From: Isoetes taiwanensis | Taxonomy: Eukaryota > Streptophyta > Lycopodiopsida > Isoetales > Isoetaceae | Direction of reading: 5' to 3' | Assembly (NCBI GenBank): GCA_021234155.1 | Contig: JAJEKV010000035.1 | Coordinates: forward strand, 7,747,891-7,811,890 | DNA: 64,000 nt | Part shown: in pieces, positions 1-64,000 of the stretch | Position numbering within the stretch: position 1 is the first letter of the stretch | How the letters are laid out: every line of letters starts with the position of its first letter | The notes under the pieces: generated by a model | Database searches by the model: none | What the model saw: the letters and a program-made list of their open reading frames with translations, nothing else | Told to the model about the DNA's origin: nothing | Program-made: the position numbers and the translations under genes

Positions 1-2592
1 AGATTAAACCCACTTTATTTAACAGCCAAGCGGAGACAATAATAAAGTGGAAAGCCACTATCGGTAAAATCTATTCATTTTACAATGATCCACTATTGGA
101 CCATGGTCCACTATCGGTGACTCTAACCTGCATAGGTTAACCATTTAACAACTAGTGATCAAACACACAGATATGTACATGAATTACTTTATTGCTCTGA
201 TAGCAACTGTAGTGGATTTATTGATACCTATAAGAACAAATTTAATCAATATCCATCATTGCATACACTTACAAAACTATAAAGTTGCTATTCATTTTGG
301 AAGCTGAATATAGAACTGAATGGAGTAATCCAACCAACTAATTGCAACGCTATGAGAAAGTATGGAAAACAGTTATCTTTTAGGGAAAACTCCCAAATAC
401 TTGTGTTTTAGTGAATTTCACGGCATACCTCTGAGTACTCCTGAGTTTTATTCATTTTGTACAATGCCCTTGGTCAACATACAAACTATTCCATAACTTT
501 TGTAATTGTTCAAATGCCCTCAAGAATTGTGCTAATTTCCCAAATGCCCTTATTAGTTTTTGAAACGACTTTGAGACCCAAGACTTCCCCCCCTTTCATT
601 TTTCCAAATTTCAAATGCCTTGAAAATTTACCAAATAGCCTTAAGATTTAGCAAATTATTTCAGAGGCCTTTCTAAGCCAAAACACATAGAAATTGAAAA
701 CCACTTCTCCAAATTGCTGCTCAAAATTGGTTAGAATAGAATAGAATAGAATATAATAGAATAGAATAGAATAGAATAGAATAGAATAGAATAGAATAGA
801 ATAGAATAGAATAGAATAGAATAGATTTTTAGCGTCCTCGGAGAGCAGCAAGCGTATTACTGACAGGATTAAAAAACCCCCGCCCCGAAGGGTTTTCGAG
901 GGAAAAACCTTAGCAGTAATAAGTATGCTGGCACGCTGTACAATTGTATAGGACAGTTCAATACCGTCCCGTAGGACACAAATGAGTCAGTGCATCTATA
1001 ACCTCCTGGAGGTATGACCACAACAAACCCACCGACGCCGTAGCCAATAACTGATGCAACGGCTGGCGTTGCAAATCGATGCTCAAAATCAGTGAGGAAA
1101 ATTGCGAAATGAATGCTAAATCCTGCTTTATCGCTAATCCTTGGTCAAGAAAATAATTTGGCATATGCTGAGAATCAAGCAATCTGGGCCATCCTCTTAG
1201 GATCCCTAATTTCAAAATACCAAATGTCTATACGTATAAGAGTTTGCTATGGAAAATGAGAAGTACTGCATGGTCCCCTCCCCCCTCCCCAAAGATTTTT
1301 GCGTAGATGAGATTTGCATACATGGAAGTATGAATACGAGATCCAAAGTAAATAATTCTTTACCACAAATACTCTATGGTTGGTAAATACATGGGAATTT
1401 GCAAGAAATGTACAATGGTTCAAACACATGATCTATGATTCACACATGGTATGCAGGTACTGATACAAAGTAAAAATCATTTGTGTTCTCCCCAGGAGTC
1501 GTACCTAGATTAAACCATAGAGCAAAGGAAGGGAAGATGACATACAGCTAGGTCCCATGCTTGAATACAGATATGATGCACTGGAGTAAAAACGATGACA
1601 CCAATACAAGAAAATGAAAAAAAAAAGGTGGCTATTATTCAAGAAAAACATAGCACATATATAAAATCATCAAACTTAAAATAACAAACAACAAAAACAG
1701 CTTGAAATTCTACATAAACCTTGTACCCAACTATCATAAAATGGATGCATAAACATAAATAATGCCGATCAGATATGATAATCCTATCTTATATTATCAA
1801 AAAAGTTTAGCTAGTTGTAAACAATACAGTAGCAAAATGGAGTTCCAATTATGAACCCTTGATAAAAAAGTAAAAGAGTTGATCTCGGCCATGAAAATTT
1901 CAAGGGAGAATAAGACCGCATAAAAACTATGTAGACAAGGGCATAAACCATTAGGATAGTCGAATTAAAATATAAAAGGCAATGTGCACTCTAGATATAC
2001 GCATTAGTACGTTCCATGAAATACGGCTACAAAATCATGGGAAAACCATTTAAAGAGCCTACAAAAATACAAGGAAAACCCTCTGATATTATGCTAGACA
2101 TGGACTTGCCCATGTGGATGAAGAAGCCCGCTGTAAGGATCGAAAGCAAGGAATTAAGCAGCTGACCAAGGATCAAACTGATGGGTTTGATCCAAAATCT
2201 GGCATGAACAGAATGTAATCCATTTAATGTAATCCAAAACAGAAGAACAGATTAAGAAAAATTCCAAAATAGAAGAACAGATTAAGAAAAATGTGGTTCT
2301 GATCATAATAACGAATCTTACGAATTGATCGATTATAAAAATGGTTTTCTTATGAACACAATCATCATATTTGAATATATTAATTGAAACAACAATAGAA
2401 CAGAGCGATTAATGTTCAAAACAAGGGCAACATAGAAGAAAATAGAGCAGATGGTTCTGGAATTGGACCGAACAGAGCAAGTATTTATAGCATAGTTTTT
2501 GCTGATCAAATATACAATACAAAATATACATGCAGCATAATCAAAGCTTTGAATTTAATAGTCCTTGTTAAACAAAGTTGTCTCCTTAGAAG
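1..2592. other. Intergenic region without a recognisable gene
   Basis: AT-rich sequence. All open frames are short (85 codons or fewer) and none shows a familiar motif. It contains one pentanucleotide microsatellite. The end of the stretch abuts the poly(T) end of a LINE. I see no RNA gene, terminal repeat or copy of the 14-bp palindrome found further right. Confidence 0.6.
731..825. repeat. Pentanucleotide microsatellite (TAGAA)n
   Basis: About 19 head-to-tail copies of TAGAA with one imperfect unit (ATATAATAG) near the start. The minus-strand frame across it reads as repeated FYSIL, which is an artefact of the repeat and not a protein. Confidence 0.95.
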
Positions 2593-2823
2593 TTTTTTTT
2601 TTTTTTTTTGAAGGATATAAGAATATATTAAACCACTAGAATGCGAGCAAGTACAATGATAAGTGTGGTGCTAAGAAATGAAGTGCCCATCATGATCCAC
2701 AATCTGTAGGAATGTCGACCAAATTTCCCGCTTAACTGTGCCAGACAAGCTTGAGACTTGGTAAGCCTGCCACAACTTATGCCTCAAGATCAGAACCAAC
2801 CGAAAAGGGCTAAGCACTGCATT

Positions 2824-3502
2824 CTAAAAGACCTTCGCTCTCCGTCTTTTCCAAATCAGCCACAAAAGCCAAGCTCTGCATAAATGAAACGCCTGCCGCT
2901 TGGCCACTGCCCAACCGCTAGGAAAGACTCCCAAAAGAATCTTCTGACTGCACAGTGAAGACCCAAAGAGGGCTCTCACCCAGGACCAAGCTGCCCCTAC
3001 CTCTGTGCATAGGACAAAGCAGTGCTCAATGGTCTCTCGTCGCCTCCCACATAAAGGGCACGTTTCTGCTACCTGAGGCTTGACGGTGCAAGATCTGCCA
3101 CAAAAGGGTACGGATTTTAGGAGGAGGCAATGTCCACGCCCACTTCCACATGGCGGGCCACTTACTCCCTGGAAGCTCAAGCGACCACTTATCCGCAGGC
3201 GGCAACGTGTCCTGAAGCGCTAGAAGCCCATAAGCCGATGCTACAAACTGAGATGCATCAAGTCCACTATGCGACTTCCAAACGCGATTGACTTGAGAAG
3301 ACAACTGCAATGGAATAGCATTAGTAATTCTGGCCCAAGTCCGTATGTCCGACCGCCGAAGACCAAATCTCTTCCTAAAAAACTTCCACGGCGCTAGATG
3401 ACCCTCCCAATACCAGTCACGGATGGATGTTACCCCTGCAGCAATCCATCGACGCTGAGTACTCGGGTGTAGGGAAGAGGCCAAGGGAGATGCAGAATCC
3501 AA
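2824..3502 (-). pseudogene. LINE C-terminal zinc-knuckle region (zf-RVT type), frameshifted
   Basis: Two overlapping frames continue the LINE protein. The first (3026-3502) carries WKWAWTLPPPKIRTLLWQIL, the tryptophan-rich signature that opens the zf-RVT region of plant LINE reverse transcriptases. The second (2824-3180) carries CPLCGRRRETIEHCFVLC, the Cys-Cys-His-Cys knuckle that should follow it. A frameshift around 3080-3150 separates them. This confirms the orientation and identity of the element. No RNase H domain is visible. Confidence 0.8.
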
Positions 3503-3508
3503 GGGTAC

Positions 3509-4444
3509 CTAGAGAAAGGGCGATGAGGCTACCATACACCTGCTAGGGTCTGAATAGAGAGCCTTGACCACCTTCCATACCTTCAGGAGACCCTTAAGAA
3601 AAGGCGAAGCATGAGGGAATGGCCGCAAATCCTCAAACAGAGCCCACAGCAACTGAGCCGGAGTTGCTGGCTTCCTAAACACAATAGAGTGGCGAAGCGA
3701 CTGTGCCAACAGAGCCAAACCTGGAGATTGTTGCTCCTGCAACAACTGCCAGATGAATTTTGACACCAGAACCTTCGTGTGCAACGACACATCAAGCATA
3801 CCCAAGCCCCCTGTCTTTCTGGGACGCACACACTTCCACCATGCGACCTTCACTGTAGTCCCCTCCTCATTTCCTCCCCAAACAAAATTGCGAATGGTGT
3901 CATCTAACTCTTTAACCACACTTTCTGGCGCAAGTATACAGGAGGCTGCGTAAACATGAGTGCTATAGAGCACTGACTTGGCTACCAGAATCCTACCAGC
4001 CATGATGAGTTTACTTCCCCTCCACCAGTTCAGATGCTGCTTAAGATTCTGTAATGTCTCCGTCCAAATTGCCCTAGCATTAATGTCCAAGCCAAATGGT
4101 ATGCCTAATAGTTTGGCAGCTGTGTGTGGCGGTGTAAGAGCCCAGGGAAACTGACTCAACCATGCAGGAGGAGGTTCCTTCAGTACCCACATGGCCGAGC
4201 ACTTGGACCAGTTAAGCAAGCATCCCGAAGCTAAAGAAAAGGCATCCAAAATATTCTTGGCTGCCTGGAGATTGGACTCATCTGCATGAACAAAGAGGAA
4301 TGTATCATCCGCAAATTGACTGCAAACCTGTTGCGACCCATCATCCATGCGGAGACCTTGCACCACACTGTCAGCAACTGCGACCTGAAAAAGCTGCGAG
4401 AGAGCTTCTGCCACTATAGTGAACAGAAAGGTGGCCAACGGACA
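3509..4444 (-). pseudogene. LINE reverse transcriptase, C-terminal half
   Basis: This is RNA-templated DNA polymerase for retrotransposition. The frame opens at GCPLATFLF (RT motif 4) and reaches FADD within about 45 residues; FADD is the catalytic YADD-type motif of palm motif 5. A thumb/connection region with conserved WWRG, SKLIMAGR and FVWGG stretches follows, as in plant L1 elements. The endonuclease domain and RT motifs 1-3 are absent. The frame ends near 3509 and coding continues in another frame downstream, so the copy is inactive. No initiator methionine is expected in a truncated copy. Relationship to plant L1 LINEs is clear; the subfamily cannot be named from the sequence alone. 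Confidence 0.85.
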
Positions 4445-4664
4445 TCCTTAACAAGGTGACGGTGCAAACGCACTAATGACCTGTGGTGCAATTGCAGATT
4501 CCTTTTTCAAAAAAACATAAATTCGACAATTTTGACCATTTAAAAAAAAACAAATACATTCCAAATATCGTCAATTCTAAAAGCGAGCGACAGATTTTGT
4601 GTTAAGACACACTAAGAAGATGCACTTTCATACGACACAAAAATACAAAGGGAAGGAAGAATGT

Positions 4665-4678
4665 CTATGCGCGCATAG
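4665..4678. promoter_or_regulatory. 14-bp palindrome CTATGCGCGCATAG, downstream of methyltransferase
   Basis: A perfect copy, extended to 18 bp as GTCTATGCGCGCATAGAC (4663-4680), just past the methyltransferase stop codon. A second perfect copy is in the last intron at 5456-5469, extended to TGCTATGCGCGCATAGCA. Function unknown; see the clustered copies. Confidence 0.7.
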
Positions 4679-4752
4679 ACAACAAAGTTATATTTCAGTA
4701 ATTTAATACAATAATATAGGCACTTAAAAAAATGTCCTTTTTTTAGCACACA

Positions 4753-5425
4753 TTAAATATCAAGAGGAGGATCCTTGTGAACAAGTTCGTCATCAGAATC
4801 TGGAGGAGAGGGAACCTTAGTACAGCTGTCAGGATTAACTTCCTCAGTGTCTGAGGCATCCTTCTCTTCCACAACCTTTTGAAGCTCTTCTACAGGAACA
4901 AGCTCGACGAACTCGGCCGGATCGTTGGTGTTCCCGGTGAGTGGCGGCAAAGGCTCTGAGCTTGAAGCTGCGGGATTACCATCCTTATCCTTAAGGCCAA
5001 CCTCCTGCTTTTCATCTGGCAGGCTGTGCAGAGAACTTATTCTGGATTTTATATAAACCACAGAATCCTTATCAAAATCAATTGCAAGGCAGTTGCGACC
5101 CTTTTTTAAAGCACAAGCCAAGGTGGTCCCTGACCCTGAGAAGGCATCGATGACCCAGTCACCTGGCTGTGAAAACATCTCTAAAAGGGTATTAATAAGC
5201 TGTTGAGGCTTCTGATAAGAATTGACTATATGACCCTGGTGTACTGGGTCTGTTAATTTCCGAATGACTGTTGGGAATTGAAACGCATTACGCAAATCCA
5301 TTCCAGCAGTATTATAGTGCAAAATGCTTCTCTGCCCACCAATGCTGTGGTAACCAATGTGCATCTGTTCCCAAACATTTACAAGCCTTGCACCACCGCC
5401 ATTTCCTCTCACATTCGTCTTCAAC
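4753..5425 (-). CDS. Beta-class DNA methyltransferase, last exon (SAM-binding motif I)
   Basis: This is the last coding exon of a spliced minus-strand gene. It contains DAFSGSGTT at 5122-5148, the S-adenosylmethionine-binding motif I (FxGxG type), preceded by a QKP..LI...L segment and followed by an acidic residue run (AIDFD). This is typical of the N6_N4_Mtase family, which methylates adenine N6 or cytosine N4 in DNA. Motif I lies C-terminal to the catalytic motif in the preceding exon, the order that defines the beta class. After about 130 residues the protein ends in an acidic, low-complexity tail rich in Glu, Asp, Ser and Pro. The acceptor is the AG before 5425, giving a TG/G split codon (Trp) with the upstream exon. 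The open frame has no stops. Units 2 and 3 lack this exon. Confidence 0.8.
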
Positions 5426-5487
5426 CTGCAACCGCAACCAATGAGTTATTGTGTGCTATGCGCGCATAGCAAAAAGAAATAACTTAC

Positions 5488-5921
5488 CAAATGGTTGGCT
5501 CGTAACCAACTTTGCAGTGCTCTCTCATTGCAGCTTGTACCATACCTGCCTGATTACTTGAATGAAAAACTACTATCCTCCAAAGCGGTGCAGTATTTAT
5601 TTTGACGAAACGTCTCAAGAAAGAATCAAATTCAGCATAAGTAAATGGAGAATCATCTCATCGACTATCAGGTAGCTTGAACCCATAAGGAATATCAGCA
5701 ATACACAACGAATAATTGCCAGGTTTCAACGTATGGTCAAGTTTGACACAATTTCCATGATATATCTGGTACAAACAATTCTGGCCAAACATGTCAAACC
5801 TTTCAAATTCTGTTGGTACAAAACTTTGCTCAGCTTATTCCTTCTTCTTTAGCTTGGCGCGCTCTTCCTTAGCAAGTCTAACCATGTTAAGAAACCCTGG
5901 CGGCATCGGGTCCTTCTTTTT
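5488..5921 (-). CDS. Beta-class DNA methyltransferase, catalytic exon (motif IV DIPY), two in-frame stops
   Basis: This exon is bounded by a good acceptor (TTTTAG before 5921) and donor (GTAAGTT after 5488). Its frame reads CIADIPYGF at about 5679-5702; DIPY fits the [DNS][PI]P[YFW] catalytic motif IV of amino-methyltransferases. The reading frame joins the downstream motif I exon in phase. Two stops interrupt it: a TAA near 5842, after a lysine-rich stretch, and a TGA near 5662, shortly after DIPYGF. Either the gene is dead or these are consensus errors, since the window shows many errors at CTG/CAG sites. The tandem repeat boundary at 5880 falls inside this exon. Known family members with this domain order are mostly bacterial and phage enzymes. 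Confidence 0.75.
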
Positions 5922-5980
5922 CTAAAACCACAGAACACAGCTTTAGTAAGAACAAGAAGACGAAAGTGCAAAGTGTCTTC

Positions 5981-6149
5981 CTATGCGCGCATAGCAACAC
6001 AGTAACGAACTTCTTGTGGTGCTATGCGCGGATAGCCACACAACAAGAAAACAGCTTTAGTAAGAAGAAGAAAACAAAAGTTCCGAGTGTTAGCCTATGC
6101 GCGCATAGCACCACAGTAACGGACTTCTTGTAGTGCTATGTGCGCATAG
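5981..6149. promoter_or_regulatory. Two pairs of 14-bp palindromes in an intron, 41-bp spacing
   Basis: Sites start at 5981, 6022 (variant GCGCGGATAG), 6095 and 6136 (variant CTATGTGCGC). The start-to-start distance is 41 bp within each pair. They lie in the intron between the last ParB-side exon and the catalytic methyltransferase exon. An isolated half-degraded copy is at 6691-6704 in another intron. None is in a coding exon. Confidence 0.7.
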
Positions 6150-6939
6150 GCACACAACAAGATAAGTAGGGGGAATAACAAAATTTACCAAGTTCGTGAA
6201 ATTCGAAGCGTATTGGTTTATCTTTTCACCCGACGACCATGTAGGGTATAATTCTTTTAACTTTTTCCCATGTGTCACAGTTAAGGTGGACCATGAGTTT
6301 TCTTGACAGAGTGCACAATCCTTTTGGTGCAAAAAGTAAGGAGTCTAAAAAAAAACTGGAACGCAAACTACCAACAAGAAGCGGCTAGTGTTTTGGATCA
6401 CGAATTTAACTTCTTGTTTGAATTCACCCCCGCATCTCTTCCAAGGTAAAGTGGCCATTGACCACCTTCCGCAGCACCTCACAAACGTTTTACGTATTTT
6501 TAAACCACGCATTTCCCTCGGACCATGATACCCATGTCCTTCGTTTTTGCGAGGTTCAGTTTTTTTTTTGGATCCTTCACCTTTCCTTTGGATTTCAGTA
6601 TACCCTCAGCAAACATATCAAAAAAAATTTCTTGAAGTTCCCAGACCTAAAAAGGAACAGGAAAGAAATAAAGGTAAGAAAACTGAACAGTTATGCGCGC
6701 ATGGTCAAAGAACTTAGAGAAGAAAGTTATCTTACACGTCCATGCCTAAAAGCTAGTTGGAAGTAGTTGTCGTACTTCACAAGAGATGCTCTGGCATTAG
6801 TGGAGTTGTATGTTAAAGCGGCACTCAGAAAGCACTGCTTCGCTCTTTAAGAGCGGATAAAGGTTTTGATCATCCTTTATATCTTTGTCACCCTTATGCT
6901 CCGACCTAAAAAGCTCGTATTCCTTATACATAAACTTAA

Positions 6940-7056
6940 TTTTTTTTTTTTTGAAGAACTGTGTCAGCAATATATTAAAAGAATGGTAATGTTACAAAGC
7001 AAGTGAGGAGGAAGGAGAACTGCCCCAAAGAGACAGTGATACCTCGACACTCCACA
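6940..7056 (-). repeat. LINE-type 3' tail inserted in the ParB gene, unit 1
   Basis: A 13-nt poly(T) run is followed by TTGAAGAACTGTG and AATATATTAAA. This resembles the end of the LINE at 2593 (poly(T), then GAAGGAT and AATATATTAAA). I read it as a very short 3'-end insertion of a related LINE or SINE, minus orientation, between two exons of the ParB-like gene. The same tail is at the same place in all three units, so it predates the tandem duplication. Confidence 0.6.
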
Positions 7057-8511
7057 ACAAGCGCAACTCTATCTTTGTATAAACCGGCTCATCCGATATT
7101 CATTGTCCACATTGTGGCTCATAGCAAGCAACTTGGCTTCAGAGTCGATTGACACCCACGTAAATAAATGCAAATATTTGAGAGAAGCGGTGTTCTTTAG
7201 TTTCTTTATGAAGCTGCCTCCTCGCTTTAAAGCTTTGAGTGCCACCCAAAACAAAATACACCGTAGCTTTCATCCTCTTCCTTTACAAACAAATCCCTTT
7301 CCGCTTTGGGAAGGGTCAACAATCTAAATGTGTGGTCTGTCAGGCTGCATTTGGTACGTCCCTTATCGCGTTCCTTAAGAGCAAACAAATGACCAGAGTA
7401 AATTTTTCTCACCTGTAAAGGTCTCTCACCAGACTCATCCTTTGGGCACAACTTAACACAATCAACCTGCAGGTGCATGATCCTAGGCACACGACATCTC
7501 AGCTCAATTTCTTCGAGCTTCCTAGAAGCCATGTCGTTTTCCTTACTGGCAATCCTTGTACCCGGTGCTGGAGGCAAAACTACCTTAGTGGCTTTTTTTG
7601 ATGCCTTGCTAGTTGGTGGAGCAGTGTCAGTCACCAGGCCTGCCTTGTAATAATTTCTTTTGGCTTTCTTTTTGCTTGGCCTCTCCATCACTTCAACCTC
7701 AAACTCTTCCTCTTCAGATTCGGGATCCGAAGGTTCATCTTCATCCACTGTTGCCACCTCAACAGTATCTGAGATTCTGGGGATGATTAGCTTGGCAACT
7801 TGAGGCATGGCATCCTTCAGCAGCTTAGCAAGAGGTGCGCTAGAACTTAACAGAGGATTAGTATAGAAACAAGATCCTACAAACAAAACCTATGATGTCA
7901 TAGACCAAACATATTAGTAAAGTCTTCTCAAGATAAGGGAAAATAACACTTACAATTTTACTCTTTATTCTTGCCTGAATGTAGCCTTGCATATCTTCTG
8001 GAGAAGACAAATTCAGCTTAAAAAATGAACTATCCACAGAATATACATGTTCACTGCCCTTGGTGGTGGTTGTGCACTTGATGTGGAACATACCAAACAG
8101 TTCAGCATCCACGAGCCTGCCACATCTTCTGAAGCTTTCTAGGTCTTGTGTTTGCTTGCCGGTCTCAGAACAAATGTACAAATACAAAAGCTAGCTTGAT
8201 TCTTTGGATCACGGTACCCTCGACAAGCAACCACTGCTGATCCTTACAAAAATAGGAGCCATCTTCGGCCTCCTGAAATTCTTCAGCGACTTGGAGCCGA
8301 GGCGCATCGACTCTTGTCCTTCGTCGTCCTCCCTCTTCCGGTCGCCTTTGCGGGAGGATCCACCTTCATCATCCTGGCTACCCCGTGCAAGGCTTCTCTT
8401 CTTACTGAAATATTAAGAACAGTAAAGTATTAAAACATCGTTTGCCAACCAATTCAGAAAATCTTATCCCCAATAGTGATATAGGCATACTACAAAAGAA
8501 GAGCTTTGAGC

Positions 8512-8736
8512 CCATGCGCGCATAGGCGACCTTCAATAAAAGTATTATGCCCATGCGCGCATAGGATCAGATTAAAAAAAAGGCTGAAGCCCATGCGCGC
8601 ATAGTCAAGCTTGAGAAAAAAAGCTTTGTGTCTATGCGCGCATAGGCAAAGCTTAAGAAAAAAGATTTGTGTCTATGCGCGCATAGGCTAAGCAAGGACA
8701 AGCACTAAAAAAACCTTTGTTCCCATGCGCTCATAG
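8512..8736. promoter_or_regulatory. Array of six 14-bp palindromes at ~40-bp period, intron 1, unit 1
   Basis: CCATGCGCGCATAG or CTATGCGCGCATAG begin at 8512, 8551, 8591, 8632, 8673 and 8723 (the last with GCGCTCAT). The intervals are 39, 40, 41, 41 and 50 bp. Spacers are AT-rich with weak similarity (AAAAAA..., AAGCTT), whereas the palindromes are nearly invariant. The array lies in intron 1 of the ParB-methyltransferase gene, immediately downstream of its start codon. Phased palindromes of this kind are typical of sites bound by a dimeric protein; which protein is not shown by the sequence. Confidence 0.8.
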
Positions 8737-8935
8737 ACAAACCCAATCACAAAATGACCTAAAACAAACAAAACATATCTAGAACACAGGAAGAAGGCCG
8801 GAAATACTTAAGAAATTGACATTTTTAATCGTTTTGGAGGCAGCCTAATTAAGCAAACAATGCACAAAAAAAAAAAAAACAAAAGTGAGCTAATTAACTA
8901 GCAGCTAAGATCTTGACGTACCTTCCACCTGCCAT

Positions 8936-9590
8936 TTGCCGCGAGTCTATGCAGCTTCTTATAGACTTTGATATGTAAAAAAAGTGGAGTGAGTGTGAAG
9001 GCGGAGGTCGAGCGCCCAGGAGCTTCGGTCTGTATGCAGAAATGTGCGCCCTTTTTCCCTATTTATTGTCTATGTTAGTACTTGGATATTTTCTATGAGA
9101 TTATACATGAAGAGTGTAGCGTGTCATTTCATGCGATCCTTTATGGAGTGTCAAGCCCACACAAAGTCTCTTCGTATTTCCCGCTCTTCCTTTACAGTTG
9201 TTTATCTTATCTTGTCTTCCGTCGCTTGAGCTATAGACTTTATTATTACGTCTTCCCTGTGCTCAAGTAGGTAACATGCTTATCTCTCACAGTAATTTAT
9301 GACATCTTGTCTATGCGCGCATGGGCAATATGAGTTCATCTTACACCCGGGCTATGCGCGCATAGGCAAGCTGCTACTAATACTATTTTAATTAGTTAGT
9401 GTACTTCCTTACTTAGTACATGCACAGTAGGTGTGGTGCATGTCTGTTTTTGAGTACAGGTCTTTGTCCATTTGCAGCATGGACGGCAGCCACTCAAGAA
9501 AAAGTTTTTTATCTTCGCCTGCGAATCTTTCATTATTGCCTCGAGCAGGTTCAACGCACCCACACAAAGCAGTGAAGACAAAGATTTACG
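8936..9590. other. Intergenic region between the divergent gene groups, unit 1
   Basis: This separates the ParB-methyltransferase start (minus, 8935) from the plus-strand genes and should hold both promoters. It contains two palindromes 41 bp apart (9311 and 9352). A loose inverted pair AGTCTAT...ATAGACT around 8944-8967, just upstream of the start codon, resembles the outer halves of the palindrome. No convincing TATA box at a sensible distance was identified. Confidence 0.55.
9311..9365. promoter_or_regulatory. Pair of 14-bp palindromes between divergent genes, unit 1
   Basis: Sites at 9311-9324 (CTATGCGCGCATGG, one arm altered) and 9352-9365 (perfect), start-to-start 41 bp, the same phasing as the intron 1 array and the intron pairs. 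Confidence 0.7.
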
Positions 9591-10355
9591 TGATAGTCCA
9601 TCTGGAAGCTTTGTTTCTCCGTCGCCAATACACTTAATGCGCGGGTCTACCTCCTTTCAAACTCCCGGCTAACACACGCGTTCTCTGGCGTTCCCTCGTG
9701 TTTAGAACACCATCTCCCTCACTCCGACAAAGGCGTTTCCTCGGCCTCACCTACTCACACCACCCACTCAATTTTTGAAACTCCTTCACCTCTCAGGGGA
9801 ATTGCACCGTTCGTTTGCAAAACATAATAGATTCTGCAGAGAGACCTCTCCAGCGTGCAAAAGCCCCCTCGTTAACCCAAAGGGTCGCTGAGGATGACCT
9901 ACAAATGTTAAGGAGGAAGTCTAGAACATTGTTTCCATGTTCCTCGGTTGAGAGCGAGAAGGTTAACGACACAACTATTGAAGACGAGCCTGTTCGTACT
10001 CCAGAAAGACCTATCATAGGCTCCAGCCAGAACAACAGCCCGCAGAGCTTTCGACTTAGAGAAATCCATACAGCAGTGCAAAGAGATTTAAGAGGGACCC
10101 TACAGTAAGGGCATTTAGGACAGTTTTGCGAAATCAGTTAATGGGACTAACTTACATGAGGCAGCTGAGGCGTCTGGCTTGTTGTCAAAAGAAGTGTATA
10201 ATGAACTTCCCTTTTTCGTCCTTAAGGCAAACAAGACAATCCTTCTTGTCAATGTCTAAAGGTGACCAGGAATCCTACCTAGCATATCACGTGAGGCCTG
10301 AATTCTGAGGCAAAAAGAGGCACTTGTGTGAAGTGAACAAAGCTTCTTTTGGAGG
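9590..10355 (+). pseudogene. Ser/Pro-rich ORF of the transposase strand, unit 1 (frameshifted)
   Basis: This is the unit 1 copy of the ORF that is intact at 18443-18964. The frame is broken around 9660-9810, each break at a CTG/CAG-rich spot, and open again at 9815-10108. Beyond 10108 coding potential continues in other frames up to a good donor (TTTGGAG before GTAAGC at about 10350). It may therefore be one or more exons of a longer transcript leading into the transposase, or a second element gene. I recognise no domain. Confidence 0.45.
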
Positions 10356-10399
10356 TAAGCTTTAGGCTTAGATCAATTATATCTTTACAAAGCTAGGGC

Positions 10400-12924
10400 T
10401 TGAATGCATGCCATCTTCCTCTGGTAACTAGATTTAGGAAGCTAGATTTAGGAAGCTGCTTTTCCAATTCTTTATGTAAAATGAATCTTAGAGGGAACCG
10501 CCATGTTGCTTTCCCTCCAAATAGCAATCCTGAAGTCATTGTTGCTAATGATCCATCTCCTCGTCTTTCTAAAAAGAGTAGATCTGCCAGACCCATTATT
10601 TCTGCCCAAAAGAAATCTCAAGCTGGAAAAAAGCTTGTTAGAGGACCTGCAAGGGGTTCATGGACTATGGACGCTTTGGAATCTGCTATAGAGTCCATAG
10701 AAGATGGTGTCTTTTCCATCAGAAAAGCAGGTATGCACTATGGTATTCCCCAAACCACTCTTAGAAACCATCTCTACGGCAAATCCAAAAGTAAATTTGG
10801 AAGTCTTCCCAAAGCTTTAACTGTTGATGAAGAGAAATATCTTGTTGAATGGGCTTTACAACTTGCTGATGAAGGACGTGCTGTTAACTTGGATATAATG
10901 AAGCAAAAGGTTGCTGAGATGACAATCAATAGAAGTACATGCTTCAAGAATGGGTTACCTGGCAGGAAATGGTGGAAACATTTCAGAGGTAGGCATCCGG
11001 AAATCTCTTTTCGGACTTCCCAATGCATTGAATTGCAAAGGGTCAAGGCAATGTCCACTTCCAACCTTGAAAATTTCTATTCCACACTTAGATCAGTTTA
11101 TGATCAGCACAATTTTGATGCCTCTAGAATCTGGAACTGTGATGAGTCAGGGGTTCAAGCAGGTTGTAGGACTGGAATGAGAGTTATTGCAAGAAAAGGG
11201 ATGAAGAATGTTACTGAACAAATTCCTCTGACGGGGAATGGATGACGGTACTGGTCTGTGTTAATGCAGCAGGTTATATACTTCATTCCTTTATGCCTTT
11301 TGTTTCAGAATTATGCTTAATTGACTAACATTATCTGTTTGCATTTCTAGGTACACTATTTGAAGCTTGGCTTGATCATTTCAAGAACAATGTTCCTGGA
11401 GGAGTCAGCAACCCATCTTCTCATTTGCGATGGAAATGGCAGCCATGTGAACATAGCATCCATATTGAAGGCAAGAGAAATTGGATTACAAATAGTCCAA
11501 TTACCTCCCCATACATCCCATAAGTTGCAACCTTTGGATATCTCCTGTTGTCGTCCATTCAAATTAGATTTTAGGAAATTAAGAGCACAATTTATGCATA
11601 GTAGATATGGAGTTAAGCCTACAAAGGAGGATCTCACTACTATTGTATCTAATTCTTTATGTCAAGCTCTTACTCCTAATAATATCGTCTTTGGATTTAA
11701 ACCGGCATTTGGCCTAGAGAATCTCAAGGGTTGACTGAAGCTTTAGCAGATAATATGGAAGCTGAGAGATTGGCTACAGCAGGTAACATGCTCTAATTAT
11801 TTGCTTTGCATGCTCTAATTATTTGCTTTGTTGAATATTGATCTATTTGATTAGTATAATATGATGAAGTTTGTTTTAATATTACCGTATATTTGATTGC
11901 TGCAGCTAGAGTTGCTCCTAGTGCAAATGATAGTAATGCAAGTGGTAATGTAGATGCAACACATGAAGAGGATGGAGGAAATGCGCTTGATGGAGAGGCT
12001 GGTACGTATAGAGCATGATGGAGATGTTACTGCAGAGAATGACCTAGCAGCTTTAGCAAATGCTGCAGCAAGGCAAGTTGCAAGAGATGCTCCCTCTACA
12101 AGTATTGGCCCTGTTACAAGTACCATCCCTTCTAATAGTACTGCAGCACCTTCAACCATTAAGATTAAACCCAAGAGAGGCAAAGTGCCTGAAAGTCTGA
12201 AGGGTAAACTATTAGTAACAGGTGATGAGATGGTTAGTGCAAAATTGGAGCATCAGAGGCAATGTGAGGAGGCAGCTATATATAGGATCAGACATGAACA
12301 GTTGGACGAGAAGAAAAAAATTCAAGCTCAGAGGAAGGAAGTTAGAGAAGCAGAAAAGAAGAGAAGGGAGGAGAATAAAAAAAGGAAAGAAGAGAAGAAG
12401 GCTGCATTAGAGAAGGCAGCATTAGAGAAGGAGAAGGCTAAGGAGAAGGCTATTTTGGAGAATTGCTCTGAAACATCTAGGCCCAAAAGAGCTCGAAAAA
12501 AGACTCAAAAAATGATTGAATATGAAGAGGAAGAATTGGATGAAGACGGCATCATCTTTGCAGGTAATGAGGAGGTTGGAAATAAGAACTCGCCTTTTAT
12601 ACAAAATTCAGAAGTGCAGGTACAAGAAGGAGGCGCATCAGAGGACATTTCATCAAGTCAAGGGTTAGACCTGTTTGTTGAAATGCCAATGCTTGATAGA
12701 GATAATGTTAATATTGTTGATGGTGATGCTTTGCCTTGTAGTCATGAAAATAATCACTTGAGTTCAGGAATGAAAACTGCAAGAAAAAGAGAAAGCTAGA
12801 AAGTCTTCAATTATCATCTGATTCTGATTCAGATGATTCAAATTTATTCGGAAAAAGAGTTAAAGCATTGGATGATGTATATAGAGAAGAAGCAAATGCA
12901 TTTCTTCAAAGTATAGGATTATAA
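10400..12924 (+). pseudogene. Pogo/Tigger-like transposase (CENP-B/jerky type), unit 1, disrupted
   Basis: This catalyses cut-and-paste transposition. In order it shows a Pipsqueak-type helix-turn-helix (WTMDALESAIESIEDG...FSIRKAG..YGIPQTTLRNHL), a CENP-B-type DNA-binding region (LTVDEEKYLVEWALQLADEG...NGLPGRKWWKHF), then the DDE_1 catalytic domain. The first Asp is in NCDESG, the second in LLICDG and the third in LQPLD. An intron ends at TTTCTAG (about 11350), another runs from about 11784 to 11905, and the last exon encodes a lysine/glutamate-rich coiled-coil-like tail (EKKRREENKKRKEEKK). Breaks: a frameshift at about 11230, a small deletion near 11407, a mutated residue after the second Asp (DGNGSH for DGHDSH in unit 3), and a 4-nt scar at 12005. 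Stop at 12924 if the last frame is used. Confidence 0.8.
12002..12008. other. Transposon excision footprint in the transposase gene (GTA-C-GTA)
   Basis: Unit 3 carries the left end of a CACTA-like element directly after GTA (45459-45461), and unit 2 has its right end directly before GTA (36570-36572). At this same position unit 1 reads GTA C GTA, four extra nucleotides. Removing them restores an open frame joining the upstream exon (GGNALDGEAG) to the downstream part (IEHDGDVTAEN). A duplicated target plus one leftover base is the classic scar of cut-and-paste excision. Confidence 0.75.
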
Positions 12925-14734
12925 ACATGGCTGCATTTTATTAATTTGTAATAACAAATAAGAACACCTCCTTTGAGAGGTAAGACTTTGTTTATGGTGT
13001 ATAATCTGATTTCTCTTTATCACAAATTAAATTAATGCATATTTCCATGATTTATTACAGCTATCTTCATAATTTAGAGTTGGAATTGGTGTTGCACTGA
13101 AGTATTTGGAGTATGTTTAAACTTTGATTGAGGGATCTTGTCCTGGTTCATAGGATGGGATCCCTCCAGCAGGTATGGTCATCTTTTCTTGATAATTTAA
13201 TTTTCTGAATGCATTTTGTCAATCCATAAACTAATGCTGATGTTTGTTTTGCAGGTTAGGATAGTGGTCATTGGCCAAAAATGTTGCCAATTGGGGGTTC
13301 AATTCCTCTGATCCTTAGATGCTTAGTAGCGTGCATAGTTCTCTTGCAATCACATGTTTATTTAAGTATTTAATGTAACCATAGAGGGATATAGCTATCA
13401 CCATTTACGTTTTTAGCATATCTATGTATTGATTAGTTTGTTGCCATTAAGGTAAGTTTAGATCACCATTGGAAGTTAGTCTGCGCACCATTGAGGAGCA
13501 TGAACTCACACTCATAAACTGCACCATTGAAGTGAAATTGTCACCATAAGGTGGTCTGGACCCCCCTTAATTTGCTGGCTATTTGTGGTGTGCAGGAATA
13601 AAATCTGGTCAATTTGGTACCAGATCTAAGTTAAGCGACTCATAGGGCACATTTAGGTATCAAAAATTCATGTTTTGGCCTTGGGATCACGTGATTTATA
13701 AGCATTTCTTCCTTATATTCCGTAGATTGAAATTCTTGTCTTGCTCTTAGTCATCCAATACTGGCCCTAAGTCACTAAATACTTGCCCCTACATAGCACT
13801 TTGAGCATCCGCCTAACTTCAAGAATTCGAGTCTAATTATTGTGACATTTGTTAATCTGCTGGGCCATAATATCCGTGTGTATGTAGCTTGGTCGATCTG
13901 AATACTAGCATCTATGCACTGCGGCTTGTTGGAGGGAGGCAGCCCTGTAGGATAATTTGCCAAAACATTCGAAACAAGCATAATCAGAACTTGAAACAAC
14001 TGCCTACCTTTCAGTGAAGGCCTTCCTATTTCCATGGAACAAGCTATGGAAGGCCTTCAGTGAAGCCATGTCTATTTCTATAGCTTGTTCCATGGCTGCG
14101 AAGAAGGTCTCTTGATTTGGTGAAGAGAGCTGCATGATCAACTTGCTTTGTGGATCTATGAAGTGGTTTGAAAGTTCTGTGTCTAGCATGCCTGCAACAG
14201 ATTTCTTGGACTAGGTGCGCCTTACCATAATAAGTGCTTTGATAGAGGAACCAAAATTTTGGATATTGTGATATCTGTCGGGGTTGAATCAATAAAGGGA
14301 GTTCTGTGCCATCTCTTTCTAGATGTGAATCCGCTACTAGAGTGTGATGCTGAAGCTGCTCTCTTCTCTTCTAACCTTGCTAAGATGGTGAGAACCTTTG
14401 ATGTTGACTGATTCAAATTACAGCTTCAACCCCTGCCGATTCAATCCGGAGAGGATATGCTACCATTAAATGCGCATGTGTGCAGAAGAAAAAGGCTGCC
14501 ACTAGCTACTCTCTACGAAACCATCGTCTATACTTCGCTCCTGTTATCTAAATTCGTGCTGCTCCTGGAAGATATGAGCTGGATTGTTCTCGCGAATAAC
14601 CTTTGATCTGAAATCATAGTTGGCATAGATGCCATTAGAACGAGGGAACGACATGCCAAAGCAGAAGCCATACCAAAGTGTCGTACTTTTGTTAAAAATT
14701 TACTATCCCGTTTGTTGGCAAGAACATTGTAAGA
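12925..14734. other. Right part of unit 1, no clear gene
   Basis: Sequence downstream of the transposase stop, repeated almost unchanged at 37492-39303. Some minus-strand frames of 60-86 codons look protein-like and recur in unit 2's tail, including one ending with VSYNVLANKRDSKFLTKVRH next to the unit boundary. I recognise no family. No convincing terminal inverted repeat pairing with the left side of the element was found here. Confidence 0.5.
14012..14095. repeat. Hairpin-forming inverted repeats
   Basis: CCATGGAACAAGCTAT (14032-14047) is inverted exactly at 14080-14095. CAGTGAAGGCCTTCC (14012-14026) pairs with 14048-14062 apart from one or two bases. The structure is repeated in unit 2's tail at about 38590-38673. 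Purpose unknown. Confidence 0.8.
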
Positions 14735-14776
14735 AACCATGTTAAGAAACCCTGGCGGCATCGGGTCCTTCTTTTT
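14528..14776 (-). CDS. Chimeric ORF across the unit 1/unit 2 junction
   Basis: The start of the methyltransferase exon (KKKDPMPPGFLNM, acceptor before 14776) runs in frame through the junction at 14735 into right-tail sequence of unit 1 (VSYNVLANKRDSK...) and stops near 14528. The product of unit 2's ParB-like gene would therefore end with about 70 unrelated residues instead of the methyltransferase domain. The same fusion occurs at 39100-39345. No evidence of expression. Confidence 0.5.
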   Translation of the reverse strand, partial: KKKDPMPPGFLNMVSYNVLANKRDSKFLTKVRHFGMASALACRSLVLMASMPTMISDQRLFARTIQLISSRSSTNLDNRSEV

Positions 14777-14835
14777 CTAAAACCACAGAACACAGCTTTA
14801 GTAAGAACAAGAAGACGAAAGTGCAAAGTGTCTTC

Positions 14836-15005
14836 CTATGCGCGCATAGCAACACAGTAACGAACTTCTTGTGGTGCTATGCGCGGATAGCCACAACAAC
14901 AAGAAAACGACTTTTAGTAAGAAGAAGAAAACAAAGTTTAAAGTGTTAGCCTATGCGCGCATAGCACCACAGTAACGGACTTCTTGTAGTGCTATGTGCG
15001 CATAG
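14836..15005. promoter_or_regulatory. Two pairs of 14-bp palindromes, unit 2
   Basis: Starts at 14836, 14877 (GCGCGGATAG variant), 14951 and 14992 (TGTGCGC variant): 41 bp within each pair, as in unit 1. An additional degraded site is at 15546-15559. Confidence 0.7.
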
Positions 15006-15044
15006 GCACACAACAAGATAAGTAGGGGGAATAACAAAATTTAC

Positions 15045-17778
15045 CAAGTTCGTGAAATTCGAAGCGTATTGGTTTATCTTTTCACCCGACGACCATGTAG
15101 GGTATAATTCTTTTAACTTTTTCCCATGTGTCACAGTTAAGGTGGACCATGAGTTGCTGCTGACAGAGTGCACAATCCTTTTGGCTGCAAAAGTAAGGAG
15201 TCTTAAAAAACTCTGGAACGCAAACTACCAACAAGAACTGGCTAGTGTTTTGGATCACGAATTTAACTTACTGTTTGAATTCACCCTGCATCTCTTCCAA
15301 GGTAAAGTGGCCATTGACCACCTTCTGCAGCACCTCACAAACGTTTTCTGTATTTTTTAAACCCTGCATTTCCCTCCAGACCATGATACCCATGTCCTTC
15401 TGTTTTGCAGGTTTTTTTTTTTTTGGATCCTTCACCTTTCCTTTGGATTTCAGTATACCCTCAGCAAACATATCAAAAAAAAATTCTTGAAGTTCCCAGA
15501 CCTAAAAAGGAACAGGAAAGAAATAAAGGTAAGAAAACTGAACAGTTATGCGCGCATGGTCAAAGAACTTGGAGAAGAAAGTTATCTTACACGTCCATGC
15601 CTAAAAGCTAGTTGGAAGTAGTTGTCGTACTTCACAAGAGATGCTCTGGCATTAGTGGAGTTGTATGTTAAGCAGCACTCTGTAGCACACTGCTCTTTAA
15701 GAGCCAGATAAAGGTTTTGATCATCCTTTATATCTTTGTCACCCTTATGCTCCGACCTAAAAAGCTCGTATTCCTTATACATAAACTTAATTTTTTTTTT
15801 TTTGAAGAACTGTGTCAGCAATATATTAAAAGAATGGTAATGTTACAAAGCAAGTGAGGAGGAAGGAGAACTGCCCCAAAGAGACAGTGATACCTCGACA
15901 CTCCACAACAACTGCAACTCTACTGCTGTACAAACTGGCTCATCCGATATTCATTGTCCACATTGTGGCTCATAGCAAGCAACTTGGCTTCAGAGTCAGT
16001 GACACCCACGTAAATAAATGCAAATATTTGAGAGAAGCAGTGTTCTTTAGTTTCTTTATGAAGCTGCCTCCTCGCCTTAAAGCTTTGAGTGCCACCCAAA
16101 ACAAAATACCTGTAGCTTTCATCCTCTTCCTTTACAAACAAATCCCTTTCCGTGCACTGGGAAGGGTCAACAATGCAAATGTGCGGTGCTGTAGCTGCAT
16201 TTGGTCTGTCCCTTATGCGTTCCTTAAGAGCAAACAAATGACCAGAGTAAATTTTTCTCACCTGTAAAGGTCTCTCACCAGACTCATCCTTTGGGCACAA
16301 CTTAACACAATCAACCTGCAGGTGCATGATCCTAGGCACACGACATCTCAGCTCAATTTCTTCGAGCTTCCTAGAAGCCATGTCGTTTTCCTTACTGGCA
16401 ATCCTTGTACCCGGTGCTGGAGGCAAAACTACCTTAGTGGCTTTTTTTGATGCCTTGCTAGTTGGTGGAGCAGTGTCAGTCACCAGGCCTGCCTTGTAAT
16501 AATTTCTTTTGGCTTTCTTTTTGCTTGGCCTCTCCATCACTTCAACCTCAAACTCTTCCTCTTCAGATTCGGGATCCGAAGGTTCATCTTCATCCACTGT
16601 TGCCACCTCAACAGTATCTGAGATTCTGGGGATGATTAGCTTGGCAACTTGAGGCATGGCATCCTTCAGCAGCTTAGCAAGAGGTGCGCTAGAACTTAAC
16701 AGAGGATTAGTATAGAAACAAGATCCTACAAACAAAACCTATGATGTCATAGACCAAACATATTAGTAAAGTCTTCTCGTGCAGGAAAATAACACTTACA
16801 ATTTTACTCTTTATTCTTGCCTGAATGTAGCCTTGCATATCTTCTGGAGAAGACAAATTCAGCTTAAAAAATGAACTATCCACAGAATATACATGTTCAC
16901 TGCCCTTGGTGGTGGTTGTGCACTTGATGTGGAACATACCAAACAGTTCAGCATCCACGAGCCTGCCACATCTTCTGAAGCTTTCTAGGTCTTGTGTTTG
17001 CTTGCCGGTCTCAGAACAAATGTACAAATACAAAAACTGCGCAGTTGCTGGATCACAGGTACCCCTGACAAGCAACCACTGCTGATCCTTACAAAAATAG
17101 GAGCCATCTTCGGCCTCCTGAAATTGCTGCTGACTTGGAGCCAGAACTGCATCCTGACTCTTGTCCTTCATCGTCCTCCTCTTCCTGGCTGCCTTCTGGG
17201 AGGATCCACCTTCATCATCCTGGCTACCCCGTGCAAGGCTTCTCTTCTTACTGAAATATTAAGAACAGTAAAGTATTAAAACATCGTTTGCCAACCAATT
17301 CAGAAAATCTTATCCCCAATAGTGATATAGGCATACTACAAAAGAAGAGCTTTGAGCCCATGCGCGCATAGGCGACCTTCAATAAAAGTATTATGCCCAT
17401 GCGCGCATAGGATCAGATTAAAAAAAAGGCTGAAGCCCATGCGCGCATAGTCAAGCTTGAGAAAAAAAGCTTTGTGTCTATGCGCGCATAGGCAAAGCTT
17501 AAGAAAAAAGATTTGTGTCTATATGGCAAGATAGGCTAAGCAAGGACAAGCACTAAAAAAAACCTTTGTTCCCATGCGCTCATAGACAAACCCAATCACA
17601 AAATGACCTAAAACAAACAAAACATATCTAGAACATTGGGAAGAAGGCCGGAAATACTTAAGAAATTGACATTTTTAATCATTTTGGAGGCAGCCTAATT
17701 AAGCAAACAATGCACAAAAAAAAAAACAAAAGTGAGCTAATTAACTAGCTAAGATCTTGACGTACCTTCCACCGCCAT
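15045..17778 (-). CDS. ParB-like domain protein, unit 2 (best copy), methyltransferase domain lost
   Basis: Exons on the minus strand: 17766-17778 (start codon), 16800-17250, about 15920-16738, 15591 to about 15785, 15272-15501, 15045 to about 15180, then the chimeric exon at 14776. Several junctions have good GT/AG sites and matching phase. Exon 2 encodes an unrecognised N-terminal region (SYFCKDQQWLLVRG, MFHIKCTT). Exon 3 has an acidic run (PESEEEEFEVEV) and a lysine cluster (RPSKKKAKRN), then the ParB-like part: RKIYSGHLFALKERI, YFVLGGTQSFKARRQL and FAFIYVGVTDSEAKLL.. followed by NVDNE. These match the ParB N-terminal pattern of GxxRxxAxxxL followed by an aliphatic strand, an (E/D)A helix and N(v)xxE. 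In prokaryotes this domain is commonly fused to beta-class methyltransferases. The start exon has 13 nt against 14 in units 1 and 3, which would shift the frame. The exon 3/4 junction is uncertain because of the LINE tail. Confidence 0.6.
15791..15905 (-). repeat. LINE-type 3' tail, unit 2
   Basis: Same insertion as at 6940 in unit 1: a 13-nt poly(T) run, then GAAGAACTGTG and AATATATTAAA. It lies directly next to the exon beginning FMYKEYEL, so it may have altered splicing there. Confidence 0.6.
17358..17585. promoter_or_regulatory. Array of palindromes, intron 1, unit 2
   Basis: Starts at 17358, 17397, 17437, 17478, 17519 and 17572, the same order and near-identical spacing as unit 1. The fifth site is destroyed (CTATATGGCAAGATAG), showing the position is kept by descent while this copy has lost its symmetry. 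Confidence 0.75.
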
Positions 17779-18155
17779 TTTGCATGAAGTCTATGCAGAC
17801 TTCTTATAGACTTTGATATGTAAAAAAAGTGGAGTGAGTGTGAAGGCAGAGGTCGAGCGCCCAGGAGCTTCGGTCTATATGCAGAAATGTGCGCCCTTTT
17901 TCCCTATTTATTGTCTATGTTAGTACTTGGATATTTTCTATGAGATTATACATGAAGAGTGTAGCGTGTCATTTCATGCGATCCTTTATGGAGTGTCAAG
18001 CCCACACAAAGTCTCTTCGTATTTCCCGCTCTTCCTTTACAGTTGTTTATCTTATCTTGTCTTCCGTCGCTTGAGCTATAGACTTTATTATTACGTCTTC
18101 CCTGTGCTCAAGTAGGTAACATGCTTATCTCTCACAGTAATTTATGACATCTTGT

Positions 18156-18210
18156 CTATGCGCGCATGGGCAATATGAGTTCATCTTACACCCGGGCTAT
18201 GCGCGCATAG
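18156..18210. promoter_or_regulatory. Pair of palindromes between divergent genes, unit 2
   Basis: Sites at 18156-18169 and 18197-18210, 41 bp apart, matching 9311/9352 in unit 1. Confidence 0.7.
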
Positions 18211-18442
18211 GCAAGCTGCTACTAATACTATTTTAATTAGTTAGTGTACTTCCTTACTTAGTACATGCACAGTAGGTGTGGTGCATGTCTGTTTTTGAGT
18301 ACAGGTCTTTGTCCATTTGCAGCATGGACGACAGCCACTCAAGAAAAAGTTTTTTATCTTCGCCTGCGAATCTTTCATTATTGCCTCGAGGCAGGTTCAA
18401 CGCACCCACACAAAGCAGTGAAGACAAAGATTTACGTGCATA

Positions 18443-18964
18443 ATGTCCCTTGATAGTCCATCTGGAAGCTTTGTTTCTCCGTCGCCAATACACTTAATGC
18501 GCGGGTCTACCTCCTTTCAAACTCCTTCGCTAACACACGTTCTACAGCGTTCCTCTGTGTTTAGAACACCATCTCCCTCACTCCGACAAGGCGTTTCCTC
18601 GGCCTCACCTACTCACACCACCCACTCAATTTTTGAAACTCCTTCACCTCTACAGGAATTGCACCGTTCGTTGCAAAACATAATAGATTCTGCAGAGAGA
18701 CCTCTCCAGCGTGCAAAAGGCCCCTCGTTAACCCAAAGGGTCGCTGAGGATGACCTACAAATGTTAAGGAGGAAGTCTAGAACATTGTTTCCATGTTCCT
18801 CGGTTGAGAGCGAGAAGGTTAACGATACAACTATTGAAGACGAGCCTGTTCGTACTCCAGAAAGACCTATCATAGGCTCCAGCCAGAACAACAGCCCGCA
18901 GAGCTTTCGACTTAGAGAAATCCATACAGCAGTGCAAAGAGATTTAAGAGGGACCCTACAGTAA
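18443..18964 (+). CDS. Ser/Pro/Thr-rich ORF of unknown function, unit 2
   Basis: An open frame of 173 residues on the transposase strand. The first third repeats a short motif, SFQTPS, VFRTPSPS and IFETPSP (F-x-TPS), in a Ser/Thr/Pro-rich context. The rest is charged and possibly helical (DSAERPLQRAK, RVAEDDLQMLRRKSRTL, FRLREIHTAVQRDLRG). TPS/TPE clusters resemble proline-directed kinase sites, but that is only a composition remark. The frame starts close to an ATG at 18443; whether that is the real start or the ORF is one exon of a longer gene cannot be decided. Other frames directly downstream also look coding (AKSVNGTNLHEAAEASGLLS). The ORF lies between the palindrome pair and the transposase in all three units. 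No family recognised. Confidence 0.5.
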   Translation: MSLDSPSGSFVSPSPIHLMRGSTSFQTPSLTHVLQRSSVFRTPSPSLRQGVSSASPTHTTHSIFETPSPLQELHRSLQNIIDSAERPLQRAKGPSLTQRVAEDDLQMLRRKSRTLFPCSSVESEKVNDTTIEDEPVRTPERPIIGSSQNNSPQSFRLREIHTAVQRDLRGTLQ

Positions 18965-19255
18965 GGGCATTTAGGACAGTTTTGCGAAATCAGTTAATGG
19001 GACTAACTTACATGAGGCAGCTGAGGCGTCTGGCTTGTTGTCAAAAGAAGTGTATAATGAACTTCCCTTTTTCGTCCTTAAGGCAAACAAGACAATCCTT
19101 CTTGTCAATGTCTAAAGGTGACCAGGAATCCTACCTAGCATATCACGTGAGGCCTGAATTCTGAGGCAAAAAGAGGCACTTGTGTGAAGTGAACAAAGCT
19201 TCTTTTGGAGGTAAGCTTTAGGCTTAGATCAATTATATCTTTACAAAGCTAGGGC

Positions 19256-19793
19256 TTGAATGCATGCCATCTTCCTCTGGTAACTAGATTTAGGAAGCTA
19301 GATTTAGGAAGCTGCTTTTCCAATTCATTATGTAAAATGAATCTTAGAGGGAACCGCCATGTTGCTTTCCCTCCAAATAGCAATCCTGAAGTCATTGTTG
19401 CTAATGATCCATCTCCTCGTCTTTCTAAAAAGAGTAGATCCGCTGGACTCCATTATTTGCCCAAAAGAAATCTCAAGCTGGAAAAAAGCTTGTTAGAGGA
19501 CCTGCAAGGGGTTCATGGACTATGGACGCTTTGGAATCTGCTATAGAGTCCATAGAAGATGGTGTCTTTTCCATCAGAAAAGCAGGTATGCACTATGGTA
19601 TTCCCCAAACCACTCTTAGAAACCATCTCTATGGCAAATCCAAAAGTAAATTTGGAAGTCTTCCCAAAGCTTTAACTGTTGATGAAGAGAAATATCTTGT
19701 TGAATGGGCTTTACAACTTGCTGATGAAGGACGTGCTGTTAACTTGGATATAATGAAGCAAAAGGTTGCTGAGATGACAATCAATAGAAGTAC
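19256..19793 (+). pseudogene. Pogo-like transposase, unit 2, truncated by deletion
   Basis: This keeps the Pipsqueak-type helix-turn-helix and the start of the CENP-B-type region (DEEKYLVEWALQLADEG), then breaks off at TCAATAGAAGTAC and passes directly into CACTA-like sequence. A frameshift near 19441-19460 separates the N-terminal ORF (19256-19546) from the one starting 19522. The catalytic domain is gone from this unit apart from the 3' tail exon at 36570. Confidence 0.8.
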
Positions 19794-20623
19794 GGAAGTG
19801 TTGTTTTATGCCAAAAACAACACCAAAATGGCCCCAAAAGTCCACGTGGCCCGTTTATCCGGATTTGCACAAAGAGACAGTGGTTTTTTGGAAAAAAATC
19901 CCACGGTGGTTTTTCTGGCACTTTTTTGTTTTTTTTTGTCAACGTGTCCTTTTTTTCACTGTTGTTTTTACTGAACTTTTTCGACGTGTAGTTTTTTTCT
20001 TACTTGCTGTTTTTTTAAGGAGCCACGCGTTGTTTATCTTCCAAAAAACACATGTAGGTTTAAATATTAGTACACGTGAAAAACCGAAAAAAAAAATAGT
20101 TATTTTTTCCTTTTCAATGTGTGTTGTTTTGTGATCTCCACTTGTGTTGTTTTGTTTTCTCCACTTGTAGTTTTTTAAAGTCGACATTGTTTTCCCAAAA
20201 AAGGATATGTAATTTTCAAGAAATTCATATGTATTATTTTAAAAATAATTGTTGTTTTCAAATGTTTCCAATTTTCTATATGTTGATATCTTGTCTCCAT
20301 ATGTAGTTTTTAAGAGGTGCCATTGTTTTCCATTATTGTTTTCCTCATGAAAATATAGGTAATTTAAAAAAAAATCTACAATGGTCTTTTGAGAAAAAAA
20401 TTCGTATATTGTTTTTACACAATATGGTATGTAGTTACTAAAGTTATTTTTAAATAAAAAAGCATTATTATGACATATAAAAAAAAATTAAATGTTGTTT
20501 TTAATATGTCTAACCAATTATGTAATGACACGTGGCATATATTGTAAAAAAAATAAAAAAAAAATCCAGTATTCACTAGAATCTAGAAGGCAATATAATC
20601 ATATTTTATTTTAAACATGACAT
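19794..20623. other. Left subterminal region of the CACTA-like element, unit 2
   Basis: Very AT-rich, with many GTTGTTTT and TTTTTT runs and scattered CACATGTAG, CCACTTGTAG and CATATGTAG motifs in TGTAG context. It matches 45507-46330 in unit 3 almost base for base and, with divergence, 56277-56890. The ORFs are phenylalanine-rich artefacts. It ends at the GACAT target of the LTR element. Confidence 0.6.
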
Positions 20624-21071
20624 TGTTAGCCCTTTGGGCTAAACATATGTATGGGTGGCATAGGCCACATGTATTTATCACATTGGACCACTTGATCTAG
20701 GGCCCAGGTTTAGCCCACATATATGGTAGGTGGCATAGGCCACATGTATTTGTCATATTGGACCCCACAATCTATGGCCCAGATTTAGCCTAGATCTGTG
20801 GACGGTGAGATGTCAGTTAGGGTTAGGGTTTTGCTCTACTATTTAGAGAGAGCATTTTCTCTCATTGTTTAGGGTTTTTGCTCACGTTTTGGAGCACCTC
20901 CTTTTGGAGCATCAATATGATTCTGTTTTGTTCATTCTTTGCTTTGTTCTTGTTCTTGGAGTTTCTTCCCATCTTCTTTTGTTGATCCATGAGCATTCGT
21001 GGCAGCCTTGTGGCATCCGGCAGTCATGGACTGCTGCTGCAAGGTGATGCCAAGAACCCCAAACATCAACA
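20624..21071 (+). repeat. 5' LTR
   Basis: 448 bp, TG...CA ends. It differs from the 3' LTR by two substitutions that I could see (CCAGGTTT versus CCAGATTT; GGCAGTC versus GGCAATC). It contains two short telomere-like GTTAGGG units that are not a telomere array. Confidence 0.9.
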
Positions 21072-21072
21072 C

Positions 21073-21089
21073 TGGCGCCGTTGCCGGGG
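21073..21089 (+). promoter_or_regulatory. Primer-binding site of the LTR retrotransposon
   Basis: TGGCGCCGTTGCCGGGG lies two bases after the 5' LTR. This string is the usual primer-binding site of many plant Gypsy-type elements, complementary to a tRNA 3' end (reported as tRNA-Arg for Ogre-type elements, from memory). Confidence 0.8.
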
Positions 21090-24000
21090 TCTCTTGGGCT
21101 CATGATCACTCTCTTGTTTTTTATTTCAAGCATCTCCAAAAGTTTTCAAGAAAAAATTTTGGTTCTGCATTGACACTGTCTTCAATCCTTATCTCTGCTA
21201 TATCTGCCCACGTTTTCAAAAAAGGGGCAAACTAAGATTCTTATTTATCACATTGGGGGTTATCATCTAGCGTGTTTTTGCTATCCATACTCTGTTCTGT
21301 GAACGTTCAAGTCAGGAGCATAAATTTGTTCTACAAGCCAGGAGCATATATTTGTTCCATTTATTTAGGTTCAGCATCACACAATTTATTTCTTTCTATC
21401 GTGTGTGCTCACATTCAAGCCAAGGAGTCACATTTCTTCTGCGACATGATTGCCACAGGCGGTACAGTTTTTTTTTTTTTTTGGGTGCAGACACAACCAA
21501 CACCAAATCTTGGTTCAATTTCGGCATAAGAACATCGCATCGATGGGACTTTCGCTCCTCTGAGTTCTATTCCTTCCTATTTTTTCTGCAGTTCACCGGT
21601 TCCAGCGCATCTTATCAATCAATTTTGGGGTTTTTTTGACACAGTTCTAGCCAGACCCAATGCTGCTGACTCACAGTTCTCCTTTATAAGGCTCCTTGAT
21701 TTTGCAGTTGCATGGACAAGCAAACCACCTAAGAGGAGGCCCAACGGCTCTTCCACAGGCATCTAAATCTTTTCTGCATCTCTGCAGAGTTTTTCTTTGA
21801 GCTAACATCACTTGGTGCAGAAGTCTTGCACAGTTTTCAGCTCCGGCAAGCAACACATATTTCGATTCGTTCTTTTGATTCTTCACAGACACTTGCTTGG
21901 GATTTATTCCTTGACATGCTGCACAGATCTGGAGACAATAAGGTTAAATCCCCATCATTCTTTGGAGCTGATGCATTTTTATCAGGCCGCCCATCTGTTT
22001 ACCTGCAAAAAGGGGCAGGGCCTCTGTTCACTGACCCATTCGTGGTAGAAATTTCTGCCGCCAATCAAGGCTATATCAGTGGCACCGCATCCTTTCACCG
22101 AGGATTCTTCTCTGATCCCCACTTTCACAGAATTTTAAGCTGCCTATTATTTAACTCAGATGATTTTGCACAATCTGATACAAAGTCATTACGAACCAAC
22201 TCAAGGGCATCAGCACATCTGGTTATACATCAAGGTTATCATTCAATATCAAGCATGTATTCCGTTCAACTTTCCTCCTCTCATTCTTCCAGTCACAGAC
22301 AGCTCTGGTTTTGTCCACATCATAGCAGACCAGTAAAATCCGACGCCATCTCTTGGAGCAGCATCACAGGAGCCATACTATCTCTCTACTGAAGTATTTG
22401 GGTGGCCAGGAATGCCCTCTTCCTACACAATCTTTCCACACATAATACCCTGGGAAAGCTTTTCAAATTGTGGCTTTCGCTGCAATCTAGAACCGCCCCT
22501 GTTTCTGCAGTCTTCATGTGCCTCTACCAATCGGCCACGCTCCACACTGCAACACTTCAACCTTCACAGACTATAGTCTGGCGTGAGTCTAGCAAGCAGA
22601 GCATCCATGTTACCAATTTTGAAGGCGTTCCACCTGCTGCCATAGATCTACCACGGCCCACCTATTCGCAGAAGAAATTCGGTATTGGCCATGTTTTTAT
22701 TCTTCTACAGAAATGCAAAGGGCTCTGTATTGATGCATGGCGTCCATCAGCAAAGCAAATCCACCAGGAACACCACGAAACCAGACCTTTTCCACAGCAT
22801 ACCTTGGCCTGCTGAAACAGAGTTACAGACTCCATATCCGCCTGCACATGAATCTAATTGAGTGTTTTCCGTGGCAATCAACTGCCCTCCTGCGCCAGAC
22901 GTGATCTCTTAATCAGCACAGATGCATGGCCTTGAAAAATGTCGGAACTGTTTTTACATTTATTCCAGCTTCTGTTGCAACACTCATACAGCTTCATGCC
23001 ACTCAGGGCAACGGAATTCTAAGGACCCACGGCCTATCAAGTTTTAGAGTAACAATTCATCACGGCGTGGCACAATTTCTGCTGCCCAACCTTCACGTTA
23101 ATCTCCACGGCCCTTTGGCGTGGGAAACTTCTTTGCTTCACGGCCAGTCACGGCGTGGTCAATTTCTTCAATCACAGCGTCAGAGGTCCCACGGCCATCA
23201 CGGCGTGGCTTCTCAGACCTTCAAACCATCACGGCATGGCCTCTCTGCCATCAGAACCTCTTCCCGTCATATCACCAATCTCTTCCGTCAGATCACACCA
23301 GAGACCCCACGGCCCCTCACGGCGTGGCCTCAAGCACCTCAAGGCAAACATCAGAGCTCCACGGTCCCTCACGGCGTGGCCTCAGCACCTCAAGGCAAAC
23401 ATCAGAGCTCCACTGCCCATCACGGCGTGGACTCTCCCACGGCAAAACCTTCAACACGGCCCACGGCCCATCACGGCGTGAGTCTGCTTCGAGTTCAAAA
23501 CCTGCACCGCGTGGGATATCTGCGGCCGTGTTAAAAATTTCAAGCCCACGATTCAACACACGGCCCCACGGCGTGGCACAATTTCGTCCACAGCCTTTCA
23601 TGGCGTGACTCCATCAAACCCCACGGCCCATCCCTTGGCGTGGAACATTTCTCTCATGTCAACACATTGTCATGCTCTCCTTTATGATTTTCTTTCCTGG
23701 AGAGAATTTGACACTTGAATATTCCACATGGTTTACATTTTTGGTGTTTTTCACCCCTTCTCATGTTGAAGCCGTTTTTTCACATACCATTATGCCTTTG
23801 GAGGTAAATTTCATGCAACTATGACTTCAAACATCACGGCCCAACGGCGTAAGTTCAACAACCTGTCACGGCCCCTCAAGGCGTGATTTCAAGCAAAACT
23901 TTTGATCAACTTTTGACGCAAGAAGTATCTTGAGCATTTTTTTGGCACATTGTGGGGGACGCCTCATCTTTCGTCGCATTCTTGAAGATCTTCTTTGCAC

Positions 24001-24730
24001 CCTTGTACCAACACACCTCACACAACCGGCATGTGTAGGCCTTTTTTCAGCAATCTTTCCTCAACATTCAAGCTTACCTCATCGACCCAAATGCAGGGCG
24101 TTTGAGAGACAATTTTTTCAATCCATCTCGGCCGTCCATAATACATGGCGGTTGAGCCTCTTTCAAGTTCAACAAATGGCGTGAAGATGACTTAGAACCT
24201 TCCGCCCCTTTCAAATTTCAACTCCTTCAAGTTCAACTATCTGCTCAAACTCTTTCAAGTTCAACAAATGGCGTGAAGATGACTCAGGGCCTTCCGCTCC
24301 TTCAATCACTTATGTTTCAACTCTTTCAAGTTCAACTCCTTGTTTCAACTTTTCGAGTTCAAAACTGGTGTGAAGATGACTTATGGCCTTCCGCCCCTTC
24401 AACAATTTTTGTTTCCTCATTTTTGTTCAACTCATTCCAAGACACTTTGATTGGCGCATATATTCGGAGCTAAGTGGCACGCTCTATGAGAAGTGGTGAC
24501 AGCCTTCTCAACCTTAGATTTGACTTCTATGGCTTTAAAGGAGCTTGTGGCAAGCTCAAGAGAAGTGGTGACAACCTTCTCAACCTCTTACGATTTTTGT
24601 ACTTCATCGACATTGGCATTTTTGGGTCAAGAATTTTCGGCGACATTCTCATTCTCATTATTTCCCCTCACTTTGGACACTGTTGTAAATGTTTAACCTA
24701 CTGTTATAAAGGTTCTACATAGTTTGGTGT
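21090..24730 (+). other. Internal region of the LTR element, no recognisable gag or pol
   Basis: The longest frames (21826-22392, 22402-22815, 22926-23534, 23120-23608) are Ser/His/Pro-rich and show no retroviral motif. The region includes a CACGGCGTGG-type repeat block and, at about 24150-24400, several copies of TTCAAGTTCAACAAATGGCG and GTGAAGATGACT. Confidence 0.6.
23050..23890. repeat. Dispersed short repeat CACGGCGTGG / CCACGGCC inside the LTR element
   Basis: About fifteen copies of TCACGGCGTGGC or close variants, often preceded by CCACGGCCC, at irregular intervals of roughly 30-80 bp between 23050 and 23650, with further copies near 23840-23885. CCACGCCGTGA/TCACGGCGTGG is nearly self-complementary, giving many small hairpins. 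Confidence 0.7.
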
Positions 24731-24742
24731 GGTGGGGGGGAG

Positions 24743-25190
24743 TGTTAGCCCTTTGGGCTAAACATATGTATGGGTGGCATAGGCCACATGTATTTATCAC
24801 ATTGGACCACTTGATCTAGGGCCCAGATTTAGCCCACATATATGGTAGGTGGCATAGGCCACATGTATTTGTCATATTGGACCCCACAATCTATGGCCCA
24901 GATTTAGCCTAGATCTGTGGACGGTGAGATGTCAGTTAGGGTTAGGGTTTTGCTCTACTATTTAGAGAGAGCATTTTCTCTCATTGTTTAGGGTTTTTGC
25001 TCACGTTTTGGAGCACCTCCTTTTGGAGCATCAATATGATTCTGTTTTGTTCATTCTTTGCTTTGTTCTTGTTCTTGGAGTTTCTTCCCATCTTCTTTTG
25101 TTGATCCATGAGCATTCGTGGCAGCCTTGTGGCATCCGGCAATCATGGACTGCTGCTGCAAGGTGATGCCAAGAACCCCAAACATCAACA
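24743..25190 (+). repeat. 3' LTR
   Basis: 448 bp, nearly identical to the 5' LTR, followed by target duplication GACAT. Confidence 0.9.
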
Positions 25191-25195
25191 GACAT

Positions 25196-27500
25196 CAGCC
25201 ATCATTTTATTATTCTTTCTTGTTTAATCAATTTAAGTCTATCCAGCTAAGAATTGAACCCATGTTTTAGAGGCCAAATTTCAATAATTATTGTTGTGAA
25301 AAACAATCAGAAGTTACAATCAAATTTATTATTGCAATAGAAGTTACATCGAAATTTAACAGAGTTCTGAGATCAAAATTTTAACACAGTGATGGCCCGT
25401 CGAGTAGCAGACAGAGCTATATATGAAACCCCGAGCATATAGGAGTTCTGTTAATTCTCAGAGCTATCTTGAACGGCGTTTCTATACGCCAAGAACAGAA
25501 ATGACGATATGATCAAACTTCAAATTCTTTATTCGTGCAAAAAATACTTGACACAGTTCAAATATTTGGATATTTGTGTCCTGAACTGAAGACAGGTAAA
25601 ACAAGTACAATCTAAAATATTTGTAATCAAGGCGACCTCTGTACTCACAGATTTGGATATCCTTGCATATCATCAGTAGCTTGCCGAGAGAGAAACTTGT
25701 TAGATTGAATTGCTTCTTGCATACCATCATCATGGGCGAGAGGATTAGACAGCTGACACTCCCCTTTACGGATCGACAGCTGCAACGATAAGATGATGAT
25801 GGTAAGAACTTTTAGCTCACAAATCCGGTAAGAATCGCCTGTGGTTGATAAGCTGAAACCCTAAACAGCAGTTATTTGTAACTAAACAGCAGTTATTTGT
25901 AATCAGATGGTAAGAATCCCCGGTATACCGCAAAGACAGATGCTCAATGAATTCTCTTACCTCATCCAGCCCCAAATCAGTTGTTTCCAATAATATTCCC
26001 TTTCGAAATACGAATCCAGGCAGCTTCTGGAACTAGCAGAGTATTCATGGGCGCCAAAAGCATACTCTACTCCATGTGCCGCAGGGGCAGAGCGCCATTG
26101 CCGGATTTGGTATCGCCATAGCCAAGCAGAGGCATTTTTCTGGAGGGAACAAGGAGCGGCCGAATACAGATGTCTGCCAGGCAGGAGCTACAAGGTCGCA
26201 TTTCTGCATGCGGCATATGGCCTGGTCGAATCCAGGGAGGCCGGCCAGTGACCAGGGGACTGGATCTGTGGTCGGATCACCACTAAAGCAGGGCAGCATG
26301 CACAAGGTGCATGCCGAAAAGCGCCATAGCCATTCGAAGGCGCATGTTGAAAGGCGCCATAGCCATTCGAAGGTGCATGTTGGAAGGCGCCATAGCCATT
26401 CGAGGGAAAGGAAAAACACAAGGCGGCAGGGAGGGAAAGGAAAAACACAAGTCGCAGTGTTAATCTCAGGCAACCAATGAAATTACAAGACATGGATCGA
26501 CATCTTAGCCATTGATCTCACCGCCAATCTCCACCGTCAATTCTAAGGGCCAATCAGAGAATAGGACGGAGATCAACATCTATGCCATCCATCTAAGCCA
26601 TTGGTTAAACTACTGCTTGGATGCATATTTAAACTCAAAAAATACTAGGGAAATTGTTTTAAAATGTCCCATATTTCTTGATACTTATGAAAATGCCCCG
26701 GGAACGTCAAACTGGATGACGAGCAAAAGCGATGGAGACGGACGAGTTCTAGAGTATGTCCGAACGACCTTGATGCAACAAAAACGGAGGGATTACTCCA
26801 TACTCCTCCAATGAATTGACATTATTAAAAACTTTATAGCTGAGAAGCGGCATCACTCGTTCATTTAACTTGTAGAGATTGTCGGAAACCTCTATGTGTT
26901 GGCATCTTTTTTCAATTGAAACTGACAGCGGACCAATTTCTAAGATCAAGAATTATCATCTACAATGATAATCCTCTTCAAATCTCCATTATGTTTTGAT
27001 AAAATCCTTGATGCCGCCCTCTGAACAAGTGTTCTTGAACAATCTGCAGGAAATAAATTCACAAGGATCAACTACGTATATTGCAGCATCTGTGTTTAAC
27101 CGCTCTGCAACGGTGAACAAGATAATTTCATAAATGTTTATCATATTTTGCAGAAATTGGTGCAGGTCAGGCCTATTCCACATTACAAACTTCACTTTGG
27201 AACTGAATCATATGAATTAATATGGAAGTCGAATAATAACAAATGAAGCTCGTGCACATTTATTTCCTGAAGGCATAAAATGCAAATTTGACCTGGTGTG
27301 GAAGTAGACAATCATTAGTCGTTTTGAACATGATCTTGCATAGTATATCACTTAGAGGGACGGTGTTGACGCCAGAAGACAGACCCTTAACACCTTCTGG
27401 AAAGTAGTTTGTCTCAAATGTCCTCTCCATATGGTCCTGGCAACGAATGAGCATCTCCCGCAATCCATAAATTGGCTCTTCTAATAGACTCAGAACATCG
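25196..27500. other. Unique interior of the CACTA-like element, unit 2
   Basis: This matches 46332-48620 in unit 3. Open frames are short and no domain is visible. It includes a 33-bp triplicated repeat at 26307-26405. The minus-strand frames across it (repeated EWLWR) are repeat artefacts. Confidence 0.55.
26307..26405. repeat. 33-bp tandem repeat, three copies
   Basis: Each copy contains GCGCCATAGCCATTCGA. The period is a multiple of three, so the plus frame stays open as a repeating RRHSHSK..V peptide. A two-copy repeat of GGAAAAACACAAG follows. The same structure is at 47448-47546. Confidence 0.85.
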
Positions 27501-27504
27501 ACTT

Positions 27505-28790
27505 AGGTGGCATGTTGGAGCCTAGGTGGCATGTTTGAGCCACCTAGGCATGTTGGAGCCTTGGTGGTACGTTGGAGCCTAGGTGGCATGTTGGAGCCTA
27601 AATGGCATGCTTGAGCCTAGGTGGCATGTTGGAGCCCGCGTGGCATGTTTGAGGCACCTTGGCATCTTAGGTGGCATGTTGGAGCCTAGGTGGCATGTTG
27701 GAGCCCTTGTGGCATGTTTGAGCCACCTTGGAATGTTTGAGCCAACTAGCTAGCATGTTGGAACCCATGTGGCATGTTTGGGCCACCTTGGCACGTTAGA
27801 GCCTAGGTGGCATGTTGGAGCCAACGTGGCATGTTTGAGCCACCTTGGCATATTTGGGCCTAGGTGGCATGTTGGAGCCTAGGTGGCACGTTGGAGACTA
27901 TGTGGCATGTTGGAGCCTAGGTGGCATGTTCGAGACTATGTGGCATGTTGGAAACTAGGTGGCATGTTTCAGCCACCTTGGCATGTTTTAGCCTAGGTGG
28001 CATGTTGGAGCCCAGGCATGTTTGAGCATGTTGGAACCTAGGTGGCATATTTGAGCCACCTTGGCATGTTTTAGCCTAGGTGGCATGTTGGAGCCCTCAT
28101 TGGCATGTTTGAGCCACCTTGGCATGTCTAAGCCTAGGTGGCATGTTGGAGTCTAGGTGTCGTGTTGGAGCCTAGGTGGCATGTTGGAGTCTAGGTGGCG
28201 TGTTTGAGCAATCTTGGGATGTTTGAGCCACCTTGACATGTTGGAGCCTAGGTGGCATGTTGGAGCCCACGTGGCATGTTTGAGCCACCTTGGCATATTT
28301 GGGCCCTAGGTGGCATGTTGGAGCCTAGATGGCACGTTGGACACTATGTGGCATGTTGGAGCCTAGGTGGCATGTTCGAGACTATGTGGCATGTTGGAGA
28401 CTAGGTGGCATGTTGGCGCCTAGGTGGCCTTGGGATGTTTGAGCCTAGGTGGAGTGCTGGGGCCCGCGTGGCATGTTTGAGCCACCTTGGCATGTTCGAT
28501 GGCATGTTGGAACCCGTGTGGCATATTGGAGCCATCTTGGCATGTTTGAGCCACCTTGGCATGTTGGATCCTAGGTGGCATGTTGGAGCCCACGTGGCAT
28601 GTTTGAGCCACAATGGAATGTTTAAGGCTAGGTGGCATATTGGAGACTATGTGGCATGTTGGAGACTAGGTGGCATGTGTGAGCCTAGGTGGCATGTTTG
28701 AGCCTAGGTGGCATGTTGGAGCCGCTGGCATGTTTGAGCCACGTTGGCATGTTAGGTGGCATGTTGAAGCCCATGTGGCACTCCAAGTGG
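27505..28790. repeat. 19-bp minisatellite array, unit 2 left block
   Basis: Tandem copies of a 19-bp monomer in two alternating forms, GCCTAGGTGGCATGTTGGA and GCCACCTTGGCATGTTTGA, with many point variants and some missing units. Because 19 is not a multiple of three, translated frames cycle through three readings and stay open on the minus strand (PRWLKHAT..PTCHLGSNM), giving false ORFs. Confidence 0.95.
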
Positions 28791-28950
28791 TGACATGGCA
28801 TGCCAAGAAAGCAAGGCCAAGTTTTGACTAGGCCAAAAATGAAAAGATGCCCATCTCTGGTCTTTTTATTGGGTGATGTTGGCAAATTTTGGATGACATG
28901 GCTAGATGGTGGTGACATGGACATGATGACTAGGACTCTATGCAAGAAAT
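28790..28950. repeat. Inverted repeat flanking the 0.8-kb repeat block (left arm)
   Basis: CCAAGTGGTGACATGGCATG, a GGTCTTTTTATTGGGTGATG stretch and GGTGACATGG occur here. Their reverse complement occurs at about 34205-34325, and in fuller form at 55285-55425 in unit 3. The arms bracket about 5.3 kb of repeats and sit at the inner edges of both minisatellite blocks, so they may be the ends of an element that inserted into the minisatellite. Confidence 0.6.
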
Positions 28951-28969
28951 ATGATAACCTTTGAACTGG

Positions 28970-31620
28970 AAGGTTTTAGGGCTCCGTCTTCTGGCGTCAA
29001 CGCCCTCCCACTACCTCATGACATTGTGCAAGATCCGGTCCAATCTCGGCTGGGGTATGGCCTCCAAAATGCAAACCCTGTGCCTTGCCAGGTTATTGTA
29101 GGGTTTACGTTATGGAGGTCAAAACGTGGTCAGTTGCACTTGGGATCTGGTGTACCTTTTTTGAACATGCATGCAGAGCCATGGCAACTGAAATAACAGA
29201 CTTTGGATCTATTGGCGATCCCGAATCATTTCAGAAAAATTTGCTACTACAAAATGTGTTCTTGACTTCTAATTGCGACATTGGGAGGAGGATAAATCCA
29301 AACCCCATTTCGTCAGTTTCTATTGCTTCTTGTTTTCAACTGCAGCTTCTCGACCATGACTCAAGTGCAACTGAAAAAAACACGACCTCCATAACGTAAA
29401 CCCTACAATAACCCTAGCGCCGACGGGGTTTACGTTTTGGAGGCCAAAACATAGTCGACTTCTTTGATAACTAGGTGGACCATTTCTAAACATGCATGGG
29501 GAGCCATGAGAACTGAAATAATGAGTTTCGATCTATTGGCGAACCCGAGTGATCCCAAACAATTTTGCTACTACATAAGGTGCTCTAGACTTTTAATTGC
29601 AAAACTAGGAGGAGATTAAATCCAAACCCCATTGTGGCAGTTTCTACTGCCTCGTGTTTTCAAACGCAGCTGCTCGACCATGTCCCAAGTGCAACGGACC
29701 AAAGCCCGACCTCCATAACGTAAACCCTACAATAACCTGGCAAGGCACAGGGTTTATGTTTTGGAGGCCATACCCTAGTCAGATTGGACCAGGATCTTGC
29801 ACAATGTCATGAGGTAGTGGGGGCGTTGACACCAGAAGAGCGGAGCCCTAAAACCTTCGAAGCGATTCGACCAAAGGTCCTCACGGAAGGTCCACGGCCT
29901 AACGGGCAACTCTCCCACCCCGGAACTGTGATCTGACTCTGCCAACGGATTTGAAACATCGACATTACCCTGGAGACCAAGTTTCGTGGGCAGAAGACCA
30001 CCCCTGCTCCAGGAAGCGCCAAAGTAGCTCATGTCCAACATGTTCGTAGTGAATTGGCCTTAGCGGAGGGTGCAGAATACTGCCATGTAGAGGGTTCGTG
30101 TTTCTTTTGCTGCAAAAAATGACCGTGTAACTTGGTCCCACAGGGTAATTCGTTGTTTTGGATGACATGGCGAAGTCAAATCTCCATTCCGAACCTTTGT
30201 ATTGCCCGAACGACAAAACACTTGGGTTTCTACGGTCATTGCGGGACACTGCGGTTTGATATGTTCTCCGGACAGATCTTGAATTTTTGAACCTGCTCGA
30301 AGCAAGTTACTTGAAGCGTGGATTCAACGGTCGGATAGGGAAACCGGGTTCCGGGAAGGGAGGCATTGGCATTTGCCCTCCCGGAGGAGCACTGGTAGGA
30401 AAGCCTGCCTCGGTAAATCCAAACCCCATTTCGTCAGTTTCTATTGCTTCTTGTTTTCAACTGCAGCTTCTCGACCATGTCTCAAGTGCAACTGAATAAA
30501 ACTCGACCTCCATAACGTAAACCCTACAATAACCTGGCAAGGCACAGGGTTTACGTTTTGGAGGCCATACCCTAGTCAGATTGGACCAGGATCTTGCACA
30601 ATGTCATGAGGTAGTGGGAGGGCATTGAAGCCAGAAGACGGAGCCCTAAAACCTTCCAGAAGCAGTTCGACCCAAAGGTCCTCTCTGGAAGGTCCCTGGC
30701 CACAGACGGGCAACTCTCCCACCCCGGAACTGTGATCTGACTCTGCCAACGGACTCGAAACATCGACATTACCTTGGGGACCAAGTTTCGTGGGTAGAAG
30801 ACCACCCCTGCTCTAGGAAGCGCCAAAGCAGCTCATGTCCAACACGTTCGTAGTGAATTGGCCTTAGCGGAGGGTGCAGAATAGGGTTCTTGTTTCTTTT
30901 GCTGCAAAAAATGACCGTGTAACTTGGTCCCTGGGGTAATTTCGTTCTTTCGAACGACATGGCGTAAGTCAAATCTCCATTCGAGCCTTTGTATTGCCGA
31001 ACGACAAAACACTTGGGTTTCTACGATTCATTGCGCAAGACACTTTGCGGTTTGATATGTTCTCCCGGACAGATCTTGAATTTTTTTGAACCTGCTCGAA
31101 GCAAGTTACTTGAAGCGTGGATTCAACGGTCAGATAGGGAAACCAGGTTCCGGGAAGGGAGGCATTGGCATTTGCCCTCCCGTAGGAGCACTGGTAGGAA
31201 AGCCCGCCTCGGTAAATCCAAACCTCATTTTGTCGGTTTCTATTGCTTCTTGTTTTCAAGCTGCGGCTTCTCGACCATGTCTCAAGTGCAATCCGAATAA
31301 ACTTCGACCTCCATAACGTAAACCCTACAATAACGACGACAAGGCCACGGGGGTTTACGTTTTGGAGGCCATACCTAGTCAGATTGGACCAAGATCTTGC
31401 ACAATGTCATGAGGTAGTGGGGGGCGTTGGCGCCGGTAAGGCGGAGCCCTAAAACCTTCCAGAAGCAGTTCGACCCAAAAGTCCTCTCTGGAAGGTCCCT
31501 GGCCACGGACGGGCAACTCTCCCACCCCGGAACTGTGATCTGACTCTGCCAACGGACTCGAAACATCGACATTACCTTGGAGACCATGTTTCGTGGGCAG
31601 AAGACCACCCCTGCTCCATC
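28970..31620. repeat. ~0.8-kb tandem repeat, subfamily R1, unit 2
   Basis: About three direct copies with a period near 799 bp (for example AATCCAAACC at 30415 and 31214), preceded by a partial copy in inverted orientation at about 28970-29130. Each copy has an inverted pair ACGTAAACCC...GGGTTTACGT spaced about 20 bp. The ORFs found in it are recurrent shadows without known domains. Confidence 0.8.
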
Positions 31621-32040
31621 TCCTCGACAACCTTTCTGAGATCCATCTCCAGGGGTCTGGCCTCTCTCCCTCTGGTGAGAAAGCTGCGCAAAGTCCTGGC
31701 CTGGTTCGAGTTGGGGAAGTATGTCAGCGCATTAAGTTCTTCAGATCCCTCTATTCTATTCCTTGCCAAACTCCTCTACCAAAAATTTCAAAGGTTATCA
31801 TATTTCTTGCATAAAGTCCTAGTCATCATGTCCTCATGGCCTTTGGGAGACGAGCCAAATTTCGGTGCAAACATACCTTTCGGAGACTCCCCTTCACAAG
31901 CCCCTTTCCAGTGAAGGGGAGTCTAGAAAAGCATGCTGCGCAGGGGGATTTGACCCCATCTCCGGGCATGGTCCCCAGAGCATACACAGAGAACTCCATG
32001 CAAAGTTTCGGATGTGTTAGTCTCCGTCTTGACGCTCGAG

Positions 32041-32082
32041 ATGTAAACCCTACCAAACCCTAGGGTTTGGTAGGATTTACAT
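32041..32082. repeat. 42-bp near-perfect palindrome
   Basis: Reads outward from CCCTAGGG: ATGTAAACCCTACCAAACCC, then TA, then its inverse with one mismatch (GGATTT for GGGTTT). No loop. It sits between the R1 and R2 repeat blocks. The unit 3 equivalent near 53150 has decayed. Confidence 0.85.
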
Positions 32083-34140
32083 TCTGGGGATGCTCCTCTA
32101 ATCAAGAGGGCCGTGGAACTTGTCCCCTAGGGTAATTTCGGCATTCCAGATGACATGGAGAGGTCGGATCGCCAATCCGGGGCCTCCTCCATGCCCCAAA
32201 ATCAAAAACGTGGTCTAAACCCTGTCAGGGCCAACGGTGGCCATCCCAATCAAAAATCGAGGGTCTAAAGCTCACCCGGAAATACCGGGGATTTTCCTAT
32301 ACGCTCGGGGCCACTTGGCAAGCCAGCTGGCTGAAAACCATGATTTTTTCCCGCCCCATGCATTAATCATGAATTTCCGGATCATAAACACAAAGAAAAG
32401 CACAGATAAAAATCCGGGTCTCGAAAAAAGGTGAAATCTTGGCAGGATGTGCAGCATGACGCTGCACACGCAAGAGAAAATGCACTGGCAATAGAAGCAC
32501 AAGCAGAGGCATGAGACGAGCTTCCGAGCCAACCCCCTTCCGGAGGCCACCGGGTCGGTAACGTCCTACTGGGCAGTGGAGCTAGCTTTGCTTCTCCGTG
32601 GTCACATGTATACCACCTAGCAGTCCTAGTGCTGCTATTCTCACTTCAATCTTCTGGGGGGCCTCGGGGTGACCCCAAGTATCTTGTTCTCGAGGCTAGT
32701 CCAAGGCTGGGGGGTGAGGGGGCGGCTGGACCCCCACTCGTAACCATGGCCCGGCTCGCCAATGGACCCGGAACATCCCCATTACCTAGGAGACCAAGTT
32801 TTGTGGGCAGAAGACCACCCCCTCTCCAAGAAACGCCAAAGTAGGTCGTTTACTACACACTTGTAGTCAATTGGCATGGAGGTGGATGCTGAATACCTCC
32901 TAGTGGGGGGTAAGTGATTGATCCCCTGGGAAAACTGGTAGTGGAACTTGTCCTCTAGGGTAATTTCGGCGTTCCAGACGATGTGGAGAGGTCGGATCGC
33001 CAATCCGGGGCCTCCTCCATGCCCCAAAATCGAAAACGTGGTCTAAACCCTGTCAAGGCCAACGGTGGCCATCCCAATCAAAAATCGAGGGTCTAAAGCT
33101 CACCCGGAAATACCGGGGATTTTCCTGTACGCTTGGGGCCACTTGGCAAGCCAGCTGGCTGAAAACCATGATTTTTCCCCGCCCCATGTATTAATTATGA
33201 ATTTCCGGAGCATAAACACAAGGAAAACCACAGATAAAAATTCGGGTCTCGAAAAAAGGTGAAATCTTGGCGGGGATGTGCAGCATGACGCTGCAGACAC
33301 GCAAGAGAAAATGCACCGGCAATAGAAGCACGAGCAGAGGCATGAGACGAGCTTCCGAGCCAACCCCCTTCCGGAGACCACCGGGTCGGTAACGTCCTAC
33401 TAGGTAGTGGAGCTAGCTTTGCTTCTCCGTGGTCACATGTATACCACCTAGCAGTCCTAGTGCTGCTATTCTCACTTCAATCTTCTACCAGGGTCTCAGG
33501 GTGAACCCAAATATCTTGTTCTCGTGAGGCTAGTCCAAGGCGGGGTGAGGGCCGGGCTGGACCCCACTCCCGGAACCGAGGCTGGCTCCGCCAATGGACC
33601 GGAACATCCCCATTACCTAGGGGACCAAGTTTAGGTGGGCGAAGACCACCCCCTCTCCAAGAAACGCCAAAGTAGGTCGTTTACTACACACTTGTAGTCA
33701 ATTGGCATGGAGGTGGATGTTGAATACCTCCTAGTGAGGGGTAAGTGATTGATCCCATGGGAAAACTCGCCGTGGAACTTGTCCCCTAGGGTAATTTCGC
33801 CGTTCCGGACGACGTGGCGAGGTCGGATCGCCAATCCGGGGCCTCATCCATGCCCCAAAATCGAAAACGTGGTCTAAACCTTGTCAGGGCCAACGGCGGC
33901 CATCCCAATAAAAAATCGAGGTCTAAAACTCATCCGGAAATACCGGGGATTTTCCTATACTCTCGGGGCCACTTGGCAAGCCAGCTGGCTGAAAACCAGG
34001 ATTTTTCCCTGCCCCATGCATTAATTATGAATTTCCGGAGCATAAACACAAAGAAAAGCACAGATAAAAATCCGGGTCTCGAAAAAAGGTGAAATCTTGG
34101 CAGGATGTGCAGCATGACGCTGCATACGCAAGAGAAAATG
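32083..34140. repeat. ~0.8-kb tandem repeat, subfamily R2, unit 2
   Basis: About two and a half copies with a period near 835 bp (GAATTTCCGG at about 32370, 33200 and 34030). R2 is a diverged relative of R1: both contain GACCAAGTTT..GTGGGC, AGAAGACCACCCC and a GCCAAAGTAG segment in the same order. Confidence 0.8.
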
Positions 34141-34204
34141 CACCAGCATATATACCTTTCGGAGACTCCCCTTCACAAGAAAGGGGCCGCCGTCGAGGTG
34201 CCTG

Positions 34205-34325
34205 CCCGGCCAAGGTCCATGTCACCATCATCTAGCCATGTCACCTAAAATTTGCCAACATCACCCAATGAAAAGACCAAAGATGGACATCTTTGGTTTT
34301 TTATGCCATGTCACCACTTGGGGTG
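34205..34325. repeat. Inverted repeat flanking the 0.8-kb repeat block (right arm)
   Basis: Reverse complement of the arm at 28790-28950, with an internal deletion: the GGCCTAGTCAAAACTTG segment present in unit 3 at about 55371 is missing here. Confidence 0.6.
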
Positions 34326-35928
34326 CCTAGGTGGCATGCTTGAGACTAGGTGGCATGCCTGAGCCACCTTGGCATGTTGGAGCCTAGATGGCATGTTGGA
34401 GCCTGCATGGCATGTTGGAGCCACCTTGGCATGTTTGAGCCTAGGTGGCATGTTTGAGCCACCTTGGCATGTTGGAGCCCACGTGGCATTATGGAGTCCA
34501 CGTGGCATGTTTGAGCCACCTTGGCATGTTGGAGCCTAGGTGGCATGTTTGAGCCCACCTTGGCATGTTTGAGCCACCTGGCATGTTTGAGCCTGGGTGG
34601 CATGTTGGAGCCTAGATGGCATGTTTGAGCCACCTAGGAATGTTGGAGCCTAGGTGGCATGTTGGAGCCCACGTGGCATATTTGAGCCACCTTGGCAAGT
34701 TGGAGCATAGGTGGTATGTTGGAGCCCGCGTGGCATGTTTGAGCACGTTGGAGCCTAGGTGGCATGTTTGAGCCATTTTGTCATGTTGCAGCCTAGGTGG
34801 CATGTTTGAGCCACCTTGGCATGTTTGAGCCTAGGTGGCATGTTGGAGCCACCTTGGCATGTTTGAACCACCTTGGCATGTTTGAGCCTAGGTGGCATGT
34901 TTGAGCCACCTTGGCATGTTGGAGCCCACGTGGCATGTTTGAGCCACCTTGGCATGTTTGAGCACGTTGGAGCCTAGGTGGCATGTTTGAGCCACCTTGG
35001 CATGTTGGAGCCACCTTGGCATGTTGGAGCCTAGGTGGCATGTTGGAGACCCGTGGCATGTTTGAGCCACCTTGCCATGTTTGAGCCTAGGTGGCATGTT
35101 GGAGCCTGTGTGGCATGCTTGAGCCACCTTGGCATGTTGGAGCCCACGTGGCATATTTGAGCCACCTTGGCAAGTTGGAGCATAGGTGGCATGTTGGAGC
35201 CTGCGTGGCATGTTTGAGCACGTTGGAGCCTAGGTGGCATGTTTGAGCCACCTTGGCACGTGGCATGTTGGAGCCCCGTGGCATGTTTGAGCCTAGGTGG
35301 CATGTTTGAGCCCAGGTGGCATGTTGGAGCCTAGGTGGCATGTTTGAGCCAACTTGGCATATTTTAGCCTAGGTGGCATGTTGTGAGCCACCTTGGCATG
35401 TTGGAGCCTAGGTGGCATGGTGGAGCCCATGTGGCATGTTTGAGCCACCTTGGCATGTTTGAGCCTAGGTGGCATGTTGGAGCCTGGGTGGCATGTTTGA
35501 GCCCACCTTGGCATGTTTGAGCCACACGGCATGTTTGAGCCTAGGTGGCATGTTGGGAGCCTAGGTGGCATGTTTGAGCCACCTTGGCATGTTTGAACCC
35601 TAGGTGGCATGTTGGAGCCACCTTGGCATGTTGGAACCCTAAGTGAGCTGCATGGCATGTTTGAGCCTATGTGGCATGTTTGAGCCACCTAGGAATGTTG
35701 GAGCCTAGGTGGCATGTTGGAGCCCACGTGGCATATTTGAGCCACCTTGGCAAGTTGGAGCATAGGTGGCATGTTGGAGCCTGCGTGGCATGTTTGAGCA
35801 CGTTGGAGCCTAGGTGGCATGTTTGAGCCATTTTGTCATGTTGGAGCCTAGGTGGCATGTTGGAGCCACCTTGGCATGTTTGAGCCTAGGTGGCATGTTA
35901 GAGCCACCTTGGCATGTTGGTGCCACGT
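34322..35928. repeat. 19-bp minisatellite array, unit 2 right block
   Basis: Same monomers and same orientation as the left block at 27505. Longer than the matching block in unit 3, which is interrupted by a nested element at 56233. Confidence 0.95.
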
Positions 35929-35929
35929 T

Positions 35930-36569
35930 ATGCAAAATAGGTGTTAAGTAATTGAAGTAGTTGAAGTAACTTGTGTTACATGGAATACTAGTATAAGAAC
36001 ATGTGATCGTGCACGTGCATCACATGTAGCAAATCAAGTACTCTGTCCTACCAATATAAAGACCCGTGATATGGAAGGATAGGACATGTAGAGAATCAAG
36101 TACTCTTTCCTACTTCTATAAAGACATGTGAGAATAGAAGTATTACACATGTCGTAATTCATGTATTCTTTCCTACAATGCCTTAGCAAATAAAGTACTA
36201 TGTCCTACTACTATAAAGACATGTGACATGGAAGCATATGACATGTAGAGAATCAAGAAAGACATGTGACAATAGAAGTATTACACATGTCGTAATTCAT
36301 GTATTCTTTCCTACAATGCCTTAGCAAATAAAGTACTCTGTCCTACTACTATAAAGACATGTGAATGGAAGTATAGGACATGTAGAGAATCAAATATTCT
36401 TTCCTACATCTATAAAGACATGTGACAATTAGTCCACTGAAAAAAGAACACCATTATCGAACAAAACCATACCTTCACAAATCCACATGTAGGATTCTTT
36501 GAAAATAGGACATGTAGACCTACCAAAACTGATGTTTTCAACAGTGGACCAAAAACCAGGGTGAGTGTG
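35930..36569. other. Right subterminal region and terminus of the CACTA-like element
   Basis: AT-rich, with repeated GACATGTAGAGAATCAAG, AAAGACATGTGA and CTTTCCTAC strings: several copies of a roughly 60-100-bp subterminal repeat, typical of CACTA elements. It ends in GGACCAAAAACCAGGGTGAG followed by TGTG at 36569, the terminal inverted repeat. Confidence 0.75.
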
Positions 36570-37491
36570 GTATAGAGCATGATGGAGATGTTACTGCAGA
36601 GAATGACCTAGCAGCTTTAGCAAATCTTTGCCGCAAGGCAAGTTGCAAGAGATGCTCCCTCTACAAGTATTGGCCCAGTTACAAGTACCATCCTTCTAAT
36701 AGTCTTTGCAAAGCACCTTCAACCATTAAGATTAAACCCAAGAGAGGCAAAGTGCCTGAAAGTCTGAAGGGTAAACTATTAGTAACAGGTGATGAGATGG
36801 TTAGTGCAAAATTGGAGCATCAGAGGCAATGTGAGGAGGCAGCTATATATAGGATCAGACATGAACAGTTGGACGAGAAGAAAAAAATTCAAGCTCAGAG
36901 GAAGGAAGTTAGAGAAGCAGAAAAGAAGAGAAGGGAGGAGAATAAAAAAAGGAAAGAAGAGAAGAAGGCTGCATTAGAGAAGGCAGCATTAGAGAAGGAG
37001 AAGGCTAAGGAGAAGGCTATTTTGGAGAATTGCTCTGAAACATCTAGGCCCAAAAGAGCTCGAAAAAAGACTCAAAAAATGATTGAATATGAAGAGGAAG
37101 AATTGGATGAAGACGGCATCATCTTTGCAGGTAATGAGGAGGTTGGAAATAAGAACTCGCCTTTTATACAAAATTCAGAAGTGCAGGTACAAGAAGGAGG
37201 CGCATCAGAGGACATTTCATCAAGTCAAGGGTTAGACCTGTTTGTTGAAATGCCAATGCTTGATAGAGATAATGTTAATATTGTTGATGGTGATGCTTTG
37301 CCTTGTAGTCATGAAAATAATCACTTGAGTTCAGGAATGAAAACTGCAAGAAAAAGAGAAAGCTAGAAAGTCTTCAATTATCATCTGATTCAGATTCAGA
37401 TGATTCAAATTTACTGGAAAAAAGAGTTAAAGCATTGGATGATGTATATAGAGAAGAAGCAAATGCATTTCTTCAAAGTATAGGATTATAA
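36570..37491 (+). pseudogene. 3' exon of the pogo-like transposase, unit 2
   Basis: This resumes the transposase gene after the insertion. It encodes the lysine/glutamate-rich tail (EKKRREENKKRKEEKK, then an acidic EYEEEELDEDG) and ends with DDVYREEANAFLQSIGL and a stop at 37491 if the last frame is used. Early frameshifts around 36630 and 36700 fall where unit 1 has CTGCAGCA-type sequence. Separated from its promoter and catalytic exons by 16.8 kb. Confidence 0.75.
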
Positions 37492-39303
37492 ACATGGCTG
37501 CATTTTATTAATTTGTAATAACAAATAAGAACACCTCCTTTGAGAGGTAAGACTTTGTTTATGGTGTATAATCTGATTTCTCTTTATCACAAATTAAATT
37601 AATGCATATTTCCATGATTTATTACAGCTATCTTCATAATTTAGAGTTGGAATTGGTGTTGCACTGAAGTATTTGGAGTATGTTTAAACTTTGATTGAGG
37701 GATCTTGTCCTGGTTCATAGGATGGGATCCCTCCCAGTAGTGTATGGTCATCTTTTCTTGATAATTTAATTTTTTCGAATGCATTTTGTCAATCCATAAA
37801 CTAATGCTGATGTTTGTTTTGCAGGTTAGGATAGTGGTCATTGGCCAAAAATGTTGCCAATTGGGGGTTCAATTCCTCTGATCCTTAGATGCTTAGTAGC
37901 GTGCATAGTTCTCTTGCAATCACATGTTTATTTAAGTATTTAATGTAACCATAGAGGGATATAGCTATCACCATTTACGTTTTTAGCATATCTATGTATT
38001 GATTAGTTTGTTGCCATTAAGGTAAGTTTAGATCACCATTGGAAGTTAGTCTGCGCACCATTGAGGAGCATGAACTCACACTCATAAACTGCACCATTGA
38101 AGTGAAATTGTCACCATAAGGTGGTCTGGACCCCCCTTAATTTGCTGGCTATTTGTGGTGTGCAGGAATAAAATCTGGTCAATTTGGTACCAGATCTAAG
38201 TTAAGCAGCTCATAGGGCACATTTAGGTATCAAAAAATTCATGTTTTGGCCTTGGGATCACAGATTTATAAGCATTTCTTCCTTATGTTCCGTAGATTGA
38301 AATTCTTGTCTTGCTCTTAGTCATCCAATACTGGCCCTAAGTCACTAAATACTTGCCCCTACATAGCACTTTGAGCATCCGTCTAACTTCAAGAATTCGA
38401 GTCTAATTATTGTGACATTTGTTAATCTGCTGGGCCATAATATCCGTGTGTATGTAGCTTGGTCGATCTGAATACTAGCATCTATGCACTGCGGCTTGTT
38501 GGAGGGAGGCAGCCCTGTAGGATAATTTGCCAAAACATTCGAAACAAGCATAATCAGAACTTGAAACAACTGCCTACCTTTCAGTGAAGGCCTTCCTATT
38601 TCCATGGAACAAGCTATGGAAGGCCTTCAGTGAAGCCATGTCTATTTCTATAGCTTGTTCCATGGCTGCGAAGAAGGTCTCTTGATTTGGTGAAGAGAGC
38701 TGCATGATCAACTTGCTTTGTGGATCTATGAAGTGGTTTGAAAGTTCTGTGTCTAGCATGCCTGCAACAGATTTCTTGGACTAGGTGCGCCTTACCATAA
38801 TAAGTGCTTTGATAGAGGAACCAAAATTTTGGATATTGTGATATCTGTCGGGGGTTGAATCAATAAAGGAAGTTTCGCGGCCATCTCTTTCTAGATGTGA
38901 ATCCGCTACTAGAGTGTGATTTCAAGCTGCTCTCTTCTCTTCTAACCTTGCTAAGATGGTGAGAACCTCGATGTTGATCGATTCAAATTACGACTTCAAC
39001 CCCCCGCCGATTCAATCAGGAGGAGGATACGCTACCATTAAATGCGCATGTGTGCAGAAGAAAAAGGTTGCCACTAGCTACTCTCTACGAAACCGTCGTC
39101 TATACTTCGCTCCTGTTATCTAAATTCGTGCTGCTCCTGGAAGATATGAGCTGGATTGTTGCTGCAACCGCCTGATCTGAAATCATAGTTGGCATAGATG
39201 CCATTAGAACGAGGGAACGACATGCCAAAGCAGAAGCCATACCAAAGTGTCGTACTTTTGTTAAAAATTTACTATCCCGTTTGTTGGCAAGAACATTGTA
39301 AGA
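37492..39303. other. Right part of unit 2, no clear gene
   Basis: Near-identical to 12925-14734, including the hairpins at about 38590. No family recognised. Confidence 0.6.
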
Positions 39304-39345
39304 AACCATGTTAAGAAACCCTGGCGGCATCGGGTCCTTCTTTTT
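39100..39345 (-). CDS. Chimeric ORF across the unit 2/unit 3 junction
   Basis: Second copy of the in-frame fusion of the methyltransferase exon start (PPGFLNM) to right-tail sequence (VSYNVLANK...), 76 codons from the PPG start. Its presence at both junctions shows they have one origin. Confidence 0.5.
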   Translation of the reverse strand, partial: KKKDPMPPGFLNMVSYNVLANKRDSKFLTKVRHFGMASALACRSLVLMASMPTMISDQAVAATIQLISSRSSTNLDNRSEV

Positions 39346-39404
39346 CTAAAACCACAGAACACAGCTTTAGTAAGAACAAGAAGACGAAAGTGCAAAGTGT
39401 CTTC

Positions 39405-39573
39405 CTATGCGCGCATAGCAACACAGTAACGAACTTCTTGTGGTGCTATGCGCGGATAGCCACACAACAAGAAAACAGCTTTAGTAAGAAGAAGAAAACA
39501 AAAGTTCCGAGTGTTAGCCTATGCGCGCATAGCACCACAGTAACGGACTTCTTGTAGTGCTATGTGCGCATAG
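39405..39573. promoter_or_regulatory. Two pairs of palindromes, unit 3
   Basis: Starts at 39405, 39446, 39519 and 39560: 41 bp within each pair, as in units 1 and 2. Confidence 0.7.
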
Positions 39574-40372
39574 GCACACAACAAGATAAGTAGGGGGAAT
39601 AACAAAATTTACCAAGTTCGTGAAATTCGAAGCGTATTGGTTTATCTTTTCACCCGACGACCATGTAGGGTATAATTCTTTTAACTTTTTCCCATGTGTC
39701 ACAGTTAAGGTGGACCATGAGTTGCTGCTGACAGAGTGCACAATCCTTTTGGCTGCAAAAGTAAGGAGTCTTAAAAAACTCTGGAACGCAAACTACCAAC
39801 AAGAACTGGCTAGTGTTTTGGATCACGAATTTAACTTACTGTTTGAATTCACCCTGCATCTCTTCCAAGGTAAAGTGGCCATTGACCACCTTCTGCAGCA
39901 CCTCACAAACGTTTTCGTATTTTTTAAAACCCCGCATTTCCCTCCGCACCATGATACCCATGTCCTTCTGCTTTTGCGCTGGTTCGGTTTTTTTTTTTTT
40001 TGGATCCTTCACCTTTCCTTTGATTTCAAAGATACCCTCAAGCAAACATAAAAAAAAAAAAATTCTTGAAGTTCCTGGACCTAAAAGGAGCAGGGAAAGA
40101 AATAAAGGTAAGAAAACTGAACAGTTATGCGCGCATGGTCAAAGAACTTGGAGAAGAAAGTTATCTTACACGTCCATGCCTAAAAGCTAGTTGGAAGTAG
40201 TTGTCGTACTTCACAAGAGATGCTCTGGCATTAGTGGAGTTGTATGTTAAGCAAAGACTCAGAGAAAGCACTCGCTCTTTAAGAGCCAGATAAAGGTTTT
40301 GATCATCCTTTATATCTTTGTCACCCTTATGCTCCGACCTAAAAAGCTCGTATTCCTTATACATAAACTTAA

Positions 40373-40490
40373 TTTTTTTTTTTTTGAAGAACTGTGTCAG
40401 CAATATATTAAAAGAATGGTAATGTTACAAAGCAAGTGAGGAGGAAGGAGAACTGCCCCAAAGAGACAGTGATACCTCGACACTCCACAA
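40373..40490 (-). repeat. LINE-type 3' tail, unit 3
   Basis: Third copy of the tail seen at 6940 and 15791, same position and sequence. Confidence 0.6.
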
Positions 40491-41939
40491 CAACTGCAAC
40501 TCTACTGCTGTACAAACTGGCTCATCCGATATTCATTGTCCACATTGTGGCTCATAGCAAGCAACTTGGCTTCAGAGTCAGTGACACCCACGTAAATAAA
40601 TGCAAATATTTGAGAGAAGCAGTGTTCTTTAGTTTCTTTATGAAGCTGCCTCCTCGCCTTAAAGCTTTGAGTGCCACCCAAAACAAAATACCTGTAGCTT
40701 TCATCCTCTTCCTTTACAAACAAATCCCTTTCCGTGCACTGGGAAGGGTCAACAATGCAAATGTGTGGTTCAGAGTCTGCATTTGGTCTGTCCCTTATGC
40801 GTTCCTTAAGAGCAAACAAATGACCAGAGTAAATTTTTCTCACCTGTAAAGGTCTCTCACCAGACTCATCCTTTGGGCACAACTTAACACAATCAACCTG
40901 CAGGTGCATGATCCTAGGCACACGACATCTCAGCTCAATTTCTTCGAGCTTCCTAGAAGCCATGTCGTTTTCCTTACTGGCAATCCTTGTACCCGGTGCT
41001 GGAGGCAAAACTACCTTAGTGGCTTTTTTTGATGCCTTGCTAGTTGGTGGAGCAGTGTCAGTCACCAGGCCTGCCTTGTAATAATTTCTTTTGGCTTTCT
41101 TTTTGCTTGGCCTCTCCATCACTTCAACCTCAAACTCTTCCTCTTCAGATTCGGGATCCGAAGGTTCATCTTCATCCACTGTTGCCACCTCAACAGTATC
41201 TGAGATTCTGGGGATGATTAGCTTGGCAACTTGAGGCATGGCATCCTTCAGCAGCTTAGCAAGAGGTGCGCTAGAACTTAACAGAGGATTAGTATAGAAA
41301 CAAGATCCTACAAACAAAACCTATGATGTCATAGACCAAACATATTAGTAAAGTCTTCTCGTGCAGGAAAATAACACTTACAATTTTACTCTTTATTCTT
41401 GCCTGAATGTAGCCTTGCATATCTTCTGGAGAAGACAAACTCAGTTCAAAAAAATGAACTATCCACAGAATATACATGTTCACTGCCCTTGGTGGTGGTT
41501 GTGCACTTGATGTGGAACATACCAAACATATCAGCATCCACGAGCCCGCAACATCTTCCGAAGCTTTCCAGGTCTTGTGTTTGCTTGTCTGGCCTTAACA
41601 AATGTACAAATACAAAACTGGCAATTCTGTCGGATCTTGGTACCCCTGACAAGCAACCATTGCTGATCCTTACAAAAATAGGAGCCATCTTCGGCCTCCT
41701 GAAATTGGTGTTGACTTGGAGCCAGAACTGCATCCTGACTCTTGTCTTTCGTCGTCCTCCTCTTCCTGGCTGCCTTCTGAGAAGGGTCCACCTTCATCAT
41801 CCTGGCTACCCCGTGCAAGGCTTCTCTTCTTACTAAAATATTAAGAACAGTAAAGTATTAAAACATCGTTTGCCAACCAATTCAGAAAATCTTATCCCCA
41901 ATAGTGACATAGGCATACTACAAAAGAAAAGCTTTGAGC

Positions 41940-42164
41940 CCATGCGCGCATAGGCGACCTTCAATAAAAGTGTTATGCCCATGCGCGCACAGGATCAGAT
42001 TAAAAAAAAGGCTGAAGCCCATGCGCGCATAGTCAAGCTTGAGAAAAAAAGCTTTGTGTTTATGCACGCATAGGCAAAGCTTAAGAAAAAAGATTTGTGT
42101 CTATGCACGCATAGGCTAAGCAAGGACAAGCACTAAAAAAACCTTTGTTCCCATGCACGCATAG
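41940..42164. promoter_or_regulatory. Array of palindromes, intron 1, unit 3 (partly decayed)
   Basis: Starts at 41940, 41979, 42019, 42060, 42101 and 42151: spacing 39, 40, 41, 41, 50, identical to unit 1. The last three have CACG in place of CGCG at the centre, and the second ends CGCACAG. CG to CA is the change expected from deamination of methylated cytosine. Confidence 0.75.
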
Positions 42165-42731
42165 ATAAACCCAATCACAAAATGACCTAAAACAAACAAA
42201 ACATATCTAGAACATAGGAAGAAGGCCAGAAATACTTAAGAAATTGACATTTTTAATCGTTTTAGAGGCAGCCTAATTAAGCAAATAATGCACAAAAAAA
42301 AAAAAGTGAGCTAATTAACTAGCAGCTAAGATCTTGACGTACCTTCCACCTGCCATTTGCCGCGAGTCTATGCAGCTTCTTATAGACTTCGATATGTAAA
42401 AAAAGCAGAGTGAGTGTGAAGGCAGAGGTCGAGCGCCCAGGAGCTTCGGTCTGTATGCAGAAATGTGCGCCCTTTTTCTCTATTTATTGTCTACGTTAGT
42501 ACTTGGATATTTTCTATGAGATTATACATGAAGAGTGTAGCGTGTCATTTCATGCAATCCTTTATGGAGTGTCAACCCCACACAAAGTCTCTTCGTATTT
42601 CCCGCTCTTCCTTTACAGTTGTTTATCTTATCTTGTCTTCCTTCGCTTGAGCTATAGACTTTATTATTACGTCTTCCCCGTGCTCAAGTAGGTAACAGGT
42701 TTATCTCTCACAGTAATTTATGACATCTTGT

Positions 42732-42786
42732 CTATGCGCGCATGGGCAATAACAGTTCATCTTACACCCGGGCTATGCGCGCATAG
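42732..42786. promoter_or_regulatory. Pair of palindromes between divergent genes, unit 3
   Basis: Sites at 42732 and 42773, 41 bp apart. Confidence 0.7.
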
Positions 42787-43029
42787 GCAAGCTTCTACTA
42801 ATACTATTTTAATTAGTTAGTGTACTTCCTTACTTAGTACATGCACAGTAGGTGTGGTGCATATTTGTTTCTGAGTACAGGTCTTTATCCATTTGTAGCA
42901 TGGACGGCAGCCACTCAAGAAAAAGTTTTTTATCTCTGCCTGCGAATGTTTCATTATTGCCTCGAGGCAGGTTCAGCACAACCACACAAAGCAGTGAAGA
43001 CAAAGATTTACGTGCATACCGGCCCCTTG

Positions 43030-43810
43030 ATAGTCCATCCGAAGCTTTGTTTCTCCGTCGCCAATACACTTAATGCGTGGGTCTACCTCCTTTCAAACTC
43101 CTTCGTCAACACACGTTCTACAGCGTTCCTCTGTGTTTAGAACACCATCTCCCTCACTCCGACAAGGTGTTTCCTCGGCCTCACCTACTCACACCACCCA
43201 CTCAATTTTTGAAACTCCTTCACCTCTACTGTGAATTGTAACCGCTCGTTGCAAAACATAATAGATTCTCAAGTAGAGAGACCTCTCCAAATGCAAAAGG
43301 CCCCTCGTTAACCCAAAGGGTCGCTGAGGATGACCTACAAATGTTAAGGAGGAAGTCTAGAACATTGTTTCCATGTTCCTCGGTTGAGAGCGAGAAGGTT
43401 AACGACACAACTATTGAAGACGAGCCCTGTCAGATACTCGTAAAGACCTATCATAGGCTCCGGCCGTAACAAATGCCCGCAGAGCTTTCGACTTAGAGAA
43501 ATCCATACAGCAGTGCAAAGAGATTTAAGAGGGACCCTACAGTAAGGGCATTTAGGACAGTTTTGCGAAATCGCTTAATGGGACTAACTTACATGAGGCA
43601 AAACCCGAGGCGCCCGCTTGTTGTCAAAAGAAGTGTATAATGAACTTCCCTTTTTCGTCCTTAAGGCAAACAAGACAATCCTTCTTGTCAATGTCTAAAG
43701 GTGACCGGGAATCCTACCTAGCAGCATATCACGTGAGGCCTGAATTCGAGGCAAAAAGAGGCACTTGTGTGAAGTGAACAAAGCTTCTTTTGGAGGTAAG
43801 CTTTTAGGCT
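43030..43810 (+). pseudogene. Ser/Pro-rich ORF, unit 3 (frameshifted)
   Basis: Copy of 18443-18964 with the same F-x-TPS motifs but broken by indels near 43225, 43270 and 43430, mostly at sites that are CTG/CAG in unit 2. It ends at the conserved donor near 43796. Confidence 0.45.
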
Positions 43811-44107
43811 TAGATCAATTATATCTTTACAAAGCTAGGGCTTGAATGCATGCCATCTTCCTCCGGTAACTAGATTTAGGAAGCTAGATTTAGGAAGTCG
43901 CTTTTTCCAATTCTTTATGTAAAATGAATCTTAGAGGGAACCGCCATGTTGCTTTCCTCCAAATAGCAATCCTCAAGTCATTGTTGCTAATGATCCATCT
44001 CCTCGTCTTTCTAAAAAGAATAGATCCGCGGACCCATTATTTCGCCCAAAAAGAAATCTCAAGCTGGAAAAAAGCTTGTTAGAGTACTTGCAAGGGGTTC
44101 ATGGACT

Positions 44108-45461
44108 ATGGACGCTTTGGAATCTGCCATAGAGTCTATAGAAGATGGTGTCTTTTCCATCAGGAAAGCAGGTATGCACTATGGTATTCCCCAAACCACT
44201 CTTAGAAACCATCTCTATGGCAAATCCAAAAGTAAATTTGGAAGTCTTCCCAAAGCTTTAACTGTTGATGAAGAGAAATATCTTGTTGAATGGGCTTTAC
44301 AACTTGCTGATGAAGGACGTGCTGTTAACTTGGATATAATGAAGCAAAAGGTTGCTGAGATGACAATCAATAGAAGTACATGCTTCAAGAATGGGTTACC
44401 TGGCAGGAAATGGTGGAAACATTTCAGAGGTAGGCATCCGGAAATCTCTTTTCGGACTTCCCAATGCATTGAATTGCAAAGGGTCAAGGCAATGTCCACT
44501 TCCAACCTTGAAAATTTCTATTCCACACTTAGATCAGTTTATGATCAGCACAATTTTGATGCCTCTAGAATCTGGAACTGTGATGAGTCAGGGGTTCAAG
44601 CAGGTTGTAGGACTGGAATGAGAGTTATTGCAAGAAAAGGGATGAAGAATGTTACTGAACAAATTCCTACGAGCAGGGAATGGATGACGGTACTAGTCTG
44701 TGTTAATGCAGCAGGTTATATACTTCATTCCTTTATGCCTTTTGTTTCAGAATTATGCTTAATTGACTAACATTATCTGTTTGCATTTCTAGGTACACTA
44801 TTTGAAGCTTGGCTTGATCATTTTAAGAAGAATGTTCCTGGAGGGGTCAGCAATGAGAGGCCCCATCTTCTCATTTGTGATGGACATGACAGCCATGTGA
44901 ACATGGCATCTATATTGAAGGCAAGAGAAATTGGATTACACATTGTTCAATTACCTCCCCATACATCCCATAAACTGCAGCCTTTGGATGTCTCTTGTTT
45001 TCGTCCATTCAAATTAGCTTTTAGGAAATTAAGGGCACAATTCATGCATGTTAAATATGGAGTTGAGCCTACAAAGGAGGATCTTGCTACTATTGTATCT
45101 AATTCTTTATGCCAGGCGCTTACTCCTAATAATATCTGTGCTGGATTTCTGAAAACTGGCATTTGGCCTAGAGAATCTCCAAGGGTTCAGCCTGAAGCTT
45201 TAGCAGATAATATGGAAGCTGAGAGATTGGCTACAGCAGGTAACATGCTCTAATTATTTGCTTTGCATGCTCTAATTATTTGCTTTGTTGAATATTGATC
45301 TATTTGATTAGTATAATATGATGAAGTTTGTTTTAATATTACCGTATATTTGATTGCTGCAGCTAGAGTTGCTCCTAGTGCAAATGATAGTAATGCAAGT
45401 GGTAATGTAGATGCAACACATGAAGAGGATGGAGGAAATGCGCTTGATGGAGAGGCTGGTA
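44108..45461 (+). pseudogene. Pogo-like transposase, unit 3 (best catalytic domain), interrupted by CACTA-like insertion
   Basis: The 220-codon frame from 44108 holds the Pipsqueak-type and CENP-B-type DNA-binding regions and the first catalytic Asp (NCDESG, GAT at 44582). After an intron ending TTTCTAG (about 44793), the frame continues with the second Asp in ICDGHDSH (GAT at 44879) and the third in LQPLD (GAT at 44987), then NICAGFLKTGIWP, as expected for a DDD pogo/Tigger enzyme. Compared with other family members, the stretch between NAAGYILHSF and LFEAWL looks short, so a segment may be missing. An N-terminal part from about 43922 (MNLRG) is frameshifted. The gene is cut at GTA 45459-45461 by the CACTA-like element. 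Confidence 0.8.
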
Positions 45462-46331
45462 CACACTGACCCCGAATTTTGGTCCACAGTTGTTTTTTAC
45501 TTGTACGGAAGTGTTGTTTTATGCCAAAAACAACACCAAAATGGCCCCAAAAGTCCACGTGCCCCGTTTATCCGGATTTGCACAAAGAGACAGTGGTTTT
45601 TTGGAAAAAAATCCCACGGTGGTTTTTCTGGCACTTTTTTGTTTTTTTGTCAACGTGTCCTTTTTTTCACTGTTGTTTTTACTGAACTTTTTCGACGTGT
45701 AGTTTTTTTCTTACTTGCTGTTTTTTTAAGGAGCCACGCGTTGTTTATCTTCCAAAAAACACATGTAGGTTTAAATATTAGTACACGTGAAAAACCGAAA
45801 AAAAAATAGTTATTTTTTCCTTTTCAATATGTGTTGTTTTGTGATCTCCACTTGTGTTGTTTTGTTTTCTCCACTTGTAGTTTTTTAAAGTCGACATTGT
45901 TTTCCCAAAAAAGGATATGTAATTTTCAAGAAATTCATATGTATTATTTTAAAAATAATTGTTGTTTTCAAATGTTTCCAATTTTCTATATGTTGATATC
46001 TTGTCTCCATATGTAGTTTTTAAGAGGTGCCATTGTTTTCCATTATTGTTTTCCTCATGAAAATATAGGTAATTTAAAAAAAAATCTACAATGGTCTTTT
46101 GAGAAAAAAAATCGTATATTGTTTTTACACAATATGGTATGTAGTTACTAAAGTTATTTTTAAATAAAAAGATTATTATGACATATAAAAAAAAAAAAAT
46201 TAAATGTTGTTTTTAATATGTCTAACCAATTATGTAATGACACGTGGCATATATTGTAAAAAAAATAAAAAAAAAATCCAGTATTCACTAGAATCTAGAA
46301 GGCAATATAATCATATTTTATTTTAAACATG

Positions 46332-48620
46332 ACATCAGCCATCATTTTATTATTCTTTCTTGTTTAATCAATTTAAGTCTATTCAGCTAAGAATTGAACC
46401 CATGTTTTAGAGGCCAAATTTCAATAATTATTGTTGTGAAAAACAATCAGAAGTTACAATTAAATTTATTATTGCAATAGAAGTTACATCGAAATTTAAC
46501 AGAGTTCGAGATCAAAATTTTAACACGTTGATGGCCCTTGGGTCGAGTAGCGCATGTGAGCTATATATGAAACCCCGAGCATATAGGAGTTCGTTAATTC
46601 TCTCGAGCTATCTTGAACGGCGTTTCTATACGCCAAGAACGTAAAATGACGATATGATCAAACTTCAAATTCTTTATTCGGCAAAAATAATTTGACACAG
46701 GTTCAAATATTTGGATATTTGTGTCCCGAATCAAGACAGTAAAACAAGTACAATCTAAAATATTTGTAATCAAGGCGACCTCAGACTCCACAGATTTGGA
46801 TATCCTTGCATATCATCAATAGCTTGCCGAGAGAAACTTGTTAGATTGAATTGCTTCTTGCATACCATCATCATGGGCTTAGAGGATTAGACAAACCGAC
46901 ACTCCCTTTTACGGATCGACAGATGCAACGATAAGATGATGATGGTAAGAACTTTTAGCTCACAACCGTAAGAATCGCCTGCGTGGTTGATAAGTCGAAA
47001 CCCTAAAAAAGCAGCTTATTTGTAACTAAACAAAGCAGTTATTTGTAATCGATGGTAAGAATCCCCAGATACCGCGAAAGACAGATGCTCAATGAATTCT
47101 CTTACCTCATCCAGCCCCAAATCGGTTGTTTCCAATAATATTCCCCTTCGAAATACCTAATCCGCAACTTCTGGAACTAGCGTAGTATTCATGGGGCCAA
47201 AAGCATACTCTACTCCATGTGCCGCAGGGCAGAGCGCCATTGCCGGATTTGGTATCGCCATAGCCAAGCTGCAGGCATTTTTCCTCGAGGGAACAAGGAG
47301 CGCCAATACGATGGGCTGCAGCAGAGCTACAAGGTCGCATTTACGCTGATAGCGCATATGGCCCGGGTCGAATCCGTGGAGGCCGCCGCTGACCGTGGGA
47401 CCGGATCTGTGGTCGGATCACCACTAAAGCAGGGCAGCATGCACAAGGTGCATGCCGAAAAGCGCCATAGCCATTCGAAGGCGCATGTTGAAAGGCGCCA
47501 TAGCCATTCGAAGGTGCATGTTGGAAGGCGCCATAGCCATTCGAGGGAAAGGAAAAACACAAGGCGGCAGGGAGGGAAAGGAAAAACACAAGTCGCAGTG
47601 TTAATCTCAGGCAACCAATGAAATTACAAGACATGGATCGACATCTTAGCCATTGATCTCACCGCCAATCTCCACCGTCAATTCTAAGGGCCAATCAGAG
47701 AATAGGACGGAGATCAACATCTATGCCATCCATCTAAGCCATTGGTTAAACTACTGCTTGGATGCATATTTAAACTCAAAAAATACTAGGGAAATTGTTT
47801 TAAAATGTCCCATATTTCTTGATACTTATGAAAATGCCCCCGAACGCCAAACCGATGACGAGCAAAAAGCGATGGAGACGGACGAAGTTCTAGAGTATGT
47901 CCGAACAACCTTGATGCAACAAAAACGGAGGGATTACTCCATACTCCTCCAATGAATTGACATTATTAAAAACTTTATAGCCGAGAAGCCGCATCACTGC
48001 TCATTTAACTTGTAGAGATGTCGGAAACCTCTATGTGTTGGCATCTTTTTTCAATTGAAACTGACAGCGGACCAATTTCTAAGATCAAGAATTATCATCT
48101 ACAATGATAATCCTCTTCAAATCTCCATTATGTTTTGATAAAATCCTTGATGCTGCCCTCTGAACAAGTGTTCTTGAACAATCTGCAGGAAATAAATTCA
48201 CAAGGATCAACTACGATATTGCAAAGATTCGTGGTTTAACCGCCCGCAACGGTGAACAAGATAATTTCATAAATGTTTATCATATTTTGCAGAAATTGGT
48301 GCAGGTCAGGCCTATTCCACATTACAAACTTCACTTTGGAACTGAATCATATGAATTAATATGGAAGTCGAATAATAACAAATGAAGCTCGTGCACATTT
48401 ATTTCCTGAAGGCATAAAATGCAAATTTGACCTGGTGTGGAAGTAGACAATCATACATGATCTTGCATAGTATATCACTTAGAGGGACGGTGTTGACGCC
48501 TTGTAAGACGCACTTAACACCTTCCCGGAAAGTAGTTTGTCTCAAATGTCCTCTCCATATGGTCCCGCAACTAATGAGCATCTCCCGCAATCCATAAATT
48601 GGCTCTTCTAATAGACTCAG
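46332..48620. other. Unique interior of the CACTA-like element, unit 3
   Basis: Collinear with 25196-27500, including the 33-bp triplication at 47448-47546. It passes through the site where unit 2 has the LTR element without interruption (single GACAT). No gene recognised. Confidence 0.55.
47448..47546. repeat. 33-bp tandem repeat, three copies (unit 3)
   Basis: Same as 26307-26405 with no visible change in the repeat itself. Confidence 0.85.
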
Positions 48621-48624
48621 AACA

Positions 48625-49915
48625 TCGACTTAGGTGGCATGTTGGAGCCTAGGTGGCATGTTTGAGCCACCTAGGCATGTTGGAGCCTTGGTGGTACGTT
48701 GGAGCCTAGGTGGCATGTTGGAGCCTAGGTGGCATGCTTGAGCCTAGGTGGCATGTTGGAGCCCGCGTGGCATGTTTGAGGCACCTTGGCATCTTAGGTG
48801 GCATGTTGGAGCCTAGGTGGCATGTTGGAGCCCTTGTGGCATGTTTGAGCCACCTTTGAATGTTTGAGCCAACTAGCTAGCATGTTGGAACCCATGTGGC
48901 ATGTTTGGGCCACCTTGGCACGCTAGAGCCTAGGTGGCATGTTGGAGCCAACGCAGGCATGTTTGAGCCACCTTGGCATATTTGGGCCTAGGTGGCATGT
49001 TGGAGCCTAGGTGGCACGCTGGAGACTATGTGGCATGTTGGAGCCTAGGTGGCATGTTCGAGACTATGTGGCATGTTGGAAACTAGGTGGCATGTTTCAG
49101 CCACCTTGGCATGTTTTAGCCTAGGTGGCATGTTGGAGCCCACGTGCATGTTTGAGCATGTTGGAACCTAGGTGGCATATTTGAGCCACCTTGGCATGTT
49201 TTAGCCTAGGTGGCATGTTGGAGCCTACGTGGCATGTTTGAGCCACCTTGGCATGTTTAAGCCTAGGTGGCATGTTGGAGTCTAGGTGTCGTGGTTGGAG
49301 CCTAGGTGGCATGTTGGAGTCTAGGTGGCGGTTTGAGCAATCTTGGGATGTTTGAGCCACCTTGACATGTTGGAGCCTAGGTGGCATGTTGGAGCCCACG
49401 GGATGTTTGAGCCACCTTGGCATATTTGGGCCTAGGTGGCATGTTGGAGCCTAGATGGCACGCTGGACACTATGTGGCATGTTGGAGCCTAGGTGGCATG
49501 TTCGAGACTATGTGGCATGTTGGAGACTAGGGTGGCATGTTGGCGCCTAGGTGGCCTTGGGATGTTTGAGCCTAGGTGGAGGCCGGGGCCCCGTGGCATG
49601 TTTGAGCCACCTTGGCATGTTCGATGGCATGTTGGAACCGTGGTGGCATATTGGAGCCATCTTGGCATGTTTGAGCCACCTTGGCATGTTGGAGCCTAGG
49701 TGGCATGTTGGAGCCCACGTGGCATGTTTGAGCCACAATGGAATGTTTAAGGCTAGGTGGCATATTGGAGACTATGTGGCATGTTGGAGACTAGGTGGCA
49801 TGTGTGAGCCTAGGTGGCATGTTTGAGCCTAGGTGGCATGTTGGAGTCACCGGCATGTTTGAGCCACGCTGGCATGTTAGGTGGCATGTTGAAGCCCATG
49901 TGGCACTCCAAGTGG
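48625..49915. repeat. 19-bp minisatellite array, unit 3 left block
   Basis: Collinear, monomer by monomer, with 27505-28790, with scattered small changes. The arrays were therefore copied as a block and have not been homogenised since. Confidence 0.95.
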
Positions 49916-50089
49916 TGACATGGCATGCCAAGAAAGCAAGGCCAAGTTTTGGACTAGGCCAAAAATGAAAAGATGCCCATCTCTCGGTCTTTTTATTGGG
50001 TGATGTTGGCAAATTTTGGATGACATGGCTAGATGGTGGTGACATGGACATGATGACTAGGACTCTATGCAAGAAATATGATAACCTTT

Positions 50090-53000
50090 GAACCGAAGGT
50101 TTTAGGGTTCCGCCTTCTCAAGGCCAACGCCTCCCACTACCTCATGACATTGTGCAAGATCCCCGTCCAACCTGGCTAGGGTATGGCCTCCAAAATGCAA
50201 ACCCCGCGGCCTTGCTGTGTTATTGTAGGGTTTACGCTATGGAGGCCAAAAACGGGTCGGGCTTGCACTTGGGATCCGTGTACCTTTTTTTTGAACATGC
50301 ATGCAGAGCCATGGCAACCTAAATAAATGTGACTTTGGATCTATTGGTGATCCCGAATCATTTCAGAAAAATTTGCTACTACAAAATGTGTTCTTGACTT
50401 CTAATTGCGACATTGGGAGGAGGATAAATCCAAACCCCATTTCACGGGTTTTATTGCTTTTGTTTTCAACCGCAGCCTTCTCGACCATGCCTCAAGTGCA
50501 ACCGAATAAACTCGACCTCCATAACGTAAACCCTACAATAACCTAGCAACGACAGGTTTACGCTTTGGAGGCCAAAACATAGTGGACTTCTTTGATAACT
50601 AGGTGGACCATTTCTAAACATGCATGGGGAGCCATGAGAACCGAAATAACAGAAGTTTCGATCTATTGGCTAACCCGAAAGTGATCCCCAAACAATTTTG
50701 CTACCGCGATAAGGTGCTCTAGACTTTTAATTGCAAAACTAGGAGGAGATTAAATCCAAACCCCATTGTGGCGTTTTACTATCCTCGTGTTTTCAAACGC
50801 ACTGCCGACCATGTCCCAAGTGCAACGGACCAAAGCCCCGACCTCCATAACGTAAACCCTACAATAACCCGGCAAGGCATGTGGTTTATGTTTTGGAGGT
50901 CATACCCTAGTCGATTGGACCAGGATCTTGCACAATGTCATGAGGTAGTGGGAGGGCGTTGACACCGTAAGACGGAGCCCTAAAACCTTCAGAAAGTTCG
51001 ACCCAAAGGTCCTCTCTCGAAGGTCCCCGCCATTTAACGGGCAACTCTCCCACCCCGAACCGTGATCCGACCGCCAACGGATTTGAAACATCGACATTAC
51101 CCCTCGAGACCAAGTTTCGCGGGCGTAAGACCACCCCCGCCCGTGAAGCGCCAAAGTAGCTGCGTCCAACATGTTCGTAGTGAATTGGCCTTAGCGGAGG
51201 GTGCGTAATACCGCCATGTAGAGGGTTCGTGGTTTCTTTTGCTGCAAAAATGACCGTGTAACTTGGTCCCCGGGTAATTTCTTGTTGTTTGGACGACATA
51301 AGTCAAATCTCCATTCCGAGCCTTTGTATTGCCCGAACGACAAAACACTTGGGTTTCTACACACGATCGACCGCAGACACTTTTGGGTTTGATATGTTCT
51401 CCGGACAGATCTTGAATTTTTTGAACCCGCCAAGCAAGTTACTTGAAGCGTGGATTCAACGGTCGGATAGGGGAAACCGGTTCGAAGGGAGGCATTGGCA
51501 TTTGCCCTCCGGGAGGAGCACGGTAGGAAAGCCCGCCTTCGGTAAATCCAAACCCCATTTCGGGGCTTATTGCTTTTGTTTTCAATCGCAGCTTCTCGAC
51601 CATGTCTCAAGCGCAATCGAATAAAAACTCGACCTCCATAACGTGAAACCCTACAATAACCGGCAAGGCAATGTGGTTTACGCTTTTGGAGGCCATACCC
51701 CAGCCGATTGGACCAGGATCTTGCACAATGTCATGAGGTAGTGGGAGGGCATTGAAGCCGAAGATCGGAGCCCTAAAACCTTCCGTAATAGTTCGACCCA
51801 AAGGTCCTCTCGGAAGGTCCTCGACCACGACGGGCAACTCTCCCACCTCGAATCGGATCCGACCGCCAACGGACTAAAACATCGACATTACCTTGGGGAC
51901 CAAGTTTCGCGGGTAGAAGACCACCCCCGCTCTAGGAAGCGCCAAAGTAGCTCATGTCCAACACGTCAGAGTGAATTGGCCTTAGCGGAGGGTGCAATAG
52001 GGTTCGTGGTTTCTTTTTGCTGCAAAAAATGACCCGGTAACTTGGTCCCCGGGTAATTTCGTTCTTTGGGACGACATGGCTAAGTCAAATCTCCATTCCC
52101 GAGCCTTTGTATTGCCCGAACGACAAAACACTTGGGTTTCTACACTGGCCGACCGCAGACACTTTGCGCGGTTTGATATGTTCTCCTGACAGATCTTGAA
52201 TTTTTTGAACCCGCCGGGCAAGTTACTTTGAAGCGTGGATTCAACGGCCGATAGGGAAACCGTGTTCCGGAAGGGAGGCATTGGCATTTGCCCTCCTCCC
52301 TGAGGAGCACCGTAGGAAAGCCTCGCCCGGTAAATCCAAACCTCATTTTGTCGGGTTTTATTGTTTGTTTTCAATCGCAGGCTTCTCGACCATGTCTCAA
52401 GCGCAACGAATAAAACTTCGACCTCCATAACGTAAACCCTACAATAACCCGACAAGGTAATGTGGTTTACGCTTTGGAGGCCATACTCTAGTCGATTGGA
52501 CCAAGATCTTGCACAATGTCATGAGGTAGTGGGAGGGCATTGACGCCGTAAGACGGAGCCCTAAAACCTTCCGTAAGGTTCGACCCAAAAGTCCTCTCCG
52601 GAAGGTCCCCGCCACGGACGGCAACTCTCCCACCCCCGAACGTGGATCTAACCGCCAACGGACTCAAACATCGACATTACCTTGGAGACCATGTTTCGCG
52701 GGCGAAGACCACCCCCGCTCCATCTCCTCGACAACCTTTTCGAGATCCATCTCCGTGGGTCCGGCCTCTCTCCCTCTCGTGAGAAAGCTGCGCAAAGTCC
52801 CCTGGCCCCGGTTCGGGAAGTATGTCACGCATTAAGTTCTTCAGATCCCTCTATTCTATTCCTTGCCAAACTCCTCTACCAAAAATTTCAAAGGTTATCA
52901 TATTTCTTGCATAAAGTCCTAGTCATCATGTCCTCATGGCATCGGGGAGAGAGCCAAATTTCTGGCAAAGATACTTTTTCGGGAAGGGAGACTCCCTTCA

Positions 53001-55280
53001 TAAGCCCCTTTCCAAAGGAAGGGGAGTCTAGAAAAGCATGTTGCGCAGGGGATTTGACCCCATCTCCCGGGCATGGTCCCCGAGAGCATACACAAGAGAA
53101 CTCCATGCAAAGTTTCTGGATGTGTTAGTCTCCCGCCTTTGACGCCGAGATAAACCCTACCAAACCCTAAGGTTTGGTAGGATTTACATTCGGGATGCTC
53201 CTCTAATCAAGAGGGTCGTGGAACTTGTCCCCTAGGGTAATTTCGGCATTCCAGATGACATGGAGAGGTCGGATCGCCAACCGGGCCTCCTCCATGCCCC
53301 AAAATCAAAAACGTGGTCTAAACCCCCGCCGTGGCCAACTGTGGCCATCCCAATCAAAAATCGAGGGTCTAAAGCTCACCTCGAAATACCGGGATTTTCT
53401 CAGACGGGGCCACTTGGCAAGCCAGCTGGCTGAAAACCATGATTTTTCCCCCCCCATGCATTAATCATGAATTTCCGATCATAAACACAAAGAAAAGCAC
53501 GATAAAAATCCGGGTCTCAAAAAAGGTGAAATCTTATAGGATGTGCGCATGACGCCGCACACGCAAGAGAAAATGCACCGGGCAATAGAAGCACAAGCAG
53601 AGGCATGAGACGAAGCTTCCGAGCCAACCCCTTCCCTGAGGCCACCGGCCCAGAACGCCCCACCGGGCGCTGGAGCTAGCTTTGCTTCTCCGTGGTCACA
53701 TGTATACCACCTAGCAGTCCTAGTGTCGCTATTCTCACTTCAATCTTCTACCGTGGGCCTGGTGACCCCAAGTATCTTGTTCTCGCAGCTAGTCCAAGCC
53801 TGGGCCGGGGATCTGACCGACCCCACCTCGTAATCCCAGAACCTGCTCGCCAATGGACCCAAACATCCCCATTACCTAGGAGACCAAGTTTTGTGGGCGT
53901 AAGACCACCCTCTCCAAGAAACGCCAAAGTAGGTCGCTTACTACACACTTGTAGTCAATTGGCATGGAGGTGGATGTCAATACCTCCTAGTGGGGGTAAG
54001 TGATTGATCCCATGGGAAAACCGGTAGTGGAACTTGTCCTCTAGGGTAATTTTGGGCGCTCCAGACGATGTGGAGAGGTCGGATCGCCAACCGGCCTCCT
54101 CCATGCCCCAAAATCAAAAACGGGTCTAAACCCCGGGCAAGGCCAACGGTGGCCATCCCAATCAAAAATCGAGGGTCTAAAGCTCACCCGAAATACCGGG
54201 ATTTTCCTCAGACGCTTTGGGGCCACTTTGGCAAGCCAGTTGGCTGAAAACCATGATTTTTCCCCCCCCATGTATTAATTATGAATTTCCGGAGCATAAA
54301 CACAAAGAAAACCACGATAAAAATTGGTCTCAAAAAAGGTGAAATCTTAGCGGGATGTGATAAAAGATGACGCCGCACACGCAAGAGAAAATGCACCGCA
54401 ATAGAAGCACGAGCAGAGGCATGAGACGAAGCCCGAGCCAACCCCTTCCTGAGAGACCACCGGCCTGGTGAACGCCCTACTAGGTAGTGGAGCTAGCTTT
54501 GCTTCTCCGTGGTCACATGTATACCACCTAGCAGTCCTAGTGCTGCTATTCTCACTTCAATCTTCTACTGTGGCCTCGTGGTGAACCCAAGTATCTTGTT
54601 CTCGCAGCTAGTCCAAGCCGGGGCCGAGGACTCCGGCTGGACCCCCACCGGAATCAGAACTGGCCCGCCAATGGACCCAAACATCCCCATTACCTAGGGG
54701 ACCAAGTTTCGTGGGCGTAAGACCACCCCTCCAAGAAACGCCAAAGTAGGTCGCTTACTACACACTTGTAGTCAATTGGCATGGAGGTGGATGTTGAATA
54801 CCTCCCTAGTGAGGGGTAAGTGATTGATCCCATGGGAAAACTCGCCGTGGAACTTGTCCCCTAGGGTAATTTCACCGCTCCGACGACGCCGGGCAGGTCG
54901 GATCGCCAATCCGGGGCCTCATCCATGCCCCAAAATCAAAAACGTGGTCTAAACCTTGTCGTGGCCAACGGCCGCCATCCCAATCAAAAATCGAGGGTCT
55001 AAAACTCATCCGGAAATACCGGGATTTTCCTATACTCGGGGCCACTTGGCAAGCCAGCTGGCTGAAAACCAGGATTTTTCCCCGCCCCATGCATTAATTA
55101 TGAATTTCCTGAGCATAAACACAAAGAAAAGCATGATAAAAACTGGTCTCAAAAAGGTGAAATCTTTATATGTGATGTGCAAAGATGACGCCAGATACGC
55201 AAGAGAAAATGCACCAAGATATATACCTTCGGAGACTCCCTTCACAAGAAAGGGGCCTGCCGAGGTGCCCGCCCTACCAA
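50090..55280. repeat. R1 and R2 ~0.8-kb repeats, unit 3
   Basis: Collinear with 28970-34140 in unit 2: R1 to about 52740 and R2 from about 53150, with the decayed long palindrome between them. Dense CTG/CAG-site differences and short indels break every frame. No gene. Confidence 0.8.
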
Positions 55281-55426
55281 GGTCCATGTCACCATCATCT
55301 AGCCATGTCACCTAAAAATTTGCCAACATCACCCATCGAAAAGACCAAAGATGGACATCTTTGGTTTTTTGGCCTAGTCAAAACTTGACCTTGCTTACTT
55401 GGCATGCCATGTCACCACTTGGGGTG

Positions 55427-56232
55427 CCTAGGTGGCATGCTTGAGACTAGGTGGCATGCCTGAGCCACCTTGGCATGTTGGAGCCTAGATGGCATGTTGG
55501 AGCCCCAGATGGCATGTTGGAGCCACCTTGGCATGTTTGAGCCTAGGTGGCATGTTTGAGCCACCTTGGCATGTTGGAGCCCACGTGGCATTATGGAGTC
55601 CACGTGGCATGTTTGAGCCACCTTGGCATGTTGGAGCCTAGGTGGCATGTTTGAGCCCACCTTGAGATGTTTGAGCCACGGGCATGTTTGAGCCCTGGGT
55701 GGCATGTTGGAGCCTAGATGGTGATGTTTGAGCCACCTAGGAATGTTGGAGCCTAGGTGGCATGTTGGAGCCCACGTGGCATATTTGGAGCCACCTTGGC
55801 AAGTTGGAGCATAGGTGGTATGTTGGAGCCCCGTGGCATGTTTGAGCACGCTGGAGCCTAGGTGGCATGTTTGAGCCATTTTGTCATGTTGCTGTTCTTA
55901 GGTGGCATGTTTGAGCCACCTTGGCATGTTTGAGCCTAGGTGGCATGTTGGAGCCACCTTGGCATGTGGGAACCACCTTGGCATGTTTGAGCCTAGGTGG
56001 CATGTTTGAGCCACCTTGGCATGTTGGAGCCAACGTGGCATGTTTGAGCCACCTTGGCATGTTTGAGCACGTTGGAGCCTAGGTGGCATGTTTGAGCCAC
56101 CTTGGCATGTTGGAGCCACCTTGGCATGTTAGAGCCTAGGTGGCATGTTGGAGACCACGTGGCATGTTTGAGCCATCTTGCCATGTTAGAGCCTAGGTGG
56201 CATGTTGGAGCCTGTGTGGCATGCTTGAGCCA
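55427..56232. repeat. 19-bp minisatellite array, unit 3 right block (interrupted)
   Basis: Matches the first part of 34322-35928 and stops in mid-monomer at the nested element. Preceded by the fuller right inverted-repeat arm at 55285-55425. Confidence 0.9.
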
Positions 56233-58788
56233 CACACTGACCCCAATTTTTGGTCCACAGTTGTTTTTTAGTTGTACGGAAGTGTTGTTTTATGCCAAAA
56301 ACAACACCAAAATGGCCCCAAAAGTCCACGTGGCCTGTTTATCCGGATTTGCACAAAGAGACAAGTTGGTTTTGGCGGAAATTTCCCACGTGGTCTTTTG
56401 GCGTAAAAATCCACGCCAGAGAGGAAATTGACATGGTTTTTGGCGATTTTTATCAACGGTGTTTTTTTTCTTTCATCGTTGTTTTTAATGGAACCATGCG
56501 TTGTTTATCTTCGTAATTACATACATAGGTCTCGACATTACCACACGTGGAAAGCAAAGTTACAACACCAAAGTAAGATTGTTTTAAAAATAGTTACATG
56601 TTATTTAACAAAGTAACACATGTGTTTTTGAAATCTTGTCGTTTGTTTTTATGCTATTAAGTATTGTTTTTCTAAATTAAGGACATGTAAAAAAATATTA
56701 TAATAACATATAGAAAAAACAAGGTGTTGTTTTTAATTGCCTTTAGCTAATGAAATATTGACACGTGGCATATTTTATAAATAATAAAATGGTATTTTAA
56801 CTAATTATCACATATAGAAAAAACAAGAAGGTGTACAAAACAACACAACAACACGTTTTAACCATAACAATATAGTCATATTTTATTTCCATATATTACA
56901 ATTTATTTATTTTTGGGAATCGAACCCAAACAAGTCCATAAGACATAATGTTTTTAGATTACAATCCAAATTCTCTAACTTCAAGTTTTATTTAAATTAC
57001 TTCTTCAAAATGCCTTTGCCTAGATTACAAGTATAAAATGCACAATTACAACTAAGGCCACACACGTGATATCAATCAACCTGTTTTATCTCAACATTGT
57101 TTTATTTATTTTACATTTCAAGATATTTAAGATATTCATGATTTGAATCTTGGGTATTCCTATCTTGTCCCTATGAATCAAAATACTTCTAATCAGAAAC
57201 TAAGCATCCAAATAAATTTCTTATTTTACAATATATAAAAGCAATAAAAATTTTACAGCATATAAGTTACACAGCCGCCTGCACCCAAGCAACACAACCT
57301 CATCCTTTCCAAACGCCATAGCTAGAGTCCTGCAATAATAAACCAAAAATGGTAAATTTGTAATAACAAAGCTTGGCAACAAAGTAGAGATAATTAGTAC
57401 TTACTTTAAGAACTGCATGATGCGATTCAGAGGCTTGCCCAGTTATGGCTTATTGCCCGATTACTCCACCCTAAAATCATAACAAGGTTCTTGGTAGAAA
57501 AATAATTGGTTTTTTTAAATGAAATGAATAAAAAATACAATCTTGAAGATTCTTGACTAACCTCTTTCTTTCTTGGTTTCCACAGTCTGCTGCCATGCGT
57601 CCAGCACATGATCATTATAAAATCCAGATCCATGCAAATAAAAGTTCTTACAGAATTTAGTAGGAATAAAAGAATTTAGCAGGAATAAAGAGAGAAAAAA
57701 GAATGGAAGCATCTAGAACCTTACCGATTATACAAATGATGGCAATGCATCTACAGATTTAACAAGCCAAATGAGACATTTAGACATGTAATCTACATCC
57801 AGATCCAAGCCATGACTTGCACCTACAAAATGTGGAATGATCGCCATGCCTTCAGATGCTTGGAGGCGGCTGCTTCAGATGCCATATCTTACCTTCAGAT
57901 CCGGTCATGTACCTTCAGATTGCGGTGCTACAGAGCGCTTATTTCCACAAGACGGACTCATGCAAAAAGTCTCTTGCTATTTCCTCAACTTCTACTGCCC
58001 ACATTCCGGCAACAGATGTTTAGGGTTGGAAGGCTACTCCGAAGTGCCGATTCTCCTGAATATGTTGATACAAGGCTCAAACGCAAATATTCCGGCTTTG
58101 AAATAAGGTTTTGAGGGCAAACCTAAAGAACAATCCCATGTTGGTTCGCAGAAACATTCCATTACAGTATTCAAGCTTCCGGATGGCGATTCGAAAAGCT
58201 CATCCACATTATCGAACACCATAGTATCAGCATCCTAATACACCTCAGTGCAGCGTGGCCTCAGCGCAGTGCCATCGCCATAGCTAGAGCACAGGGCAGA
58301 CGAACACAGCTCCATAGCTAGAGCACAGGGCAGACGGGCAATAGCAGGCGGGAAAACACAAGAATTAGGCCAGGCGGGAAAACACAAGAATTAGGCAACC
58401 AATGGGATGACAGGACCTAGATCGTAATCTAGGCCCTCCATCTTGGCCCATCTCGGCCGTTGAAAGAGATGCACATTCTCAATGGTCTCTATAGAAAATT
58501 ACAATATGGAAGTTGGGTCATCACGGTGCATTTGTGTGCCGCCACGTTGTTCGCTTAATAACGCGGAATGGAAGTTGGGGCATCCATTCCGCCCAGCAGG
58601 TAAACCTCTGCACGTTAGCAGGTAAACAGCCGGTGGAAAATTTTAGGGTTAGGTTACCTCACCAGACGAAGCCCTGCTCGAAGCTTGCCGGATCTACTGC
58701 AGAGCTCCATCTGATGCTTGAAGCTTGCCGAATCCTGCCTGAAATGCTTGAAGCTTGCTGGATCTTGCCGGATCGCATCGCCTAAAAA

Positions 58789-58910
58789 TGATTTGCTGTT
58801 GAAGAACACAATTTGCTACTGAAGAACATGATTTGATGCTGAAGAACGCGATTTGCTGCTGAAGAACACGATTTGATGCTGAAAAACATGATTTGATGCA
58901 AGAACACGAG
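58789..58910. repeat. 20-bp tandem repeat
   Basis: Six imperfect copies of ATTTGCTGCTGAAGAACACG (forms with GATGCT or GCTACT). Confidence 0.85.
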
Positions 58911-58950
58911 CTTGCTGGAGAAAAATCTGATTCCCCAACTTCCATTAGGG

Positions 58951-59030
58951 GCTCCCCTTCCAGAAAATGCGGGAGACCGGCTCCGGCCGCCACGGCCGCT
59001 GGCCCCTCGCCGATTTTCTTGGAAGGGGAG
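58951..59030. repeat. GC-rich hairpin with long stem
   Basis: GCTCCCCTTCCAGAAAAT (58951-58968) pairs with its inverse at about 59013-59031 with a single bulged base. The loop is the GC-rich CCGGCTCCGGCCGCC region, a marked contrast with the AT-rich surroundings. Confidence 0.75.
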
Positions 59031-60112
59031 CCCCTGCTTCCCTTCCCTATACATGCTCCTAAATTATGTGGTTTCTTGCCGTACCTAAATTACATGGAAA
59101 GGACCACATAGAATAGAAGCCATGACCATGGCTCCTATACAAAGCAAGTCACAAGTATGACTCTAGTACAAACAACAACTTACCTAATAACTGTAGATCA
59201 AGCAACATGCCAATAATACATAGTAGTATCACCATAGAAAGATAATAAAGAGCAAGGATGCATGAAACACCAGCCTTGGCCATATTAAGATAGATACAAA
59301 GGAGCAAATCCATTTACAACTCCCCTGGTATCCAAGCAACGCGCCACTTAAAAATGATAGCACCTTTTTTGCCAATCCTAAAGGCATATTCAAAAGCATA
59401 TCCCCGCCAAAGTGCCATAGACATGTAGAAGCTGCACTTTATAGCTTAGAAGCGGCACCACTCGCTCATTTAACTTGTAGAGATTGTCGGAAACCTCTAT
59501 GAGTTGGCATCTTTTTTTTCAATTGAAACCGACAATGACCAATTTCTAAGATCAAGAATTATCATCTACAATGATAATCCTCTTCAAAACTCCATTATGT
59601 TTCGATAAAATCCTTGATGTCGCCCCCGAACAAGTGTTCTTGAACAATGGCAGGAAATAAATTCACAAGGATCAATTATGTATATTGCAAAGATTCGTGT
59701 TTAATCGCTCCGCAATCCGGTGAACAAGATAATTTCATAAATGTTTATCATATTTTTGCGTAAATTGGTGCAGGTCGCCTATTCCACATTACAAACTTCA
59801 CTTTGGAACCGAATCATATCTAATTAATATGGAAGTTGAATAATAACAAATGAAGCTCGTGGCACATTTATTTGCCCTCAAGGCATAAAATGCAAATTTG
59901 ACCCGGTGTGGAAGTAGACAATCATTAGTCGCTTTGAACGGGATCTTGCATAGTATATCACTTAGAGGGATCGTGGTTGACGCTTTTAAGATGGACCCTT
60001 AACACCTTCTCGAAAAGTAGTTTGTCTCAAATGTCCCTCCATATGGTCCCCGCAACGAATGGGCATCTCCCCAATCCATAAATTGGCTCTTCTAATAGAC
60101 TCGTAACATCGA

Positions 60113-61400
60113 CTTAGGTGGCATGTTGGAGCCTAGGTGGCATGTTTGAGCCACCTTGGCATGTTGGAGCCTTGGTGGCACGCTGGAGCCTAGGTGGCAT
60201 GTTGGAGCCTAGGTGGCATGCTTGAGCCTAGGTGGCATGTTGGAGTCCCGTGGCATGTTTGAGGCACCTTGGCATCTTAGGTGGCATGTTGGAGCCTAGG
60301 TGGCATGTTGGAGCCCTTGTGGCATGTTTGAGCCACTTTGAATGTTTGAGCCAACTAGCTAGCATGTTGGAACCCATGTGGCATGTTTGGGCCACCTTGG
60401 CACGCTAGAGCCTAGGTCGCATGTTGGAGCCAACGCAGATGTTTGAGCCACCTTGGCATATTTGGGCCTAGGTGGCATGTTGGAGCCTAGGTGGCACGCT
60501 GGAGACTATGTGGCATGTTGGAGCCTAGGTGGCATGTTCGAGACTATGTGGCATGTTGGAGACTAGGTGGCATGTTTCACCCACCCCAAGATGTTTTAGC
60601 CTAGGTGGCATGTTGGAGCCCACGTGCATGTTTGAGCATGTTGGAACCTAGGTGGAGATATTTGAGCCACCTTGGCATGTTTTAGCCTAGGTGGCATGTT
60701 GGAGCCTCACGTGGCATGTTTGAGCCACCTTGGCATGTCTAAGCCTAGGTGGCATGTTGGAGTCTAGGTGTCATGTTGGAGCCTAGGTGGCATGTTGGAG
60801 TCTAGGTGGCGGTTTGAGCAATCTTGGGATGTTTGAGCCACCTTGACATGTTGGAGCCTAGGTGGCATGTTGGAGCCCACATGGCATGTTTGAGCCACCT
60901 TGGCATATTTGGGCCTAGGTGGCATGTTGGAGCCTAGATGGCACGTTGGACACTATGTGGCATGTTGGAGCCTAGGTGGCATGTTCGAGACTATGTGGCA
61001 TGTTGGAGACTAGGTGGCATGTTGGCTTAGGTGGCCTTGGGATGTTTGAGCCTAGGTGGAGGCAGTGGGGCCCGCGTGGCATGTTTGAGCCACCTTGGCA
61101 TGTTAGATGGCATGTTGGAACCCGCGGTGGCATATTGGAGCCATCTTGGCATGTTTGACCACCTTGGCATGTTGGATCCTAGATGGCATGTTGGAGCCCA
61201 CGTGGCATGTTTGAGCCACCTTGAATGTTTAAGGCTAGGTGGCATATTGGAGACTATGTGGCATGTTGGAGACTAGGTGGCATGTGTGAGCCTAGGGTGG
61301 CATGTTTGAGCCTAGGTGGCATGTTGAATCCGGCTGGCATGTTTGAGCCACGTTGGCATGTTAGGTGGCATGTTGAAGCCCATGTGGCACTCCAAGTGGT
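60113..61400. repeat. 19-bp minisatellite array, nested element
   Basis: Third collinear copy of the left-type array (compare 27505 and 48625), with its own small changes. Confidence 0.95.
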
Positions 61401-61679
61401 GACATGGCATGCCAAGAAAGCAAGGCCAAGTTTTGACTAGGCCAAAAATGAAAAGATGTCCATCTCTGGTCTTTTTATTGGGTGATGTTGGCAAATTTTG
61501 GATGACATGGCTAGATGGTGGTGACATGGACATGATGACTAGGACTCTATGCAAGAAATATGATAACCTTTGAAATTTTTGGTAGAGGAGTTTGGCAAGG
61601 AATAGAATAAAGGGATCAAGAACTTAAAGCCGACACACTTCCCCAACTCGAACCGGTGCCAGACCGGAAGGTTTTAGGG

Positions 61680-64000
61680 CTACTACAAAATGTGTTCTTG
61701 ACTTCTAATTGCGACTTTGGGAGGAGGATAAATCCAAACTCCATTTCGCGGTTTTATTGCTTTTGTTTTCAACCGCAGCCTTCGACCATGCCTCAAGTGC
61801 AATCGAATAAAACTCGACCTCCATAACGTGAAACCCTACAATAACCTAGCAACGCGACAGGGGTTTACGTTTTTGGAGGCCAAAACGAGTCGACTTCTTT
61901 GATAACTAGGTGGACCATTTCTAAACATGCATGGGGAGCCATGAGAACTGAAATAACAGAGTTTCGATCTATTGGCTAACCCGAAAGTGATCCCAAACAA
62001 TTTTGCTACTTCATAAGGTGCTCTAGACTTTTAATTGCAAAACTAAGAGGAGATTAAATCCAAACCCCATTCGTTTACCTGCCACCGTGTTTTCAAACGC
62101 AAATGCCGACCATGTCCCAAGCTTAACGGACCAAAGCCCGACCTCCATAACGTAAACCCTACAATAACCCCGGCAAGGCATGTGGTTTACGTTTTGGAGG
62201 CCATACCCTAGTCGATTGGACCAGGATCTTGCACAATGTCATGAGGTAGTGGGAGGGCATTGTCGCCGTAAGATCGGAGCCCTAAAACCTTCCGTAAGGT
62301 TCGACCCAAAGGTCCTCTCTCGAAGGTCCCCGCCATGAACGAGCAACTCTCCCACCCCGAACTGCGGATCCGACCGCCAACGGATTCAAACGCCGACATT
62401 ACCCCGAGACCAAGTTTCAGAGGCGACCACCCCCCCGCCCAGAAGCGCCAAAGTAGCTCATGTCCAACACGCTCAGAGTGAATTGGCCTTAGCGGAGGGG
62501 CGCACACCGCCATGTAGAGGGTTCGTGTTTCTTTTTGCTGCAAAAATGACCGCGGTAACTTGGTCCCGGGGTAATTTCACTGTTTTGGACGACATGGCTT
62601 AAGTCAAATCTCCATTCCCGAGCCTTTGTAATGCTCGAACGACAAAACAATTGGGGTTTCTACACGATCGATTGCAGGACACTTTGGCGGGTTTGATACG
62701 TTCTCCGGACAGATCTTGAATTTTTTGAACCTGCTCAAGCAAGTTACTTGAAGCGTGGATTCAATGGGCCGGATAGGGGAAACCGGGTCCCGAAGGGAGG
62801 CATTGGCATTTGCCCTCAGGAGGAGCACCTGGTAGGAAAGCCTCGCCCGATAAATCCAAACCCCATTTCGTCGATTTTATTGCTTTGTTTTCAAACTGCT
62901 CGACCATGTCTCAAGTGCAACCTGAATAAAACTTCGACCTCCATAACGTAAACCCTACAATAACCCGGCAAGGCAATGTGGTTTACGCTTTGGAGGCCAT
63001 ACCCTAGTCGATTGGACCAGGATCTTGCACAATGTCATGAGGTAGTGGGAGGGCGTTGACGCCTTAAGACGGAGCCCTAAAACCTTCCGCATAGCGGTTT
63101 GACCCAAAGGTCCTCTCCGGAAGGTCCCCGACCACTGGACGGGCAACTCCCCACCCCGAACCGCGGATCCGACTCGCCAACGGACTTCAAACATCGACAT
63201 TACCCTCGAGACCAAGTTTCGCGGGCGTAAGACCACCCCGCGCCTAGGAAGCGCAAAAAAGTAGCTCATGTCCAACACGTTCAGAGTGAATTGGCCTTAG
63301 CGGAGGGTGTGTAATACCGCCATGTAGAGGGTTCGTGGTTTCTTTTGCTACAAAAAATGACCGTGTAACTTGGTCCCTAGGGTAATTTCATTTGTTTCGA
63401 ACGACATGGCGAAGTCAAATCTCCATTCCGAGCCTTTGTACCGCCCGAACGACAAAACACTTGGGTTTCTACACTCGGCCGACCGCAGGACGCTTTTGCG
63501 GTTTGATATGTTCTCTGGGGACAGATCTTGAATTTTTGAACCCGCCGAAGCAAGTTACTTGAAGCGTGGATTCAACGGCCGGATAGGGGAAACCGGTTCG
63601 GGAAGGGAGGCATTGGCATTTGCCCTCGGGAAGAAGAGCACCGTAGGAAAGCCGACCCGGTAAATCCAAACCCCATTTCGCCGGGTTTCTATTGCTTCTT
63701 GTTTTCAATCGCAGCCTTCGACCATGTCTCAAGTGCAATCGAATAAAACGCCTCGACCTCTATAACGTAAACCCTACAATAACCGGCAAGGCAACGTGGT
63801 TTACGCTTTGGAGGCCATACCCTAGTCGATTGGACTGTGATCTTGCACAATGTCATGAGGTAGTGGGAGGGCGTTGACGCCAGAAGACGGAGCCCTAAAA
63901 CCTTCCAGAAGCAGTTTGACCCAAAGGTCCTCTCTGGAAGGTCCCTGGCCACGGACGGGCAACTCTCCCACCCCGGAACTGTGATCTGACTCTGCCAACG
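61680..64000. repeat. R1 ~0.8-kb repeats, nested element (runs off the window)
   Basis: Copies of the R1 repeat with the ACGTAAACCC...GGGTTTACG inverted pairs near 62150, 62950 and 63770, about 0.8 kb apart. The inverted first copy seen at 28970 is missing here, replaced by a short unrelated piece at 61565-61665. Confidence 0.8.

What the first reader, a model, noticed from the sequence alone, without database searches (positions are those of the whole stretch)
4753..12924. A pogo-like transposon that appears to carry a ParB-like/DNA-methyltransferase gene
Seen: a spliced minus-strand gene with a ParB-like region followed by DIPY and then FSGSG motifs, diverging from a plus-strand Pipsqueak/CENP-B/DDE transposase. 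The two groups travel together in the tandem units, and a private palindrome is spread through both introns and the intergenic region. Known: ParB-like domains fused to N6_N4 methyltransferases are common in phages and bacteria; pogo/Tigger elements normally encode only a transposase. Inference: a prokaryote-derived modification enzyme was captured by a eukaryotic DNA transposon, acquired introns, and may mark or protect element DNA. I know of no described plant element with this gene set.
Basis: partly seen in the sequence, partly recalled or inferred. Interest (0 to 1): 0.9.

Follow-up and report, generated by a model that had tools for sequence, protein, structure and literature searches.

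The report
Jumping gene carrying a DNA-marking enzyme
The window holds broken copies of a transposon that carries, besides its own transposase, a bacterial-type DNA-methylating enzyme, and branches of this transposon family are studded with their own palindromic DNA 'address' that the enzyme may recognise to mark the transposon's own DNA.

Summary
The ParB-like/DNA-methyltransferase gene is real and lies in a DNA transposon, but not in the pogo element. Dispersed copies show an ~9-kb element with AACAAGGTGAC... inverted repeats, 4-bp target duplications (20 of 20 TIR pairs examined; mismatched flanks 4 of 380) and two divergent genes: the ParB-methyltransferase and a DUF7869 transposase. In the window it is cut off at 10302, where a pogo fragment follows; that chimera was duplicated locally. 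Outside the window, 1 of 134 scored ParB loci lies within 10 kb of any of 148 scored pogo hits (both lists capped). A precedent exists: an Ectocarpus Sola1 element carries a ParB-methyltransferase opposite its transposase. Spacings hint at helical phasing. Best model, inferred: the enzyme binds and methylates its own element's palindromes, a self-address system comparable to VANDAL/VANC anti-silencing. Methylation, target base and expression are untested.

The parts
4450..10302 (.). Truncated copy of the ParB-methyltransferase/DUF7869 transposon: left terminus present, right part (rest of the transposase gene and right inverted repeat) missing
   Evidence: Shared homology limits in dispersed copies L039, L040, L042, L043
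4450..4480 (+). Left terminal inverted repeat AACAAGGTGACGGTGCAAACGCACTAATGAC
   Evidence: exact hit at G000:C1040:7752340
4753..5445 (-). Methyltransferase exon 7 (motif I DAFSGSG), open
   Evidence: Pfam N6_N4_Mtase 1.3e-14
5490..5921 (-). Methyltransferase exon 6 (motif IV ADIPY at 5699); 2 stops within the match
   Evidence: 94% to L040
6141..6410 (-). Middle exons of the ParB-methyltransferase gene, 1 stop within the match
6730..7859 (-). ParB-like exon (exon 3), matched in separate pieces, frame broken
   Evidence: fold of the L046 homologue
7861..8445 (-). N-terminal exon 2, 3 stops within the match
9431..10302 (+). 5' part of the plus-strand gene that in dispersed copies leads into the DUF7869 transposase; cut at 10302, stops present. 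That these first exons belong to the transposase gene is inferred from position.
   Evidence: Matches L043/L042 at 61-98%; PF25273 in the downstream exon of L043
4665..9365 (.). 15 palindrome sites CTATGCGCGCATAG (<=2 mismatches) at 4665, 5456, 5981, 6022, 6095, 6136, 6691, 8512, 8551, 8591, 8632, 8673, 8723, 9311, 9352
10303..12924 (+).
14735..19158 (.). Unit B: further truncated copy lacking the motif-I methyltransferase exon
39304..43752 (.). Unit C: further truncated copy lacking the motif-I methyltransferase exon

Best explanation
SHOWN: a family of ~8-9 kb DNA transposons (inverted repeats starting AACA, 4-bp target duplications) carries two divergent genes, a DUF7869-type transposase and a ParB-fold plus beta-class N6/N4 DNA methyltransferase split into exons, with many copies of a lineage-specific TAT-N6-ATA palindrome. 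INFERRED: the enzyme is a sequence-specific writer. Its ParB-fold part (and/or its target-recognition segment) binds the palindromes of its own lineage and methylates them (6mA or 4mC, symmetric and hence maintainable). The mark keeps the element's promoters and introns accessible or licenses the transposase, in cis and on non-autonomous copies in trans. Lineages diverge by switching palindrome and enzyme specificity together. The window copies are dead, chimeric remains.
Against: No methylation, expression or binding data. The palindromes could be bound by the transposase or a host factor. 3 of 20 diverged loci showed no palindrome in the 1.1-kb piece read (L089, L093, L107) and 5 of the 15 with B showed a single site. 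L040 lacks a matching duplication. L045 has no methyltransferase match yet keeps its palindromes. Palindrome and enzyme clades are matched only through exon-3 identity, with three palindrome types seen, so co-divergence rests on few independent switches. Site spacing could partly reflect tandem duplication.
Confidence: 0.55

Rival explanations
1. The palindromes are sites for the transposase (internal or subterminal enhancers); the ParB-methyltransferase is a passenger or acts elsewhere.
For: Non-autonomous copies keep palindromes, one or two of them inside the retained terminal 330-430 bp, as expected for sites needed in transposition; TnpA-type subterminal motifs exist in CACTA elements (recalled).
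Against: In the full copies the sites are mostly internal, in what look like methyltransferase introns, the divergent region and a transposase intron (judged by eye); methyltransferase sequence accompanies the DUF7869 gene in 10 of 11 loci read, all chosen by the ParB exon.
Confidence: 0.2
2. The palindromes are host-factor binding sites or promoter/enhancer elements exploited by the transposon; the methyltransferase counters host defence generally.
For: Arrays flank the divergent start region.
Against: Three different core sequences in one host for one element family argue for element-encoded specificity; sites also lie in apparent introns.
Confidence: 0.12
3. One reading: a pogo/Tigger transposon captured the methyltransferase.
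For: Adjacency in units of the window.
Against: Element boundary at 10302, own transposase, own termini with 4-bp duplications; 1 of 134 scored ParB loci outside the window within 10 kb of any of 148 scored pogo hits, both lists capped.
Confidence: 0.02
4. The palindrome arrays are neutral tandem-repeat expansions inherited by each lineage.
For: Repeated ~41-bp spacing fits unit duplication; in lineage B the near flanks are conserved too, up to 0.84.
Against: With similar flanks removed, 49, 58 and 23 sites of lineages A, B, C were found by a 10-base seed, which is conserved by construction; the four positions outside the seed that complete the 14-mer are still at 0.84-1.0, while positions further out mostly fall to 0.3-0.6 in A and C. 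Sites recur in internal DNA of non-autonomous copies without similarity to L042; the three palindrome types share TAT-N6-ATA.
Confidence: 0.1

Closest known systems
Sola1-1_Ec32 of Ectocarpus (PMC12477816; passages read, part of the reference list)
   Same: DNA transposon with, opposite the transposase, a protein with ParB-like DNA-binding and N4C/N6A DNA methyltransferase domains; the authors already suggest binding and modification of own DNA
   Different: 21.5 kb in a brown alga; the passages seen mention no private palindromes, lineage switching or non-autonomous carriers; its transposase was not compared here
Green and red algal transposons with similar proteins (Iyer 2011; Petroll 2025, known here only as refs 50 and 51 of PMC12477816)
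   Same: Similar ParB-methyltransferase proteins reported, according to PMC12477816
   Different: Not read; details unseen
VANDAL/VANC anti-silencing of Arabidopsis (PMC5735166, PMC10398659; abstracts and outlines seen)
   Same: TE-encoded sequence-specific epigenetic factor; targets are repeats in non-coding TE regions that diverge between related TEs
   Different: The abstracts describe loss of methylation, not writing of a mark, and no ParB or methyltransferase domain
TET/JBP-encoding fungal DNA transposons (PMC12730594; abstract and passages read)
   Same: DNA-modifying enzyme captured by DNA transposons, proposed escape from silencing
   Different: Dioxygenase, not amino-methyltransferase; the passages read describe no private palindromes
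Phage ParB-CTPase-N6_N4 methyltransferase fusions (PMC12704722; passages read)
   Same: Same two domain types fused
   Different: Prokaryotic viruses; tblastn of our ParB part (P0004) in 50,697 phage records found nothing at E 10

Membership tests
Sola1 DNA transposon | 4-bp target site duplication (4-bp TSDs read for Sola2 in passages of PMC3627910; for Sola1 recalled) | tested here: met
   20 of 20 TIR pairs, 2 of 2 lineage B copies; exception L040
Sola1 DNA transposon | Sola1-type transposase sequence | not tested
   No Sola1 reference sequence on hand; transposase is Pfam DUF7869
Sola1 with ParB-methyltransferase (Ectocarpus type) | ParB-like plus N6_N4 methyltransferase gene opposite the transposase | tested here: met
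pogo/Tigger (Tc1-mariner) | TA target duplication | tested here: not met
   4-bp duplications of varied sequence
pogo/Tigger (Tc1-mariner) | HTH_Psq/CENP-B + DDE_1 transposase inside the element | tested here: not met
   Element limits exclude 10397-12924; own transposase DUF7869
beta-class amino DNA methyltransferase | Motif IV (DPPY-like) before motif I (FxGxG); class definition recalled | tested here: met
   ADIPY exon precedes DAFSGSG exon on the coding strand; CcrM best solved relative by sequence
ParB-CTPase fold | Fold match to ParB structures | tested here: met
VANC-like anti-silencing factor | Binding of own motif and loss of silencing marks | not testable with these tools
   Needs bisulfite/ChIP data

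The most novel reading that the evidence does not exclude
A eukaryotic transposon family runs a self-identity system: a ParB-fold clamp fused to an amino-methyltransferase reads a lineage-private, helically phased palindromic address (TAT-N6-ATA) and writes 6mA or 4mC on its own and its non-autonomous copies, and new lineages arise by switching the six central bases together with the enzyme.
Probability: 0.38. Interest if true: 0.88.

Novelty: new variant of a known kind. Interest (0 to 1): 0.68.

Why it matters
It gives the suggestion that algal ParB-methyltransferases mark their own transposons a concrete, testable target: defined palindromes, a genome-wide count for one of them, three candidate specificities in one genome, and derivatives that keep the address. 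If methylated, this would be a mobile writer of 6mA/4mC with programmed self-specificity in a large eukaryotic genome, a source of sequence-specific amino-methyltransferases, and a second system beside VANDAL/VANC in which an element's target motif and epigenetic factor diverge together.

Tried and rejected
Pogo capture of the methyltransferase: rejected. Single-copy host gene: rejected, because the ParB exon has 144 listed matches, three of them in the window (142 of 2512 candidates scored). Viral origin of the ParB part: no relative confirmed in IMG/VR (47 pattern hits) and none in phage records; the methyltransferase part hits 621 phage records, all under 60% identity, the 25 listed at 22-26%, so no donor was identified. 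Pfam gives no ParB hit and only weak DUF6551 (best 0.03, 3 of 10 members). A protein search with the ParB alignment found three distant proteins (P0007-P0009; only 7992 candidates scored), and the methyltransferase alignment 44, several named as bacterial-type methylases; no source organism was given for the closest ones. A simple TIR scan of L045, L046, L047 and L048 found no terminal repeats (in L047 only palindrome sites); homology limits showed both ends for L046 and L048 and one end each for L045 and L047. The genome-wide count of palindrome B could not be obtained.
Full report
What is in the window. Three related units lie at about 4450-12005, 14735-19793 and 39304-45462. Unit A carries a minus-strand methyltransferase exon (N6_N4_Mtase, 1.3e-14) and, further right on the plus strand, HTH_psq/HTH_Tnp_Tc5 and DDE_1 exons of a pogo-like transposase. 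So the observation starts from real genes.

The methyltransferase belongs to another element. The window lies in a 1.658-Gb assembly of 1110 contigs. The ParB-like exon has 144 listed matches there at 39-100% identity, 142 of 2512 first-look candidates having been scored. Six dispersed 10-kb loci (L039-L044) align to unit A only within 4449/4450-10302, and to the corresponding parts of units B and C (matches above 100 bits). Beyond 10302 they continue with a plus-strand gene encoding a DUF7869 domain (E 1e-36 for the L043 exon) and end at a common right end, seen in five of the six. That right part has no match above 100 bits anywhere in the window. The window copy is therefore a truncated element abutting a pogo remnant, and the chimera was duplicated nearby. 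Only unit A has the motif-I exon; units B and C keep 14 residues of the motif-IV exon. Unit A is disrupted: stops in exons 2 and 6, exon 3 matched only in separate pieces.

It is a transposon. Both ends carry AACAAGGTGACGGTGCAAACGCACTAATGAC in inverted orientation. This 31-mer with up to 3 mismatches occurs 208 + 226 times genome-wide, against 0 for the reversed control. Of the 100 hits listed (all exact), 20 form inward-facing pairs within 25 kb. 13 of these enclose a ParB-exon hit (7,998-21,954 bp, typically about 9 kb), six are 2.1-3.0 kb without one, and one is 19 kb without one. All 20 pairs are flanked by perfect 4-bp duplications of varied sequence; mismatched flank pairs agree in 4 of 380 cases. 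Two of the 20 share both flanks, two others share the left flank, and one (C1056:11.94) sits in a short tandem repeat, so slightly fewer are independent. By eye, L039 and L043 also match and L040 does not. Two copies of a diverged lineage (L046, L048) have AACA-starting termini and 4-bp duplications, CAAT and TAGC.

The gene pair is conserved. Eleven loci were read, all chosen by the ParB exon: 6 close, 4 diverged (40-54% identity), and L109 at 39%. The DUF7869 gene is present and divergent in 11 of 11, methyltransferase sequence in 10 of 11: L045 has none, L041 keeps only fragments and L109 is degraded. By contrast, outside the window only 1 of 134 scored ParB loci is within 10 kb of any of 148 scored pogo-transposase hits; both lists are capped (142 of 2512 and 150 of 2118 candidates scored).

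The palindromes. In lineage A loci (window unit A, L039-L044, L047) CTATGCGCGCATAG occurs 7-23 times per locus as perfect 14-mers, while L045, L046 and L048 have TGTATTCCGGAATACA, 5-7 perfect 16-mers; neither type occurs in the other set with up to 2 mismatches. First-order Markov random sequences gave 0 in 40 runs each for L042 (29 observed) and L048 (12 observed). In 20 further loci, 1.1 kb each, B was found in 15 (a single site in 5 of these), A in 1, a third palindrome in 1 (L104: 16 perfect TATAAATTTATA), and none in 3. L109, around the third, carries the same gene pair and 27 sites of GTATAAATTTATAC with up to 2 mismatches. All three types share TAT-N6-ATA. Genome-wide the A 14-mer has 1551 perfect sites against 0 for its reversed control. 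In L042, judged by eye against the open frames, the sites lie in what look like introns of both genes, in the divergent region and beyond the methyltransferase stop. Among 82 spacings up to 130 bp with dissimilar spacers, from 19 loci, 24 are 40-42 bp and 17 are 28-32 bp; periodicity is strongest near 10.6 bp among 15 periods tried (R 0.48; 0.42 also at 14), so helical phasing is suggestive, not proven. With similar flanks removed, sites found by a 10-base seed keep the four further positions of the 14-mer at 0.84-1.0, whereas positions further out mostly fall to 0.3-0.6 in lineages A and C; in lineage B near flanks are also fairly conserved. Five of the six small TIR pairs were fetched (2.5-3.0 kb; the sixth has the same flanks as L110). 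They share mainly their ends with L042 in blastn, yet each has 6-9 A sites with up to 2 mismatches, most of them outside the shared ends; by eye these five fall into perhaps three families.

How it probably works. Shown: mobility, gene pair, domain types, private palindromes. Inferred: the ParB-methyltransferase recognises its own lineage's palindrome and methylates it, marking the element and its derivatives, with anti-silencing or transposase licensing as the benefit. The nearest worked example of a TE-encoded factor with diverging repeat targets in non-coding TE DNA is VANC (abstracts).

What was known. An Ectocarpus Sola1 element carries a ParB-methyltransferase opposite its transposase, and its authors propose self-binding and self-modification, citing green and red algal cases (passages and part of the reference list). 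Fungal DNA transposons carry TET/JBP enzymes (abstract and passages). I saw no report of private palindromes in such elements; the searches were made, limited to open-licence papers and none of them aimed at palindromes as such, and the two cited algal sources were not read. I do not claim Sola1 membership: the 4-bp duplications agree, the transposase was not compared.

Noticed in passing
window 27421-36000, 48548-56255, 60051-64000: Large 19-bp-period repeat arrays and ~800-bp repeats lie between and beyond the transposon units.
   Followed up: no
window 3509-4447: Minus-strand ORF resembling a LINE reverse transcriptase (by eye) directly beside the left terminus; similar-looking ORFs flank the element in L040.
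   Followed up: no
G000, DDE_1 and pogo exon hits: DDE_1/pogo transposases are a large family of their own (1164 and 2118 first-look candidates), many with long open frames.
   Followed up: partly
P0001, P0007-P0011: Element-type ParB and methyltransferase proteins occur on short contigs of other public data sets (P0011 92% identity over 55% of the query), so related elements may exist elsewhere.
   Followed up: partly
L109 (C1027:19361900-19369400): Most divergent lineage read, with its own AT-rich palindrome and spacings often near 21, 30 and 42 bp.
   Followed up: partly
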